Assembly: GCF_001642955.1 (NCBI RefSeq)
Contig: NZ_LWSK01000021.1
Coordinates: 1 to 64,000, forward strand
DNA: 64,000 bases
Reading direction: 5' to 3'
From: Rubripirellula obstinata
GTDB taxonomy: Bacteria; Planctomycetota; Planctomycetia; Pirellulales; Pirellulaceae
Below the pieces are notes generated by a model. It had not been told where the DNA came from, did not search any database, and saw only the letters and a list, made by a program, of their open reading frames with translations. Shown here piece by piece: positions 1-64,000 of the stretch. Positions within the stretch are counted from its first letter, which is position 1. Every line of letters begins with the position of its first letter. Position numbers and translations under genes: made by a program.

Positions 1-257
1 TAAGCTTGCTCAAGCAAGAGAAAACGGCCAAGTGCGGAGTCAAAAACAAGCGGCTCACCGCTGGTTGGGACGATGACTACATGGAAAAAGTCGTTTTCAG
101 TCGGTAAATCCCCGTGCAATCGCCCTGCGGCCCAATCATCGCCGTGATGCCCGATAATGTCTGGTACGGCGGATGCGTTCCCGACGTGATCGACCGAATA
201 CTGCAAGAACATTTGATCGATGGCAAACCCGTGACCGAATTTGTGATCTCGCAATGA
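1..257 (+). pseudogene. Broken [2Fe-2S] thioredoxin-like ferredoxin gene (3' part)
   Basis: One frame runs from base 3 to a TGA at 255-257 but is interrupted by TAA at 105-107. Before the stop it reads CGVKNKRLTAG; after it, from base 126, it reads CGPIIAVMPDNVWYGG and ends with a segment containing EHLIDGKPV. Both halves resemble the small thioredoxin-fold [2Fe-2S] ferredoxins, in which the KRLTAG-like stretch is normally followed within about seven residues by a cysteine pair and GP..(V)..P..VWY. Here about 21 codons separate the two blocks, they contain the stop, and the expected first cysteine of that pair is missing. The final TGA overlaps the ATG of the next gene (ATGA), as expected for an operon with the sirtuin. 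It is probably a decayed ferredoxin; a sequencing or assembly error is the alternative. The 5' end lies outside the window. Confidence 0.6.
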
Positions 258-985
258 ACATTCTAATTTTGACCGGTGCTGGTATCTCCGCTGAATCGGG
301 AATCCCGACATTTCGTGATGCGGATGGATTGTGGGAAGGACATGCGGTTGAGGAGGTGGCGACGCCGCAAGGTTTCGCTCGCAATCCAGAGCTGGTCCAC
401 CAGTTTTACAACGAGCGCCGGAGGGCGTTGTTGTCGGAAACGATACAACCCAATGCAGCCCATGTTGCACTGGCTGATTTTGAGCGTGAACTTCTTTCGG
501 ATCCGCGAGTTTCTAATCAACGCTGCGACTTTCTGTTGGTCACGCAAAATATCGATGACCTGCATGCACGCGCGGGCAGCCAAAACGTGTTGCCCATGCA
601 TGGTGAACTTTTGAAGGCCCGCTGTCTGTACACCGAAGCCTTGTTTGATTGGCGTGACGACCTTGGTACGGACACGCCACATCCCGATAATCCTGACGAC
701 GAATCGATGCGAGGTTGCTTGCGTCCGCACGTTGTTTGGTTTGGCGAAATGCCGATCGGGCTCAGCAAAATTGAACAAGCCGCAGCCAATGCCGACGTGT
801 TCATTGCGATCGGTACGTCCGGTTTGGTTTACCCAGCCGCCGGAATCGTCCAACAAACTAAACCACAGTGTCGCAAGATTGAAATCAACCTGGACGATAC
901 TCCTGCGTCGGCAGCGTTCGACGAGACGATTCGAGGACGGGCCAGCGAAGAGGTTCCCAGGCTGCTGCGAGAATTGTCGAACTGA
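254..985 (+). CDS. cobB: NAD-dependent protein deacylase, CobB-type sirtuin
   Basis: A 243-aa cytoplasmic sirtuin that would remove acyl groups from lysines using NAD+, giving nicotinamide and O-acyl-ADP-ribose. Visible motifs are the Rossmann GAGISAESGIPTFR near the N-terminus, TQNIDDLHARAG, and the catalytic His116 in MHGE. Tyr52 and Arg55 in FYNERR match the Tyr/Arg pair that lets class III (CobB/SIRT5-like) enzymes accept acidic acyl chains such as succinyl. The zinc module is degenerate: only Cys124 and Cys155 remain where CobB normally has four cysteines. The ATG at 254 is preferred over an upstream ATG at 173 because it places the Rossmann motif at residue 8 as in the family and overlaps the upstream stop (ATGA). 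Codon use is like the neighbours. Confidence 0.93.
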   Translation: MNILILTGAGISAESGIPTFRDADGLWEGHAVEEVATPQGFARNPELVHQFYNERRRALLSETIQPNAAHVALADFERELLSDPRVSNQRCDFLLVTQNIDDLHARAGSQNVLPMHGELLKARCLYTEALFDWRDDLGTDTPHPDNPDDESMRGCLRPHVVWFGEMPIGLSKIEQAAANADVFIAIGTSGLVYPAAGIVQQTKPQCRKIEINLDDTPASAAFDETIRGRASEEVPRLLRELSN

Positions 986-1058
986 ATCTAGTCCCTACAA
1001 TCGGAAATTGTTGTCGGCGTTGGCAGGGCGAGCATCGCAACTGCCGATAGTTGATTCA

Positions 1059-2069
1059 ATGACGACTCAATTCGACGATATTGGGCTTAAGAAAGCCGCC
1101 ATCTTGCTGATGAGTTTGCCGACCAAGGTTGCGGCAAATATCTTGGGGCAATTGCCGCCGCGGTACATCGAAGCGATCAGCATCATGATCGCTCAAACCG
1201 AATCGGTTGGCGGCGCGGATCAAGAGATCGTGATCGCAGAGTTCCTGACCAGCAAGGCCAGTGCGATCTACGCCAGTCCCGGTGGATTGGAACGCGCCAA
1301 AGAGCTGATCAAGGAAGCACTTGGCCGGGATGCGTCTGAGCTGATCGGTAACCTGACGCAGACGATCGAAGCGATGCCGTTTGGCTTTGTTAAAAAAGTC
1401 GACGCGCAGACTCTGCTGCAGTTCATCGGCGAAGAGCATCCGCAAACGATCGCGTTGCTGATGAGTCACGTGCCTGGTCACTACGCTGCCGAAGTGTTGG
1501 CGGGATTAGATCCGGAAAAGCAACTGGAAGTGATTCGGCGGATTGCTTCGATCGGTCGGACCAGTCCCGAAGCGGTTGCTGAGCTTGAATTTGGATTGGA
1601 AATGCGATTGTCCAGCATGGTCAATCAACAGCAAAGCCATAGTGGCGGTGCGGAAAGCGTTGCGGAGATCTTGAACGTTTGCGAGCGAGCGATCGAGCGA
1701 ACGATCATGGATTCGCTGGGCCGCGACGATCCCGAATTGTCAGACGAAATTCGCCGGCTGATGTTCGTGTTCGAGGACATCAACAAGCTTGGCGATCGAG
1801 ACATTCAATCGCTGTTGAAGAATGTGGAAACCGCGCAGTGGGCGATGGCGTTGAAGGGTGCCAGCACCAACCTGCAAGAGAAGGTGATGCGGAACATGAG
1901 CAGCCGCGCGGCCGAGAACTTGAAAGAGGAAATCGGCTACCTCGGAAGCGTCCGTGTCAGCGAAGTCGAAACGGTGCAGCAGAAGATTGTCGATGTTGTT
2001 CGCCACCTAGAAGACAGCGGCGAAATCTCGCGGCCGACCGGCGAAGAGGAAGAAGAATACGTCACGTAA
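1059..2069 (+). CDS. fliG: Flagellar motor switch protein FliG
   Basis: A 336-aa protein of the usual FliG length. FliG sits in the C-ring at the base of the flagellum and couples the MotA/B stator to the rotor and to switching by FliM/FliN. The middle domain carries the EHPQ signature at residues 126-129, and the C-terminal torque domain shows DRDIQSLLKNV, ALKGAS and NMSSRAAENL with the usual charged residues; the tail is acidic (EEEEEY). The reading frame is open further upstream (to 645) through the sirtuin gene, but homology begins at the ATG at 1059. No other flagellar gene is adjacent, so it stands alone rather than in a fli/flg operon. A strong palindrome follows the stop. Confidence 0.95.
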   Translation: MTTQFDDIGLKKAAILLMSLPTKVAANILGQLPPRYIEAISIMIAQTESVGGADQEIVIAEFLTSKASAIYASPGGLERAKELIKEALGRDASELIGNLTQTIEAMPFGFVKKVDAQTLLQFIGEEHPQTIALLMSHVPGHYAAEVLAGLDPEKQLEVIRRIASIGRTSPEAVAELEFGLEMRLSSMVNQQQSHSGGAESVAEILNVCERAIERTIMDSLGRDDPELSDEIRRLMFVFEDINKLGDRDIQSLLKNVETAQWAMALKGASTNLQEKVMRNMSSRAAENLKEEIGYLGSVRVSEVETVQQKIVDVVRHLEDSGEISRPTGEEEEEYVT

Positions 2070-2077
2070 ATCACAGG

Positions 2078-2198
2078 CTAGTGGCTTGTCTCAGCTAAGA
2101 ATTAGGGTGTGCCGTAGTGGATCTTGTTAAAGATCCTCTCGCGATAGGATCTTTAACAAGATCCACTACCCTAAAATTAAGCTGTGACAGACCACTAG
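2078..2198. repeat. 121-bp near-palindromic MITE-like element
   Basis: The segment starts CTAGTGG and ends CCACTAG. The outer 20-nt arms match at 16 positions when one is reverse-complemented. Inside lie TTAGGG/CCCTAA arms, and in the centre a perfect 24-bp inverted repeat (2114-2137 with 2146-2169) around an 8-nt loop. The whole element can fold into one long hairpin. It lies between convergent genes (fliG and the small minus-strand gene). The size, complete palindromy and lack of coding capacity resemble non-autonomous palindromic elements (MITE/REP class). Whether it is repeated elsewhere cannot be seen here. Confidence 0.7.
2114..2169. terminator. Perfect 24-bp hairpin, possible bidirectional terminator
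   Basis: The arms 2114-2137 and 2146-2169 are exact reverse complements with loop 2138-2145. The hairpin sits 44 bases past the fliG stop and 46 bases before the stop of the convergent gene, so it could end transcripts from both sides. No long T tract follows, so a terminator role is inferred from position and stem strength only. Confidence 0.45.
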
Positions 2199-2215
2199 AA
2201 GCGTGTGCGACTTTG

Positions 2216-2713
2216 TTACGCGCGGGCCTTGGCGGCGTACTGTTCGGCGTATTCGATCGACCATGCGTCGATCAACTGCTCGAATTCATCCGAGTCCACG
2301 TCGGCGATGGGCACGTAGTAGCTGCGATTAAACAGTTCGCGGTTCATCACGGTGCCTTTGCCTTTCAGATCCAGCACTTTGGATTTTCCCAGCGGTCGGA
2401 TCATCATTTCCAGTCGGCTGTATTGGTTTTCGCGACGACCATTGGAAATTTTCAAATCATCGCGATAGCAGGCCGCTCCCCAGCCCACTTCGCCAAAGAG
2501 CGATTCTTCGCGGAAACCGGGGAAGTGGTCAGAGACTTGATGGATCGCTTTTTCGATACGTTCGGACAGCGACAACCGCAGCGATGTGTGCATGCGGCGC
2601 AGTTCATCTTCGCTTAGCTCGTTCGCTTTTTTCTTTTCAGCACCAGCTTCGCCCCGGCGCTTGCCGCGTTCGATCGCAGATTCCAGACGTGATTGAAAGT
2701 CGTCACTACTCAT
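2216..2713 (-). CDS. Conserved hypothetical protein, coupled to the Tex-like gene
   Basis: A 165-aa protein with no signal peptide or membrane segment and no recognised motif. The N-terminal 60 residues are charged and probably helical (SRLESAIERGKRRGE, KKKANELSEDELRRM); the rest looks like a compact alpha/beta domain (EVGWGAACYRDDLKI, SRLEMMIRPLG, GKGTVMNRELFNRSYY) ending in an acidic helix. Its ATG overlaps the TGA of the upstream Tex-like gene (ATGA at 2710-2713 on the minus strand), so the two are translationally coupled and a shared RNA-related role is possible. The function is unknown. Confidence 0.8.
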   Translation of the reverse strand: MSSDDFQSRLESAIERGKRRGEAGAEKKKANELSEDELRRMHTSLRLSLSERIEKAIHQVSDHFPGFREESLFGEVGWGAACYRDDLKISNGRRENQYSRLEMMIRPLGKSKVLDLKGKGTVMNRELFNRSYYVPIADVDSDEFEQLIDAWSIEYAEQYAAKARA

Positions 2714-5700
2714 GACTTCGATGAATCCTCATTGGCTTCCTGCTGCGCCGCTGGGGCTGGTTCGGCAGCGGGAGCGGGAGCCTTTTCTGCGACGGGAACT
2801 TGCTGAGTTTCCGGGGCTTGCTCGTTTGCCGGTGGCGTGGAAGCGGGTGCTTCGCTGCTGGCAGTTGCCGCTTCGCTTGGTGCCGTTTCAGTTTCGCTGG
2901 TGGCCGGTTTGGCTGCAGCGGGAGGCTTTGGTTTGGCAGATTTCTTTTTTGGTGCCGCTGGTTTTCCGGTTCCGAGAAACTGTGCCAGATCACCAAACGA
3001 TCGTAGCGGCTCTTCGCCTTTGGCCATCTTATCCGTCAGCGGCTTTTCTTCCTTCTTGCTGACGACGCGATAGGACTCAACTCGCTTTTCGCGACCTCTG
3101 CCGCCGCGTGAATCACGGCCCTGACCGCCTCGGTTGCCGCCGCCGGGTTTACCGCCAGAACGACCTGCACCGCCGCGCCCACCTGGGCTGCCGCCACGAT
3201 TCTGACCACCCTTACTTGGGCCTCCGCCGGTCTGGCCGTCACGACTTTGCCCACCTCTGTTTTGCCCGCCTCTGTTTTGGCCGCCGCGATTTCCACCGCC
3301 GTGCCCATGACCGCCGCTTCGTTGATTGCGGCGTGCTTGTTCAAGTTCAGCTTCGCGTTCGGGCGACAAAGCACTCAAGCCGACACGACGTTTCTTTTCA
3401 TCGATGCCGGTCACCCAAGCGGTCACAACATCGCCGACTTGAACTGCTTCGTGCAGGTCTTCGACAAACGTATCCGACACGCGGCTGACGTGAACCAGAC
3501 CGCTGCAGTCGGGCGCGAGTTCAACGAAAACGCCGAACGGCATCACGCCGACGACGACACCGATCACCTGATCGCCTTTTTTCAGATCCTTCATCGCCGG
3601 GACTTTGGTCAGCACCGCTGGCGGAGTTCCTGATACATCACTATCGCCGAACGGATCGCAAAGCCAATGCACGAGCTGATAGGTTCGCTGAGCCCCGATT
3701 TGCCATTCTTTGATGCACTTATCAACAGCGGCCTTTTCCGGCAACGGATGCTTGATCGGATCAGCCGCCACCGGCGCAGTTTTCGTGGTAGCAGCCGCAG
3801 GCTCGGGTTCAGCTTCGGCTGTTTCAGCCGCTGGTGTTTCGGCCGCAGCTACTTCAGCCGCAGCTACTTCGGCCGCTTCGACCCCGGGGGTTTCAGCGGC
3901 TGGTGGTTCCGTCGCGGGCTCCGACGCTGGTGCTTGCGAATCACTTGCCGCCGAATCAGCTACGGCTTCAGTTGCAGGTTCTTCCGTTTCCGGTTTCGCG
4001 TCGTCCTGAATCGAAAACTCAGGCGACTTTTCACCCGATGCCGTGAACTCTTCGACGACGGGCTTTGATTCCTTCTGAACAACTTCCATCGGCTTAACTT
4101 CAGCGGCCGCCGTGCTTGACGCCGACGAGTAATCCGGAGCTTCGTAACCAGGCGGGAACGCAGGCGGCAGTTCGATACCCAGCGTCGTTGCCAATTTGCG
4201 AGCGATCGCATAATCGCCAGGATGGATCAGTGTGCCGTCGAGTGTTTCTTCGCTTCCGAAGACCCGCAGGAACGGCAACGCTTGCCGGCCTTCGGATTCG
4301 CTGGTCCAACCTTCCAGTTCCAGAATCGTTTCTCGTGACGTAAAGAGTTGCTTTCGTCGAGCGGTGTCGATCGCTGCTGCGGTGACGTCGGTCATGCCGG
4401 GCAACCGAGCCAGCCACGATTGTGGAGCCGAATTGACATCCACGCCGCCGCGGGAAGCACCGCTGACCATGATATTTTCCAGCACCGGCGCGAGTGCTTC
4501 TTCGGACAACTCACGCTGGAACGAACTCAATCGCAGTTTCAGCGGATCCACTTTCGCCATCGCCTGGGCGGGCTGCAGAACCGAGATCGCGAGCCATGCG
4601 GCTGATCGGAATCGGCGAGGCGTGGATCGCATTTCTTGATCGGCCACGCTGCTGCTGCTGTAAGCGTCCGCGCCGCCTCGTTCGGCAAGCGTCCAGCGAA
4701 CTGATTTTTCAGGCGATTGTTTGATCAGATCACCGACCGCGACCATCATCGATCGCCGAGCGGGGCCATTACTGATGACAATCAAATCAACGTGGTGCGA
4801 ATGAATCAATTCGCCCATGCGAGCGACGGCAGCGGATCGCTGAGCGGTGGAAAGCTGGCATGGCAAGTCTTCACAGTGCAACAGGCGACCGTCGGCGGAC
4901 ACGATTGTGGTCGCTGCGGTGCGAGGACCGACGGCATCGATCGACAGCACGACTTTCGCATCGACGGCACCCCGATTGACATGCGAACGAAGCGTGTCGG
5001 CGGTGACGGCGACCAATCGAGCCGACGCACGTTCTTGCAAATCGTCCCACCAAGCGGCCTCGGCAGCATCGCGGATGATGGCTTCGTTTTGCAGAACGAC
5101 TGCCTTCAATTTGTCTTCAGCAACGCGATTAAAACCAACAGCGGTTCGTTGCAGTTCGGCGACCAATTTTGCAGCGTCATATTCAAACTGGCAAATCGCA
5201 ACCTGGCTGCGAAGCGCACGACCGAGCATCACGACCTGGAAGGCGCTCAGCTTATCGCCGTTGAACTTCTTCCCTTGCAGCGGTTTCAGGACGCTGACCA
5301 ACCATCGACGACGACGCTGTCGTGGCGAAACCTTCTTAGGAGCCTTTTTAGCCTCCGGTTTCTTCGCCGCTTTTTTCTCTTTTTTCGCAGCAGGCTTTGC
5401 TTCAGCGGTTTTGCCTTCAGCCGGAGCTACTGGTTGCGTCGGAGTTGAATCAGCAGCGGGTGGATCCGACTTTGGCGTTTCTGTCTCGACGGCCGCATCG
5501 GTTGCGGGAGTTTCCGCCGCTGGTTCAGCGACTGCTTCGTTAGCTTCCGCTGGCGCTGGAACTGTCTCAGCAGGAGTTTCCTCAGTTGAAACCTGCTCAG
5601 TAGAAACTTTCTCAGTTGAAACTTTCTCGGTTGACGTTTCCTCTGCGGGAACGGCTTCCGCAGCCGGTTTGGCATCTTCTGTTTTGGGAGCATCCGCCGC

Positions 5701-6360
5701 AGCGGTCTCCGTCACGGGTGCAGCCTTCGTTTCCGCTTTCGCTAGCGCGGCCGCCTCCTTTTGATTCTTCTCTGAACTTGATTCGAGATGAGGATCATGG
5801 ATTTTGGCGATCTTGATCTGAGCATGTTTGGCCAGCCAGCGAACCGCGGCGGCAACAATCCTGGGGTCGTCGGGTAAACGGTGAGCCAGTGCATCGTCCA
5901 ATCCCGCAACCGCAGCAGCGGCGTCGCCGATCGATTCGACTTTGCCGGCGATCGCGGCAAAGTCGTCGCCGTCACCCTTTTGCGGATTCAAAACTCGGAC
6001 TGCCAAGCGGACCGAATCCGATGGCGCGGTCGATGATTCACCTTTCAGCCGTCGAGCCAATCTGGCCAGCACTCTGACCGATCCTGCTTTTTCGATCGCA
6101 TGACCGATCGCGGGATCGACCAGCGGGGTTTGTTGCCAAGCGAGATGCAGCTTTTCTTTGCGAGTGGCAATCTCTTGTTCGTTGCGAATCGCAGCCGACA
6201 AAGCCCAAAGACTCGCCTCGTCGATGCCGCCCAGTTCATCACGTCGGTAACGCGACAAGAAAGGAGGACTATAACCCTGTTCGATCAGGGGCTGGGCAAG
6301 ACGTAAGCTGGAAACATCGCAACGCCCGCGTTGGGCAATTGCATCAAAATCGACGCTCAT
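2710..6360 (-). CDS. Tex-like S1 RNA-binding protein with long low-complexity inserts and RGG tail
   Basis: A 1,216-aa protein assigned to the Tex/Spt6-like family (usual length about 700-780 aa). The N-terminal helical Tex domain opens with MSVDFDAIAQRGRCDVSSL and contains SPPFLSRYRRDELGGIDE. A YqgF/RNase-H-like domain follows (VVLSIDAVGPRTAAT), then a helix-hairpin-helix segment (DVNSAPQSWLARLPGMT) and an S1 domain (KGDQVIGVVVGVMPFGVFVE to VGLSALSPE). The extra length comes from three low-complexity inserts: an Ala/Pro/Glu linker with tandem STE(K/Q)V repeats, a second one with AAEVAAAEV repeats before the S1 domain, and a Gly/Arg/Gln tail of RGGQN type after it. The start at 6360 is chosen because homology begins there; the frame stays open to 6486. 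The family acts in transcription or RNA metabolism; the tail suggests extra RNA binding. Confidence 0.82.
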   Translation of the reverse strand: MSVDFDAIAQRGRCDVSSLRLAQPLIEQGYSPPFLSRYRRDELGGIDEASLWALSAAIRNEQEIATRKEKLHLAWQQTPLVDPAIGHAIEKAGSVRVLARLARRLKGESSTAPSDSVRLAVRVLNPQKGDGDDFAAIAGKVESIGDAAAAVAGLDDALAHRLPDDPRIVAAAVRWLAKHAQIKIAKIHDPHLESSSEKNQKEAAALAKAETKAAPVTETAAADAPKTEDAKPAAEAVPAEETSTEKVSTEKVSTEQVSTEETPAETVPAPAEANEAVAEPAAETPATDAAVETETPKSDPPAADSTPTQPVAPAEGKTAEAKPAAKKEKKAAKKPEAKKAPKKVSPRQRRRRWLVSVLKPLQGKKFNGDKLSAFQVVMLGRALRSQVAICQFEYDAAKLVAELQRTAVGFNRVAEDKLKAVVLQNEAIIRDAAEAAWWDDLQERASARLVAVTADTLRSHVNRGAVDAKVVLSIDAVGPRTAATTIVSADGRLLHCEDLPCQLSTAQRSAAVARMGELIHSHHVDLIVISNGPARRSMMVAVGDLIKQSPEKSVRWTLAERGGADAYSSSSVADQEMRSTPRRFRSAAWLAISVLQPAQAMAKVDPLKLRLSSFQRELSEEALAPVLENIMVSGASRGGVDVNSAPQSWLARLPGMTDVTAAAIDTARRKQLFTSRETILELEGWTSESEGRQALPFLRVFGSEETLDGTLIHPGDYAIARKLATTLGIELPPAFPPGYEAPDYSSASSTAAAEVKPMEVVQKESKPVVEEFTASGEKSPEFSIQDDAKPETEEPATEAVADSAASDSQAPASEPATEPPAAETPGVEAAEVAAAEVAAAETPAAETAEAEPEPAAATTKTAPVAADPIKHPLPEKAAVDKCIKEWQIGAQRTYQLVHWLCDPFGDSDVSGTPPAVLTKVPAMKDLKKGDQVIGVVVGVMPFGVFVELAPDCSGLVHVSRVSDTFVEDLHEAVQVGDVVTAWVTGIDEKKRRVGLSALSPEREAELEQARRNQRSGGHGHGGGNRGGQNRGGQNRGGQSRDGQTGGGPSKGGQNRGGSPGGRGGAGRSGGKPGGGNRGGQGRDSRGGRGREKRVESYRVVSKKEEKPLTDKMAKGEEPLRSFGDLAQFLGTGKPAAPKKKSAKPKPPAAAKPATSETETAPSEAATASSEAPASTPPANEQAPETQQVPVAEKAPAPAAEPAPAAQQEANEDSSKS
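5581..5640 (-). repeat. Four 15-bp tandem repeats inside the Tex-like gene
   Basis: Units at 5581-5595, 5596-5610, 5611-5625 and 5626-5640 share the pattern CTCAGTTGAAACTTT with a few substitutions, the last being most diverged. On the coding (minus) strand they give STE(K/Q)V repeats in a disordered linker. The unit length is a multiple of three, so copy-number change would lengthen the linker without a frameshift. Confidence 0.75.
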
Positions 6361-6509
6361 AACGAGTCGGTCTCTTCTAAATTTACTAGGAGGCGAGATC
6401 AGGGTAAAAACTCGCAAATGCCACGCGAAAACTCGGCGCGCGTGGATCGAGAAAGATAAGGCCCCCACCACGGCAGTGTCAAGCAAGCGGTTAGTAGCGA
6501 ATAGCCTTT

Positions 6510-6562
6510 AGCGATTAGCCTTTAGCTTTAGGGGCTCGATTCAAAGCTAACAGCTAATCGCT
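6510..6562 (-). terminator. Hairpin just downstream of rny
   Basis: AGCGATTAGC at 6510-6519 is the exact reverse complement of GCTAATCGCT at 6553-6562, and AGCTTT/AAAGCT inside can extend the stem. It begins 8 bases after the RNase Y stop and lies before the Tex-like gene on the same strand. The left arm also forms a direct repeat with neighbouring AGCGAATAGCCTTTAGCGATTAG-type sequence. Terminator or mRNA-end structure is inferred from position. Confidence 0.4.
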
Positions 6563-6569
6563 TCCTTTC

Positions 6570-8129
6570 CTACTTCGCCGTTTCCACAAACCGGGCTTCT
6601 CGCACGACCGTGACTTTGATTTCGCCTGGGTAGGTCAATTCGGACTCAAAAGCCTTGGCAATGTCGTGGCAGATCGACGCCGCCTGTTCGTCCGAAGTGC
6701 GGTCACTGGCCACAATTACCCGTAATTCACGGCCCGCACTGATCGCAAACGCTTGCCGCACGCCATCAAAACGCTTGGCGATCGATTCCAATTCCTCCAT
6801 CCGCTTGATGTACCGCTCCAACGATTCTCGGCGAGCCCCGGGACGCGAAGCACTGCACGCGTCACCGATCGCGGTCACCATCGTGTAGGGATATTCGGTG
6901 ACGATTTCGTCGTGATGCCCCAATGCCGCGTGAACGACCTCGGCACCTTCCCCGTTTCGTCGCAGCAAATCAGCCCCGATTTTGGGGTGACCGCCTTCCA
7001 GTTCGTGATCGGCGGCTTTGCCGATGTCGTGCAAAAGGCCACATCGCCGAGCCAAATTGCCGTCCATGCCCAACATTTCAGCCACCAAACCGGCCAAAAA
7101 CGCGACCTCAATACTGTGGCGGAGCACGTTTTGGCTGTAGGAAGTCCGGAAATGAAGCCTGCCCAGCATTTGAATGATCTTGTCCGGCAAACCGCTGACC
7201 CCAACTTCGTCCGCCGCTTCATGCCCCTTTTGCATGATCAGTTCATCGATTTGACCGGTCGTTTCGCCGACGACCTCTTCGATTCGCGACGGGTGAATTC
7301 GTCCGTCCGCGATCAGGCTGCCCAACGACATCCGAGCGATTTCGCGACGAACGGGATCAAATCCGCTGACGATCACGACGCCTGGCGTGTCATCGATGAT
7401 CACATCGACGCCGGTGGCTTTTTCAAACGCGCGGATATTGCGTCCTTCGCGGCCAATGATTCGCCCCTTCATATCATCAGTGGGCACATCGACGGTGCTG
7501 GTCGTGCTCTCGGCGGTGTGGGCCGACGCGTATCGCTGAATCGCGGTCAGCAACATTTCGCGGCCCTGGGCTTTGACGACTTGGTCGAGTGCTTTCTTGT
7601 GGCGAATCAATGCCGCGCCACGCTGTTGTTCCAAATCGGTTTCCAGCGACTGCAGCAACTGCTGTTTCGCGTCTTCCCGCGACAGACCGCTGGCTTGTTG
7701 CAAAACAACTTGTTGGGCGGCGACAACTTTATCAAGCTCGGTTCGCTGGTCAGCGATTTCACTCAACTGGTTTGCCAGCCGAGTTTGACTGTTTTCGAGC
7801 CCGCGTTGTGCCTTACGAAAATCCTCTTCCTGCTGATGCAGCAAGTCTTCGCGTCGATCCAGTTTCTGTTCCCGCGTCGTCAAGGCTTGGCGCATCGACG
7901 CAGCCTCCTGCTCTGCGGTCGCTTTGACCGACAACGCAGCTTCTTTGGCTTGGACCAGAATGTGCCCCCGCTCGGTTTCCGCCTCGCGGCGAGTCGAACT
8001 TAGCAGTTGCTTGGCTTGGGATTGGACTCGGAGTTGTCGTTTATTTTCGGTTGTTTTGAAGTAAGCGATCGTGCAGGCTGATCCAAGGATCACGCCAACG
8101 ACGGCGCACAAAATGAAGGTAGGTATCAT
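6570..8129 (-). CDS. rny: Ribonuclease Y
   Basis: A 519-aa membrane-anchored endoribonuclease that starts mRNA decay. It shows the family order: an N-terminal membrane helix ([20 protein letters not shown]), a long coiled coil rich in Glu, Gln and Arg to about residue 200, a KH domain ([19 protein letters not shown]), and an HD domain with the metal-binding LLHDIGKA plus [11 protein letters not shown]. The length matches the family (about 510-520). The start at 8129 puts the membrane helix at the extreme N-terminus as expected. A short hairpin (GTCCTC/GAGGAC at 8136-8153) lies just upstream in the mRNA leader. It is followed on the same strand by the Tex-like gene, so two RNA-metabolism genes may be co-transcribed if the hairpin between them is leaky. 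Confidence 0.95.
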
Positions 8130-8502
8130 CGTATCGTCCTCTCGGTCGAGGACGCAAAAACCACTCGTCAGCTCGGTTGATTAAGGTGCCAGTAACCAAG
8201 GTCCTGGTACGCAAAGACATCGCCCGCAAAGATTCATTGCGGTGAGTGTTTCTAGGTTGGCCTAGTCGGAACTGCAGGGTTGCAAAGAGGTAAAGCAAAA
8301 AGCACATGATGGCTTCACCGGGCGGCGGGTGATTTTGTTGTCCGGAGGAGTTGTTAGTCTTGTAAGCATCCAGCCTATCATCTGAGCAATGCGGAAGAAA
8401 CGATATACCCCGCCAATGCCCCATTAGAAACCTGGAAAAAGCCAAGATAACGGAGCCTCGATACCAGAAACAGAAAAGGCCCCACCATGAAAGACCAGTC
8501 AC
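8130..8502. other. Intergenic region between divergent rny and tilS
   Basis: These 373 bases hold no convincing gene. They must contain the promoters of rny (leftward) and tilS (rightward), but no clear -35/-10 pair was recognised. A small hairpin at 8136-8153 abuts the rny start. Near the right end an AAAAGG Shine-Dalgarno-like sequence precedes an ATG at 8487 that is out of frame with tilS by one base. Confidence 0.6.
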
Positions 8503-9492
8503 TTGCAAGATCTCATCTCCGAAATCCAAGCCGCTTGGCCGCCTGAGCGATTCCAGGGCGTTGGCGTGGTGGTCGGAATCAGCGGCGGTGCCGACAGCAC
8601 CGCGCTGCTCATTTCGCTCGCGCGGATGATGGCGGATCTGCATCAACAGAATCGCCACGCCGGTTTCCTGATCGCAGCCCACTTCAATCACGGATTGCGA
8701 GGTCCAGAATCAGATGCGGACCAGCAGTTTTCATCAGAACTCGCCGAGCAATGGGGCATCCAGTTCGTCTCAGCAAGATCGACGCAGCCCTGCCAAGACG
8801 AAGCGACGATGAGTGCCCAGCGAATGGAGTTCTTGATCGATACCGCAAAACAAAACGGCGCTCGCTACATCGCTCTTGCACATTCCCTTGACGACAACGT
8901 CGAAACCGTGCTGCACCAATTGATGCGAGGCACCGGACCGGCGGGGCTGTGCGGAATCGGCGGAACTCGCAGCGTCGATGACGATCTGGTTCTCGTCCGA
9001 CCGATGCTGAGGATCTCACGCGATCGCATCCGAGCCGCGTTGCAGGAAGCCGGGCAACCGTGGCGAGAAGATTCGTCCAACGCCAGCGTCCAATACAGCC
9101 GCAACTGGATCCGCCACGAACTGATCCCGCTAATCCAAACCCGCTATCCCGCCGCCGTGCCAGCGATCGATCGCGCGATCCAAGGCCAGAAAACATGGCG
9201 GACGACCATCGACGCCCACGCTGAAAACTGGATCCAGCAGCATCAATTGGCAACATCGCCTGCGACGTTCCGGCGAGACACCAATACCGACGCGGCCATC
9301 CTGATCGCGGCGATGCAACGGCACTGGAAAGAATCGGGCTGGCCGCGAGGATCGATGACACGCGACCACTGGCAGCGGTTGGCGAAGGCGTTTCAGGGGA
9401 AGGAGAAAACCGTACCCCGATTTGATCTTCCCGGCGGCGTTGAGGTCCAGGTTTTAGACGATCAGGTCATTCTGCGTGATTCGACCAACTGA
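8503..9492 (+). CDS. tilS: tRNA(Ile)-lysidine synthase
   Basis: A 329-aa enzyme that would use ATP and lysine to convert C34 of the CAU-anticodon tRNA-Ile to lysidine. The PP-loop motif SGGADS is at residues 27-32, followed by AAHFNHGLRG, IALAHSLDDNVET and MRGTGPAGLCG, all typical of TilS; the C-terminal part is short. The start is uncertain. In this frame a TGA lies at 8488-8490, and the first usable codon is TTG at 8503. An ATG at 8487 with a well-placed AAAAGG lies one base out of frame; removing one A from the AAA at 8490-8492 would give MKTSHLQDL joined to tilS. A TTG start or a one-base error at the start are both possible. Confidence 0.93.
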   Translation: MQDLISEIQAAWPPERFQGVGVVVGISGGADSTALLISLARMMADLHQQNRHAGFLIAAHFNHGLRGPESDADQQFSSELAEQWGIQFVSARSTQPCQDEATMSAQRMEFLIDTAKQNGARYIALAHSLDDNVETVLHQLMRGTGPAGLCGIGGTRSVDDDLVLVRPMLRISRDRIRAALQEAGQPWREDSSNASVQYSRNWIRHELIPLIQTRYPAAVPAIDRAIQGQKTWRTTIDAHAENWIQQHQLATSPATFRRDTNTDAAILIAAMQRHWKESGWPRGSMTRDHWQRLAKAFQGKEKTVPRFDLPGGVEVQVLDDQVILRDSTN

Positions 9493-9534
9493 ATCCCAAC
9501 CGCAATGGTCACGCGGCTAAACGAACTAATCCGT

Positions 9535-9567
9535 GTTCAGTCCATCCTTGGCTGTACCCGACTGAAC
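9535..9567 (+). terminator. Weak hairpin after tilS
   Basis: GTTCAGTC at 9535-9542 and GACTGAAC at 9560-9567 form a perfect 8-bp stem with a 17-nt loop, 43 bases past the tilS stop. No T tract follows. A terminator role is only a positional guess. Confidence 0.25.
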
Positions 9568-9745
9568 CCTGGCGGGCCCAGCTACGAAAGATTTTCGCAA
9601 CCTGGGAAGTTGTTTTGGGATCGTTCCTTAACCGACAAGAACTCGAATCGGCCTGAAGTTTGCTAGGCTGTTATGATCGACAATGATCTGCCAAATTGGC
9701 AATGCAAAACAACGAACTTCAAACTTACTCGCTGAAAAGACTTCT

Positions 9746-10717
9746 GTGGCTGAAGACCTCTATCAAACCCTGGGCGTAGACCGATCGGCGTCGAAAGACG
9801 AGATCAAGAAAGCACATCGCAAACTGGCGAACAAGCTGCACCCGGACAAGAACCCTGACGACAAAGCTTCGCATGACAAGTTCAAGCGAGTCCAGGAAGC
9901 CTACGATGTTCTAAGCGACGAGGAAAAACGTGCCGCGTATGATCGCTACGGATCCGATTTCGAGAAGATTCGCGGCGGTGGATTCAATCCCAATGCAGGC
10001 GGATCGCCTGGTTTCGACGGCTTAGACTTGGAACAAATCTTTGGCGGTCGCGGCGGCGGTGGCGGGAACGCGCAATTCGATGGCTTTGGCGATTTCTTTG
10101 AACAAATGATGGGCGGTGGTGCTGGCGGCCCATCCGCCGGTGGGCGGCGCAGACGCTCACCCGCGCCGCCGGCACGCGGCAGCAACGTTCGACACGAATT
10201 GGAAATCCCGCTGGAGATCGCCGTCCGTGGCGGAAAGACCGAGTTCTACGTGCAAACCGGTTCTGCCAACGAGAAGATCGCCGTCAACATTCCCGCTGGC
10301 GTCAAAACTGGCTCGAAAATTCGACTTCGCGAACGAGGCGGACCTTCACCCAACGGAGGCCCCACCGGCGACCTGATCCTATTGCTGAAAGTGTCCGACC
10401 ATCCGTACTTCAAACGTTCCGGCGGAAACCTGCAAATCGACTTGCCGGTCACGATCGGTGAAGCCGTCTTGGGCGCAAAAGTGGACGTGCCGACTCCGGC
10501 CGGAACCGTCACCATGACCATCCCGCCAGGCACCAGCAGCGGCAAGCGTTTGCGATTAAAAGGTCAGGGCGTCGGAAGCACCGACGGTTCCGCAGGCGAC
10601 TTGATCGTCAACGTGCAGATCCAAACGCCGGAGACAATCGACGACGACTCAAAAGAACTGATCCAAAAATTTGCAGACAAAAATCAGGATGATGTTCGTC
10701 AGGGCATCGCGTTCTGA
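9746..10717 (+). CDS. DnaJ-like co-chaperone without zinc finger (CbpA type)
   Basis: A 323-aa J-domain protein that would stimulate DnaK ATPase. The J domain is at the N-terminus ([15 protein letters not shown], with HPD in KLHPDKNP), then comes a Gly-rich region ([14 protein letters not shown]), then the two beta-barrel client-binding domains ([10 protein letters not shown] to [23 protein letters not shown]). The CxxCxGxG zinc repeats of true DnaJ are absent, so it is CbpA/DnaJ-class-B-like. The GTG at 9746 is chosen because J domains normally begin a few residues after the start; an in-frame ATG at 9683 would add 21 unrelated residues, and a TATGAT (9672-9677) that could be a -10 box lies almost on it. 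The gene is five bases upstream of rnpA. Confidence 0.88.
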
Positions 10718-10722
10718 TCGCC

Positions 10723-11073
10723 ATGGCGTCTTACGGATTCAGCAAAGCCGTCCGAGTCAAACGCGGTGCCGAATTCACCTTTGCACTGCGGCGAGGCCAA
10801 TGCGCCGCCGACGGAGTGCTGGTGTTGTTCGCGGTCCCAAGTCAGCCCGATGCACCGGCACGACTTGGGATCACCATCCCCAAGAAAACAGGCAACGCAG
10901 TCGTTCGCAATCGTTGGAAACGTTTGATCCGGGAATCGTTCCGAACTCAAATCGAACAAATCCCAATCGGCCACGACTACATCATCAGGCCAAAAAAAAA
11001 CGCGACCCTCAACTGGATCGCGGTTCAAAAATCGGTGCCGAAATTAGCGTGCAAGGCGACAAAAAATACTTAA
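10723..11073 (+). CDS. rnpA: Ribonuclease P protein component
   Basis: A 116-aa basic protein that helps the RNase P RNA cut 5' leaders from pre-tRNAs. It has the expected FSK..R..RGAEF opening and the signature RNRWKRLIRESFR within GNAVVRNRWKRL, and the normal small size. It starts five bases after the DnaJ-like gene, so the two are probably co-transcribed. In most bacteria rnpA is next to rpmH and dnaA; no rpmH is found beside it here, which is an atypical arrangement. The next gene is convergent, 71 bases away. Confidence 0.9.
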   Translation: MASYGFSKAVRVKRGAEFTFALRRGQCAADGVLVLFAVPSQPDAPARLGITIPKKTGNAVVRNRWKRLIRESFRTQIEQIPIGHDYIIRPKKNATLNWIAVQKSVPKLACKATKNT

Positions 11074-11144
11074 CAATTGTCGCCGAGATTGTCCCAACCT
11101 CGCTATCGAAACCCAAGCGTGAGACCAGCTCGGCTACGCTAAAA

Positions 11145-12305
11145 CTAAGCCGCTGCTTTCGCACTACCCGCGAAAAAACTCTTCAGCGTTTCCACCACTC
11201 GGTTTTGCTCTTCTTCGCGTAGTCCTGGGAAGACCGGCAGGTTCAGAATTTCGTCGCAAGCCGATCGCGTTTCAGGAAGCTTCGACGAATCGAAATTCAG
11301 ATCCTCGTAACACTCTTGTTCGTGAACGGGAATCGGATAGTAGATCTCGCTGCCGACACCGTGCTCGGACATGTGAGCTCGCAAGTCATCGCGGCGACCG
11401 CCCTTGATGCGAACTGCATACTGATTCCAAACGTGGAATGCCGCTGGATCTTCATAAGGCAGAACCATTTGATCGTCGCCAACCAAACCCGCATCGGAGA
11501 GCATTCGGCCGTATCGACTCGCCACTAACTGCCGAGATTCAACCGCTTCGGGCAGATGCTTGAACTTGACGCGAAGCACGGCGGCTTGGAACGTGTCCAA
11601 ACGACTGTTGATGCCAACGACTTGGTGATGATAACGAGGACGCATGCCATGACCGGCAAACAAACGAAGCCGGTCAGCCATCGCTGGATCCACCGACGTC
11701 AGCATTCCGCCGTCGCCCATGCCGCCAAGATTCTTGGTCGGATAAAAGCTGAAGCAACCGACCAATCCCCAACTACCTGCGGGGCGCGAATGATAGGCCG
11801 CGCCGATCGCTTGAGCTGCGTCTTCGACAACGATCAAGTCATGGGTGCAGGCGATTTGGCAGATGCGGTCGATTTCAGCACACTGACCAAACAAGTGAAC
11901 CGGAATGATCGCCTTGGTAGCCGGCGTGATCGCTTCTTCGATCTTCTCGGCATCGATATTGAATGTGTCAGGTCGAATGTCAACAAAGACTGGTGTTGCA
12001 CCCAATCGAGTGATGCAACTGACCGACGCAAAGAAAGTAAAACTCGGAACGATGACCTCATCACCCGGTCCGATGCCGATCGCCATCAACGCCAGCAACA
12101 GTGCGTCGCTTCCTGACGCACATCCGACTGCGTTTTCGACTTGGCTGTAACCGGCAACTTCGCGTTCCAGTTCAACGACATCCGGCCCAAAAAGAAACCG
12201 GCCGCTATCGACGACACCGGTTAGAGCTTCGATAAATTCATCGCGGTAGGGCTGATTATCGCGATTGATGTCCAATAGAGGGACATTTTGTGTTGGCTGT
12301 GCCAT
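11145..12305 (-). CDS. DegT/DnrJ/EryC1/StrS-family sugar aminotransferase
   Basis: A 386-aa PLP enzyme of the family that transaminates nucleotide-linked keto-sugars for surface polysaccharides. The PLP lysine is Lys191 in SFYPTKNLGGMGDGG; EDAAQA (Asp162) and GSDALLLAL support the fold-type I assignment. The C-terminal half contains FHVWNQYAVR and GSEIYYPIPVH, both typical of the family. The start at 12305 (MAQPTQ) is chosen because the family core begins shortly after; the frame is open to 12398 with another ATG at 12338. It stands alone without other sugar-pathway genes, so the exact substrate cannot be told. It ends convergently with rnpA. Confidence 0.9.
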   Translation of the reverse strand: MAQPTQNVPLLDINRDNQPYRDEFIEALTGVVDSGRFLFGPDVVELEREVAGYSQVENAVGCASGSDALLLALMAIGIGPGDEVIVPSFTFFASVSCITRLGATPVFVDIRPDTFNIDAEKIEEAITPATKAIIPVHLFGQCAEIDRICQIACTHDLIVVEDAAQAIGAAYHSRPAGSWGLVGCFSFYPTKNLGGMGDGGMLTSVDPAMADRLRLFAGHGMRPRYHHQVVGINSRLDTFQAAVLRVKFKHLPEAVESRQLVASRYGRMLSDAGLVGDDQMVLPYEDPAAFHVWNQYAVRIKGGRRDDLRAHMSEHGVGSEIYYPIPVHEQECYEDLNFDSSKLPETRSACDEILNLPVFPGLREEEQNRVVETLKSFFAGSAKAAA

Positions 12306-12514
12306 CCTGGCGACCTTGTTTTTGGCTTTCAAAATCATGTTTGCGGAAACAACTGCAAACCTAACCCAGAAATAGCCCCATCGCGTCCCGCCAGTCAAGA
12401 TCAGTCACCTTGAAAACTAAAATGGATTTGAATCAGAGTGGGTCAGCTTGCCTGTTGGGTCACCCTCTGCCAAGCTTTTAGAAACCACCTACGTCCCAAT
12501 ACGTAAGAAAGTCG

Positions 12515-15022
12515 ATGCTGCAACGTGGCCAAAAATTTGTTCCGGGATATCGTCTTACAGAATTCCTGGGGCGAGGTCAGTTTGGTGAAGTGTGGAGGGC
12601 GAGTGCTCCGGGGGGAGTCTGGACGGCTGTAAAGTTCATCGATCTTTCGCGAGGTGAAGGGCAAAAAGAGTTTCGGGCGATCAAGAGAATCAAGGAAATT
12701 GATCACCCAAACTTGATGAATATCACGGCGATTTGGCTGCTCGATGATTCGGGTAACGTGATTCCTGATAATCCCGAACTCAGCGATGACACCGTCGATA
12801 TCGATAGCATCATTGACGACAATCCCTCTCTGCTTGCTCCCAAGAACCCAGCGACTTTGGTTGTAGCGATGCCACTGGGTGGAAAAAGTCTGCTGGACAG
12901 GATGAAGGAACTTGAAAAGGCAAACCGAACGGGCATCCCTCTTGATGAACTTCTTCCGTACATGGAAGACTGTGCGAAAGGTCTCGACTTTTTGAACGCC
13001 CCACAACATGATCTGGGCGAGGGCAAAGTTTCGATTCAGCACTGCGACATTAAGCCCGCCAACATCGTGACGATTGGTGGGAGTGCAGTGATCTGTGACT
13101 TGGGTCTTGCGAAGCTTTTGCAACACCGGCAGGTGGAAGCGACCGAGGCTGCGGCGGGCACCGTGGGTTACATGTCGCCCGAAGCGATTCGTGGGAAATC
13201 CAGTTCGAACAGCGATCAGTATTCTCTCGCTGTCACCTACTATCACCTCAGAACAGGGGTGCTGCCGATCCAGGGCACGTCAATGTTCGAGGCGATCACT
13301 GCGCATCGCGAGGGAAAGCTCACGTTTGACAAGGTTGGACAAGCAGAGCAAGACGTGCTGCGTCATGCAACCAAGTTGCATTGGGAACATCGTTATCCCA
13401 GTTGCAGGGCATTTGTCGATGCGCTGCGTGAGTCATTTCGTGAACAACCCGCGTCCGCAGTCAACGACGCAGCCGACTGTATTTTTGACACGACTGAGTT
13501 GGCCAACGAACAGACAATGAACGAAGTGGCCGCACTTCCGACAACGCCAGAAGCGAATGCGGTGTTGGGATCAGACACCGCCTTAGAAGCACTACCTTCT
13601 ACACCAACGAAAGCTCATGCTGCGAAGAAAACTTCGGAATATCGGATGTGGCGATGGATTGCGGCTGTCGCTGTAACGGTGCTTTGCGCCGGAGGCGTCT
13701 GGTTGAAAATGAGTGGAACTAAAGAAGAGGCAATCCAAGAAAGAACTGCAACACTCGAATCAGCGATTGAGGCCATTCCTCGTGATCTTATTGAGGCACG
13801 CCGGCTATTCGCCAGTGTTCTTTCAGAAGACTCTTCGATCGGGAACCTTACGCCAATCGTTCTGGACGGGTTTCGACGCAACGTTGTTCATCTTTGGAAC
13901 CCCGCTCCGGATACGTTGATTGCGTTTGCGTTCGAGAATGCGCCAGCAATCGTTTCTTTGAAAGATTCCAAGATAGCCTTAAAGGCTCAGGCATTGGCCC
14001 CGTTCGATTCAGTTTTGTTCAATCCGAATGCAGTTGACTGTTTCCAGTCCTGGGTTGCGGCCGGGCATGGAACCTCCGTTCGCATCTGGGACGCTGGACG
14101 CGCAACTGCCGATCCAGCGTTGTTCGTAGAGCTTGATCCGTTCAAGGAAGAGGTGACTGCTGTTGCTCTGGGCGCGTGCTCTGGTGACGCGATTCTGGCA
14201 GTCGGCTCGGCGTCGGGAAAAATCCATCTTTTCGTTCATGTATCGGGCAAGTGGAACCGGTTGGTCGATTGGCCGATTGGCAATGAAATCAAAATGCTTT
14301 CGTGGGATCCTTCGGGGCAATACTTGTCGACCTTAGACATTGAAGGCAATGCATCGATCTACAAGGTCGAACACTTGATGGCACATCACGACGACGGAAC
14401 GCCGCAAACGTTTTACAAGAATCCGGCCGCAAACGTGCGTCAGTTGCACTGGGGCCCAAACACCAACGTCCCAGCGTTGGGTGTTGTCCATTCAGGTGGA
14501 AGCGTGACGATGGTACGAATGGGCGAATCGCCAGAACAAGTCTTTCGAGAGTCTGTTGGAATCAACGGGTCAGAAATTGAATGTGGGCAAGTGCTCATTA
14601 ATGGATCGCAACTAGCAATGGTCGTGGGGCTCGAAGATGGATCTCTCTTGGACGTCGGCAAAGCGAGTGTGAAGCAAACAACATTTTCCAATCAATCGAT
14701 TTCTTCGTTAGATGTCACCGATGATGGGAACTGGATTGCTGCCGGATCCATTGATGGGAACCTGTTGTTCACCAAACGTGAATTGCTTGGGCAATATGCA
14801 GCGGTGGCGAAAGACGATGGTTCTGAATACTCGATCGAGTTTGTCAAAATAATCGAGCCAAGCAATCTTGTTGTCGCCGGGTGCAGCGACGGAACGATCC
14901 GAGGGTGGTCTTTGGACCTGTTAAAGTTGTTCGGAATCACTCATCGCGATACGACACTGCAAAAGATCGAAGACGTTAATCCTGAACCGCCTAAATCTCC
15001 GTCCATAAACTCGAGAACCTAA
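12515..15022 (+). CDS. Transmembrane Ser/Thr protein kinase with beta-propeller-like C-terminus
   Basis: An 835-aa membrane protein. Residues about 10-310 form a protein-kinase domain: glycine loop GRGQFG (19-24), AVK lysine at 40, an acidic insert around 80-110, a catalytic loop reading HCDIKPAN (176-183), DLG (195-197) and SPE (221-223). HRD is thus HCD (a non-RD kinase) and DFG is DLG, but the catalytic Asp and the metal Asp remain. One membrane helix lies at about 380-400 (WIAAVAVTVLCAGGVW). The outer half, about 430-820, has WD-like blades (VRIWDAGR, LSWDPSGQYLSTLD, IRGWSLD), probably a periplasmic propeller for sensing or binding. It converges with the vWA gene seven bases away; the caspase-like gene beyond suggests one signalling cluster. 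The substrate is unknown. Confidence 0.88.
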   Translation: MLQRGQKFVPGYRLTEFLGRGQFGEVWRASAPGGVWTAVKFIDLSRGEGQKEFRAIKRIKEIDHPNLMNITAIWLLDDSGNVIPDNPELSDDTVDIDSIIDDNPSLLAPKNPATLVVAMPLGGKSLLDRMKELEKANRTGIPLDELLPYMEDCAKGLDFLNAPQHDLGEGKVSIQHCDIKPANIVTIGGSAVICDLGLAKLLQHRQVEATEAAAGTVGYMSPEAIRGKSSSNSDQYSLAVTYYHLRTGVLPIQGTSMFEAITAHREGKLTFDKVGQAEQDVLRHATKLHWEHRYPSCRAFVDALRESFREQPASAVNDAADCIFDTTELANEQTMNEVAALPTTPEANAVLGSDTALEALPSTPTKAHAAKKTSEYRMWRWIAAVAVTVLCAGGVWLKMSGTKEEAIQERTATLESAIEAIPRDLIEARRLFASVLSEDSSIGNLTPIVLDGFRRNVVHLWNPAPDTLIAFAFENAPAIVSLKDSKIALKAQALAPFDSVLFNPNAVDCFQSWVAAGHGTSVRIWDAGRATADPALFVELDPFKEEVTAVALGACSGDAILAVGSASGKIHLFVHVSGKWNRLVDWPIGNEIKMLSWDPSGQYLSTLDIEGNASIYKVEHLMAHHDDGTPQTFYKNPAANVRQLHWGPNTNVPALGVVHSGGSVTMVRMGESPEQVFRESVGINGSEIECGQVLINGSQLAMVVGLEDGSLLDVGKASVKQTTFSNQSISSLDVTDDGNWIAAGSIDGNLLFTKRELLGQYAAVAKDDGSEYSIEFVKIIEPSNLVVAGCSDGTIRGWSLDLLKLFGITHRDTTLQKIEDVNPEPPKSPSINSRT

Positions 15023-15029
15023 AGCACTC

Positions 15030-17135
15030 TCAAAAATTGTTGGACGATGCTTCCGGAACCAGCATTTCCAACGTCTGGTTGGTTTGTGGCAGAAAATCGA
15101 ACTCCGTTTTCTGCGACGTTTCGTTCCACATCAGCCATTGTTTCAATTGTGATGCTTGAGGTGAGTCGGGCCAATTCGCAAGAATTTGGATCACATGTTC
15201 GCGTGCTTTTTTCAGATCCACTGATGTCTCGGGAACTCCCCAGTCACCCGATCGAATTCCGCTTAGCATCCAATGACCTCGGAGCTGCGTTGAGAGTGGG
15301 TTCGTGACCCGTGTCATTTGTTCGTAGGAATCGATGGCCTTTTTTAAGTCGCCAGAGATCAAAAGAGAATGATCCGCACGGATTTCCAATCGAAGCGGTT
15401 TGGACCTTATCTTCGAAGCGTGACGATTGGCCATGCGAAGAGAAGTTTTGAAAGTGGCTCTGGCTTCTTCCGCTGGCCCCGTTTCGTTATTGCGAAAATA
15501 GATGGAGGCGAGGTTAAAAGACGCATTGGCGGCGAGCCAATGGGCCAGAGGATTTTCGGGTTCGGCATCGATCGCCGACTCCGCTGCTGTCTTTGCTGAA
15601 ATCAGCAAAGGCAGTGATTCAGGATCACCCGCCGACAATGCCAACGCTTGTTCCAACGCTTCGATCGAGGTCAGCAGATCATCTCGTGTCGCGCTGTCAT
15701 TAGCGATAGACTCGGACAGGATCGCTCTTTCGTCCATTGTCGCGACACGCCTTGCAAGTTCACACAATGGCTCTTGATCCCATTTGCTATTGGCTGCCGC
15801 CGTCAATAGAACGTCGGCCGTCTGTTCAGAATTGCCGTCCAATGAGACCTGAATGATGGCTTCTCCATCGACTCGTCGGTAGGCGGCTGTGGTGATTTGG
15901 GACGTGTTTGGTAGCGATCCCCAAAGCAGGTAATCAACATCCATCCGGCTAGCCAAACCTTGCACGGTGGCATCGTCATCCGAAAAACCTCTTTCTCGTA
16001 GCTGCTGCAATCGTCGCCGAATGTCCATGGTGCTGGCGACCTTCACACCGGGCAGTTGGCTCATCTGACGTTTGATCGCCGTCGCGACTTGCACTGTCTT
16101 TCTGGTGGGATCAAAGGACATTGATTGAAACGGCTCGTGAGGAACGATAGCCATCTTGATAAGTCGCCGGGAACCTTCATCACCGGCTTGATTGCCATTC
16201 GCTTTAGTACTGCGTGCTGCCATCTGCAAATCGGCTCCGTTGATTGGCTTGATCTTGGCGTAATCCGTCGTCCCTCGACCAGCCGCTTCCACCAACGATT
16301 TCTGTATTTCAGGATACGACAAATCCAGCATGATCCCACCCGTGTCTGACGACAAACGATTCATGAAATCTCTCGTCTGATCGATCACTGTGGAATAACT
16401 AGCTTCGGTCTTATCGTCACTGGTGCAAAGCACGCAGTTGATCTCGATCCCTTTTTGCGCCGCCATGTTGGTTAGCACGTCATCGCTGTAGCGACGTTTT
16501 GAAGATGGGGAATCCGCGTTCGCTTTTGTCGATTGATAGGGTGGTGCGTCACCAAACATCAGAATCCATTTTGACACTTCTGGATTGTCCGACCACGGCA
16601 GTTGATTGATCGCCCGGTAGATCCCCAGGTCGGGTAGCTCGTAGAAAAAGGGAGCACCTGATTCCGGTGTCAATTTCTCGACGGCAGCAACAATGGTGTC
16701 GGCATCATTGGTGAATCGATCTAGCAACATCGTGACTTCACCGCTTGGTGATCCATGATCGCGATAGACGACAATGGCCGCTCGGACACCATCCCCACGA
16801 AAGCGTTTCAAATCATCGATCATTTGCCGAATCGATTTTTGAACGCCTGCAATTTCGGACGACATCGAATCGGTTCCGTCGATGACCAGTGCGATTTCTA
16901 GTTCACCGCTGCCAGCAGCCTTGTCAAGAAAGTTGCGCTGCAACAGCCCCATTGTTTTCCTTCGCGGAGCCTCCGTCGGGGAGAAAATCGTTTGCAACGC
17001 GCCAGAGACGGGAGCAGGTGTTGCGACACCACCTGCGGTGTCCGATTCATCCGCCAATGTATCGAAATGGAACAGCGAGCAAACCAGAAAGACAATGCAA
17101 AACTGAAACGTGCGTTTTGGTGGTGAGTATGGCAT
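15030..17135 (-). CDS. Secreted von Willebrand factor A domain protein
   Basis: A 701-aa exported protein. A signal peptide precedes DESDTAGG (hydrophobic FQFCIVFLVCSLF). The vWA domain occupies about residues 75-300; its metal-ion-adhesion motif is DGTDSMSSE (usual DxSxS), with further elements VVYRDHG and LMFGDAPPY. The middle (about 330-460) resembles the TolB/FlgO-like segment found with periplasmic regulators (ASRMDVDYLLWGSL), and the C-terminal 200 residues are helical and TPR-like (NPLAHWLAANASFNLASIYF). The ATG at 17135 is chosen because it gives a clean signal peptide; the frame stays open to 17204. The gene is divergent from the caspase-like gene with 136 bases between and convergent with the kinase, suggesting a shared process. 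Function unknown. Confidence 0.82.
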   Translation of the reverse strand: MPYSPPKRTFQFCIVFLVCSLFHFDTLADESDTAGGVATPAPVSGALQTIFSPTEAPRRKTMGLLQRNFLDKAAGSGELEIALVIDGTDSMSSEIAGVQKSIRQMIDDLKRFRGDGVRAAIVVYRDHGSPSGEVTMLLDRFTNDADTIVAAVEKLTPESGAPFFYELPDLGIYRAINQLPWSDNPEVSKWILMFGDAPPYQSTKANADSPSSKRRYSDDVLTNMAAQKGIEINCVLCTSDDKTEASYSTVIDQTRDFMNRLSSDTGGIMLDLSYPEIQKSLVEAAGRGTTDYAKIKPINGADLQMAARSTKANGNQAGDEGSRRLIKMAIVPHEPFQSMSFDPTRKTVQVATAIKRQMSQLPGVKVASTMDIRRRLQQLRERGFSDDDATVQGLASRMDVDYLLWGSLPNTSQITTAAYRRVDGEAIIQVSLDGNSEQTADVLLTAAANSKWDQEPLCELARRVATMDERAILSESIANDSATRDDLLTSIEALEQALALSAGDPESLPLLISAKTAAESAIDAEPENPLAHWLAANASFNLASIYFRNNETGPAEEARATFKTSLRMANRHASKIRSKPLRLEIRADHSLLISGDLKKAIDSYEQMTRVTNPLSTQLRGHWMLSGIRSGDWGVPETSVDLKKAREHVIQILANWPDSPQASQLKQWLMWNETSQKTEFDFLPQTNQTLEMLVPEASSNNF

Positions 17136-17271
17136 ATCGTCCGCTACCAACGTGTGATGCGTGGAAATGGCGAGTTTTGGGAACAGCGACGGAAACGTTT
17201 CCAACAGTTGTTATCATAGTCTTTAGGTTTCGTCTTTTGTTGAGGATCTCGAATCAGGCAGGCACCAATCC

Positions 17272-20200
17272 ATGAATTCCAATTTTTCACGAATCGCATA
17301 TTTGTCTGTGCGACAAGTGTTTGTGTGGGGAAGCATTGGACTGCTGCTTGTCACTGGGCTGCTTGTGACTGGGCTGCTTGTGACTGCGCAGGCCTGGGCA
17401 GAACCGCCGCCGGTCAAATTGCCGTCAGAAAGTCAGTTGCCCGATTCCAGCAATCAAGACATGCGAGGGACAACGCCACTGGAATCTGAACTGCCGCAGA
17501 ACGACCGAAGTAGACCGAGGCCTGCGACATTGGATTTGCCTGCTGAAGGCAAGCTGCCAGTTGATGATCCGTTGGCAGTCCAACGTGGCGCGGACGAGAA
17601 TGTTGACCGTTCGACCGACCACCCACCAATTTTACGGCTGAATCATGCTGGACATCAAGCGATGATTCGGGCTTTGGACGTTTCCGAGGATGGACGGTAT
17701 TGCATCAGCGGCGGCGACGATAAGGCAGCGAGGGTTTGGCAAAAGCAGTCGGAAAAAGGAGGCTGGAAACACTTTCGCACGATCCGTTGGCAAGTGGGAC
17801 GCGGTAACCGTGGTCGCCTCAATTGCATCGCGATGCAAGGAGATCTGGTCGCAATGGCGGGCAATGGGGCGATGGGCGGTAATGGTGAAGTCGCCATTTT
17901 CAATTACAAGAATGGAAACCTTGTAACGGTGCTTGTGGATAACAAGGATGGTCATCGCCAGCCGATCCTAAATCTTGATTGGTGCCCTAGCGTCGATGCC
18001 CGGGCATCACAACTGCTTTCGCAAGACATGGATGGGAGAGTCCTTCTGTGGACAAAAGATGGCAATACAGGTCTTTGGTCCGGCGAAGTGCTGGTTCGAC
18101 CCGACGCGGAAACTCTTGACACAAACACCGCTTCACTGCTTCTGCCCCATCGACGGTTTGCGGCCGCTGGATTCCGAACCTCACAAGAAGTTCTGGTCCC
18201 AGTCTTTGATCGGTTTGAAAAGCAGGATCAATCGAAGCCGCGTGCCATTTGGAAACTCAAACGCATCGATCTAGTTTCAAAGAAAGAACAAAACGTTGCA
18301 GACCTGGAATTCCGTGACTGTGCTCGGCAGATTGAGGCATCGCGAAAAGGAAATCGAGTAGCCGTTTTAGATGCCACTGGGCAAGCACAGGTTTTGGTGT
18401 TCGATGAAAAGGGAGCGTTCACGAAGCGCTTAGCAGTCAATGACGCCCGAACGAGGATTCAAAGTTTGGATCTATGGAACGACGGTTCCAAGCTTGCCGT
18501 CGGCACGCCCATTGCTGCAAGTGTCAATGGTGCCAATGTGGCGAGACAACAGTGGTGGGGAATCAGCGATGAATCACTCACCTTTCTGGCGGAGGCTTAT
18601 CCGCGGTTCCCCGTCGGACCGATGCAGTTTGCCAATGAGCATGAACTGCTTTATTCGGCAGCCCGAAACGATGGAAACATCTACCGTAATATCGATTCGC
18701 CAACCGCAAAGGATCCGGAATTGGCAAAATCGAAAGTAACACTGGATGGAGTTGCGATGCGGGCATCCAGCAATCAACTTCCAGAAGATGTCGCATTCGC
18801 GCCCAGCGAAGATGGCTACAAAATTCGGATTCAATATCCGCCAAAGAAGGGACAGGAATCCAGCGACTTGCTCTTTGATCTGAAAACGATGCGTTTGACT
18901 TCACCGAAACGAGCGAGCGAAATTGGAAAAACGGCTTCCCACGATTGGCTGGCACTCGAAGAATCGATCGACGGGCAAAACGTCTATCGCCTGTACGACC
19001 AGAAAGAACCTCGGGGTGCCACAGTGCTGCGACCTGAATTTCATGGGCGTGGCACTTGTTTGCTTCCGTTTTCGCATACAGATTTTACGGCTGGAAATGA
19101 TGGAAAGACCGAAGTCAGCGGAGTGTTGATTGGGACAGCCGGTCGTAATAACGTCTATCTGTTTCAGCCAAGCCGTTCGGGTCCCGCTCGTTTGATTCGC
19201 CAGTTCCGAGACCATTCTGCAGCGGTACGCACGATCAGCGTTTCGGACGATGCTCGTTACTTAGTGACGTCTGCGGCAGATGGATTGATCTCCATCTGGA
19301 ATTGCGAAGGAGTGTTCGAGAAGTCGGAGATTCAGAATCGATGGGGGGTTGAATTGGCTGTCGAGGATCGGACGTTGGTCGTCAAGAGCATCGATCCAGC
19401 AGGACCGCTTTACTTTCGTGGCGTCCGATTGGGAGACACCATTCGATCGCTTGATTGGACGCTTAACGATGGCGAAGCCGTCTCCGAATCTGAGCCAAGC
19501 AAAATGTTGGAACGACTCAAGGACGTTCCCTTTGACATTCAGATCGTGTTTCGTACCAATCGGCAGGGACGTCCGCTGCCTGATTTCCAAAGCTATCCGG
19601 CTTGGCGACCGCTGGCGACGCTGTTTGTTGATGAAGACCGCGAATGGGCGTTCTGGACGCCAGCGGGTTATTACGATGCTTCCTTTAACGGGCATCAGAG
19701 GTTTGGTTGGCAGTTCAATCGCGGCGTCAATGCGAAGCCCGACTTCTTTCGCGCTGCCCAGTTTCGAGGACGACTCGAACGTCCCGATATTATGCGACGA
19801 TTGCTACGATCAGGTTCACTTTGGGACGCCATGCGTAGCGTCACACAATTTGGTGGATTGCCACCAGGCGATCGGGCGATCGTTTCGCAAACCGATGCCA
19901 GACCGATCGTGAAAATTGTTTCGCCCGTGCCAGGTAGCGGGATTGTCCAGAGGACTCTTACCGTTGTGGCTAGCGTCGATGTTGCAAACGGTGATCGGGT
20001 CGAACAGATACGCGCTTTTGCCTCGAGTGTTCCAGCAATTTCACAACGTTCGGTTCCGCCACCGGATTCCGAAGACGGGGGAACTTGGTTTGAGTTTGAG
20101 TTCAAGTTACCGACCGCTGACGATTTACAGGTTCATGTCGTCGCCGTGACACAGTCCGGTGTGCTAGGTAGTGCTGAAACAGTTTACGATGGTTCAACGA

Positions 20201-21027
20201 TGCCGCCAGCAACTCGACCTCCCAAAATGCATGTCCTGGCAATGGGTGCGGGGGATTACTCGGACTCGCGCATTTCCAAACTGGACTACGCCGCCAATTC
20301 TGCACGTCGATTTACGAACATGCTGCGTCTACGTTGCGGTGATACCTATCAGGTTTCGGCGGAGTCACTCTTGGACCGGAACGCTACGTCACCGTTGTGG
20401 CGAAATTGTGCCGACAGCCTCGTCCAGCGGATCTCAAGCACTGTTGCGCCGGACGACTTGATCGTGATCTATCTCTGCGGACACGGTTGGCGTGACCGCA
20501 GGAACGCGAATTGGTACTTTATTCCGGCCGATGCGGACTACGGACGATTGATGGACGACCAATATTCTGACTGTGTTTCGATCGCCGACCTGACAAGTTT
20601 GACCAAACTACCCTGCCGAAAGTTGGCCGTGATTGATTCTTGCCACAGCGGGGCAATTCAAGCAGATCTTCGTAGTGACGATTTAAAAAGCTTGCTACGT
20701 TTTTTGCAATCGGGATTGGTACTGACCATTACCGCTAGCGAAGGAAGCGAAGAAGCGGCTGAGGTTGAAGAGAAGGAGTTGGGGCGGTTCACATCGCGAT
20801 GGCTCGACGCAATGAGTGGCTCGGCTGACGCAGACGGAGATCAAACCATCACGCTTAAAGAGGTGGTTGCCTACGTCGAACGGGAAGTTGCCAGCGACGC
20901 TCAAAAAGATGGGCTTTCACAGCATCCGACGGCTAGCCCACGGGAATTGATCGAAACACTCCACCTTCCTTTAGTTTCACGCACTCCAACGGTTTCTCAG
21001 ATTCCTTCAGTTTATCGGGAAGACTGA
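17272..21027 (+). CDS. Secreted WD40 / PDZ-like / caspase-fold (peptidase C14-like) protein
   Basis: A 1,251-aa exported protein. A signal peptide contains three LLVTG-type repeats and ends near AQAWA. Residues about 110-650 hold WD-like repeats (DGRYCISGGDDKAARVWQ; DDARYLVTSAADGLISIWN). A PDZ-like segment follows (VVKSIDPAGPLYFRGVRLGD), then an Ig-like stretch (PIVKIVSPVPGSGIV). The C-terminal caspase-like domain has the His/Cys dyad at His1071 (YLCGHGW) and Cys1124 (VIDSCHSGA). Near the end, residues about 1186-1197 (DADGDQTITLKE) form an EF-hand-type calcium loop. Proteolysis outside the cytoplasm is the likely role; the peptide preference is unknown, although caspase-like haemoglobinase folds favour basic or acidic P1 residues. 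It shares a divergent upstream region with the vWA gene. Confidence 0.85.
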   Translation: MNSNFSRIAYLSVRQVFVWGSIGLLLVTGLLVTGLLVTAQAWAEPPPVKLPSESQLPDSSNQDMRGTTPLESELPQNDRSRPRPATLDLPAEGKLPVDDPLAVQRGADENVDRSTDHPPILRLNHAGHQAMIRALDVSEDGRYCISGGDDKAARVWQKQSEKGGWKHFRTIRWQVGRGNRGRLNCIAMQGDLVAMAGNGAMGGNGEVAIFNYKNGNLVTVLVDNKDGHRQPILNLDWCPSVDARASQLLSQDMDGRVLLWTKDGNTGLWSGEVLVRPDAETLDTNTASLLLPHRRFAAAGFRTSQEVLVPVFDRFEKQDQSKPRAIWKLKRIDLVSKKEQNVADLEFRDCARQIEASRKGNRVAVLDATGQAQVLVFDEKGAFTKRLAVNDARTRIQSLDLWNDGSKLAVGTPIAASVNGANVARQQWWGISDESLTFLAEAYPRFPVGPMQFANEHELLYSAARNDGNIYRNIDSPTAKDPELAKSKVTLDGVAMRASSNQLPEDVAFAPSEDGYKIRIQYPPKKGQESSDLLFDLKTMRLTSPKRASEIGKTASHDWLALEESIDGQNVYRLYDQKEPRGATVLRPEFHGRGTCLLPFSHTDFTAGNDGKTEVSGVLIGTAGRNNVYLFQPSRSGPARLIRQFRDHSAAVRTISVSDDARYLVTSAADGLISIWNCEGVFEKSEIQNRWGVELAVEDRTLVVKSIDPAGPLYFRGVRLGDTIRSLDWTLNDGEAVSESEPSKMLERLKDVPFDIQIVFRTNRQGRPLPDFQSYPAWRPLATLFVDEDREWAFWTPAGYYDASFNGHQRFGWQFNRGVNAKPDFFRAAQFRGRLERPDIMRRLLRSGSLWDAMRSVTQFGGLPPGDRAIVSQTDARPIVKIVSPVPGSGIVQRTLTVVASVDVANGDRVEQIRAFASSVPAISQRSVPPPDSEDGGTWFEFEFKLPTADDLQVHVVAVTQSGVLGSAETVYDGSTMPPATRPPKMHVLAMGAGDYSDSRISKLDYAANSARRFTNMLRLRCGDTYQVSAESLLDRNATSPLWRNCADSLVQRISSTVAPDDLIVIYLCGHGWRDRRNANWYFIPADADYGRLMDDQYSDCVSIADLTSLTKLPCRKLAVIDSCHSGAIQADLRSDDLKSLLRFLQSGLVLTITASEGSEEAAEVEEKELGRFTSRWLDAMSGSADADGDQTITLKEVVAYVEREVASDAQKDGLSQHPTASPRELIETLHLPLVSRTPTVSQIPSVYRED
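17344..17388 (+). repeat. Three 15-bp tandem repeats in the signal-peptide region of the caspase-like gene
   Basis: Units at 17344-17358, 17359-17373 and 17374-17388 share CTGCTTGTGACTGGG with one or two changes each. They encode LLVTG, LLVTG and LLVTA in the hydrophobic core of the signal peptide. Gain or loss of one unit would change the hydrophobic length by five residues in frame. Confidence 0.85.
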
Positions 21028-21040
21028 TCCGCTTTTCCGC

Positions 21041-21064
21041 AGTTTGCATCAGGTTTGGCAAACT
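21041..21064 (+). terminator. Small hairpin after the caspase-like gene
   Basis: AGTTTGC (21041-21047) pairs with GCAAACT (21058-21064) over a 10-nt loop, 14 bases past the stop at 21027. There is no T run. It is a weak terminator candidate, and an equally plausible read is chance. Confidence 0.2.
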
Positions 21065-21240
21065 ATGACGGCTGCTTGCCAGGAATCCCCCGCTATTGGT
21101 GCGGATCGGGTTCATTCCCACGACACGTTGTGACGATCGTACTGTTTATACCCAATGCTCAGATCGTTAGACCTGGATGCATGTTGCGGGTTTTACTAAT
21201 CGTCATCCGAGACTGCTTCGCAGACGTATGAGAGGCTTCC

Positions 21241-22917
21241 ATGTTTGCCATTTCCCGTATTGCTTTACTCTTTTGCTTCTGTGTCTGCGCGGCGACATCG
21301 GCAAAGGGCCAGCTATTTGATCCTCCATCGGGCGCACCTTCACCTGGGAATCTACAAGCTCCCGTTCAGTTGAACACCGCCCCTCAGGTGCCAGTCGCCC
21401 CCTTTGATGGTCCCCCCAGCTCGCAGCAACCAAACTTGGGGCCACCTTCGTTGGACCCGTTTGACGCGGACCGTTTTGGGGACGCAAACGCTTTTGGAAA
21501 CCAAGATTTCGACTTTTCCGATTCTGGGGCAACCCGAGAATCCTTTTCTTCGGCACCGACGATCATGGGCGACTCTCCCGGTGGAGTGGTAAAGGGACTT
21601 CGCGGTAGCATCACGCTAAGGCGTCAGATAACCGCGCAGGGTTTCAATCTTTCGGGAACCCCGGGAACACCAGGTGCCGTTGTCGGATTTGATGCTTCAC
21701 CCTTTGGGGGTTCTCCCTCCGATGTCTTTACGACTGGCCTCGGTACTGACGTATCCGGTGACGGCCTTACTAATGTCGATACATTTTCAATCGCAGAACC
21801 GTTGCCCACCTCCGACGCACCGGGGTCATTTGGACCAGGCTTCAATTTCGATGGGGGAACGGCAACCTATGTTGGCAGCGGCGGTGGAACTACCGCCGTC
21901 AATGGCCTCTATACCGATGGCGAAAACTGGTTTCTCGATTATGGCTACACCGCAAACTTGGGCGGAAGCGGAAGCGGAAGCGGAAGCGGAAGCGGAGGCG
22001 GAGGCGGAAGCGGAAGCGGAAGCGGCAACGAGCAGCCTGTACCAGGTCCCGGCATCGCCGTTCGCAGGATCAAAATCGCGGAAAACTACTCGCCCGACGT
22101 CCGCGACCGCCTCTACCTAAACTACAGCTTCTTCAACAATTTCCAGGGCAACCTCGGCGATATCAGTCGAGTCATCATGGGAATGGAACGGGTGCTGTTC
22201 GAGGACTTGGTGTCGATTGAATATCGACTGCCCGTCGCAGGCACATTTGGAAGTACGCAGACACTGGGCGAAGCCGAACGCCGGGCACTGGAGATTGGAA
22301 ATGCCTCCGCTATCCTCAAAACAATCCTGCTTCGTGGTCAGGATTACATCTGGGCAGCAGGGTTGGGTGTTTCTGTACCACTGGCGAGCGACACATCGCT
22401 CCGGGCTTCCAACGACGAAGAAATTCTGCGAGTGGAAAATGAAACCTTTCACATTCAACCTTTCACAGGCCTTCTTTACCGACCATCCGACCAGTGGGCG
22501 GTGCAAGGGCTTTTACAATTCGATTTCGCGGCCGGTGCAGATTCAGTATTCGCAAATATTGGCGGCGGCGTGCTACCAGAAATTGGTCAATTCAGCGACT
22601 CGACGCTAGGGAGTTTAGACATTGCGGCGACTAGAACAATGTTCCAAGGCGATCGTACTGACATACTTCAAGAATGGCTCGTCAATCTCGAGTTGCACTA
22701 CTTGGCAACCATGGAAGAATCCGATTTTGTCATGCGAGACAACATCACTTACGAAAACCTCGCTGACAACTTCAACATCTTGAACCTAACCGTCGGATCT
22801 CACTTCGTTTTCAATAACGACTTAGTGCTGTCACCAGGCATTTCAGTTCCGCTACGTGACGGAACCGACAAACAGTTCGACTACGAAGCATTGGTTCAAT
22901 TGAACTACTTTCGATAG
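21241..22917 (+). CDS. Exported protein, probable outer-membrane beta-barrel with Gly-Ser linker
   Basis: A 558-aa protein with a clear signal peptide (LLFCFCVCAATSAKG). The first 110 mature residues are Pro/Gly/Asp-rich and probably disordered. A Gly-Ser run at about residues 241-262 separates this part from a C-terminal region of alternating hydrophobic strands (RLYLNYSFFNNF, SIEYRLPVAG, YIWAAGLGVSVPLA, DYEALVQLNYFR). The last residue is an aromatic followed by Arg, loosely like the aromatic-ended strands of outer-membrane barrels. No enzyme motif is seen. It sits between the caspase-like gene and a giant surface protein. Localisation is inference; function unknown. Confidence 0.75.
   Translation: MFAISRIALLFCFCVCAATSAKGQLFDPPSGAPSPGNLQAPVQLNTAPQVPVAPFDGPPSSQQPNLGPPSLDPFDADRFGDANAFGNQDFDFSDSGATRESFSSAPTIMGDSPGGVVKGLRGSITLRRQITAQGFNLSGTPGTPGAVVGFDASPFGGSPSDVFTTGLGTDVSGDGLTNVDTFSIAEPLPTSDAPGSFGPGFNFDGGTATYVGSGGGTTAVNGLYTDGENWFLDYGYTANLGGSGSGSGSGSGGGGGSGSGSGNEQPVPGPGIAVRRIKIAENYSPDVRDRLYLNYSFFNNFQGNLGDISRVIMGMERVLFEDLVSIEYRLPVAGTFGSTQTLGEAERRALEIGNASAILKTILLRGQDYIWAAGLGVSVPLASDTSLRASNDEEILRVENETFHIQPFTGLLYRPSDQWAVQGLLQFDFAAGADSVFANIGGGVLPEIGQFSDSTLGSLDIAATRTMFQGDRTDILQEWLVNLELHYLATMEESDFVMRDNITYENLADNFNILNLTVGSHFVFNNDLVLSPGISVPLRDGTDKQFDYEALVQLNYFR
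21961..22026 (+). repeat. Hexanucleotide GGAAGC microsatellite coding for Gly-Ser
   Basis: About eleven near-perfect six-base units (GGAAGC, with two GGAGGC variants) run in frame and code for a Gly-Ser flexible linker in the preceding barrel-like protein. The repeat is prone to slippage; changes of six bases keep the frame. Confidence 0.85.
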
Positions 22918-22950
22918 TCGACAAAGATGAGAAACCAAGTAAATAAACCG

Positions 22951-25900
22951 CTAAAAAAGACCTGAAAGTGCTTCGTCAACAAGGTCTTCTCGCTTTCCAA
23001 GGATTGTTGTTTCGATTTCAGGCACCGCTTGTATCGTCAACACTTCATCGAATTGGTCTGCCCGAGTTCGACTGATGTGATTGATGATCAGCAATGCGTC
23101 GCGAGCTGTTGTAACACCATTGCGATCAACATCCGTTCGGTCACGCAGCGAGGCGGTCTTCGTATCGGCGGCCACCAATTCGCCTTCCGCAGACGTGCTT
23201 TGCCGCTGAATCTGATTCATGACCTGCAACGCGTCTAACGCCGACACCCGCCCGTCCGCCGACACGTCGAGGGTCTGCAGACTGCTGTTACCTGAGAAAA
23301 CAATGTCAACCGATTCGCCGCTGATCTCAGATGCAAGAACTTCAGCAACATCAGTCTTGACAATGGTCAAAGCACTTGGAAGCCGATCAGGCGAACCGAA
23401 CAAGTTCAGTATCACCAGGTCGTCCCGTCCACTGTTGTCGATATCAGCAGCCATGACATCAATCGGCGTCAAAACCGAGATCGTTTGCAATGATGCGAAC
23501 CCCCCGCTGCCATCGCCAAGGAAGATTTCGGCGGCGTTGCCCTGAAGACTGACGGTTGCCAAATCGATGTTTCCATCGCCGTCAAAATCACCTAATTGAA
23601 GGTCCGAAATGTCATTCAGAGAATCAATGGAAGACAACAACAAAAGTTCATTGTCAATTAACTGATGCACATTGACCCCACCACCTCCGCCGGTACTAAA
23701 GACGGCGATCGCGTCCTCGGTTTCATTCAAAGCTCCCACGCTCAAAGCGACGACATCACCGGCCAAGATGGGATTCGATGCAGTAGGACGAAAGGTTCCG
23801 TCTCCATTACCCAGGTGAATGGTCATAGAACCTATATCTGGAGTCCCAGCCAAACCTGAATCGTAGCCAACACTACCGGTAACTAAATCCGCGTTCCCAT
23901 CACCGTTTAGGTCACCTGATGCGATGGCAACCACTTGGCCCAAATCTCCAGCGACAATTACCGGACTGAACCCGTTTGCAGCGAGGTGAACTTGAAGCGT
24001 TGACGAACGAAACGACACGGTCCCGACGTCGAAAACTTGATCACCGTCAAAGTCCTCGATCAAAAGGTCAATCGTTCCGCTACCCGATTGAAAATCAATG
24101 TAGTTCGCGCTTGAACCTTGGCTGACCGAGATGCCACCGGCAATTGAATTGACGACATTATCTTGCGTTTCTAGGACACCAATCGAAGCAACCGCATTGA
24201 TGGTGGTTTGTGTTCCAATGTCACGATGAACAATCATTTGCGGACGTCGGTCTACATCAATCGTTTCTGCGACCGAGTAGTTCCCGTCGAATTCTGCCAG
24301 TCGCAGGATTTTGTCATCGAAGTCCACAGCGACTAAAAGGTCACGTCCCGTCGAAGTAAAATCGCCAGCGGCAACGGATCTTGCCACCAGCCCTAAATCA
24401 ACCGTCGATTGGGTGATGCCGGGCTTCTGAGCAACTGCCTGACAAGAACTTGGGATTGCGGCAGCCAGAACTTCTGATCCGCTAAGTGAGCTGAAGACAT
24501 TAAAACTGCCTGAACTATCAGCCGTGTCGAAAGGCTCATCGGAATCGTGTCGACGATCACCATCGCGATCGACGAAAACGCGGGTTCCAAAGAGCGAGGA
24601 ACCGCTGTCGGAATCACAGGTTACCTGGCCGGTCACTCCGCCTAAAAACTCGATCGCGACGGATGCCTCACTCGTGAATTCACCGTCGGACATGCGATAC
24701 GAGAACGTGTCGTTGAGTTCATTGAAACCCGGGGTAGCGGAATTGGTCGAGACGATCAGCAATTCGTTCTCGATGCGAATGTCCAAGCCGGATTCAGTGG
24801 TCGGGTCCGTCAAAATCAACTGGGCCATCTCAGTTTCGTTAGGCGGGCCAACCGCATCATTCGCCAAAAGATCGGCAATCGAGATCGCGAACGAACCATC
24901 GTCGATGAGCTGACTCGGGGTGAGTGTCAATGAATCATCGATCGCAACGGGTGGGTCGTTGGCGGGTGTGACGTTGACCGTGACGGTTGCCACCTCGCCG
25001 GTGGGAATCCCTTCCGAATCGATGAGCGAAAACTGAAACGTGTTACTACCAAACGCATCAGGCATCGGCGTGAACGTTGCAATGAAGTCTTCGACGACGA
25101 GCGTTAGAAGCTCTGTTGTACCGGTATCCGGGCTGCTAAGAAAATTGTCGCTGGTGAACAGCGTACGAACGTCAATCGACTGTGCCGGCCCGTCTTCGAG
25201 GAGGTCGAGTCGACCATCGGCGACAGTCATGTCGTCGCTAAGAACCAGCATCTCGGCGGAACTCGCGTTGGGATCTTCTTGAAACCCATTCGCGATTCTA
25301 AATAGATCAGAGGGATCGGGACATATTGGTGCTTGACCGATAGGTGCGGCACAAATAACTCCAAACCCTCTGGACGCAAACTCTAGGGTGAAAGACTCGA
25401 CTTCTTCGACTATGTCATCGTCACGGACAATGACCGGAATGATGACCGAGGTTTCACCTGCGGGAATCGTTACTTCAAGGTCGATCGGAAAAATATCCTC
25501 GTCCTCGACCGTGTTAGGGATGTACTCGAGGTTCACGGTTGTGTCTGTTGCCAGCGCATTGTCCAATCGGATGGTGAATTCACCATTCACATCCGGCTCA
25601 CTTGCATTACGTGTTGTTTCGATGGAAAGGGTCGCTGAACCTGCGAGTTCTCCAAAATTGAAATTGGTCGCGGTCTCGTCGGACCCGAACGTAAGATTGC
25701 TAAATCGGTTGTCGTCGACGGAAATGCCGTCGCCTCCTCCGACGCCAATCGTTTCGATCCCGTCGCGGAAATCAACTGGCTGGATCTGCAAGAGGTCGTA
25801 TGAGCCTGCGGGCAAATCCTCGAAAAGGTAGGCACCGTTTTCATCGGTCGTTGCAACGAACGGGACGTCAACACCGATCCCTTGCGGAAATAGATTCAAC

Positions 25901-28434
25901 TCCACCGACGGAATTCCCGGCTCGTTTTCTTCTTGAATCCCATTGTTGTTGATATCGACGTATACCGTTCCAGAGACCGTCGAATTCGCCAGTTCGACGT
26001 TGGTTGAGGCTGAAGCCTCAGTGCTGCCAGACCCGTCTTCTCCGAATACTGAATCGAAGAACTGCCATGCCACGGAGACGTCATTGGCTTGAACACCCGA
26101 TGCGCCCGAATCAACGACTGCATTGATGACCATCGTGAAACTATCATCCACATCCAGATTTCCTTTCGCGAATGTCACGACGCCATCGTCATCAAAGTCA
26201 AATAGCTCCTCACCGTTTGGACCAGTACCGCTGACAAAAGTCACACCGTCAGGCAATGTGCTCGTATAGTTCACTTCAGATGCAGCGACATTGCCGACAT
26301 TCGTGACCACGCTTGTGTAGGTCAGCAATGAGCCCGGTATCGCTGTTGCATCGGAGACATCATGGGAGATCTGCAAATCAGCAAACTCGGGAGCCATAAT
26401 TGGTATGATCTCGAAAGATGCACCACTGGAGTTGTTCGTTTCGATAGTATCCACGGCTGCGAGCGTGGAAACTTCCACCGATGCACCCTGACTTCCCGGA
26501 CTATCGAGGTTAACGGATAAGGTGAATGAGATGCTCTCACCGGCGGCTAGCGATCCGAACGGAAAAGCCCCGTCAGCAAATATGTCTGGGAAACCGATGT
26601 TACCGGGAACGTCAAATGATAAACCCGACGAAAGGCTGCCAACAATAATGATTTCTAATGCATCTGCCGGTCCGAGGTTTTCAATCGTGACATCGAAAGA
26701 AGCTGTATCACCTTCCCTGAAATCGCCGAAACTAAATTCAATGGGTGTCGTCGCCCGCAGATCCGCCAGCGGTATCAGGCCAAAGTCGACGGTTGTATTT
26801 GTGTTTGGGTCATCGTCATCGTCATCGATGGGTTCGGATTGCGAGGCCAGGGTCACGGGCGCGGAAATGATCGCACCACCCGCAATTGCCTGGGTTCCAT
26901 TATCGTCATTGTCCAGATCGTCATCCGGATCTGGGGCAACGGTGGTAAACAGGCTGCTGGCATGACCAAACAGAACGCCATTCGGATTGCTGCTGCCGGT
27001 GTTGTCCGCGAACTGGCTAGCCGGGATGACGACACGATATTCACCTGGATCGAGGTTGTTAAACCTGTACCGATCCAGGCGCGAAGTCGTCGTACCGATG
27101 GGACTATCGTTGAAGCTCAGGCTGTCGCCGGGATCAAACGGCAAAAGATTTCCTGTGACATCATAGAGGCGGACTTCAACCGAATCTCCAAATTGGCTGC
27201 TATCAATGTCCAAGAGTCCATCATTTAATGCCTCGGGGATGCCAGTCACTCTACCCGATATATCCAAAAAGAGCGTTCCGCCAAGGGTCAGAGGTTGGAT
27301 GTTTGGTAGGTCCAGCGTAAATACGTCGGTTCGCCGAGCTTCAATGAGCGACACCTCAATGACGGTGTCCTCGTTATCTTGATTCAAAACCAATTCAATC
27401 GCGCCAACATCATTGAAGTTTGCACCACCGCTCGGTTGTGCGGTAAAAGCACTAAAGGGCACAAACAATTCTTCAAACTCCGCGGTTCCTGGTGCGGAAA
27501 TGGTCGCTACCGATACTTCGGTATCGCTGGTGTAGACTCTGATTTCAAAACTTTCGTCGATCGTTACCGCAAAACGAGTGTTCAAGAGGATCCCACCACC
27601 GCCTGCCAATGGTTCATCCGCGGTGCCGCCACCAAGCGAGATGTTGTTCAAACCCAGTGGATTCAAACTGATTTCTCCGTCTTCGCCGTCGTATTGCAGC
27701 AGTGCTTCACCGTCACCAAAAACTGTATCAACGGCAACTCCATCGCCGCTTCCCGCCGTTAGACTGAATCGAATCCGTGCACCTCCCATACTCCCGGGGT
27801 CAGTCGTCAACTGAGCATCTCGCTCTCCGCCTATGGTGCCGCTAAGGCTACTTTGAAAATCAACCGCAGAGGGAGTAGGGCTGACGATCTCGAAGTTGAA
27901 GCTGTCCACATCCGAAAAGTCATCGATCAGTGCGGTTCTTTCCCCGTCGGCTTGATCGACCGTTACCAAAACTGGCTGGATATGGCTGGGGGCGTTCAAA
28001 CCGCCAACGGCTGCCTGGCGAACGAAATAGTTGCCTACTTCCAAACCGTCAAAGCGATAAATTCCTGTCACAAGGTCGGTCTGAACCGTGTCAACAAGTG
28101 AGTCGCTTGGGTCGAATTGACCCGGATCAAGACCGTCGTCGCGGAAAAGCTCTACTTCCACGCCGCTCGCACCAGGACTTCCCGGACCAACGACGTCATC
28201 GAATGAATCTACCAGTACCGGTGGATCACCTGGTGACGGTCCATCGTTGTTGAGGTCGATGAATACCGCACCCGTGATCGATGCCAGATCTGTTGCCAGC
28301 AAGTATCGCGATTCCAGTAATTCACCCGCCAAGCGTCGCCTCCGATTTCGCGACGCTCGGCGAAGTCTACGTTTGCTCCCTCCAAGGCGAGATGGGATCG
28401 ATTGCGAGTATCTACTGCTGCCGGGCATTGACAT
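22951..28434 (-). CDS. Giant surface protein: SdrD-B, DUF11, Calx-beta, cadherin-like, FG-GAP, dockerin
   Basis: An 1,827-aa exported protein. The N-terminus has an Arg-rich stretch then LLESRYLLAT, the planctomycete sorting-signal pattern. Modules in order: SdrD B-like collagen-binding-type repeats (GAVFIDLNNDG; GTVYVDINNNG), a DUF11 repeat (LLTYTSVVTNVGNVA), a Calx-beta-like domain (GEFTIRLDN to FTLEF), a cadherin/VCBS-like domain (DDSLTLTPSQLI), FG-GAP/VCBS blades (DLNGDGNADLV, GDFDGDGNIDLA) and a dockerin pair (DVSADGRVSALDAL; DVDRNGVTTARDALL). Dockerin loops bind calcium and mediate protein-protein docking. Adhesion or cell-wall structure is the likely role. The C-terminal third parallels the plus-strand protein at 32138-37645. 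The start at 28434 puts the Arg/LES..LLA signal within the first 50 residues. Confidence 0.85.
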   Translation of the reverse strand: MSMPGSSRYSQSIPSRLGGSKRRLRRASRNRRRRLAGELLESRYLLATDLASITGAVFIDLNNDGPSPGDPPVLVDSFDDVVGPGSPGASGVEVELFRDDGLDPGQFDPSDSLVDTVQTDLVTGIYRFDGLEVGNYFVRQAAVGGLNAPSHIQPVLVTVDQADGERTALIDDFSDVDSFNFEIVSPTPSAVDFQSSLSGTIGGERDAQLTTDPGSMGGARIRFSLTAGSGDGVAVDTVFGDGEALLQYDGEDGEISLNPLGLNNISLGGGTADEPLAGGGGILLNTRFAVTIDESFEIRVYTSDTEVSVATISAPGTAEFEELFVPFSAFTAQPSGGANFNDVGAIELVLNQDNEDTVIEVSLIEARRTDVFTLDLPNIQPLTLGGTLFLDISGRVTGIPEALNDGLLDIDSSQFGDSVEVRLYDVTGNLLPFDPGDSLSFNDSPIGTTTSRLDRYRFNNLDPGEYRVVIPASQFADNTGSSNPNGVLFGHASSLFTTVAPDPDDDLDNDDNGTQAIAGGAIISAPVTLASQSEPIDDDDDDPNTNTTVDFGLIPLADLRATTPIEFSFGDFREGDTASFDVTIENLGPADALEIIIVGSLSSGLSFDVPGNIGFPDIFADGAFPFGSLAAGESISFTLSVNLDSPGSQGASVEVSTLAAVDTIETNNSSGASFEIIPIMAPEFADLQISHDVSDATAIPGSLLTYTSVVTNVGNVAASEVNYTSTLPDGVTFVSGTGPNGEELFDFDDDGVVTFAKGNLDVDDSFTMVINAVVDSGASGVQANDVSVAWQFFDSVFGEDGSGSTEASASTNVELANSTVSGTVYVDINNNGIQEENEPGIPSVELNLFPQGIGVDVPFVATTDENGAYLFEDLPAGSYDLLQIQPVDFRDGIETIGVGGGDGISVDDNRFSNLTFGSDETATNFNFGELAGSATLSIETTRNASEPDVNGEFTIRLDNALATDTTVNLEYIPNTVEDEDIFPIDLEVTIPAGETSVIIPVIVRDDDIVEEVESFTLEFASRGFGVICAAPIGQAPICPDPSDLFRIANGFQEDPNASSAEMLVLSDDMTVADGRLDLLEDGPAQSIDVRTLFTSDNFLSSPDTGTTELLTLVVEDFIATFTPMPDAFGSNTFQFSLIDSEGIPTGEVATVTVNVTPANDPPVAIDDSLTLTPSQLIDDGSFAISIADLLANDAVGPPNETEMAQLILTDPTTESGLDIRIENELLIVSTNSATPGFNELNDTFSYRMSDGEFTSEASVAIEFLGGVTGQVTCDSDSGSSLFGTRVFVDRDGDRRHDSDEPFDTADSSGSFNVFSSLSGSEVLAAAIPSSCQAVAQKPGITQSTVDLGLVARSVAAGDFTSTGRDLLVAVDFDDKILRLAEFDGNYSVAETIDVDRRPQMIVHRDIGTQTTINAVASIGVLETQDNVVNSIAGGISVSQGSSANYIDFQSGSGTIDLLIEDFDGDQVFDVGTVSFRSSTLQVHLAANGFSPVIVAGDLGQVVAIASGDLNGDGNADLVTGSVGYDSGLAGTPDIGSMTIHLGNGDGTFRPTASNPILAGDVVALSVGALNETEDAIAVFSTGGGGGVNVHQLIDNELLLLSSIDSLNDISDLQLGDFDGDGNIDLATVSLQGNAAEIFLGDGSGGFASLQTISVLTPIDVMAADIDNSGRDDLVILNLFGSPDRLPSALTIVKTDVAEVLASEISGESVDIVFSGNSSLQTLDVSADGRVSALDALQVMNQIQRQSTSAEGELVAADTKTASLRDRTDVDRNGVTTARDALLIINHISRTRADQFDEVLTIQAVPEIETTILGKREDLVDEALSGLF

Positions 28435-28611
28435 AAAGTCACCTGGTATTACTTACACGAAAGGTTGTCAAAACGTTAAACTATCGCTGCGAGAACTGAT
28501 GGCAGGATGCCATGCCCCCCGAAAGCCAACAAGGTTACCCTAGTTTCCCCTGTCTCGCAAGATTGCCCTAAGTGAACCCCGTTTTTGAGCGATGCTCGCA
28601 AATTGACTGCT

Positions 28612-30567
28612 ATGCCCAATCGCCGCCCCAAGGTCGATATCAAGGTTTGTTCCTCTGATCAAATTCAATCATTTGTTGCGGTTCCTTTGCCGGTGGAGTT
28701 GGGGCGGCAAAACAAGGACGATAACGGTTGGATGGCATTGCAGAATCTGGGCGATCGACACCGGATTGCCGTTGCACCGAGGTCGGAAACCAATCTGTCA
28801 CGCGAAGCTCTGCGAATTTGTACGGAACATGGCAACATTATCGTTGCCAACATGCAGGGGAGGTCGATCTATCGGATCGGGGACGAAACTTTCCCCCCAA
28901 ACCAATCCGTAACGGTGACGCATCCAGTCCAGATTCATCTGCTGGATCATGTGTCGATCGAAATCAGTCCTTCGACGGAAGATCGAAGCAGCATTGTCGG
29001 GGATATCGAACAAACCATTGGCACATCGGCGATCCCGTCGGTAGGCCTTGGGGCGGGCAAGCTCCGCGACCTTTTGCAACAAGATGCCGGGGAAGGTGCA
29101 GGTCAGGTCGCCGTAGGGATGGTCAGACGTGCTCTGGAAGTCATGCGAATGTCGGTCGGTTCGGATCAGTTCTTCCAAGCCGCAGCACGAAACACTGCGG
29201 CGATGATCGAGCTTGACCGGGCCGTTGTGCTTGTGATGGATCCGGGGGGAAACCTTTCAGTTAGGGCCGCGATTGAAATGTCTTCCGATTCTTCGGAAGG
29301 CTTAGACACCGCAAACCGAGACCCAAACTTTGACACGTATCCGGACGCGGACTCGAGTGAAGTCGTCGAGCCATTCGCCAGTATGCAAACGTCGGACATG
29401 GATCATTCCTATTCGAATCAGCTTGTCGACACGGTCTTGAAGACCCGAAAAAAAGCGATCTACGAACCTGCCAACATGATTCATACGATTGGTTCGTCAC
29501 TCATGACGCTCGATCGCGCCGTGGCAGCACCAATGTTGGATGACGCTGGAGAGGTTCTGGGCGTGTTGTATGGCGATCGAAAGTTTACCGGCGCGCCGTC
29601 CGAGAAACCCATCTCTGAATTAGAAGCAACTCTGCTGGAAGTGATGGCCGGTGCCGTGGCGTCGGGTCTCGTTCGTCAGCGTGAAGAATCGGTACGCGCT
29701 GCGATGGCTCAGTTCTTTTCCCCCGAGGTGACCGAGCGGCTCAGCGCGAACGAAAACCTGCTGGTCGGTCGAGATGCCGAGGTGACTGTCATGTTCTGCG
29801 ACATCCGAAGCTTCAGCCGCATCACCGAACGCGTCGGTCCCGAGAAGACCATCGAATGGATTAACGATGTTCTTTCTGAATTGTCTAAATGCGTCGTCGC
29901 GACCGACGGTGTCTTGGTCGACTACGTTGGTGATGAATTGATGGCGATGTGGGGAGCGCCAGGGGACCAACCCGATCACGCTGTCCGAGCCTGCATGTCG
30001 GCTTTGGAAATGATTGGAAAAACCGAGATGCTGCGACAACGATGGAACGAAATCACACCGGATGGGTTTGGTTTTGGCATCGGCATTAATACGGGCGTTG
30101 CACGGGTTGGAAACACCGGTTCAACGCTGAAATTCAAGTATGGGCCACTCGGAAACACAGTGAATCTGGCAAGCCGAATTCAAGGCATGACCAAAAAATT
30201 TGGTGTGCAGGTCTTGGTGGCTCAATCAACACGCGACGCCGTCAACGCTGCACCGAAGTCCGATTCGCAAACGGATCCCCTCTCATTCCGACGCTTGGCC
30301 GACGTTCAACCACTGGGTGTGAATGAAGTCGTTTCTGTTCACCAACTCGATGGCGGCAAATCCGATTGGGTTCAGCGATGCCGTGGATATGACGAAGCGC
30401 TGGCCGCTTACAACCGCCAGGATCTAGGGAATGCTGTTCAATTAGCCGGATCGATGATTCACCAATATCCAGAGGACGGTCCTATGGTTCGACTGCTTGG
30501 ACGCATCATTGATGCCATGACTAGTGACACAGATTTTGATCCCGTCATTCGTTTCCAATCCAAATAG
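28612..30567 (+). CDS. FHA-GAF-class III nucleotide cyclase
   Basis: A 651-aa cytoplasmic protein that would make cAMP or cGMP. Residues about 1-115 look like an FHA domain (NLSREALRI, NMQGRSIYRIGD), which binds phosphothreonine; about 165-370 like a GAF sensor domain (QFFQAAARNTAAMIELDRAV); about 375-550 are the class III catalytic domain. The two metal Asps are present (Asp397 in FCDIRSFS, Asp441 in YVGDELMAMW), as are the transition-state Asn518 and Arg522 (VNLASR). The base-selecting position that is Asp or Thr in many adenylate cyclases is Gly511 in YGPLGN, so the product cannot be assigned. ATG at 28612 is preferred; a TTG at 28585 would add nine residues. The stop lies four bases before the CNB-kinase, indicating co-transcription. 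Confidence 0.88.
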   Translation: MPNRRPKVDIKVCSSDQIQSFVAVPLPVELGRQNKDDNGWMALQNLGDRHRIAVAPRSETNLSREALRICTEHGNIIVANMQGRSIYRIGDETFPPNQSVTVTHPVQIHLLDHVSIEISPSTEDRSSIVGDIEQTIGTSAIPSVGLGAGKLRDLLQQDAGEGAGQVAVGMVRRALEVMRMSVGSDQFFQAAARNTAAMIELDRAVVLVMDPGGNLSVRAAIEMSSDSSEGLDTANRDPNFDTYPDADSSEVVEPFASMQTSDMDHSYSNQLVDTVLKTRKKAIYEPANMIHTIGSSLMTLDRAVAAPMLDDAGEVLGVLYGDRKFTGAPSEKPISELEATLLEVMAGAVASGLVRQREESVRAAMAQFFSPEVTERLSANENLLVGRDAEVTVMFCDIRSFSRITERVGPEKTIEWINDVLSELSKCVVATDGVLVDYVGDELMAMWGAPGDQPDHAVRACMSALEMIGKTEMLRQRWNEITPDGFGFGIGINTGVARVGNTGSTLKFKYGPLGNTVNLASRIQGMTKKFGVQVLVAQSTRDAVNAAPKSDSQTDPLSFRRLADVQPLGVNEVVSVHQLDGGKSDWVQRCRGYDEALAAYNRQDLGNAVQLAGSMIHQYPEDGPMVRLLGRIIDAMTSDTDFDPVIRFQSK

Positions 30568-30571
30568 CAAG

Positions 30572-31951
30572 ATGGAAAACCCACTCGATAACAATCCGAA
30601 TTCGACTCGATTCAACCCCGAAGATCCGTCACAGGTTTCTGTTGATTCGATCCGGACCGAGACTTTCATCTTCGACGGCGATTCGATCGCCTCCTGCGGC
30701 GATACCACCGTACAAGCAGATGGTCATACTCGACGCATCGCAATTGATTCTCTAGCCAATCTACACGTCAAGGAAATCGAAGCGTTCGCAGCGACCAATG
30801 AGCTTTGCTTCGTCAAACGCAATTACGAAGCTGGTGAGTATCTGCTCCACCAGGGCGATCTCGCGGAAGGATTGTTCATCATCGATTCTGGGACGGTGCA
30901 AGTTGTCGATAAGGTGTCAGGCCATTTGATTGATCAACAAAGTGCGCCGGGAGTCTTTGGTGAGATCTCTATTCTTACCGGCCAACCTTGTTCCGCCGAT
31001 GTGATCGCAGAGACCGACGTCACTGCCAGACTACTGAGCGCACAATCTTATGCGTCTTGCGAGACCGCAGGCCTGAATGTTGAACAGGTTTTGGGCGGGC
31101 TGGCTTCGACACGACTCGGGCATCACGTTCATGACGCTTTGCATGGAAAAACACTTCATGGTTATCGGATTGACCGTTGCATTTCGCGAGGCGGAATGGG
31201 CGTCGTCTACGAAGCCGAAGATCCCGATGGACGCCAGGTTGCCGTTAAGATGTTAATGCATCGTTTCATTGCGGATGAATCCATGCAGCGGCGGTTTGCC
31301 GATGAAGCGGCAATGTTGGAACGCTTGGATCACCCTAACATCAATCGCTTTTTGGATCACTTCCAAGAATATCGGACACACTTTTTAGTCCTGCAACTTT
31401 GTGACGGAACGGACCTAGGCAAATATGTCCAACAGAAAGGATGCCTGCCAAATGCAGAGATAAAGTCGATCATCAAGCAGGTCGCGGCAGGACTACTTGA
31501 AGCGCACGAAAAAGGAGTTTTGCATCGCGACCTGAAGCCCGCCAACTTGCTTATCAGCAGGCGAGGTGAAGTTCAAATCGCTGACTTTGGGCTAAGCCGA
31601 CTTCGCGAACTGCAATCCGTCGAAAATACGATCGTAGGGACGCCAACTTACATGGCACCCGAACTTTTTCGCCGCATCGACTCCGGCATGCGTGGCGATT
31701 TTTATGCTCTGGGTTGCCTGATGTATCAACTGGTGACAGGACGACATCTGTTCCGCTGGCAAGTGCTTGGTGAGTTGATCAAGACCAAAAACGATTTCTG
31801 CCCCGAAACGGCGATCACGTCGGAGTCGATCGCCGAACTACGGGATGGTAATCCCGTTGATCCTGAGATCCTAAATTGGATCGTGACTGCCTTGCAGGCG
31901 GACCCTCAAAAACGCGAGATCGACCTGGCGAGAATAGCCTCACGCGATTGA
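30572..31951 (+). CDS. Cyclic-nucleotide-binding-domain Ser/Thr protein kinase
   Basis: A 459-aa protein with a CNB domain (about residues 60-180) followed by a kinase domain (about 200-455), the order seen in eukaryotic PKG. The CNB fold elements are clear (AGEYLLHQGDLAEGLFII, FGEISILTG), but the phosphate-binding cassette keeps Glu131 while the usual Arg is Cys140 (GQPCSADV). Ligand binding is thus doubtful, or altered. The kinase looks active: GGMGVVYEAE loop, Lys226, HRDLKPAN with Asp320, DFG with Asp338, and APE. There is no membrane segment. It follows the cyclase by four bases, so second messenger and kinase may act together; the FHA domain of the cyclase could also read phosphothreonines made by this kinase. 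Confidence 0.88.
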   Translation: MENPLDNNPNSTRFNPEDPSQVSVDSIRTETFIFDGDSIASCGDTTVQADGHTRRIAIDSLANLHVKEIEAFAATNELCFVKRNYEAGEYLLHQGDLAEGLFIIDSGTVQVVDKVSGHLIDQQSAPGVFGEISILTGQPCSADVIAETDVTARLLSAQSYASCETAGLNVEQVLGGLASTRLGHHVHDALHGKTLHGYRIDRCISRGGMGVVYEAEDPDGRQVAVKMLMHRFIADESMQRRFADEAAMLERLDHPNINRFLDHFQEYRTHFLVLQLCDGTDLGKYVQQKGCLPNAEIKSIIKQVAAGLLEAHEKGVLHRDLKPANLLISRRGEVQIADFGLSRLRELQSVENTIVGTPTYMAPELFRRIDSGMRGDFYALGCLMYQLVTGRHLFRWQVLGELIKTKNDFCPETAITSESIAELRDGNPVDPEILNWIVTALQADPQKREIDLARIASRD

Positions 31952-32137
31952 CTTTGTTTTGGCAAAATTCCATCGCCGGTATCCGATCGCGAGTGTTGCA
32001 TTGGCTGCCAGACCAAATTATGGTCAAACGCAGACCAGTTCGGCAGCGGGGTGCAAAGCACCTCCTTGGTGCTGACGATCAGCCGCGTTTGGAAGATGTT
32101 TGCCGCGGCCTGAAATGTCCCGTTCACAGGCTATCCG

Positions 32138-35100
32138 ATGTATCAATTAGTCCGCAATCGCCGTGTAAATGACTGTAAACAGCATCGTAAGGTGCCACCC
32201 CGCCGCAAGCTTCTGCTGGAGACTCTCGAAAGACGACGAGTGCTGGCCAGCTACTTCGTTAATCTCGCCGATGATATCGATGACATTTCCGGCGCAGTGT
32301 GCGTGCCCGATCAGGTAGCAGGCAACGACAATTGCACTCTGCGATTAGCCACCCAACTAGCCGCAGCCTCCGCCGAGTCTGACACGATCACGATTGCACC
32401 GGGCACGTATTTCGTTGACCCGATCAATGGCCCGTTCCAATTGGGCGAATCGTCAGACGGCGGAGACATCACGTTCATCGGAGAACCGACGATCCGAATC
32501 CCCGTCGTGATTGATGGACAGAACCAATCCGGTTTGTTCGATCTTGGGAATTTTGAATCAACGTTCACGTTCCAGGCGATGACGTTTCAAAACGGCTTGG
32601 CAAATGATTCCCATGGAGGTGGTGCGTTTCTATCGCTGACTCCGGTCAATCTTGTTCTTGAGGACGTCATCGTTCAGGACAATCGTGCTGAAGTTGACCC
32701 CATCAATGGAATTGGACCGCTCTCCGGTGGTGCGATCTCCGTTGACGGGAATGTCACGATTAGCGATTCAGCGTTTCTGCGAAACTCGGCGACCGGCAAC
32801 GCAGGTGCCATTCGGCTTGTCAATCAAACCGGCAACCAGGGGACTTTGTCGATCACCAACACTCAATTCGTGAGTAATTCGGCTGGTTCGACGGCCGATG
32901 ATGTCAGCCTTGGAGGAGCGATCTTTGTTGAAGCCGATACCTCGCCAACGGACCTCATTCTGGACAGTGTGAGCTTCGAGCTAAATACGTCAGGCGGATC
33001 CGGCGGAGCGGTCTATGCGATTGGAACGACGACCAGTATCACCGGAAGCAGCTTCAATGAGAACACCGCAACGGGAACTGATGGCGGTGCAGGTGCGGTC
33101 TATCTGATCGACAATGCACCGACCCCGCCTACCTTCTTGATCGGATCTAGCACATTCACCAACAACTCATCCATTGGCGGTGGCGGTGCTTTCGAATCGG
33201 TCGGTAACAATGGAACAATCTCCGACTCAACGTTCAGGTTTAACAGCGTCACCGGAACGAGTATCGACTTTCAAAATGGCGGCGGAGCAATAGTTTTGCT
33301 GCCAAGCGATACTACCCCAGCGGACCCGCCCAACACCGTCACAATTTCCAACTCAACGATCGACCAAAATACCGCAACAGCGGCGGGTGGGATCGCGATT
33401 GTCAATGTCGATGTCGGCATCTTTGATTCTGTCATCTCAGCAAACCAAGCGGTTAGATTTGGCATTCCCGTTGCCGGGACTTTGAATGGAGTCGCAGGTG
33501 GTATTGGAATTGCAGCAGACAACGGAGCAGATCTCTTTCTTCTCGACTCCCAAATCATTAACAATACTGCCTCGCTGGATGCAGGTGGCATCGGTGGACT
33601 CGATGTCGACATCACGATTGTCCGATCCACGATCGACGGAAACACCGCCGGGGACACCATGAACATCGGACGCGGCGGTGGCATTGGGCTGCAAGGGTCT
33701 AGCGACGTTCAAAACGATTTTACGTTGGAGATCGACAGCAGCACGATTAGTAACAATCAAGCAACCGGCGATGGCGGCGGCATTGCCATTGTTGGTCCAA
33801 GTTTCATCCTTGAAAACGCAACCATTAGTAGCAACCAAAGTACGCAGGGCAGCGGCGGGGGGATCGCGTATATCGGCCTCGGAAACCCTGAGCCGTTCAT
33901 CGTACTCTCAACGATCGCGAACAATACCGCCTCTGGTATCGGGTCAAATATGATTGTCTCTGGGACAACGATCCAAGTTCAAGGGAGTATCTTCGCGGGA
34001 GGCTCGACGTTTCCAGCTCCCGGTTTTACGTTCACCTCGCTCGGCGAAAACATCGACTCAGGAACGTCGATGGGATTTACACAAGCAACTGATTTAATCG
34101 ACACTGATCCGCTGCTCGGTCCTCTGCAAGATAATGGCGGACGAGTCTCTACACACGCACTACTGACGGGTAGTCCCGCAATCGATTCGTCATCGATCAC
34201 GTCGGATCCCTTTGGCGGTTCATTCTTCGAAGATGCTCGGGGGATCACACGACCTCAAGACGGCGACGGCGACGGCATTGCACTCGCAGATCGCGGAGCT
34301 TTCGAGGCGGAGCAGGTAGCTGCAACCCTCACTCTGGGAGGCGAATTGTTCCTTGACACAGGTCCTGGGAGTTTATTTGGAAACGGGATTTTGGATGCGA
34401 GCGAATCTTTGTTTTTCCCAACTGTCACCGTTGAATTGTTTCGAGCGAATCAAAATCCTGGGTCGGATTCACCCCTTGCGACGGCATCGACCGACAATGG
34501 TAGCTATCGATTTGCGGGACTGGCTGCCGGCAATTATCGGGTCTTCATTCCTCTGTCCAACTTCGCCAGCGGAGGTCCGCTGTTCAACTTTGGCCCAACT
34601 GATGTTACTTCGCCCGATCCTAACAATGACGTTGATGGCGACGACAACTCTATTGCCCTTGGTGCCTCCTCCGGTAGTTTTTTTGGGGTTTCTACCGAAG
34701 GCTTCATCACACTCGCCCCGGGGACCGAACCAATCAATGATGCGGATACCGACCCAAACACCAACACGACACTCGACTTTGCATTTGTCCCGATCCCGTT
34801 TCCCGTCGATCTAGCAATCACAAAAAACTTGCAGGCGGGTGACTCCGTGAACGTTGGAGAAGCCTTTACTTATGAAATTACGGTAACCAACCTTGGTCCG
34901 GGAACGGCCGAGAATGTCTTTGTGACCGATATTCTTCCCGACTCCCTAAGCTTCATTTCACTGGACGCCGGTGGCTCTGCCATCACTTCCGATGTTAGCG
35001 GCCAAACGGTGACGTTTGATCTTGGGCAGGTACCCGTTGGATCATCGACGTTTCGGTTTGACGTCTTTGTTGATTCAGGAGCAACTGGATCGATCATAAG

Positions 35101-37645
35101 CACCGCGACGGTTTCAACCATTTCGACCGATCGTGATTCCGCCAACAATTCCGTTACGAATACGCTTAGTCTCGGTCCGGCCTTTGACATCGTTGTGACG
35201 AACACCGTCAATGTTGCCACCGCGTCGGCTGGCGATACCGTGATCTATTCGGTGAACTTAACGAATCAAGGTCCTGATGCTGCGACGAACGTTGTTCTTT
35301 CAAATGCTGTTCCCGCTGGCTTAACGTTTGTCAGTAGTTTTCTAAACGGGACGTCTGGCACACTTGATAACGGCATCGTTAGCTTTCCCGCTATCTCCTT
35401 GAGCAGTGGAGCTGCGAACGCTGCAACGGCAACGTTGACATTCACAGTGAATGCAGCCGCAAGCGGCGTGATCGCCAACACGGCGAGCGTCCCCGATCTC
35501 ACCAGCGCCGGCGAAACGGACATCACCAATAACTCAGCAACCGTTGCAACGACGATTGATCCTATCACCGGTTCGATCGCCGGTACCGTCTACATTGATG
35601 CAAACAACAACGGTGTTCAAGACGCCGGAGAAGTTGGCATTGCTGGAGTCACCTTGCAGTTGACCGGAACCGATTCGCTGGGCAACGCAGTCGACCAGAC
35701 GGTAACGACCAACTTGGCGGGCGACTACTTGTTCGCTCAACTGGCTGGCGGCGTCTACAGCCTTGCCGAAACTCAACCTGCCGGATTCAGTGACGGGCAA
35801 GAAGCCCTCGGTACCGGAGCGACAGCCAATGTTGGAAACGACATCTTTACGAACATCGTTTTGCCCCCGGCAGCAATGGCCACGGAGTTTGACTTCGGCG
35901 AACTGGATTCTGTCGCGATCCTTTCCGGGCATCTCTTCTGTGATTCCAATGCTAGTGGAGTTGAAGATAGCGGCGAAGCAATCTCCGGTGCGATCGTCTT
36001 TTTAGACACGAATGGAAATCGCGAATTCGACTCCGGCGAAGTGCATACAACAACCGATGGACTCGGTGATTATCAGTTCACGACTGTGCCGGGCGGCGAG
36101 ATGATTGTGGTTGCTGAAATCCCCGAAACCTGCGTGGCGATCCCGAGTAATCCTGGCGTCGTGCGGACGTTGCTAGACGCTGGGAATGTCGCGACTTCGA
36201 TCGCTGCCTATGACCGCGACTTCGATGGTGATTTAGATCTGTTGATTACGAGTGATCTGGATGGCTCACTGACGATATTCCAAAACACATTTGGCGATTT
36301 TACACTTGGTTCAACAGAAGTCCTCGGTCCTCGACTTCAGAAAATCTCTACCCGTGCAGGCTCGGAAGTTTCTTCTCCGACGATGGCGATTGTCGGCGTC
36401 GGGATGGGAGCCAACGAAGGAAATCTCCATCTGGGCAGCGACACCCTTGAAACTGTTTCGATTCCTGGTGGGCCGATTGACGTATTGATTGACAGTTTGA
36501 CGAGTGATTTTTCTACAGAAATCGTCACTGCATCGTTTCGATCATCAACGCTTCACATCGTTTCGGCAAATGGATCGTTTGCACCGCGTGAAATCCAGAC
36601 ATCGACATCGCAATTGTTGTCGATTGCCAGCGGCGATATTGATGGTGATTCCGATATTGATTTGATTGCAACAGGTTCTGGTTACCGTCCGACGGACGTA
36701 ACGATTGTTGGTGGAACCGAAGACAGCGAAATCAACATTCTGCTGAACGACGGAGAAGGGAACTTTGCCCAAGATTCGTCAGCGACTTCACTGCCGCGTG
36801 GCAAATATGTTGCTGTGGAAGCCGTCGATCTTGATTCCGATGGGAAGTCGGAAATTATTGCGGTTTCTCAGGAAGAGTTTGGCAGCACACTCTCGGTTTT
36901 CAGTTTTGAAAACAATGGATTTCAGACCGTCAGCCAGACTTCGATCGCGGCCGAGGTGACGGGAATCGCTGTTGGTGATTTGAATCGGGATTCGATTCCC
37001 GATGTTGTCGTGGTCAGCGAGTCGCAAGACTCTGTATTGTTCTTTGTCGGAGATTCAGACTTTGGTTTTCAATTGATCCAAACGGTTTTCGATGTACCGA
37101 GCCCGAGTGCGGTGACGATCGCCGATCTCGACGGCGATGGTCGCGGAGAGGTGGCGGTGACCAATCGCTTTCGACACGCCATCAGTTCCAGTGACACATC
37201 GCCATTATTACCGAGCACCGCTACGGTGCTTCGATTGCAAGTCGCGCAGCAAGAGGTATTGATTCAGCAGTCGCCTGTCACCGCCAATTTCGCCTTCCCC
37301 AGCGCAGAACTTCAGGCGAGATTCGATGTCAATTCAGACAACAGAATTTCGATGATGGATGCTCTGCAAGTCATCAACGACATTAGCCTCCCCTCTTCCA
37401 CTTCGGTGCAAGAAGCTGAGGCGGAAGCGATTTCCAATGAGAAGGTCTGGAAGGCCACTGATGTAAATCTGGACGGATCGGCGACCGCCCTCGATGCACT
37501 CATCATCATCAATCACTTGCAAAGAGAGGCGTCCACTTTTGTTCCGGCGGAACCTAGCTTCAGAGCAATTGCAGTGGATGACGATGGTGAGAATCAAAGT
37601 CACATCAAAGCGACTGACGAAGTGATCGCTGCGGGCTTGTTCTAA
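32138..37645 (+). CDS. Giant surface protein: beta-helix, SdrD-B, DUF11, FG-GAP, dockerin
   Basis: An 1,835-aa exported protein. The N-terminus has a basic stretch (RKVPPRRKL) and then LETLERRRVLAS, a variant of the planctomycete sorting signal. Residues about 80-700 are parallel beta-helix repeats of the polymorphic-membrane-protein/pectate-lyase type (TISNSTIDQNTATAAGGI, DSSTISNNQATGDGGGI). Then come SdrD B-like (GGELFLDTGP; GTVYIDANNNGVQD), DUF11 (AFTYEITVTNLGPG) and FG-GAP-like blades (DIDGDSDIDLI; DLDGDGRGEVA), and a terminal dockerin pair (DVNSDNRISMMDAL; DVNLDGSATALDAL). A GTG at about 32192 is an alternative start. A small hairpin (32057-32073) lies upstream. It is paralogous in its C-terminal half to the minus-strand protein at 22951-28434. 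Likely adhesion or surface structure. Confidence 0.85.
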   Translation: MYQLVRNRRVNDCKQHRKVPPRRKLLLETLERRRVLASYFVNLADDIDDISGAVCVPDQVAGNDNCTLRLATQLAAASAESDTITIAPGTYFVDPINGPFQLGESSDGGDITFIGEPTIRIPVVIDGQNQSGLFDLGNFESTFTFQAMTFQNGLANDSHGGGAFLSLTPVNLVLEDVIVQDNRAEVDPINGIGPLSGGAISVDGNVTISDSAFLRNSATGNAGAIRLVNQTGNQGTLSITNTQFVSNSAGSTADDVSLGGAIFVEADTSPTDLILDSVSFELNTSGGSGGAVYAIGTTTSITGSSFNENTATGTDGGAGAVYLIDNAPTPPTFLIGSSTFTNNSSIGGGGAFESVGNNGTISDSTFRFNSVTGTSIDFQNGGGAIVLLPSDTTPADPPNTVTISNSTIDQNTATAAGGIAIVNVDVGIFDSVISANQAVRFGIPVAGTLNGVAGGIGIAADNGADLFLLDSQIINNTASLDAGGIGGLDVDITIVRSTIDGNTAGDTMNIGRGGGIGLQGSSDVQNDFTLEIDSSTISNNQATGDGGGIAIVGPSFILENATISSNQSTQGSGGGIAYIGLGNPEPFIVLSTIANNTASGIGSNMIVSGTTIQVQGSIFAGGSTFPAPGFTFTSLGENIDSGTSMGFTQATDLIDTDPLLGPLQDNGGRVSTHALLTGSPAIDSSSITSDPFGGSFFEDARGITRPQDGDGDGIALADRGAFEAEQVAATLTLGGELFLDTGPGSLFGNGILDASESLFFPTVTVELFRANQNPGSDSPLATASTDNGSYRFAGLAAGNYRVFIPLSNFASGGPLFNFGPTDVTSPDPNNDVDGDDNSIALGASSGSFFGVSTEGFITLAPGTEPINDADTDPNTNTTLDFAFVPIPFPVDLAITKNLQAGDSVNVGEAFTYEITVTNLGPGTAENVFVTDILPDSLSFISLDAGGSAITSDVSGQTVTFDLGQVPVGSSTFRFDVFVDSGATGSIISTATVSTISTDRDSANNSVTNTLSLGPAFDIVVTNTVNVATASAGDTVIYSVNLTNQGPDAATNVVLSNAVPAGLTFVSSFLNGTSGTLDNGIVSFPAISLSSGAANAATATLTFTVNAAASGVIANTASVPDLTSAGETDITNNSATVATTIDPITGSIAGTVYIDANNNGVQDAGEVGIAGVTLQLTGTDSLGNAVDQTVTTNLAGDYLFAQLAGGVYSLAETQPAGFSDGQEALGTGATANVGNDIFTNIVLPPAAMATEFDFGELDSVAILSGHLFCDSNASGVEDSGEAISGAIVFLDTNGNREFDSGEVHTTTDGLGDYQFTTVPGGEMIVVAEIPETCVAIPSNPGVVRTLLDAGNVATSIAAYDRDFDGDLDLLITSDLDGSLTIFQNTFGDFTLGSTEVLGPRLQKISTRAGSEVSSPTMAIVGVGMGANEGNLHLGSDTLETVSIPGGPIDVLIDSLTSDFSTEIVTASFRSSTLHIVSANGSFAPREIQTSTSQLLSIASGDIDGDSDIDLIATGSGYRPTDVTIVGGTEDSEINILLNDGEGNFAQDSSATSLPRGKYVAVEAVDLDSDGKSEIIAVSQEEFGSTLSVFSFENNGFQTVSQTSIAAEVTGIAVGDLNRDSIPDVVVVSESQDSVLFFVGDSDFGFQLIQTVFDVPSPSAVTIADLDGDGRGEVAVTNRFRHAISSSDTSPLLPSTATVLRLQVAQQEVLIQQSPVTANFAFPSAELQARFDVNSDNRISMMDALQVINDISLPSSTSVQEAEAEAISNEKVWKATDVNLDGSATALDALIIINHLQREASTFVPAEPSFRAIAVDDDGENQSHIKATDEVIAAGLF

Positions 37646-37654
37646 CGAATAGTT

Positions 37655-38284
37655 TCAATGGTCTTCTTCGTGATGGACGACTTGCGAGTGATGACGATGG
37701 CGTTCTTTTTCTTCTTGTCGCTCGAAAACTGATTTTACTCGCGAGACGATCTTTGGCTCACCGTCGGTGCGGTAAGCTCCTTCGCCACCTTGTTTGCGGC
37801 CATGGGTGTAGTTGAGCCACACGTTCGCTTTTCCAAAGAGTCCCCCATAATCGAGACCCCAGGTTCCTTCACCAAAGTCACGGGTCGCGTTACTCTTGCG
37901 GCCTCGACCACGATTGAAAACTGAGTGTCCCATCGATGGAACGCCTGCCCAGGCCGCTCCGCCGCCAACAAACCATGCGCTGTACTTTTTGTTGACGCCA
38001 CAGGTAGCCCAGGGCGCGACCGCATGAGGATTGCCAGCTCGCTTACAGTCGTTCATTCGATAGCGAAGTGGCGGAGACTTTTGGCGATTGACGTCGCCCG
38101 GCATTTTGCGATGTGGTTTCTGGGGCCTGCCTGGGTCCATGTCTACACCGTGGCATGCTTCACCATCGCCTTCGCTACATGACTGACAATGGCCGCATCG
38201 AAACGTGGCTTCACTCGCGAAAGCGGGTACGGCTGCTGATATCACGGCAAACAAACAGCAGACTAGAACAAGATTGCGAACCAT
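37655..38284 (-). CDS. Small exported Cys/His-rich protein
   Basis: A 209-aa protein with a signal peptide (LVLVCCLFAVISAAVPAFA). The mature part starts with a Cys-rich segment (RCGHCQSCSEGDGEAC) that may bind metal or form disulfides. The middle is Gly/Trp-rich (GGAAWAGVPSMG, GTWGLDYGGLFGKANVW), and the end is His-rich (RHRHHSQVVHHEEDH), again fitting metal binding. No known domain is recognised. The start at 38284 gives the signal peptide at the extreme N-terminus; the frame stays open to 38413. It is convergent with the giant protein upstream, ten bases apart. Confidence 0.65.
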   Translation of the reverse strand: MVRNLVLVCCLFAVISAAVPAFASEATFRCGHCQSCSEGDGEACHGVDMDPGRPQKPHRKMPGDVNRQKSPPLRYRMNDCKRAGNPHAVAPWATCGVNKKYSAWFVGGGAAWAGVPSMGHSVFNRGRGRKSNATRDFGEGTWGLDYGGLFGKANVWLNYTHGRKQGGEGAYRTDGEPKIVSRVKSVFERQEEKERHRHHSQVVHHEEDH

Positions 38285-38443
38285 CGCAGCACCATTGGCA
38301 TGGGGTAGGGATCTTCTATCCCCCCTCAATCGGATGCACTGGATCGCTACCACGAACAAAATCCGCACCACCGGACTGATCCGGATAACGCGGCAGGTTT
38401 TGCCAATCGGCAAACCTTGCCAAGCTTGAATTTGGTCGAACCA

Positions 38444-40894
38444 CTACGTTCCAATCGGATTCCGATTGAACTTTTGGAAGGGAACGCGGACGCCGCCAAT
38501 CTTGAATGAATCGACGCGAATCGATTGCATCGGATCAAAGCCAACTTGGCCCGCCGCCGTGACGACGTCGTCCTGGTCAACGCCGTCACCACTGACACCA
38601 AAGCCACCCGCTAGTCTGGTTCGACCATCGACGTAGATTGGCGTGCTACCCGGAAAGAAGACTACGCCGTTTTGATTCGCGAGTGGTTCGTGTTTGTCGG
38701 TGCCCGCAAGTTTCACGGAATCGTCCCCGGGATCACGAAAGTTTCTCATCACATTGAACGAATCGAACATCACCGTGCTGGCGTGATCACTCGATGCGTA
38801 AACATCGAACACAAGCGGGGATTCGTTGACGAGGTTCTCGGCAGTCGCAGGATTGATTCCAGGAAGCCGCAATCCGCTTTGTGGTGCCACGTTCGCAGGA
38901 GTTCCACTTCCCGTGGGAAAACGTGGTTCAACGAGAAATCGGAACGACCGGTTCGTCAATGCAGTCCCAAGCGGGTAACTGTCGCCACTACCTTCAAAAT
39001 TTCCATCGCCGTCGAAGTCAACCCGGTCGGCATCTTGAAGATCTTCAGCATCCGCGTAGTAAGCAGTATTGCGAGCCTTGGCGACAGAAACATCGATCGA
39101 GAAGATTGTCGCATCAGGCATTCTGTAAAGTCCCAAAAGCTCGCCATTGGTGTCGGCGACTGCCAATACCATGCGAGTCTTGGCACCTGGTCGGAATCCG
39201 TTGTCGATATCAAGCCGGATCGCAGCTCGGGTGCGATTGGCTTCTGCGATTCCACCCCGAATGATCCGTTCGACCTGCTCGGCAGTGAGCCCGGATTCTG
39301 ATGGCGAGTCTTTCGGCGCAACGAGCCATTCTTCAGGAACCGCTTGACCGGCAAGCAATGTTTCCTGATTAGCGTTTAACACTTGATTGTCACCAGAACT
39401 CACTCCGCGTCCGATCTGCGCCCCCACCTGAATCAGGCGATCGATTCCAGGAATGCGGTGAGACCGATCTGGCGTTGGGCCATAGATTTCAAGCGTGATG
39501 CCGACCAAATCGATACGTCCAGTCGGTAGCACAAAGTTGGGAAGCGACGGAAGTGAGCTGTTGAACTGCCTCAAGTCACGAACAAATGCCGAGGGCCCCA
39601 TCATCCCACCACCTGCCGCAGCGATCAGCGCCGCAAACTCTGCTTCCAGGATCCGCGGCGCATTGGTGCGTTGCTTTTCACTTTGAACTCTCCCGCCATT
39701 CTCGCTTTGATGCTTGAAGCCTTGTTCATGGGTTGCGAATCCATCTTCACCAGGAAAGAAAACGCCGATTCCGCCCACCAAATTGATCTGTGAACTCAAG
39801 GGGCCGGTAACCGCGTTGCCAACAGCGTCCGTGACGGCTTTAAAAAGCGGAATTCCGCCAGGAAGTGTTGCGATTCCTCGCGGTGTACTGTTAGGTGCAA
39901 GCCCCGATTGCTCGCCGTAACTTTCTGGGAATGTCTTGAAGAATGCTTCTGCCGTTTCAGGAACGAACATCGGGTCAGCGTTGAATCGTGACGTCAATTC
40001 AAAATCGTCCGCTGTCCCTTTTTCCCCGTCCATTCCAGGATGCGTTCGACTATCACGGCTTTGGTGCTCGATCGCAAACAAGTCAACTTGTGGTGCAAAT
40101 GCGATCTCGGGTGGGAAGTGCCCGCCAACGCCGATCGGCGCAACGAGTCCTGGTCCTCGATAGGAATCGTTGGCGTTTAAGGGTGAAGATTCCACTTCAC
40201 GCTGAGTGATGGTGCTTTGGCTAATGAACCGAATCGTGCGACTGGTTAGCGGAGCTGCGTTGCTGCTGAAAAAGGCAGCCGTCCTTGCTTTGGCGACCGC
40301 ACCGTCGATTGCGAATGAAAGTATTTCTTTGTCATAGCTTCCATTGGCATCGCGAGGAATCGTCACGCCGTCCTCGACACGGACGCCGACGATTCGGCCG
40401 GCCCGATCAACGACCGCGATGATCGCATCGTCACTCCTGGTGGCTTGGGAAGCCCGGTCCAATAGCGTTTCAACGTCGCTTGTCGCCAATAGGTTCTGAA
40501 CGCCGAGTTCTTCGGCTTGATTGAGCACAGCGTTAAACTGCCCACCCACGTCCGGGGCCTTCACGCTGGTAAACACATCAGCAATCGGCTCGGCACCTTC
40601 GGCCGAACGAGCGATGTGGTTGACAATCATCAACGCGTCGATCGCTGAAACAACGCTGTCATTGTTGACATCAAGTTTCATCTGTTCAGCTTCCGGGGCC
40701 TCAACGCTTTCACGACCTACGCCTGAATCACCCTGCTGACGACTCAGATGGTTAATGACGGCGAGCGCATCAACGGCGCTGACAACTCCGTCTGAATTCG
40801 TATCAACGGGCAGAATGGCATTGTGAAGGGAGGCTGCCAGCAACTGCCGCCGCTCGAGGCTCTGCAGGGCCAAGAATCGCCGCTTGGTTCTCAT
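38444..40894 (-). CDS. Dockerin protein with two GlcG/HbpS-like domains
   Basis: An 816-aa exported protein. The N-terminus carries the sorting signal (MRTKRRFLALQSLERRQLLAAS). A dockerin pair follows at once (DTNSDGVVSAVDALAVINH; DVNNDSVVSAIDALMIVNH), unusual because dockerins are normally C-terminal. Two GlcG/HbpS-like (DUF336) domains follow; each has the AVAKARTAAFF-type helix and a GGIGVFFPG or GGFGVSGDG segment. GlcG/HbpS domains bind small ligands, in HbpS haem, and are often extracellular, so haem or small-molecule binding near the surface is possible. The FDFG-free linkers are Pro/Asn/Gly-rich. The gene is divergent from the barrel/cytochrome unit starting at 41153. Confidence 0.8.
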   Translation of the reverse strand: MRTKRRFLALQSLERRQLLAASLHNAILPVDTNSDGVVSAVDALAVINHLSRQQGDSGVGRESVEAPEAEQMKLDVNNDSVVSAIDALMIVNHIARSAEGAEPIADVFTSVKAPDVGGQFNAVLNQAEELGVQNLLATSDVETLLDRASQATRSDDAIIAVVDRAGRIVGVRVEDGVTIPRDANGSYDKEILSFAIDGAVAKARTAAFFSSNAAPLTSRTIRFISQSTITQREVESSPLNANDSYRGPGLVAPIGVGGHFPPEIAFAPQVDLFAIEHQSRDSRTHPGMDGEKGTADDFELTSRFNADPMFVPETAEAFFKTFPESYGEQSGLAPNSTPRGIATLPGGIPLFKAVTDAVGNAVTGPLSSQINLVGGIGVFFPGEDGFATHEQGFKHQSENGGRVQSEKQRTNAPRILEAEFAALIAAAGGGMMGPSAFVRDLRQFNSSLPSLPNFVLPTGRIDLVGITLEIYGPTPDRSHRIPGIDRLIQVGAQIGRGVSSGDNQVLNANQETLLAGQAVPEEWLVAPKDSPSESGLTAEQVERIIRGGIAEANRTRAAIRLDIDNGFRPGAKTRMVLAVADTNGELLGLYRMPDATIFSIDVSVAKARNTAYYADAEDLQDADRVDFDGDGNFEGSGDSYPLGTALTNRSFRFLVEPRFPTGSGTPANVAPQSGLRLPGINPATAENLVNESPLVFDVYASSDHASTVMFDSFNVMRNFRDPGDDSVKLAGTDKHEPLANQNGVVFFPGSTPIYVDGRTRLAGGFGVSGDGVDQDDVVTAAGQVGFDPMQSIRVDSFKIGGVRVPFQKFNRNPIGT

Positions 40895-41152
40895 GAAAAA
40901 CGCTTTGTTCAGGTCATACGGGTAGGACTCGAAACGAAGCCCACCTAGCCCCCCTAGTCTACTTACAGGTCACCCCATATTGAAGGCTCCTCTCAAAAGG
41001 GGCCAAGGCAAGCCAAAATTCCTGAAAAACCCTGATAATCCCATTAACCGGCATAAACTAGCCAGTCATCGCAGCCGATACCAAAGGGGGGTGCGGCCTA
41101 GCTGCCGTGCCTTCCTATGCAAACGACTTTCATCGCAAGCTGATCGCTGCAA

Positions 41153-43258
41153 TTGCTCGCCCTAACAAAAAACTTTATCCGATACACCATCCCCTGGTTC
41201 GTCGCCGTAGCGATGAGCGTGATGGTGGCGTGTGCAGATGAACCGAATCTGAGCGACCTGTTAAATGACAAACCCAAGCTTCGCGATTTCCTTGCGTTGC
41301 CCCTAGGCAGTGAAACTAGCGGTCACTTAGGCGAGCCGACAAACTCACCACAAACTGCTGGCCTAGACGAATACCTAAACCGTTTAGAAGACGCCTCTGA
41401 ATCTGACACAGACGAAGAGAACAACTTCTATGAGCGGTTCGCGGATGAAGCGGACGAAACCAATGATTCCGAGTTGATGCCTTCGATACGCCCGCCAGTA
41501 CTGCGGGATTCATCGGAAGCTGCCGAAGAGCTTCCCGAAGCGGATCTATCTCGCCGCGATGATACGGTCGATTTGTTCAGGTTGTTTGGTGGAACGCCCT
41601 ACGGGTTTTCTGGTCCAAGTGGAATTCTGCCTACGGATTACCAAACGAGCAATCACTTCGTTCCGGTCGATGACCGTTGGCGGTTGGGTCAACAGGACTC
41701 CGACCGTTACGGTAAAGCCCATCCAATCATGGATGACTATCCCGGCGTGAAAGGAGCATGGTGGGATCCGTATAACCAAAATGTGCTCAAAGGCGACTAT
41801 CCGATTTTCGGCCAGCACACGTTTATGAAGTTGACCTACAAGAATTTAACGCTTTTGGAGGGTCGTCAACTTCCCACACCAACAACGCCTTTTGAAGCAA
41901 CGCAAAATCCAGGAGCGGCTGCGTTCTTCGGTAACCCCAACCAGTTTCTGTTTGCATCGTACAACTCTTTTGCACTGGATTTATTTCATGGCAACACATC
42001 GTTCAAACCGAACGATTGGCGTGTTCGCCTGAACTTGGTCCAGAACGTGAACTATCTGCGAGCGAACGAACTAGCGGTTGTAAATCCTGATGTGCGTGAA
42101 GGTCTAACGCGAACCCGCACTGATTTTACGCTGGAAGAATGGTTCTTTGAGTCAAAGCTTTCTGATCTCAGTCCGTATTACGACTTCGTGTCGGCGCGGG
42201 TTGGCAGCCAACCGTTTGTGAGTGACTTTCGCGGCTTCATTTTCTCTGATATCAATCGCGGTGCCCGACTATTCGGTACTCGCAACGCGAACCGCGATCA
42301 GTTCAACCTGATCTTCTTTGATCAAACCGAGAAAGAGACAAACTCGCTGCTGAATCGCTTCAATGAAGATCGTCATCAAAACACATTCATTGCTAATTAC
42401 TATCGCCAAGACTTTTTGTTTCCAGGCTATAACGTCAATCTTTCGTTTCACGCCAACCGAGACGAAGCGAGTACGGAATTCAACCGCAACGACTTTCTGG
42501 TCAGACCGGACCCCGTCGGTGTTTTCCAGCCTCACGATGTTCGGTCCTACTACTTTGGCGCGGCGAGCAATGGACACATCGAACGGATCAATGTCAGCAG
42601 CGCTTTCTATTACGTGCTTGGTCGTGACGATTTGAACCCGATCGCAGGTCGCGAAGTGGACATCAGCGCGTACCTAGCCGCACTGGAACTCTCTTACGAT
42701 CGCGATTGGGTCCGATTTCGATCCTCCTACATGTACAACTCGGGCGACTCAGATCCCAATGACGAGAAGGCTACCGGTTTCGACGCCATTACTCCGAACC
42801 CGAACTTCGCCGGTAATGAGTTCAGTTATTGGGGGCGTCAGAACCCACGGCTCTTTGGTGTCGAATTGACAAATCGGCTGAGCCTTAATCCCAGCCTTCG
42901 CAGTGACAAGTTTCAAGGGCAAACCAACTTCGTAAATCCTGGTCTGCACCTGTTTAACCTTGGAATCGATGGTGACATCACACCGAGACTCAAATCGATC
43001 AACAACGTCAATTTCCTCTGGTTTGACCAAACTGCCCCGTTGGAAACCTATTTGTTTACTGGCGAAGTCAATAAATTCATCGGCACCGACATTAGTACTG
43101 GTATGGAGTACCGTCCTCTGTTAAACAATAATGTACTGCTGCTGGGTGGGCTTTCAACTCTCATCGGAGGCGATGGTTTTCGCGATCTCTTCCAGAGGAT
43201 CGATGGCAAGCTCGAAGATCCCGTGGCAGGTTTTGTGGAGTTGGTTTTGGAATACTAG
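41153..43258 (+). CDS. Putative outer-membrane beta-barrel protein linked to a decahaem cytochrome
   Basis: A 701-aa exported protein. A hydrophobic signal (YTIPWFVAVAMSVMVA) is present only if a TTG at 41153 is used; an in-frame ATG at 41117 is cut off by a TGA at 41141-41143, and the next ATG at 41213 would lose most of the signal. The first 150 mature residues are acidic. After about residue 200 the protein has many alternating-polarity strands (FLFASYNSFALDLFHG, WRVRLNLVQNVNYLRA, YNVNLSFHANRDEAS, WVRFRSSYMYNSGD) and ends VAGFVELVLEY with an aromatic C-terminus, like outer-membrane barrels. It is 83 bases upstream of the decahaem gene on the same strand. A porin-cytochrome conduit is a hypothesis; no haem motif occurs in this protein. 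Confidence 0.7.
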   Translation: MLALTKNFIRYTIPWFVAVAMSVMVACADEPNLSDLLNDKPKLRDFLALPLGSETSGHLGEPTNSPQTAGLDEYLNRLEDASESDTDEENNFYERFADEADETNDSELMPSIRPPVLRDSSEAAEELPEADLSRRDDTVDLFRLFGGTPYGFSGPSGILPTDYQTSNHFVPVDDRWRLGQQDSDRYGKAHPIMDDYPGVKGAWWDPYNQNVLKGDYPIFGQHTFMKLTYKNLTLLEGRQLPTPTTPFEATQNPGAAAFFGNPNQFLFASYNSFALDLFHGNTSFKPNDWRVRLNLVQNVNYLRANELAVVNPDVREGLTRTRTDFTLEEWFFESKLSDLSPYYDFVSARVGSQPFVSDFRGFIFSDINRGARLFGTRNANRDQFNLIFFDQTEKETNSLLNRFNEDRHQNTFIANYYRQDFLFPGYNVNLSFHANRDEASTEFNRNDFLVRPDPVGVFQPHDVRSYYFGAASNGHIERINVSSAFYYVLGRDDLNPIAGREVDISAYLAALELSYDRDWVRFRSSYMYNSGDSDPNDEKATGFDAITPNPNFAGNEFSYWGRQNPRLFGVELTNRLSLNPSLRSDKFQGQTNFVNPGLHLFNLGIDGDITPRLKSINNVNFLWFDQTAPLETYLFTGEVNKFIGTDISTGMEYRPLLNNNVLLLGGLSTLIGGDGFRDLFQRIDGKLEDPVAGFVELVLEY

Positions 43259-43341
43259 CAATTGCGCATCTTGGCGGCTTTGATTGAAAAGTTGAACCGC
43301 AGGGGCTAAAGCGTGAGTAAAGCGTGAGGGACAGGGCGTCA

Positions 43342-46300
43342 ATGAACGGAATCTCGAAGCTATTTCTTGCCATCTTTGCGATTGTTTTTTTGCTGGGCCA
43401 AGTCGTTGCTCCCGTCTTATTGTTTGCCCAATCAAAACAACCCTCTTTTCACGGGCGACTAGACCAAGACCGGCCGCTTGAACCCGATGTCGGACGACAT
43501 AGCGACGATCCGTGGGACTTGGCGCGGCGTCTGGGCGTTGCCGACAACAGCTCCTATCCGATTCCGGAAGATCTGCGTCACATCAACATGGCAACGCAGA
43601 CTGCTGCGGACGCGCAATTAAAAAGTAGCGGGTGCATCCATTGCCATACTAACGTCGGTGATATGCATCCTGAAAACACGGTCCACATTGGCTGTATCGA
43701 TTGCCACGGCGGTGATGCAACGACGATCGAACTTCGCAAGGCCCACGTGTGGCCTCGCTACGCAGAGGCTTGGAAAAACAGCGCCAACCCGGTACGCAGC
43801 TACACGATTCTGAATCATGAATCACCCGAATTCATCCGCTTTATGAACCCAGGCGATCTGCGTGTCGCCCATATCGCGTGTGGTCAATGCCACGCCAACG
43901 AAGTACTACAGCTTCGCAAGAGCATGATGACGCACGGTTGCATGCTTTGGGGAGCGGCCCTCTACAACAACGGCGGTACCGACGAAAAATACAGTCGCTA
44001 TGGTGAATCGTACAACATGAACGGCACGCCGCAAATTTTGCAAACGGTTCCGCCGCCGACCGCTGAAGAAACGCGGAATCATGGCGTGCTTCCAAGGCTC
44101 AGCCCGCTGGTGCCCTATCAAGTCTCCCAGCCTGGGAACGTCCTGCGAATCTTTGAACGCGGCGGACGATTCCGCCCCGAAATTGGAATCCCTGAGCGAC
44201 TCGAAGAACCGGGGCGACCGCGTGAGCGATTGAGTCTACGTGGCATGGGCACCGAAAATCGGACTGACCCCGTCTCGATTGGGCTCGCCAAAACGCGACT
44301 GCTTGACCCGACGCTTAACTTTCTTGGCACGAATGATCATCCCGGTGACTACCGCAGCAGCGGCTGTAGCGCTTGCCACGTGCTCTATGCGAACGACCGC
44401 AGCCACACCGCCAGTGGCTTCTTGGCCAAGTATGGTAACCGTGGCAAAGCGGCTGCCGAGCGAGATGATTGGGTAAAGTACATTGACCCGACGATTTCCA
44501 AGAACGACAGCGGACATCCCATTCAACACAAGTTTGAACTGCGGATGCCGACCAGCCAATGCATTGTCTGCCACATTCACCCCGGAACGAATGTCCTCAA
44601 CAGCTATCTCGGGTACATGTGGTGGGACAACGAAACGGACGGCGAATTGATGTATCCCAAAGAGCAGAAAGAGCTGACGGCAGAAGATTACATTCGAGCT
44701 ACCGAGTCGAACCCCAATGAAGCTGCCGCGCGTGGCCACTGGAGCGACCCAGAATTCCTTGCCGATGTGACGGATCTGAACCCGCACCTCAAGCACACCC
44801 AATTTGCTGACTTCCATGGTCACGGCTGGGTCTATCGTGCCGTCTTCAAAAAAGACCGTACAGGAACACTGCTTGATTGGAAAAACGAGCAAGTTCCTGA
44901 GGTCAAAAACCATCTTCTGCAGCAATCAGTTGCCCCCTCAAACGATAAAGAGAAAATATCGGGACGTTGTCGTTCGGGTACTCCGGTGCATGAACTTGAT
45001 ATCCACATGGAAAAGGGAATGCATTGTGTCGATTGCCATTATTACCAAGACGGGCACGGCGACACGAAGCTGTACAGCGAAGTTCGGGCTGCGATCGAGA
45101 TCCAGTGCATCGATTGTCACGGAACAGCGGAGGAATCTTTGATTGAAAAAGTCGAGCAGCAAATCGAATCGGGCGTCGCCCCACGTCTGACCACCAGTGG
45201 TCCTGCCGCCCCAAAGAAAGGAACAAACCTGCTAGCGCTTCGTACAACTTTTGACAAACCACGCTTCGAGGTGCTTCGAGAACCAGGGCAAAAGCCGAAG
45301 TTGATTCAGCGGAGCGGTGTCGAACCTGATCTGTGGTGGGAAGTCACGCAAACCGCTAACACCGTCCGCCGCGATCATCCTGATTACAACCCTCGTTCGC
45401 ATGCCGCCAAAAGCGTTCACATGGACGCGGACGGAAAAATTGCCTGGGGAGGATCGCAGAAAGACGACTTCCTCAAATGCGCACACAGCAACGACAATAT
45501 GTCTTGTATCTCGTGCCACAGTTCCTGGAACCCAAGCTGTTTCGGTTGCCACTTGCCCCAGAAAGCAAATATCAAATCACCCGAACTGCACAACCTTGGC
45601 GACGTAACGCGAAACCGCACCAGCTACAACTTCCAAACACTCCGAGACGACGTGTTCATGCTCGCGCGGGACAGCAATGTGACGGGGAATCGCATCGGCC
45701 CAGCAAGAAGCAGTTGCGCGATCCACGTGACGAGTTACAACGCCAATCGCGAAGCAATTTACACTCAGCAACAGACCATCAGTGGTGACGGGATGAGCGG
45801 GATCGCGTTTAGCACCAATGTCCCGCACACGGTGCGGGGCGGTGCGGGTTGGGAAAACGAATCGAACCATGCGGCACCCGGTGTCTACGAAACGAAGAGC
45901 TGCACTGATTGCCATCCATCCGCTTACGGGGACAACAATGCGTTGATGGCTCAACTGCACATGCAGGGAACTGGCTTTACAAATTTCATTGGAAAGTATT
46001 GCTACGTTGCCGCGGGTGAACATGGCTTCGAAGCGGTCGTCGTCACTGAAGACACCGAACCGCAAGCCGTCATCGGTAGCTCGCTGCATAAACTGGCCTA
46101 TCCAGAGAATTACAAAGAGCATCTGAAACACGAACGCAAGTTAGAACACAGCCACGAACATCCCGGTCGCGACATTCTTGAAACGCTGACTCTGAAATTC
46201 CGCAAACCAGAGATCCTTGATCTCCAGCATCGCGGCGAGTATTTGTACGCAGCCTGCGGCAAAGGCGGTCTGCGTATTTTTGACATCGCATTCATCGACG

Positions 46301-47364
46301 ACAAAGCGTTCAGCGAACGAATCACGACCGCACCGGTATCACCCGTTGGGCAACGTTTCTACGTACGCACCAAGTTTGCCACCGGCGTCGCTGCTCCATC
46401 AACCATCGCTCCCGATCCAACACGAAAACAGGATCCGACGAACGAAGAATCGGCGGTGCATCCACTGTACGCCTACATTTACGTCACGGATCGTGAAGAA
46501 GGTTTGATTCTGGTTGGTGCGGGGACGCTATTGGACGGCAACCCGCTTAATAACTTCCTTGAGCGTGCCGTGACGTTCAACCCCGACCATCTTCTCGATG
46601 GTGCCGAATCGGTTTCCATCGTCGGAACCTATGCCTACGTTTGTTGCGAAGCAGGGCTGGTCGTGGTTGATCTCGATGACCCAACGTGCCCGAAAGTTAC
46701 CCATGTCATCGGCCACGAAGAGCTCGATCATCCGCACCAAGTCGCGGTTCAGTTTCGGTATGGATTCGTAACGGACAAAGATGGTGTCAAAGTCCTCGAC
46801 ACAACCGAGCTTTCTCATCCACACGTCGTCCATCAGGTACCGCTGCACGACGCCCACGGCATCTACCTTGCCCGGACTTATGCCTACGTTGCAGCCGGCA
46901 AACACGGGCTAGCGATCCTTGATATCGAGAAGCCTCGCAAAGCACATATTGATCAAATGTATGACGCGGATGGAAAGATCAACGACGCCCATGACGTCCA
47001 ACTCGGGATCACCAACGTCAGTGAGTTTGCGTATGTCGCTGACGGAAAGAACGGACTGAGGGTGATCCAGTTAACCGGTCCCGAAGTTCACGGCAACGAT
47101 GGCTTCAGCCCACGCCCAATCCCGCACTTGGTCGCAAGCTTTAAGTTACCCAAGGACGGGCACGCCCTCGCGATCAGCCGAGGAATGGATCGCGACCGAG
47201 CCGTTGATGAAAGCGGAAATCAAATCGCCGTATTCGGCCGCGTCGGCGCGAGACCGCTAAACAAGGAAGAGTCAGAGCGAATGTATCGCCGCAGCGACGG
47301 CACGCCCTGGTTCGTCACCGACGACGTAATGGACGAGCGAATTTTCCGGATCAAGCGAGAGTGA
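43342..47364 (+). CDS. Exported decahaem cytochrome c with LVIVD-repeat propeller
   Basis: A 1,340-aa protein with a signal peptide (LFLAIFAIVFLLGQVVAPVLL). Ten CxxCH motifs are visible: CIHCH, CIDCH, CGQCH, CSACH, CIVCH, CVDCH, CIDCH, CISCH, CFGCH and CTDCH, between about residues 95 and 860. The C-terminal third (about 890-1,310) is made of LVIVD-type repeats (YVCCEAGLVVVDLDDP, YVAAGKHGLAILDIEKP, YVADGKNGLRVIQLTG), which usually form a beta-propeller. A multihaem domain joined to such a propeller suggests a periplasmic or outer-surface electron carrier or oxidoreductase. The ATG at 43342 is chosen over a GTG at 43324. It is probably co-transcribed with the upstream barrel gene and ends convergently one base from gdhA. 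The redox partner is unknown. Confidence 0.88.
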   Translation: MNGISKLFLAIFAIVFLLGQVVAPVLLFAQSKQPSFHGRLDQDRPLEPDVGRHSDDPWDLARRLGVADNSSYPIPEDLRHINMATQTAADAQLKSSGCIHCHTNVGDMHPENTVHIGCIDCHGGDATTIELRKAHVWPRYAEAWKNSANPVRSYTILNHESPEFIRFMNPGDLRVAHIACGQCHANEVLQLRKSMMTHGCMLWGAALYNNGGTDEKYSRYGESYNMNGTPQILQTVPPPTAEETRNHGVLPRLSPLVPYQVSQPGNVLRIFERGGRFRPEIGIPERLEEPGRPRERLSLRGMGTENRTDPVSIGLAKTRLLDPTLNFLGTNDHPGDYRSSGCSACHVLYANDRSHTASGFLAKYGNRGKAAAERDDWVKYIDPTISKNDSGHPIQHKFELRMPTSQCIVCHIHPGTNVLNSYLGYMWWDNETDGELMYPKEQKELTAEDYIRATESNPNEAAARGHWSDPEFLADVTDLNPHLKHTQFADFHGHGWVYRAVFKKDRTGTLLDWKNEQVPEVKNHLLQQSVAPSNDKEKISGRCRSGTPVHELDIHMEKGMHCVDCHYYQDGHGDTKLYSEVRAAIEIQCIDCHGTAEESLIEKVEQQIESGVAPRLTTSGPAAPKKGTNLLALRTTFDKPRFEVLREPGQKPKLIQRSGVEPDLWWEVTQTANTVRRDHPDYNPRSHAAKSVHMDADGKIAWGGSQKDDFLKCAHSNDNMSCISCHSSWNPSCFGCHLPQKANIKSPELHNLGDVTRNRTSYNFQTLRDDVFMLARDSNVTGNRIGPARSSCAIHVTSYNANREAIYTQQQTISGDGMSGIAFSTNVPHTVRGGAGWENESNHAAPGVYETKSCTDCHPSAYGDNNALMAQLHMQGTGFTNFIGKYCYVAAGEHGFEAVVVTEDTEPQAVIGSSLHKLAYPENYKEHLKHERKLEHSHEHPGRDILETLTLKFRKPEILDLQHRGEYLYAACGKGGLRIFDIAFIDDKAFSERITTAPVSPVGQRFYVRTKFATGVAAPSTIAPDPTRKQDPTNEESAVHPLYAYIYVTDREEGLILVGAGTLLDGNPLNNFLERAVTFNPDHLLDGAESVSIVGTYAYVCCEAGLVVVDLDDPTCPKVTHVIGHEELDHPHQVAVQFRYGFVTDKDGVKVLDTTELSHPHVVHQVPLHDAHGIYLARTYAYVAAGKHGLAILDIEKPRKAHIDQMYDADGKINDAHDVQLGITNVSEFAYVADGKNGLRVIQLTGPEVHGNDGFSPRPIPHLVASFKLPKDGHALAISRGMDRDRAVDESGNQIAVFGRVGARPLNKEESERMYRRSDGTPWFVTDDVMDERIFRIKRE

Positions 47365-47365
47365 A

Positions 47366-48736
47366 TTACACCGCACCATAGGCCAACATGGCTTCGGCTA
47401 TTTTTGCGAACCCGGCAAGATTCGCACCGTTGACGTAGTCTACGTTCCCCTTATCGTCGGCTCCGTACTTTACGCACTTTGCATGGATGTCCTCCATGAT
47501 TTCCTGTAACTTGTTGTCAACTTCTTCCCGCGACCATTGAAGTCGTAGCGCGTTCTGACTTTGCTCCAGACCCGAAACCGCGACCCCTCCCGCATTGGCC
47601 GCTTTGGCAGGACCGAACAGGACCGAGGCCTTCCGAAACGCTTCAATCGCATCAAGCCGCGTCGGCATGTTTGCACCTTCGGCAACCACAAAACAGCCGT
47701 TCGCCAGGAGCATCTTTGCATCGTCGAGTTCAATGTCATTCTGAGTCGCACACGGAAGAGCGACTTCACAGGGAATTGACCAAGGACGTGAGTCCGCGTG
47801 AAAGGAAGCTACAGAGAACTTTTCCGCATACTCAGAAATCCTTCCCCGTCGAACTTCCTTCAAGTCTTTCAAGAAAGCAAGCTTCTCGGCATCGATTCCA
47901 TCGGGGTCATGAACGAATCCACCCGAGTCAGAGACCGTGACAACTTTAGCACCGAGCTGAGTTGCCTTCTCCACCGCATAGATGGCAACGTTGCCGCTGC
48001 CCGAAATGCAGACAGTTTTTCCTTTGATGGAATCGCCGATTCGATTCAGCATATTTTCACAGAAATAGACGCAGCCGTATCCGGTCGCCTCCGTACGCAC
48101 CAAGCTTCCACCAAACGAAAGCCCCTTGCCCGTCAACGTTCCGACAAAACGATTGGACAATCGTTTGTACTGACCGAACAGGTAACTGATTTCACGGCCA
48201 CCGACGCCAATGTCACCAGCAGGCACGTCCGTGTCTTCCCCGATGTGCCGATGGAGTTCGATCATCATGGAGTGACAGAAACGCATCACTTCATTGTCGC
48301 TTTTTCCTTTGGGATTGAAGTTCGATCCACCTTTGGCACCGCCCATCGGCAATCCGGTCAAACTGTTTTTGAAGATTTGCTCAAAGCCCAAAAACTTCAA
48401 GATGCTCTGAGTTACTGACGGATGAAACCTCAGCCCGCCCTTGTAGGGGCCAATCGAGTTGTTGAATTGAACTCGCCAAGCACGATTTGCCCGAAAGTTA
48501 CCTTCGTCATCTTCCCAAGTCACTCGAAAAATAATGATCCGGTCAGGTTCAGTTAACCGCTCAAGAATCTGAGCCTGTTTGTACTTGGGGTTTTCAAGAA
48601 TGAAGGGCATCAGAGATTCAGTGACCTCGCGAACCGCTTGGTGAAACTCTTCTTCACCCGGATTACGCTTGATCAATCCATGCATGAATGTTTCAACTTC
48701 ACTGTCGGCTGCGCTAGACATCTTGCTTATCTCCAT
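47366..48736 (-). CDS. gdhA: Glutamate dehydrogenase, NADP-type
   Basis: A 456-aa hexameric-type enzyme converting 2-oxoglutarate and ammonium to glutamate with NADPH. Motifs include GPYKGGLRFHPSV, the catalytic-lysine region GLPMGGAKGGS, DVPAGDIGVGGREI and the dinucleotide-binding GSGNVA. The length (about 450) and sequence match the GDH-1/GdhA group used for ammonium assimilation. The start could be 48736 (MEISKM) or the next ATG at 48721. No adjacent nitrogen gene is seen. It may draw on NADPH made by the neighbouring NAD-kinase fusion, but that is only positional. Confidence 0.96.
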   Translation of the reverse strand: MEISKMSSAADSEVETFMHGLIKRNPGEEEFHQAVREVTESLMPFILENPKYKQAQILERLTEPDRIIIFRVTWEDDEGNFRANRAWRVQFNNSIGPYKGGLRFHPSVTQSILKFLGFEQIFKNSLTGLPMGGAKGGSNFNPKGKSDNEVMRFCHSMMIELHRHIGEDTDVPAGDIGVGGREISYLFGQYKRLSNRFVGTLTGKGLSFGGSLVRTEATGYGCVYFCENMLNRIGDSIKGKTVCISGSGNVAIYAVEKATQLGAKVVTVSDSGGFVHDPDGIDAEKLAFLKDLKEVRRGRISEYAEKFSVASFHADSRPWSIPCEVALPCATQNDIELDDAKMLLANGCFVVAEGANMPTRLDAIEAFRKASVLFGPAKAANAGGVAVSGLEQSQNALRLQWSREEVDNKLQEIMEDIHAKCVKYGADDKGNVDYVNGANLAGFAKIAEAMLAYGAV

Positions 48737-49067
48737 GGAAGTGATCGGGGCAATCCGTATGCTGGGCGATGAACCCGTTCGGATGCGTCATGCAGCCTAA
48801 GTGTAAGACATCCTCACCTAACGATGTTCCGTAAGCCGACCCAAAGCTAAAAGCTGACTAGGCTTGGACGGTTCACTGGGCCTTTGAATCAGCGGGCCGC
48901 GGCACAAGTCGGTTTACAGGAATACGTTCGATGGCTGACGAGCCAAAATATCGCTGGATCAGTAAATGACGCAGCCACACTCGGCCAGTTTGTCGGCTTG
49001 TAAGCCTGAAAGCTGGCAGCTTATGGCTAAGAAGTTTTTGAACACCTCACTTGTCGTTCACGCAATA
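48737..49067. other. Intergenic region upstream of gdhA
   Basis: These 331 bases hold no convincing ORF. They contain the gdhA promoter (leftward) and the end of the next gene on the same strand. No known operator, riboswitch or RNA gene was recognised. Confidence 0.6.
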
Positions 49068-50438
49068 CTAGCCGCTTGGGAAATGCATGTTGGCGATCTT
49101 CTTCGCCATGTCATGTTCTGGTAGGAAAGCTAGCTCTACAAAGGCGGTTCTGGAGGGGCGAATTCGCATCTCGGTCACTTCACCCAGTGGTTTGCCACCG
49201 ATGAATGCTTGGGTGGGGCGTTTGCGTGGGTCCAGGTTTCGGATTGCGATCGTCGAATTCATCGAAATGGGTGCCGATTTCCATCCTCGTGGTGTCATGA
49301 CGTTCGATCCCACTAACATCCATGCCTCCGTGTCGGCCAACATCGGTGTCGCGCCCATCGATGCCGCATAGGCAGTCGAGCCTGCAGCGGTGCAAGCCAA
49401 GATGCCATCACACACCAATTTGTCAAATCGCGGGTGCTGGTCGACCTGTAATTCAAACCAAGCGGTTTGGCCGGTCGACCGTTCCAACCAGGCATCGTTA
49501 AACGCCAAGTCGATTCGTGTTGATCCGTCGAGCAAGGTTGATTCCACACGCAGCAGCGGTAGGTCTCGCACGATCACATCTTCGGCAGGAAACCCTGACT
49601 GTGTGACGTCTTCGCGATCGTTCAGTAAGAACCCAAGATGTCCAAAATTGACGCCAAAGAAAGGTATCCGACGCTCCCAGAAATCCTCGATCGCTCGAAG
49701 CATTGTGCCGTCACCGCCCAAGGCAACGACGTAGTCCGCCTCTTCGATGGCAACGCCGGAAAAACGCTTCGCCCAATCTCGTGCGGCTTGGTTTCGAGGA
49801 TCGAAGAAATAATGTCCGCGTCTTCCATCCAGCGAGATCAATCGCGAGTGCGCCGGTTCGCTTAAACGGTACAAGCCACGGCTTTCAATGAAGCCGAGTA
49901 CCGCCGGGTCCATCAGATTGGAAACATTCTCACCTCGCACCAAGGCACTGCGAATGTCCAATGATCGGCCCTTCGTGCGAACCTCCATCAATCGATGATG
50001 GGGTGGCAGATCTTCCGGATTGGGAACGCAATCTTGATCGTGAACAATCAAAAACTTGGCCTGGTTCCATAGCTCGTTGGCACCTTGCCACCATCGCTGG
50101 ATCAGTGACTCACTGCTCGCACCACCCTCGACAAAGTCGTAAGGCACGACATGCCAAAGATCGACGTCGGGATATCGCTTGGTCAGTTCATCATTTGTCG
50201 TAAACACTTGGTTTTCGAGATCCGAAAAGTCCAACTCGATACGCGGGATTCCGCGAAACGCAATGTCTACCAGTGCCGCACGAAAACTGCAGGCGATCGC
50301 GTTCTGTTCGTGCTTATCGCTACGCGGACCAGCGGGCACGATCACGACTCGCTCGGCAATTTCAGCCAACGCACGAGCAATCTCGGCATGGTGAACTCCG
50401 GGAGGATTGAAGTTCCCTCCCCACAATGCAACTTCCAC
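49068..50438 (-). CDS. Fusion of a NadD-like adenylyltransferase and an NAD kinase
   Basis: A 456-aa protein that joins two NAD enzymes. Residues 1 to about 195 look like a nicotinate/nicotinamide mononucleotide adenylyltransferase (WGGNFNPPGVHH; LWHVVPYDFV; RSLDIRSALVRG), which would make (deamido-)NAD. The usual HxGH is GVHH, so the first His is missing and activity is uncertain. Residues about 200-456 are an NAD kinase with GGDGTM at 241-246, FGVNFGHLGFL and GSTAYAASMGATPM, typical of NadK, which makes NADP. It lies between gdhA (which uses NADPH) and the multihaem region (which may use NAD(P)H). The ATG at 50438 starts the first domain directly. Separate genes are the norm, so the fusion is notable. 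Confidence 0.88.
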   Translation of the reverse strand: MEVALWGGNFNPPGVHHAEIARALAEIAERVVIVPAGPRSDKHEQNAIACSFRAALVDIAFRGIPRIELDFSDLENQVFTTNDELTKRYPDVDLWHVVPYDFVEGGASSESLIQRWWQGANELWNQAKFLIVHDQDCVPNPEDLPPHHRLMEVRTKGRSLDIRSALVRGENVSNLMDPAVLGFIESRGLYRLSEPAHSRLISLDGRRGHYFFDPRNQAARDWAKRFSGVAIEEADYVVALGGDGTMLRAIEDFWERRIPFFGVNFGHLGFLLNDREDVTQSGFPAEDVIVRDLPLLRVESTLLDGSTRIDLAFNDAWLERSTGQTAWFELQVDQHPRFDKLVCDGILACTAAGSTAYAASMGATPMLADTEAWMLVGSNVMTPRGWKSAPISMNSTIAIRNLDPRKRPTQAFIGGKPLGEVTEMRIRPSRTAFVELAFLPEHDMAKKIANMHFPSG

Positions 50439-50546
50439 AACAAGCCTCGCGAATGGGTGACTGCAAGGCGGTCGAATGCCGCCTCGATGATTTAATGCCC
50501 TAAGACTTTAATGATGAAGGAGCGTCTTGACTTACACCCGAATGCT

Positions 50547-52325
50547 CTAGCGAACTTTCCGCAATGCACGATCAAGTTGTTTCAATGACAAGATAAATCT
50601 GGCTGGATCAAATTCAGCTCGGCGTTTTAGATCCACCTCAAGAGATTCGCGATAGATGTACTGGTCTCGCCCCGATGGGATTGAGAGTTCGATCCCTGTG
50701 TTCTCAGTACTCATTAGTTGAGCAATGGCTTGTTTTACTTCGCCGTTAAGTTCGACTTTGTGGTCATTTAATTCGGCCGAAACCGTCTTGATCGCCCAGG
50801 CCAATTCGCGTGCCGAGTCGTATGTCAAAAGAAGTGGTGCTGGCGTGCTTGCGTACTTTTTTAAAATTAGTTGAGCTGCCTTTGCGTTGATCGGGCGGCG
50901 TTCGGCCGTTTGCACCATCTTTTCCAACTCAGCCGTCATCGAATTTGCGATCTGACTGACGCGACCAGAACTTCCAAACGGTTGGCCATAGAATGCTTGA
51001 TTAAATTGAGTTTCTAAACGGTCGTAAGCGTCGGCGTTTTCTTTTTCTGCAAGTAGAACGGCCGTGTGCATAATAACCGTGAACCATTCATGGCTGCGGG
51101 GGCGTCCGGGCGGACCATCGAAGCCGCGTCGTTGGCGTAGGCTTTTGGACTCAAGTTCGTGATGGCAGGCGGCACAATCGTAGAGTGCGTAGTCGGCCCA
51201 TCCGCCGTCGTTGGCCGCTTCTTGAAAGAGCGACAAGTATTGAATCTGTGACTGCAATGCACCAACAAGTGTCTTGCGAGTATTCCAGAATATATCTTTT
51301 GGTGATACTTGTTTCGTCAGACCTGGGTAGTTGATTTGAAAGTACTGGTCTCGTTGAGCGTACTTTTCGAGCGACGCGTGAAGTTGTTTGGGAGATTGCC
51401 AGTGCTGAGGCATTTGCTGAGAGAATTCGTGCATCTCGATCGACGGCAGTGGCGGGTGGCCGGCCGCATACATTTCGTGATTCACAAACATTCCTTTGCC
51501 GCGATTGCCAATATGACAATCGGCACAAAGACTTGCTTGACGGCTTGTATTGACCAAATCCCGCATCCCATCCGCCTGCTTCTCGGATGGCTTTTTCAAA
51601 CGCCAAGTTTTCGGCTTGGTATGGTTGGCAACCCAATCCGTCTGCTCGCCTGACTGGTGGCATCGCATGCAATCGATGCCAAGCTGAGCTGACTTACCCA
51701 ACCCGGCAAAATCAAATGCTTTATCGCTGCTACCAATCTCGTAGCCACCATGACACGTCAAGCATTGGTCGCGAAATTTCGCGTAGCCTGCTGGCTGCTT
51801 CACTGCACCTTCGCCGAAAAGCTTGTCGCACATTCGTCGGCTCAGCACATTGCTCATTCCAACCCATTGCTCTGGAAAATCGTCGAACGCTAATTCACCA
51901 ATTTCGACTCGGTAGTTCGCCTTCACAAGTTTCTGCAACAACTTGCTGCGATGTTCTTTTGTTTCTTTTAGCATCTTCTTCAATTGCTGCCTGCTCTCGT
52001 CAGCCGAAAATGGCTCCACGCGACGGCGGGCAATCGTATGTTTGTCTTGCGTCAGCCAACGCTCCATTTCGTCACGGCGACTGAACTCACCAAACACATC
52101 TTTCTTTCCGCTGATCATCGAGCCGATGGATTCGGCAAGATGACATTCGACGCATTCGCTGACCTCTGTGTTCCGGCTCCAGTTCATATAGACCAAGTCC
52201 GAAAGCCGATCATCCCACGACGGCGGCTCAAAAGTATCCTGCGCATTCGTGTCGGATATCACGACGACAATCGCCCAAAAGGTGACGAAAGCCAGGATCG
52301 ATGCGGTGCTTGTTCTCTGATTCAT
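50547..52325 (-). CDS. Exported pentahaem cytochrome, c554-like
   Basis: A 592-aa protein with a signal peptide (ILAFVTFWAIVVVIS). Five CxxCH motifs occur: CVECH, CLTCH, CMRCH, CADCH, CAACH. NHEMYAAGHPPL matches the NHD.IAAGHP.L motif in the other two c554-like proteins of this region. The C-terminal 200 residues are helical without haem motifs. ATG at 52325 is preferred because it starts the signal peptide; the frame is open to 52379 inside the neighbouring gene. It lies ten bases downstream of the other minus-strand cytochrome, so the two form an operon divergent from the b-cytochrome operon. The electron partner is not visible. Confidence 0.85.
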   Translation of the reverse strand: MNQRTSTASILAFVTFWAIVVVISDTNAQDTFEPPSWDDRLSDLVYMNWSRNTEVSECVECHLAESIGSMISGKKDVFGEFSRRDEMERWLTQDKHTIARRRVEPFSADESRQQLKKMLKETKEHRSKLLQKLVKANYRVEIGELAFDDFPEQWVGMSNVLSRRMCDKLFGEGAVKQPAGYAKFRDQCLTCHGGYEIGSSDKAFDFAGLGKSAQLGIDCMRCHQSGEQTDWVANHTKPKTWRLKKPSEKQADGMRDLVNTSRQASLCADCHIGNRGKGMFVNHEMYAAGHPPLPSIEMHEFSQQMPQHWQSPKQLHASLEKYAQRDQYFQINYPGLTKQVSPKDIFWNTRKTLVGALQSQIQYLSLFQEAANDGGWADYALYDCAACHHELESKSLRQRRGFDGPPGRPRSHEWFTVIMHTAVLLAEKENADAYDRLETQFNQAFYGQPFGSSGRVSQIANSMTAELEKMVQTAERRPINAKAAQLILKKYASTPAPLLLTYDSARELAWAIKTVSAELNDHKVELNGEVKQAIAQLMSTENTGIELSIPSGRDQYIYRESLEVDLKRRAEFDPARFILSLKQLDRALRKVR

Positions 52326-52335
52326 GATTGCGATT

Positions 52336-54225
52336 CTAATCATTCTTGCTGCCCTGGGTCTGTTTCTTTGCAGGCACACCGAAACGTTTTTCTTGTTCCT
52401 CGAATAAGTCTTCTTCCTCTAAAACAGGCTTGGAAGGTTGATTGTTTCGCTTGTCTTTCTTTTTGCGATCAAGTTCTTCCTGCCGCTTTTCCAGCAGCTC
52501 CTTCAGTCGTTCTTGCAGCTCGGCATGATCTTGTTTATTCAGTTCTCTTAGCTCCTCGATCAAGGCACCAAGCTCGTATTCTAACTGAGCGGTCGCTTGT
52601 TGATCTGCCGCGAACGAAGACTCCAAGTCAACGGAGACTTTGCCAAGCCACCGAGCCAGATCGACGGCAGTCATTTGAGCTTGCTCGCGGCTCATTCGAT
52701 TGATTCCGCTATTCGTTACCGCAAATCGGCTGATCTCTTTTTTGGCAGGATAACCCAGCCCCCTTTGAAGTCTTTTGGCAGAATCCTGAAGCGGTCCGCT
52801 CCAGCCTCCCGGCCAGCTTTCGCGTGACGCCACCGCCGCCAGATACCATTGAACCGCGCCTTCCCATGTCTCGAATGTTGACTGTTTTCCAGCGGAGCTT
52901 GCAACCAGTCTTCCCAGGTCATCACTTCGGAAACCAAGTCGGGCATTGACGCCCGACGGACCATTCAACCACCGATCGAGAGAGATTCTCGCATTTTCGG
53001 CTGCCAAGCCAACTTCGTTCGCGTTCGGAATCGAGTTTGCCTCCATCAGGTGCTTGACATAGTCAAGCGATTCGATCAGCTCGATGTCTTCGTTTCCTGC
53101 GGTGCCTGATTCGCGTCTCGATTCAATGACCCAGCGAATTCCTGAATCATTCCACTTGGAATAGATCGCTTGAGCTTTTCGATTGCCAGCGTTCGGCGTT
53201 CGGGCGTTTTCAAGTCCGAGGTCGTGGTGACAGGATGCACAATCGTACGAGGCTAGTTCTGGCCAAATACTCACGGAATGTGATTGCTCGGCTCGCGACT
53301 TTAGCAAGGTAAGCGATGCGTCCGTCGCGGCGACTTGTCCAGCGATCCAAAGCTGAGCTTCGTAGAACGTCTTGTCGCTGGCTTCCGCGTCCCGCCAATG
53401 TTTGGGCAACCATGCGTGGTAGGTCGCCAACTCGTATCGAAGCGGCGGATGCCCCGCTGCGATGATGTCATGGTTCATGTCACGGTCGTCGTCTCCGACA
53501 TGACACGACGCGCACATGCGGGCACGGACATAGAGGTCTTGGTTGTTTACAAAACCTTCGGCAGCAACCGGCGACCAAGCGGCGGTGAAGTGAGTTCCTA
53601 ACCAGTGTTCGCTTGGTCCGTGGCAGGCTGCGCAACCAACTCCCTCACGCGTGAAGCTATTCGCCGAATCGTTTCGGTCAAGCTCATGGGTCCGACATGA
53701 TTCGCCGCATGATTCCTGACTGCCATGGCTGTGTTCTTTGAATCCGTTTGCCTGGCGAGAGAAGAAAGTCTGCAAGGATGTGAATGAACGATCGGGCGAC
53801 GTCACACGGGGCTCGTCGAATCGTTTGGTGGTGTTATGGCATGCCAAGCAGTTGTCATATCCTTTTTGGTCGGTGACGTTTCCTTGCTTGTCGATGATCG
53901 CGAGTCCAAGCATCATGCGTTGGCTCTTGTCGTTGCAGATCGTACGCCAGCTTTGCGCGTGCGGATCGTTTTCATTCCACAAAGCGTATTCGTTTCCGCG
54001 CCGAGCAGTCGGTTGAGCAATGCCCGGCCGTGGGCCACCATGACAGCTAGCGGCAGCACACGACTGTGCAGATTCAATTCGGAGATCCTGCCGCTTCAAT
54101 GGAGAGACGGATTCCGTAAGCGACAGGAAACCTTGCCCCAAGCAGGACGATGCGGCGTAGGACGATGCGATGATGCATAGGGACGCTAGCCCGAAAGCAG
54201 ATCGAAGACGGAATTGATGAAGCAT
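52336..54225 (-). CDS. Exported pentahaem cytochrome with CX4CH motif and coiled-coil tail
   Basis: A 629-aa protein with a signal peptide (FGLASLCIIASSYAASSC). Haem motifs are one CX4CH (CAAASCH) near the N-terminus and four CxxCH (CLACH, CAACH, CASCH, CASCH). NDPHAQSW and NHDIIAAGHPPLRYEL recur in the 57092-58558 protein, so these are paralogues of the c554 type. The last 110 residues form a highly charged predicted coiled coil (ELRELNKQDHAELQERLKE), unusual for a cytochrome, and could bind a partner. The ATG at 54225 gives a clean signal. It is divergent from the b-cytochrome gene across 353 bases that hold a long inverted repeat. Confidence 0.87.
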   Translation of the reverse strand: MLHQFRLRSAFGLASLCIIASSYAASSCLGQGFLSLTESVSPLKRQDLRIESAQSCAAASCHGGPRPGIAQPTARRGNEYALWNENDPHAQSWRTICNDKSQRMMLGLAIIDKQGNVTDQKGYDNCLACHNTTKRFDEPRVTSPDRSFTSLQTFFSRQANGFKEHSHGSQESCGESCRTHELDRNDSANSFTREGVGCAACHGPSEHWLGTHFTAAWSPVAAEGFVNNQDLYVRARMCASCHVGDDDRDMNHDIIAAGHPPLRYELATYHAWLPKHWRDAEASDKTFYEAQLWIAGQVAATDASLTLLKSRAEQSHSVSIWPELASYDCASCHHDLGLENARTPNAGNRKAQAIYSKWNDSGIRWVIESRRESGTAGNEDIELIESLDYVKHLMEANSIPNANEVGLAAENARISLDRWLNGPSGVNARLGFRSDDLGRLVASSAGKQSTFETWEGAVQWYLAAVASRESWPGGWSGPLQDSAKRLQRGLGYPAKKEISRFAVTNSGINRMSREQAQMTAVDLARWLGKVSVDLESSFAADQQATAQLEYELGALIEELRELNKQDHAELQERLKELLEKRQEELDRKKKDKRNNQPSKPVLEEEDLFEEQEKRFGVPAKKQTQGSKND

Positions 54226-54578
54226 GTGGGTTCAGTTCAGACCAATCGCAAAAAAACGAGACCGGGAATGCAAAGGGGGTTAGTCGTTCGAGTCAACTTG
54301 GTTTTCGAGCAGGCCGTAGCGAGCCAAAGCGAGTTACGGCGATTCAACTCATTGCCGTAACTCGCTTTGGCTCCCTACGGAGCCCTATCCGAAATTTAAG
54401 TTGTTACGGGCTACTATCCCCCCATGCTAGTTGTAAATCCGCATGCATTTGGACTCATGAGCAAGAAATCTTGCCCCAAAACGCAGAATTGAGCTCCTAC
54501 AATCGCTGCAATCGTGTGCTGACCACGTCCAGATGTTTGACGACGCAGCGCCGCGCAACTACAAATACCCCCCGGCGG
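54226..54578. other. Divergent intergenic region between cytochrome operons
   Basis: These 353 bases must hold the promoters of both cytochrome operons. The clearest feature is an inverted repeat at 54314-54380. If the upstream TTG at 54471 were the start of the b-cytochrome gene, the region would shorten to 245 bases. No other structure was recognised. Confidence 0.6.
54314..54380. repeat. 27-bp inverted repeat (hairpin) between divergent cytochrome operons
   Basis: Arms 54314-54340 and 54354-54380 are reverse complements at 26 of 27 positions, with a 13-nt loop. The stem contains CCAAAGCGAGTTACGG and its complement. It could be a palindromic mobile-type repeat, a regulatory hairpin or a bidirectional attenuator. 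It is not related in sequence to the palindrome at 2078-2198. Confidence 0.75.
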
Positions 54579-55583
54579 ATGTGTTCTTCACCCCTTTTCG
54601 ACCGGAAGTTTCCTGTGCTTCTTTCTCGCTCTCAATCGCGTCTGCATTTGATGATGGGGATACCAGCGGCAGTCTTTGTCGTGGTTTGCTTGTACTACTA
54701 CGTTACTCAAAGTGTTCGCGTGGGTGCTTGGCAGGGTGGGGGCAGTGGGCCTGGATTGATTTGCGGTATTGCAGCCGGATCCGTGATCGTTTTTGAAATG
54801 CTGCTTTGGCCCCGCAAACTTTTGCGTCGGCTGCGTCTGATTCCAGCAAAGTACTGGCTCGCCGCTCATATTTGGTTTGGTCTTGCCTCGCTACCGCTTG
54901 CGATCGCGCACTGTGGTTTTCATCTCGGTGGCTGGTTACCGGCCACCTTCATGATCTTTTTTGTCGCCACGATTTTCAGCGGGATCTATGGGGTGGCAGT
55001 TCAGAATTTATTGCCTCGCTGGCTATTGCGGAATCTTCCGTCCGAGACGATTTACAGCCAGATTGATTATGTGTCAGACCAGGCTGTCAGAGATGCGGAG
55101 CGTTTACTTGTTGGAGCATGTGGACGCCGCGCAAACTCTGATATTTCCATCGAAGACGAACTGAGCGACCAATTGGCGATCCGTGAGACCGTCGTCGTCG
55201 GTGCCGTTCGGCAGGCGGGAAAAACGAGTGGGCGCACCCTCGAGACACGACAGATGAATCGTGCCAAAGAAGATTCCGTCACGCTATGGAATGCGCTCGA
55301 TGAAATTCGGCCCTTCCTGCTTCATGGCAAGCGCGAACTGACACCGGTCACGGATACAAATGAAGCATCGGCATGGTTCCGCCGCCTGAGAACGGCGTGC
55401 AGTGAAGAGGGACAAGAGATTATCGATATCCTGATGAGTCTCTGCAATCAGCGGCGACAATTTGATATTCAAGCAAGAGTCCATCACTGGTTGCACACAT
55501 GGATTCCGATTCATATCGCATTATCGATTGCCGTGACGGGGTTGTTGGCTGCACATGTTTGGACCGCTTTGAAATACTGGTAA
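54579..55583 (+). CDS. Membrane protein with two H-X13-H pairs, likely di-haem b cytochrome
   Basis: A 334-aa membrane protein with about five hydrophobic segments. Segment 3 contains His97 and His111 (HIWFGLASLPLAIAH) and segment 5 contains His312 and His326 (HIALSIAVTGLLAAH), each spaced H-X13-H. Two helices each with two histidines at this spacing would bind two b haems, one near each face, as in ferric-reductase-like and NarI/cyt b561-like electron carriers. A soluble loop of about 140 residues separates segments 4 and 5. The start at 54579 (ATG) is one choice; a TTG at 54471 is also open. It ends three bases before the decahaem gene. It is the obvious membrane link of the operon. Confidence 0.75.
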   Translation: MCSSPLFDRKFPVLLSRSQSRLHLMMGIPAAVFVVVCLYYYVTQSVRVGAWQGGGSGPGLICGIAAGSVIVFEMLLWPRKLLRRLRLIPAKYWLAAHIWFGLASLPLAIAHCGFHLGGWLPATFMIFFVATIFSGIYGVAVQNLLPRWLLRNLPSETIYSQIDYVSDQAVRDAERLLVGACGRRANSDISIEDELSDQLAIRETVVVGAVRQAGKTSGRTLETRQMNRAKEDSVTLWNALDEIRPFLLHGKRELTPVTDTNEASAWFRRLRTACSEEGQEIIDILMSLCNQRRQFDIQARVHHWLHTWIPIHIALSIAVTGLLAAHVWTALKYW

Positions 55584-55586
55584 TTG

Positions 55587-57095
55587 ATGTCGCGCGAGAC
55601 TGGAAAAGAACGATCGCAACGAATCGAAATTGACTATTTCCGCAAGCGGACTGGGCTTGATCGGTTTCGGTCGATGTGCATTTACTCGGCAATCTCGTTG
55701 ACCGGTGCCTACGTTGCGTTTGCAATTTTTGCTGGAAAACCATCGTCACAAATCAGCACGGGGCCGCTCGCACGGGTTCATGCTTCGTTCGAAAACGATT
55801 GTCGGCAATGTCATACGAACTTTGAGCCAATTGATTCTGATGCAAACCAAATGAACCTGTCTTTTGTGGGAATTCAGTCCTCGGAGTCGATCGCTCATTT
55901 GGAGTCGGCATGTAAGAAATGTCACGCTGTGGGCGATCATTACCGCACAAACATGACCAATATCGCTGCGATGAGCGACCAAAACTGCTCAACATGTCAC
56001 CACGATCATCAAGGCCGCGATCATCTTCTCAACCAAGTTGCTTCGGCAAAGTGTACGTCGTGTCACGAAGGTCTTGACGCATCTTGCAAGGCGGAACCGA
56101 GCATCGCCAAGGCGATCTCAGGATTCTCTGAAGAGACTCATGGTGATTTCAAATTCATAAATAGTCGCGAACGTGGTGTCATCAAATTTGACCATCACCA
56201 ACACATGCAACCTGGACAAGTGGATTCGGGAACACGCGGAGCATTCACGATTGCGATGCTCGACGCGTCCATGCGGCAGCGCTATCAACAGCCGGGACAA
56301 AGCGACACGGATTCCGTTCAGCTTAATTGTCAAAGTTGCCATGAAATGGCGGGCAATCCAGCTTCCTCCAATTCGATGATTGCAGACGGTGAATTGGGAC
56401 GCTACATGAAACCTGTTTCGTTCGAAAAACACTGCGCCGCTTGCCATTCCGTCAATCCAGGCATCGCGACCGAACAAACAATGCCGATTCCCCATGGGCA
56501 ACCTTGGAACAAGACAGAGCTTTTCCTTGCCGCAACCCTTGTGGGTGCTCAATCAACGGGTGCGATCCGAGATCCGAACGACGATTCGCAGACAACTCCT
56601 CAGCTTGGCGAAGGATTTGGAAAGAAAACACCTACCAACGAAACAATCGCGATTGACGTTTCTACTTTGGCAGGCTTACGAAAAGCCACCGAGGCCCAGT
56701 GTTTGAAATGCCATGACGCCGATTCGATCACCGACGACGCAATTCGCGGCGCAGTCGATGGAACTGCACCACCGATGATTCCGCCACGTTGGCTGAAGCA
56801 CGGATTGTACGATCACGCAGCTCACCGACAAATCGATTGTCGCTATTGCCACCAAGACGCATACCCTGGATCAGAATCCAAGCCGTCGCCGCCAAAGGAT
56901 CATGAGAAGATGATGATCGCGGGAATCGAAAGTTGCGTTGGCTGTCATCGAAACGAAGATGAGGCCTTGTCTGCAGCGATGCTAAAGTCGGAACAAAGCG
57001 GAGTCTTTGGCGGGATGCCGACTTGGGGTTCCGACGATTGCACGCTTTGCCATCGTTATCACACGGATGTAACGTCGTTGGGAGCGAAGCGTTGA
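55587..57095 (+). CDS. Membrane-anchored decahaem cytochrome c
   Basis: A 502-aa protein with one N-terminal membrane helix (CIYSAISLTGAYVAFAIFAG) that is probably an uncleaved anchor. Ten CxxCH motifs follow: CRQCH, CKKCH, CSTCH, CTSCH, CQSCH, CAACH, CLKCH, CRYCH, CVGCH, CTLCH. This matches the role of a NapC/CymA-like wire that takes electrons from a membrane b cytochrome, but the haem number is much larger. The ATG at 55587 is preferred over a TTG directly before it. It follows the b-type gene by three bases and overlaps the next gene by four, so one operon is indicated. Confidence 0.88.
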   Translation: MSRETGKERSQRIEIDYFRKRTGLDRFRSMCIYSAISLTGAYVAFAIFAGKPSSQISTGPLARVHASFENDCRQCHTNFEPIDSDANQMNLSFVGIQSSESIAHLESACKKCHAVGDHYRTNMTNIAAMSDQNCSTCHHDHQGRDHLLNQVASAKCTSCHEGLDASCKAEPSIAKAISGFSEETHGDFKFINSRERGVIKFDHHQHMQPGQVDSGTRGAFTIAMLDASMRQRYQQPGQSDTDSVQLNCQSCHEMAGNPASSNSMIADGELGRYMKPVSFEKHCAACHSVNPGIATEQTMPIPHGQPWNKTELFLAATLVGAQSTGAIRDPNDDSQTTPQLGEGFGKKTPTNETIAIDVSTLAGLRKATEAQCLKCHDADSITDDAIRGAVDGTAPPMIPPRWLKHGLYDHAAHRQIDCRYCHQDAYPGSESKPSPPKDHEKMMIAGIESCVGCHRNEDEALSAAMLKSEQSGVFGGMPTWGSDDCTLCHRYHTDVTSLGAKR

Positions 57096-58558
57096 GTGGT
57101 TTGCTGAGCACCCGTCGTGGATTCTGCTGCCGCGTTTCGATATCGCTGGCCTTTTTCCTCGCTGCCCCCGCTGTGTTGCCTGTCGTAGCTCAGCAGATTC
57201 AGCGGCATATCGAAACAGAGTCACTGGATCTCAGCCCCCGCTTTCTTGGCTCTGATTCGTGTGCAACTTCGACATGCCACGGCAACGTTGTTGGACAGGG
57301 GCCGTTGTGGAATCATTCGCTTTCGGTTTATGCAGCAAACGATCCGCACGCTACGGCAGGAAGGATTTTGTCACGCGAAGTAAGCCCTCTCTCTGAATCG
57401 ATCGTGGTTTTGCTGGATCCCAACGCCAAGACCTCAACGGAGGCCTACACCCAAGTGCTGCAAAAACATTGCATCAGTTGCCATGGAACCGTGACCCCCG
57501 ATCAGTGTGATTCAAGCAATCCCCTCAAACCATCAGTGCTCTACGAAGGAGTCTCATGCGAAGCCTGCCACGGTGGGGCGAGTCAATGGATCGATGATCA
57601 CTTAAACGAAAGTTGGATCGGTCCCTCGCGGTTCCTTGCGGCGACGGGAATGCGAGATACCGAATCGATCGTTGGCAGAGCAAAGAACTGCGTCCGGTGT
57701 CACGTTGGGTCACGCAGTGAAGATGGCTTGGTTCGCGACATGAATCATGACCTGATTGCTGCGGGACATCCGGCGCTCCGGTTCGACCTCCTTATCTACA
57801 ATGAAAACTTGCCTCATCACTGGAGCAGCGACAGTGAGGTTGAGGAAAATTTTTCCGCATCGGCGATTCGTCTGAGAAAGGTTTCCCGGGCGACCAATTT
57901 GTCAGCAGCGGCAGCTTTGTCGTCAGCCCGAGCATCAGATCACCTTCGCGACGTGTCTATACCGTGGCCGGAGCTATCCGATTACGATTGTTTCGCCTGT
58001 CATCAGTCCCTAACGATGTCTCGTTATGACGTACCGCTGATGAATCAAGTCAAAACGATGCTGCGTGTCAGTGACGGACTACCGATTTGGAATACATGGC
58101 ACAGCACCGATCAGTTGAACTTGCGAGATTCAATTTCCTATCTCGAAATTCTATCACCTCATCGCAGCGATCCCAGAAAAGTCGCGAGCATCGGAAATCG
58201 TATTGCAGCTCGCTATCAAAAACTTGCCAGCAAGATTGCAACAGAGGCGGCACCTGATACCAAAACCGAACTTAACCGGTTGCTCGCTTTGTTGCAGAAA
58301 AACGAGTTGCAGGATTGGCACGCGGCCGCAGTCAACCTTTTAACGTTGGACGCGATCATTCGCGATTTGCCGGATCAGCAACGAACCGTACTCGCAGCCG
58401 ATGTCGCTCAGCTTGAATCCATGCTCCGTTTTGATTCAGGCGACCGATCTTCCAAACCGCCAAAACATTCTCCCGGTGGATTTGATCCCCAAGAGTATCG
58501 CGCCCGCGTGATTGACATTCTCACCAGCAGACTCAACCCAGCGACAAAAGCTCCATGA
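57092..58558 (+). CDS. Exported pentahaem cytochrome, c554-like with CX4CH motif
   Basis: A 488-aa protein with a signal peptide (SISLAFFLAAPAVLPVVAQ). Haem motifs are one CX4CH (CATSTCH) and four CxxCH (CISCH, CEACH, CVRCH, CFACH). NDPHATAG and NHDLIAAGHPALRFDL mark it as a paralogue of the minus-strand protein at 52336-54225. The TTG at 57092 overlaps the upstream TGA (TTGA) and has GGAG at a good distance, so I use it as start; the frame is open back to 57023 inside the previous gene. It overlaps the NuoE-NuoF gene by ATGA, supporting one coupled operon. Confidence 0.85.
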   Translation: MSGLLSTRRGFCCRVSISLAFFLAAPAVLPVVAQQIQRHIETESLDLSPRFLGSDSCATSTCHGNVVGQGPLWNHSLSVYAANDPHATAGRILSREVSPLSESIVVLLDPNAKTSTEAYTQVLQKHCISCHGTVTPDQCDSSNPLKPSVLYEGVSCEACHGGASQWIDDHLNESWIGPSRFLAATGMRDTESIVGRAKNCVRCHVGSRSEDGLVRDMNHDLIAAGHPALRFDLLIYNENLPHHWSSDSEVEENFSASAIRLRKVSRATNLSAAAALSSARASDHLRDVSIPWPELSDYDCFACHQSLTMSRYDVPLMNQVKTMLRVSDGLPIWNTWHSTDQLNLRDSISYLEILSPHRSDPRKVASIGNRIAARYQKLASKIATEAAPDTKTELNRLLALLQKNELQDWHAAAVNLLTLDAIIRDLPDQQRTVLAADVAQLESMLRFDSGDRSSKPPKHSPGGFDPQEYRARVIDILTSRLNPATKAP

Positions 58559-60357
58559 TCATTCCAGCGCTCTACGAACGACAAAAAAAGAGAGGCGGAT
58601 ATCTCACCAGTGCCGATATGCATAACGTTGCCGATGAGTTGGGCGTGCCGCTGCACCGGGTCAATTCGCTGGTGACTTTCTTTCCCCATTTCCGCACTGA
58701 CCCACCGCCAAAAGTCACCGTGCATGTTTGTCGCGACATGAGTTGTCATCTCCATGGCGGAGTTGAACTCAAGGACAAGCTGACCCAATGGGCGACCCAG
58801 ACACACCAGCAGAACGTTGAGGTTTGCGGAGTCTCGTGTCTAGGACGCTGCGACAGAGCGGTTGCCGCGATGGTCAATGACAACCTGGTTGCGGCGACTG
58901 ACTTGGACCGGCTTAAAAGAGTCGTCGATGATTTGATGGATGATCGCACACCTAGCTATGACTCAGACGCGGAACTTGTCACGCCCAAAGTTGGCAAATG
59001 GGACATGGACGTTTACGGTGGTGAGGGCCGATACGATCAAGTGAAAAACTTTCTCACTTCGGGAAGCGATCCAGATCAAGTTCTCGCCGCGCTTGAAAAT
59101 GCGGGACTGCTTGGAATGGGCGGTGCCGGAGGACGCGCCTACCTGAAGTGGGGCGACGTGATGCGGGCCGAGGGCACGTCGGGCGAAAAGTTTATCGTCT
59201 GCAATGCCGACGAGAGCGAACCGGGAACTTTCAAAGACCGTGAAATCTTGCTGGCGGCTCCCCATCTGACCATCGAGGGCATGATTGTCGCGGCACTGGT
59301 TGTTGGAGCGACACGAGGATGGATCTATGTTCGCCACGAGTACCCAGAGCAAATCGAAAAATGCCGCGAGGAGATTCGTCGAGCGGTCGGATTACGTGCG
59401 TTAGGAAAGAACATCTTTGGATCAAGTCGTTCGTTTGAGCTAGATGTCTTCCCCAGTCCCGGCGGCTATATCTGTGGCGAACAGACGGCACTAATTGAAG
59501 CGATGGAAGATAAGCGTGCCGAACCACGCAATCGGCCTCCCGAATTGATGACCAATGGACTCTACAACCAACCCACGTTGCTTTCTAACGTCGAAACCTT
59601 TGCTTGGGTGCCAGCGATTCTGAAGGACGGTGGCGACTGGTTTTCTGCTCAAGGTCAGAACACCGGAACCTTCACCGCAGGGTCAAGCGAGCGAATGAAG
59701 GGAAAGCGTTTGTTCTCGATCAGCGGTGATTTGGTCAAACCAGGCGTCTATGAAGTTCCCACCGGAATCACCTTAGGTGAGTTAATCGACAACCATTGCG
59801 GCGGAATGAAAGACGGAAAGGCGATCGTGGCGGTCGCGATGAGCGGTCCCTCAGGCGGACTGTTACCAGGGAAAATTCCCGTAAAGTATCTCAGTCGCCG
59901 GTTCGTTGAAAAGAATGTCCCGGAAAGCATCACTGAAATTGACATCCGTGATCTACCGCTCGACATCAACGTTTCGCGGGCGGTCGGCTACATGCTGGGG
60001 GCCGGTATTGTTGTGTACGGCGAAGGATGCGACGTACTCGCCGAAGCGGTTGCCAATAGCCGCTTTTACAAAAATGAATCGTGCGGCAAATGCGTTCCCT
60101 GCCGCATTGGTTCACAGAAGGTGACCGAGATGGGGGAACGGTTGTTAGCGAATGAAGTAACGAAAGAAGAATTTGCGACCTTCGAACCGGTCGCGTTGCA
60201 ACTAAGTGAAGTGATGCAAGCGACCAGCATCTGTGGACTCGGCCAAGTCGCGAGTAATCCGATGCAGACATTCCTGAAGTACTTTCCGGACCTAGCCCAG
60301 AAGGCTTGCGTTGGATCCAACAAACAATCCGATTCTGACGGAGAGTCAAAACGATGA
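58555..60357 (+). CDS. NuoE-NuoF fusion, NAD(P)H-oxidising diaphorase subunit
   Basis: A 600-aa cytoplasmic protein with two respiratory complex I subunits in one chain. Residues about 1-130 are a thioredoxin-like [2Fe-2S] NuoE domain with Cys59, Cys64, Cys95 and Cys99 (CRDMSC; SCLGRC). Residues about 165-590 are NuoF: GMGGAGGRAYLKW and CNADESEPGTFKDR for FMN/NADH, GGYICGEQTAL, and the 4Fe-4S site SCGKCVPCRIG (Cys510, 513, 516) with Cys560 (TSICGLGQ). There is no signal peptide. This module accepts electrons from NAD(P)H, or reduces NAD(P)+ in reverse. No NuoA/H/J-N membrane subunits or hydrogenase genes are near; the partner is instead the Fe-S/CNB protein that overlaps it by ATGA. Confidence 0.93.
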   Translation: MIIPALYERQKKRGGYLTSADMHNVADELGVPLHRVNSLVTFFPHFRTDPPPKVTVHVCRDMSCHLHGGVELKDKLTQWATQTHQQNVEVCGVSCLGRCDRAVAAMVNDNLVAATDLDRLKRVVDDLMDDRTPSYDSDAELVTPKVGKWDMDVYGGEGRYDQVKNFLTSGSDPDQVLAALENAGLLGMGGAGGRAYLKWGDVMRAEGTSGEKFIVCNADESEPGTFKDREILLAAPHLTIEGMIVAALVVGATRGWIYVRHEYPEQIEKCREEIRRAVGLRALGKNIFGSSRSFELDVFPSPGGYICGEQTALIEAMEDKRAEPRNRPPELMTNGLYNQPTLLSNVETFAWVPAILKDGGDWFSAQGQNTGTFTAGSSERMKGKRLFSISGDLVKPGVYEVPTGITLGELIDNHCGGMKDGKAIVAVAMSGPSGGLLPGKIPVKYLSRRFVEKNVPESITEIDIRDLPLDINVSRAVGYMLGAGIVVYGEGCDVLAEAVANSRFYKNESCGKCVPCRIGSQKVTEMGERLLANEVTKEEFATFEPVALQLSEVMQATSICGLGQVASNPMQTFLKYFPDLAQKACVGSNKQSDSDGESKR

Positions 60358-62879
60358 GTAACGTTCCGAGTTCGAGTTCTGAGCCTTCATCAAGCAAGGT
60401 CGATTTCAACGTCGATGGTCTCGTCGCGTCTCAGCGAGAAGATGAAGGACTGTTCGCACGCGACATTGACGGTCAACTGATACGTGTTGAAAAAGCAACA
60501 GCGACAGAGCTTGAGGAGAATGTGACGCTGACCATTGATGGTCGTGAAGTCACCGTCAAGAAGGCGCAACCGACACGTGACAGCCAGGGAAACATTTTGC
60601 GAGGCGAGGATGGCCTGCCGATCCCGCGACCGACCACGATCTACGATGCCGCGAGCGAAGCCTTCGTGCGTAAACCGGGTGACCCGCATCCGATCGCAAC
60701 ACTTTGTCACAAAGAGCATTTGCCACCAGTGGGCGTTTGCCGCGTTTGCGTCGTCGAAGCGACAGAGATGACGCGGCGGGGACCGAGAAGCCGATTGGTC
60801 CCTTCGTGCGTCCAACGCGTCACCAATGACATGGTTGTCAGCACACTTAGAAGCGAAGCAGATCCAGCAGCCGCAGCCCGAGTAAAAACGGCAAGCCAAA
60901 CCGTTATCGAACTCCTGATGGCAGATCATTTGCCAGAAAATCAGACTGATGCACCAGGCAATGAACTTGCCGCGATCGCCAAGTCGATGGGTGTGGCTCA
61001 GTCGCGGTTCTCACCGCCACCGATTTCACGCGGTCAAGATGACAGCAGCAAGATGATTCTCGTCGATCATGACCAGTGCATTCTGTGCGGACGTTGTCAG
61101 CGTGGATGCAATTGGGTGAAAGAGAACAAAGTCATCGGTCGCGGCGAGAAGGGGTACGCGACAAGGATTTCATTCGATCTCGATGACCCAATGGGCCAAA
61201 GCTCATGCGTGTCGTGCGGCGAGTGCGCGGTGAGTTGTCCCACGGGGGCTTTACAGTTCCAGCCATCGTTTATCGATACACAACTTAAGCGTGTTCGCGA
61301 CGACATGATCGCTGGCAAGAAAGATGGTGACATTGTCGGTGCAGACGAACTGATTAAGTACCCGCTTTTCTCAGGAATCCCCTACAAGTTCCTGCAGTTC
61401 AACGGTGCTGCAGTGGTCCGCCGAGTTCTCGCAAAAGATGACGTGCTATGCCGCGAAGGTGAGTACGGGTCCACGGCGTTCATCATCTTAAAAGGAGAGT
61501 TCGAGATTTTCCTAAGCTCGACGCGTGGCGCGGTCCGGAACAAAAGTGTTGGCGGATTACGAGGGCTTTTTGGTGGACTGAAAACAGTAGTCGAGAAGGT
61601 CGGCGGAAAGGCAAGATTGGCGGACGTTGGTGCCGCAAGCCTGAGCGAGGACCAGCGAATTTTGCGAAACGAAGAAGACGTCATCCTCGGCGAAATGACT
61701 TGCTTGAATCGCTATCCGCGTAGTGCAACAGTCGTTTCGACAGGCGAGGCCGAAGTCTTAGAAATTAAACGCAACGTTCTACATATGCTGCAACGAAATG
61801 CGGTCAGCCGAGACATACTTGATCGGGTTTATCGTGAACGTTCCTTGCGAGGACAACTCTCCGGTCTTCCAATCTTCAACCCGCTTGATGATGCATCGAA
61901 AGACAAAGCTGCTGAGTTTTTGAAAGACAAGGCGGATTTAATAACCGTCGACCCTGGACAGATCATTTTTCGCCAGGGTGAAAACGCAGACAACTATTAC
62001 GTCAATCGCCTCGGTTTCGTAAAAGTGACACAGGCTTACGGAAGAAACGAACGTGTACTGAATTACCTTGGCCCAGGCAATGGATTCGGTGAAATTGGTT
62101 TGCTTAGTTCAATGGGAAATCAGTTCGGATCTCCCGTTGGCACCGACTCAGTTGCTGGAGTGCGAACTGCAACATGCACCGCGCTCGATCATGTTGAATT
62201 GATTCGAATCCGTGGCGAGGATTTTCGTGAATTGCTGGAAACGTTTCCGGATCTTCGGAATGCACTGGCTACGAAAGCGAAAGAAATCTTGAGCCGTGAC
62301 GAGGAAGCTCGCGGGCGACTACAAGCCGTCGAAGCGGACGAGTATCTCGATCAAGGATTATACCTTGCGCAGAGCCTTCTGGTTTTAGATTTGGAGCGTT
62401 GTACTCGATGTGACGAGTGTACGAAAGCTTGCGCCGACACTCACGACGGCGTCACCCGGCTTGTTCGTGACGGCCTACGGTTTGACAAGTTCTTGGTGGC
62501 CAGCAGTTGCCGCAGTTGCATGGACCCGTACTGTCTTGTCGGATGCCCCGTCGATGCGATTCACCGAAATGGCGATTCACTTGAAATTGAGATCGAAGAC
62601 TACTGCATCGGCTGTGGTTTATGTGCCGAGAATTGCCCCTACGGCAATATCAACATGCACGGATTCCCAAAACAAGAAGTGAATGAAAGCGGAAAACTTG
62701 TTACGGTCTATGAAGAATTGGACGGAGGGAAACTACCGGTGGTTCAGCAGCGTGCGACGACATGCGATTTGTGCCGTAGCGTTGATGGCAAACCGAGTTG
62801 CGTGTACGCATGCCCTCACGAAGCTGCGTTTCGCATGACGGGTGAACAACTGTTGGAAATGACAAAACGCACGAATTAG
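60354..62879 (+). CDS. Iron-sulfur electron-transfer protein with two embedded cyclic-nucleotide-binding domains
   Basis: An 841-aa cytoplasmic protein. Domain order: a NuoG/HoxU-like [2Fe-2S] site (Cys118, Cys129, Cys132, Cys152); the region that in NuoG holds HxxxCxxCxxxxxC, here DHLPENQ without cysteines; two [4Fe-4S] sites (from Cys242, CILCGRCQRGC, and from Cys285, CVSCGECAVSC); CNB domain 1 (about 340-480) with Glu447 and Arg456 (GEMTCLNRYPRSATV); CNB domain 2 (about 500-650) with Glu580 and Arg604, separated by an insert; and a DmsB/HybA-like unit from Cys683 with four 4Fe-4S motifs (CTRCDECTKAC, CRSCMDPYC, CIGCGLCAENC, CDLCRSVDGKPSC). Both CNB domains keep the key residues. It overlaps the NuoE-NuoF gene (ATGA) and is the likely gated electron hub. 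Confidence 0.9.
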   Translation: MSNVPSSSSEPSSSKVDFNVDGLVASQREDEGLFARDIDGQLIRVEKATATELEENVTLTIDGREVTVKKAQPTRDSQGNILRGEDGLPIPRPTTIYDAASEAFVRKPGDPHPIATLCHKEHLPPVGVCRVCVVEATEMTRRGPRSRLVPSCVQRVTNDMVVSTLRSEADPAAAARVKTASQTVIELLMADHLPENQTDAPGNELAAIAKSMGVAQSRFSPPPISRGQDDSSKMILVDHDQCILCGRCQRGCNWVKENKVIGRGEKGYATRISFDLDDPMGQSSCVSCGECAVSCPTGALQFQPSFIDTQLKRVRDDMIAGKKDGDIVGADELIKYPLFSGIPYKFLQFNGAAVVRRVLAKDDVLCREGEYGSTAFIILKGEFEIFLSSTRGAVRNKSVGGLRGLFGGLKTVVEKVGGKARLADVGAASLSEDQRILRNEEDVILGEMTCLNRYPRSATVVSTGEAEVLEIKRNVLHMLQRNAVSRDILDRVYRERSLRGQLSGLPIFNPLDDASKDKAAEFLKDKADLITVDPGQIIFRQGENADNYYVNRLGFVKVTQAYGRNERVLNYLGPGNGFGEIGLLSSMGNQFGSPVGTDSVAGVRTATCTALDHVELIRIRGEDFRELLETFPDLRNALATKAKEILSRDEEARGRLQAVEADEYLDQGLYLAQSLLVLDLERCTRCDECTKACADTHDGVTRLVRDGLRFDKFLVASSCRSCMDPYCLVGCPVDAIHRNGDSLEIEIEDYCIGCGLCAENCPYGNINMHGFPKQEVNESGKLVTVYEELDGGKLPVVQQRATTCDLCRSVDGKPSCVYACPHEAAFRMTGEQLLEMTKRTN

Positions 62880-62903
62880 GAAAGCGTGGTTAGACTATCG
62901 GCC

Positions 62904-64000
62904 ATGGTCACCAAAAAACTCAGCCTGATCACCGCAACTACGATCGTGGCGGCCAGCATGATCGGGGTTGGTGTGTTTACGACCAGCGGCTTTGCGTTGG
63001 CGGCGTTGGGGACGCCGGGGCGAGTGTTGGTGGCGTGGGGCGTCGGTAGCTTTATCGCGATGTGTGGTGCGATCAGTTACGCCGCACTGGCCGCCAAGTT
63101 TACTGAGTCTGGTGGCGAGTATTTGTTCTTGGCACGTGCGATTCATCCAGCCGCTGGATTGACCGCGGGCGTGGTTTCGATGCTGGCCGGGTTCACCGGT
63201 CCAATCGCGGCGGCCGCAATCGGTTTGGAAGCGTATGCGTCACCGATGCTGGGGTCACCGTTACTTGGATCACGGATGCCTGCTTTGCCGGTTGGCTGCA
63301 TCGCAGTGACGGCGATTTTGATCGCTGCGGTGTTGCACGCCGTGAAAGTCTCCGCTGCAACGCGAATGCAGGATGCGATCGTCGGATTCAAGTTGATACT
63401 GATTCTGGGCTTCATCGGTTGGGGTTTCTTTGCGTTGTCTGACGCTTCAACGAATCGCGAAATCGCTGCCGAGACAATCCCTTTTTCGATCCCCAACTTC
63501 GCCAGCCAACTGGTTTGGATTTCATTCTCGTTTGCGGGTTTCAATGCAGCGATTTACGTTGCCGGTGAAGTCCGCGATCCGGCTCGCAATGTTCCGCGTG
63601 CCCTGATCGGTGGCACCGCATTGGTCAGCGTGATCTACCTGCTGCTCAATACGATCTTTGTTTACAGTGCACCGATCGAAGTCATCACTGCCGGCGAAAA
63701 CATTTCTCAGGTAGCAGCAACGGCGGCCGTTTCGATCGGTGGAACGACGCTGGAAAACTTGGTGCGAGTTTTGATCGTGACGGCGCTGGCAACATCAATC
63801 AGCGCGATGGTGATGACCGGTCCGCGAGTCTACGCAAAGATGGCCGACGATGGATTGATGCCGTCGTTTTTTTCCAGCGGGAATCGATCACCAGTCGTTG
63901 CGATCGGCTTCCAAGCAGCGATGGCAATTGTGGTCGTCTTGATTTCGCGGCTACAGGACTTGCTCAGCTACCTAGGTTTGACATTGTCGCTGTGTTCGGC
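62904..64000 (+). CDS. APC-family amino acid/amine permease (3' end beyond window)
   Basis: At least 365 aa of a membrane transporter, continuing past the right edge. Many hydrophobic segments are present. The first contains ASMIGVGVFTTSGFAL, the unwound glycine-rich helix typical of the amino acid-polyamine-organocation superfamily. Later motifs (FTESGGEYLFLARAI, WISFSFAGFNAAIYVAGEVRDP) also fit. It likely imports or exchanges an amino acid with H+ or Na+. ATG at 62904 fits homology. It starts 24 bases after the Fe-S/CNB gene but is not obviously part of the same system. Confidence 0.88.
   Translation, partial: MVTKKLSLITATTIVAASMIGVGVFTTSGFALAALGTPGRVLVAWGVGSFIAMCGAISYAALAAKFTESGGEYLFLARAIHPAAGLTAGVVSMLAGFTGPIAAAAIGLEAYASPMLGSPLLGSRMPALPVGCIAVTAILIAAVLHAVKVSAATRMQDAIVGFKLILILGFIGWGFFALSDASTNREIAAETIPFSIPNFASQLVWISFSFAGFNAAIYVAGEVRDPARNVPRALIGGTALVSVIYLLLNTIFVYSAPIEVITAGENISQVAATAAVSIGGTTLENLVRVLIVTALATSISAMVMTGPRVYAKMADDGLMPSFFSSGNRSPVVAIGFQAAMAIVVVLISRLQDLLSYLGLTLSLCS

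Follow-up and report, generated by a model that had tools for sequence, protein, structure and literature searches.

Intact cyclic-nucleotide-binding domains within a multi-cluster iron-sulfur subunit suggest a candidate cyclic-nucleotide-controlled electron conduit in Planctomycetota

Why should an iron-sulfur electron-transfer subunit carry two cyclic-nucleotide-binding (CNB) domains in its middle? The question is raised by an 841-aa protein encoded in a 64,000-nucleotide stretch of Rubripirellula obstinata DNA (contig NZ_LWSK01000021.1, here called the window). Our best reading, to which we give a probability of about 0.57, is a cyclic-nucleotide-controlled conduit that carries electrons from NADH to the periplasm and uses the CNB pair as its switch. 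The chain contains the following features.

60354..62879, plus strand: 841-aa subunit with NuoG-type Fe-S head, tandem CNB and DmsB-type four-cluster ferredoxin (ATG start; Pfam, Cys motifs, orthologues, alignments)
60705..60809, plus strand: 2Fe-2S site C118/C129/C132/C152 (each Cys in 84 or 85 of 86 homologues, the rest gaps)
61077..61238, plus strand: two 4Fe-4S sites, C242/245/248/252 and C285/288/291/295 (85 of 86 homologues, the remainder a gap)
61368..61793, plus strand: CNB1 domain, about residues 339-480, with variable insert (Pfam, alignment)
61686..61730, plus strand: CNB1 cassette, residues 445-459, E447/R456 (E 84/86, R 86/86)
61866..62318, plus strand: CNB2 domain, about residues 505-655 (Pfam; VIA-align of model)
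62085..62174, plus strand: CNB2 cassette with insertion, residues 578-607, E580/R604 (E 85/86, R 85/86)
62379..62828, plus strand: DmsB/HycB-type domain with four 4Fe-4S motifs (Pfam, NCBIfam, Cys motifs, alignment)

A sequence-only reading of this DNA had described a NuoG-like 2Fe-2S site and two 4Fe-4S sites, two CNB domains with intact Glu447/Arg456 and Glu580/Arg604, and four further 4Fe-4S motifs of DmsB type. All of these were recovered in ORF 60354-62879 with the same residues and numbering, and the 16 Cys of the DmsB-type domain (C683/686/689/693, C719/722/727/731, C751/754/757/761 and C804/807/816/820) were found both by motif scan and in the homologue alignment, where each of these columns is Cys in 85 or 86 of 86 rows. 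This alignment holds 86 distinct rows after removal of three duplicates (median identity 48%) and takes in contig-end partials, with L093, L146 and L111 lacking some motif columns. Pfam Fer4 models match many times within residues 235-303 and 676-824, and a weak Fer2_4 match covers residues 114-165 (E 0.0023, under the cut-off). For the NuoG-type head, HoxU and [FeFe]-hydrogenase A6 are the top NCBIfam matches. At the His-Cys3 (N5) site the window protein keeps the His and has lost all three Cys; across the 86 homologues this stretch contains no Cys in 58 and two Cys in 28, and His192 is present in 72. A leftover of complex I was rejected on this loss of the N5 Cys and on the lack of NuoD: at E<=0.001, PF00346 matches nothing in the genome that carries the window (99.99% complete), compared with matches in 11 of 14 control genomes.

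The sequence-only reading had also proposed to look for the same domain order elsewhere, and it was found in two phyla. A genome scan at E<=1e-3 returned 360 stretches with some relative of any architecture; among the best 80 of these 360, which come from Planctomycetota, Acidobacteriota and one MAG labelled Actinobacteria, the order is common to all unless cut by contig ends. As the relatives share both the order and open frames, a chance fusion, a frameshift or an assembly artefact was rejected. The front end of the protein is exchangeable: a Sphingobium relative (L186) carries an FAD/NAD(P)H oxidoreductase in place of the NuoG head on the same tandem-CNB/ferredoxin part, with a b protein containing H-x13-H pairs and a decaheme cytochrome encoded next to it, and other relatives of the CNB-ferredoxin core carry FHA domains. 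At the level of domain architecture, this core is combined with a variety of input domains. A match also turned up on a Nonomuraea plasmid.

Do the CNB domains look able to bind a ligand? The PF00027 (cNMP_binding) model matches the chain in three stretches with E 3.2e-25 and 88.3 bits against a cut-off of 27.5. While the median column entropy of the homologue alignment is about 2 bits, the cassette residues are near-invariant: E447 and R456 rank 12 and 7 of 176 columns by conservation, E580 and R604 rank 8 and 9 of 160. The Glu+Arg pair is intact in 84/86 homologues for CNB1 and equally in 84/86 for CNB2, and all four residues are kept in 82/86. With the cassettes so strongly conserved relative to the other columns of each domain, decayed CNBs were rejected. 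The Glu-Arg spacing in CNB1 is the canonical 9 in all 86 homologues; in CNB2 of the window protein it is 24, reflecting an insertion that most members share (spacing 9 or 10 in only 16/86), and both domains have inserts of variable length. Nucleoside-binding CNBs are marked by a Glu in the cassette, according to the available text of PMC10959531; here position 449 is T/A/S/C and position 582 is G/A/S with the Arg retained, and on this basis the nucleoside type was rejected. A Gly in the beta2-beta3 loop that co-evolved with the cassette Arg, as described in the available part of a 2007 study (PMC2246266), corresponds by our own reading of position equivalence to G372 in CNB1 (78/86) and to position 545 in CNB2, which is Ala in 61/86 and Gly in 10/86. 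Among 20 short relatives with the domains (four of them near-copies; L036, which has no CNB columns, is left out of this count), the CNB1 Glu and Arg are kept in 20/20, whereas the CNB2 motif is lost in nine and one of its residues in two. The second copy encoded in this genome shows the same pattern, with the CNB1 motif retained and that of CNB2 lost. The fold therefore does not depend on the cassette residues, and keeping them speaks for a ligand. Taken at sequence level, the integrity of both cassettes is well supported, and so is their assignment to the cyclic-phosphate-binding type under strong selection; that CNB1, and in this clade CNB2, would bind a cyclic nucleotide is a strong inference.

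The CNB2 part of the AlphaFold model (about residues 497-658) superposes on cAMP/cGMP-bound CNB structures with a VIA-align Z of about 17 and an rmsd of about 2.5-2.8 over about 140 residues. On PKA regulatory subunits, only the single domains superpose; for the complete tandem the rmsd is 8-14 across about 236 residues. The model of the entire chain, built from a 9-row alignment, has a mean pLDDT of 57.7 and is poor over the Fe-S parts. The earlier picture of ligand-binding domains in the middle of a wire holds for the linear sequence, while the model is too poor to place them in space.

A role for the chain is suggested by its surroundings, which are made up of these genes.

58555..60357, plus strand: NuoE-NuoF fusion (NADH/FMN, 2Fe-2S, 4Fe-4S; Pfam), its 3' end overlapping the chain gene by four bases
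57023..58558, plus strand: cytochrome c with 4 CX2CH and 1 CX4CH, presumably periplasmic (Pfam, heme motifs)
55584..57095, plus strand: decaheme cytochrome c with 10 CXXCH (heme motifs; N-terminal hydrophobic segment seen by eye)
54471..55583, plus strand: membrane protein, predicted diheme b, with two H-x13-H pairs (invariant His; model)
52336..54225, minus strand: divergent multiheme cytochrome c with 4 CX2CH and 1 CX4CH (heme motifs)
50547..52379, minus strand: divergent multiheme cytochrome c with 5 CXXCH (heme motifs)

NuoEF lies directly upstream of the chain in 70 of 76 loci by script, and in 73 after three rows were read by hand; in loci with at least 6.5 kb on each side, the b-protein gene is present in 35/39 and the decaheme gene in 33/39. 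Judged by gene order and motifs, the NuoE-NuoF fusion, the chain, a predicted diheme b protein, a decaheme c and a tetra/pentaheme c form a conserved gene set, which supports placing the chain in an NADH-linked electron-transfer system. Given the conserved b protein and multiheme c neighbours, which the sequence-only reading does not bring up for this chain, it probably belongs to a transmembrane conduit and is not a soluble diaphorase.

The assignment of the b protein as diheme is based on H98/H112 and H313/H327, pairs 14 apart that are invariant in 38/38 b proteins and that all sit in helices of its model (pLDDT 88). Family matches are weak, with DUF4405 in 20/38 b proteins (best E 5.2e-05) and Ferric_reduct in 4/38 (best E 0.0067), and the window b protein itself has no Pfam match. 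Its model gives STEAP1 as the top VIA-align row (Z 10.2, rmsd 4.5, 146 aligned), directly followed by an unrelated row with Z 10.0, and Foldseek returned nothing at E<=0.001 (best E 0.25). Against the plasmid collection it had no match at E<=1e-5, although its gene-order counterpart adjoins the Sphingobium relative.

Parts of this system resemble known complexes. NAD-linked tungsten formate dehydrogenase (7vw6/7e5z) likewise combines a NuoG-type head with a fused NuoE-NuoF and provides the best solved matches for both chains, the closest to the NuoE-NuoF fusion being the beta subunit 7e5z_B (E 3.6e-83). In contrast to the heads of formate dehydrogenase, HoxU and [FeFe]-hydrogenase, the window chain has no Mo/W or H-cluster domain and has lost the N5 Cys, and CNB-CNB-DmsB follows the head where formate dehydrogenase or hydrogenase would have its catalytic domain. 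Its ferredoxin part shares 16 Cys in four motifs with DmsB/HycB/FDH3-beta proteins over residues 676-839; unlike these it is fused behind a tandem CNB, with no Mo enzyme among the scanned operon genes: Pfam detects no Mo/W catalytic (molybdopterin) domain in the chain or in the seven neighbours scanned. The Hmc/Tmc and Cbc conduits, like this set, combine a cytoplasmic Fe-S subunit, a membrane b protein and periplasmic multiheme c cytochromes; they are not known to contain CNB domains or a diaphorase head. NOX, ferric reductase and STEAP proteins have His pairs of the H-x13-H kind as in the b protein and NAD(P)H-driven outward electron flow, but the link is weak in sequence, and unrelated folds score nearly as well as STEAP1.

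We found no description of such a complex among open-licence PMC papers, which is weak evidence of absence, and the only precedent found is the domain-level one of 2007 (PMC2246266), in its available part. The Bact_Pyrredox family described there shares the tandem CNB and the canonical cassette with the window chain and begins with an NAD(P)H-type (pyridine nucleotide-disulphide) oxidoreductase, which the window protein lacks; input is provided here by the NuoG-type head and a separate NuoE-NuoF protein instead. In the available part of that source, the family is given as a domain architecture only; neither a function nor any ferredoxin, b or c subunit is mentioned. The Sphingobium relative corresponds to the Bact_Pyrredox architecture, as far as that text describes it, plus a DmsB-type ferredoxin.

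In our preferred reading, the chain would be the cytoplasmic relay of a membrane complex. Electrons would pass from NADH via the NuoE-NuoF fusion and the NuoG-type clusters to the four-cluster ferredoxin domain, and from there through the diheme b protein to the outer face, where the decaheme and the smaller cytochromes c would take them up. The two CNB domains, linking the NADH-input clusters to the output ferredoxin, could act as a conformational switch operated by a cyclic nucleotide: ligand binding would bring the Fe-S modules close enough for electron transfer or move them too far apart for it, and the conduit would be open only during synthesis of the nucleotide. That the parts form one complex, that electrons flow outward and that this flow is gated is what we infer. 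A plausible reason for such control is that electrons leaving a negative-inside cell via a diheme b protein dissipate membrane potential, so that an unregulated conduit would be costly.

Put more generally, this may be the electron-transfer counterpart of a cyclic-nucleotide-gated channel, in which a CNB gate sits between an exchangeable NAD(P)H-input module, either the NuoEF/NuoG head or the FAD oxidoreductase, and a constant core of ferredoxin, diheme b and decaheme c, a generalization on which we place even odds. Bacterial cyclic nucleotides are known to act mainly via transcription factors, kinases and channels; a second messenger acting directly on electron flow would add to these a widespread, undescribed effector class in Planctomycetota, Acidobacteriota and some Alphaproteobacteria. 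If true, cells would have fast, post-translational control over NADH disposal, and class III cyclases would gain a testable role in phyla for which few of their targets are known. A ligand-gated protein wire would also be a natural electronic component for bioelectronics.

Two further readings keep the complex and seem unlikely to us, each with a modest chance of being right. The CNB pair might hold a cyclic nucleotide constitutively, in which case the ligand would stabilise the chain, or the way it docks onto the membrane subunit, and would not switch electron flow. Full-length homologues conserve both cassettes together with the DmsB-type domain, which would fit this, and the variable-length inserts of both CNBs could be docking surfaces. 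However, distant relatives lose the CNB2 motif while the core persists, so that a nucleotide in CNB2 is apparently not needed for assembly there; the presumed counterpart of the allostery-linked Gly is mostly retained in CNB1, and the FHA domains of some relatives point to regulation. Alternatively, the same complex under the same control could run in reverse, from extracytoplasmic cytochromes to the reduction of NAD+, which is compatible with cyclic-nucleotide gating. Hydrogenases and formate dehydrogenases run NuoEF-type modules either way, and the closest solved relatives of NuoEF and the NuoG head are indeed tungsten formate dehydrogenase subunits. However, reducing NAD+ with electrons from c hemes means going uphill in redox potential, and the scanned neighbours showed no recognisable periplasmic donor enzyme of a known kind.

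For the cyclic-nucleotide-controlled conduit, a possible source of the ligand is encoded in the window itself.

28585..30567, plus strand: class III nucleotide cyclase, possible ligand source (PF00211 E 9.2e-20; GAF E 0.0044, under the cut-off)
30524..31951, plus strand: CNB-Ser/Thr kinase fusion overlapping the cyclase gene (PF00069 E 2.4e-52, PF00027 E 2.9e-17)

Compared with the motifs familiar from such cyclases, the positions that set substrate choice look unusual in this one, which makes its product uncertain. The kinase is a possible co-effector outside the conduit. Class III cyclases occur in 19/19 checked genomes with the full architecture (Planctomycetota 9/9, Acidobacteriota 10/10), but they are common in the phylum anyway (208/294 genomes), and the phylum comparison gives 9/9 with the architecture versus 199/285 without it (one-sided p 0.042). 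Within the genus, an orthologue of the window cyclase (E<=1e-100) is present in 6/6 genomes with the gene set versus 0/16 without it, a comparison that covers the cyclase alone among accessory genes and rests on three phylogenetically independent pairs (sign test p 0.25). Only two to three of the three pairs agree at the looser cut-off of E<=1e-80. Counting PF00211 matches at E<=1e-15 gives 6/6 versus 5/16 (p 0.006), and any PF00211 match 6/6 versus 12/16 (p 0.25). Of the six positive genomes, G514 has its copy split over two contigs and the G504 match contains one in-frame TAA. A partial cyclase match (E 4.9e-81) occurs in G502, which lacks the gene set, and outside the genus four genomes without the set (G523, G529, G530, G535) have cyclase relatives with E 9.4e-72 to 2.9e-90; the cyclase thus seems to have other targets, e.g., the neighbouring kinase. 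Across the genus, the gene set has a patchy distribution (6/22 genomes). Its simple inheritance with a single clade was rejected, as this distribution calls for at least three changes along branches with support in an rpoB tree (rpoB match in 4/6 positive genomes; none in G515, G516 and G511; G509 omitted as too short).

The kinase also bears on a third alternative, that the conduit is a sensor and is not itself gated: a change in redox state, of either the clusters or the CNB1 Cys, would alter CNB affinity, and release or sequestration of the cyclic nucleotide would report electron pressure to a CNB-kinase pathway. The CNB-Ser/Thr kinase overlapping the cyclase gene, 30 kb away, would suit this, and C366 (86/86) and C450 (84/86), near-invariant in CNB1 of the full-length set, could be redox-active. 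On the other hand, C450 is Ala in L012 and L013, where C366 is retained, both Cys are missing from the second copy of the family in this genome, the cyclase orthologue in G504 lies about 1.4 Mb from the gene set, and a membrane complex that buffers a cyclic nucleotide would give little signal; we find this reading quite improbable. Hardly credible, finally, are CNB domains as degenerate fillers with no ligand: CNB folds do not all bind cyclic nucleotides, FNR- and CooA-type cassettes being different (available part of PMC2246266), but here all four cassette residues persist in 82/86 homologues at 48% median identity, and CNB2 decay is visible elsewhere in the family.

The sequence-only reading had placed two cyclic-nucleotide-binding (CNB) domains inside a multi-cluster iron-sulfur subunit; ORF, Pfam and cysteine analysis confirms both the ORF at 60354-62879 and, in the encoded 841-residue chain, all motifs claimed for it:

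C118/129/132/152: 2Fe-2S site in the N-terminal part
C242-252 and C285-295: two 4Fe-4S sites, after the 2Fe-2S site
residues about 339-480: CNB1, with cassette E447/R456
residues about 505-655: CNB2, with cassette E580/R604
C683-C820: C-terminal DmsB/HycB-type domain with four 4Fe-4S motifs

The start of the chain gene overlaps the end of a NuoE-NuoF fusion gene (NuoEF, 58555-60357) by four bases, and upstream of this fusion lie three further genes on the strand of the chain gene and two in divergent orientation:

50547-54225, divergent orientation: two additional multiheme genes
54471-55583, same strand as the chain: b-type membrane protein
55584-57095, same strand as the chain: decaheme cytochrome c
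57023-58558, same strand as the chain: cytochrome with four CX2CH and one CX4CH motif

Among solved structures, the NuoG-type head and NuoEF are both nearest to subunits of a tungsten formate dehydrogenase. That these proteins are parts of complex I was ruled out, since NuoD (PF00346) has no match in this genome, whose assembly is 99.99% complete.

Among 84,980 scanned species genomes, 360 stretches encode some relative of the chain at E<=1e-3. The best 80 of these 360, which were inspected, come from Planctomycetota (Rubripirellula, Rhodopirellula, Roseiconus, Neorhodopirellula, Tautonia and many MAGs), Acidobacteriota (Bryobacterales, Terriglobia, Acidobacteriales) and one MAG labelled Actinobacteria (L159), and, apart from those truncated by contig ends (L093, L146, L111), all cover the chain from its NuoG-type head through the final ferredoxin motif. 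In sampled Planctomycetota, 73 of 294 genomes match at E<=1e-30, many by just one part, either the head or the CNB-ferredoxin portion, and at least nine of the 294 hold the full order in a single frame (the window's genome G000, G274, G058, G044, G061, G130, G003, G056, G171); 9 of 199 Acidobacteriota match at E<=1e-60, three of them across the full order. Judged by this distribution, the chain is a conserved protein and no accident.

By script, NuoEF lies immediately 5' of the chain gene in 70 of the 76 loci that extend 300 nt or more upstream, and reading by eye found it in three more (L083, L106, L125), where an over-long ORF start had hidden it. None was seen at L111 and L159, with just 638 and 434 nt upstream, respectively, or in 9.9 kb upstream of L114. 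Where at least 6.5 kb is available on both sides (39 loci), the b-type protein is present in 35, the decaheme in 33 (split in two more, L123 and L157) and the tetra/pentaheme cytochrome in 31; at L114, L125, L131 and L139 neither b-type protein nor decaheme is seen. All 38 b-type sequences share two H-x13-H pairs with four invariant histidines, 20 of them give a weak DUF4405 signal, and the model is confidently all-helical (pLDDT 88). Since the top VIA-align row for this model, STEAP1 (Z 10.2, rmsd 4.5, 146 aligned), is nearly equalled by an unrelated channel (Z 10.0), the assignment leans on the histidine pattern.

Across 86 distinct homologues (pairwise identity 0.37-0.98, median 0.48), E447 is kept in 84 and R456 in all, E580 in 85 (otherwise Asp) and R604 in 85 (otherwise His), with all four together in 82. 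The entropy ranks of E447 and R456 are 12 and 7 among the 176 columns of CNB1, those of E580 and R604 8 and 9 among the 160 of CNB2. A natural control is offered by 20 short relatives with the domain but without the NuoG-type head, near-copies L029, L030, L032 and L034 included: CNB1 Glu and Arg are retained in all 20, the CNB2 motif is gone in nine, and one of its two residues in two more (L020, L035). The second copy in the window's genome, from a distant group in the tree, likewise has an intact CNB1 and a decayed CNB2 cassette. The fold therefore tolerates loss of the motif, which makes its retention informative, and both cassettes are under selection. The Glu-Arg spacing in CNB1 is the canonical 9 in 86 of 86; in CNB2 it is 24 in our chain, owing to an insertion, 9 in 13 and 10 in 3 of 86. 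Modelled CNB2 matches cAMP- or cGMP-bound Clr, GlxR, PKG and TAX-4 at Z about 17, and the tandem aligns with PKA regulatory subunits domain by domain only (rmsd 8-14 over about 236 residues). The closest sequence relatives are cGMP-dependent protein kinases, presumably apicomplexan ones, for CNB1 and PKA regulatory subunits for CNB2. We consider it very probable that CNB1 binds a cyclic nucleotide. Two CNB1 cysteines, C366 (61449-61451; 86/86) and C450 (61701-61703; 84/86), the latter within the cassette, are near-invariant and both replaced in the second copy; they may form a thiol switch.

Many planctomycetes have a core of CNB-CNB-ferredoxin, b-type protein and decaheme without the NuoG head, which in the window's genome forms a second locus (L075 5811-10612, G000:C199), and three of ten scanned copies carry FHA domains (L026, L031, L076). 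In a Sphingobium herbicidovorans plasmid relative (L186), a pyridine-nucleotide oxidoreductase (Pyr_redox_3, E 2.5e-20) forms the head and is followed by two intact cassettes and 16 ferredoxin cysteines; twelve Sphingobium and one Nonomuraea plasmid records matched, with the architecture read from one. The genes that follow code for a b561-like protein containing H-x13-H pairs and for a 10-CXXCH protein (L186 9096-10895, pMSHV) whose N-terminal FHA-like domain (FHA E 0.0054, Yop-YscD_cpl E 3.6e-06) suggests phospho-dependent docking. A domain-level precedent for the chain exists in Bact_Pyrredox, a tandem CNB behind an oxidoreductase tabulated in 2007 (PMC2246266), and the architecture as tabulated there is that of the Sphingobium relative. 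In a 48-row core tree the NuoG-headed form needs two changes, and was thus gained or lost few times. With either head, the CNB pair separates the domain on the NAD(P)H side from the ferredoxin output, and among comparative arguments for its regulating transfer between the two sides this is the strongest. Long LVIVD-repeat multiheme proteins adjoin the module in three phyla (L155 14930-18706, L051 6124-9786, L186 12842-15176).

Electron transfer is limited to about 14 A and the CNB pair, lacking cofactors, cannot pass electrons; the two Fe-S modules must therefore come into contact, whether directly or through a movement. CNB domains are known to act as hinge switches, and in the most economical mechanism cyclic-nucleotide binding would turn the ferredoxin domain with respect to the clusters on the NADH side. 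To the whole explanation, a cyclic-nucleotide-controlled conduit from NADH to the periplasm, we assign slightly better than even odds (roughly 0.57). Reverse electron flow would be compatible with such gating, and the odds of the rivals are not mutually exclusive. In the literature searched, no functional class of cyclic-nucleotide-gated electron conduits was found; if shown, it would be a new one.

As to ligand supply, the genome encodes two PF00211 cyclases, one of class III within the window (28585-30567). Both keep, by eye, the metal-binding Asp and active-site Asn/Arg; the substrate-selecting positions of the window cyclase look unusual, so its product is uncertain. PF00211 occurs in 9/9 Planctomycetota and 10/10 tested Acidobacteriota genomes with the full architecture, the former a weak excess given 208/294 Planctomycetota overall (p 0.042). 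Within the genus the gene set is patchy (6 of 22 genomes), and exactly these six have a window-cyclase orthologue (E<=1e-100), G502 without gene set giving a partial match (4.9e-81); in G504 the two lie 1.4 Mb apart. Any PF00211 match occurs in 6/6 genomes with versus 12/16 without the gene set (p 0.25), and four genomes from other genera (G523, G529, G530, G535) carry relatives of the cyclase but not the gene set. In the rpoB tree, with data for four of the six positives, the gene set is scattered (at least three changes on supported branches) and G000 is sister to the negative G520; the cyclase accompanies it in 3/3 independent pairs (p 0.25, three pairs being unable to reach significance). 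The window cyclase gene overlaps that of a CNB-Ser/Thr kinase. This cyclase with GAF-like N terminus and kinase fusion (28585-31951) make up a PKA-like pair within a single bacterial operon, flanked by two giant dockerin/SdrD/FG-GAP surface proteins (22951-28434, 32138-37645).
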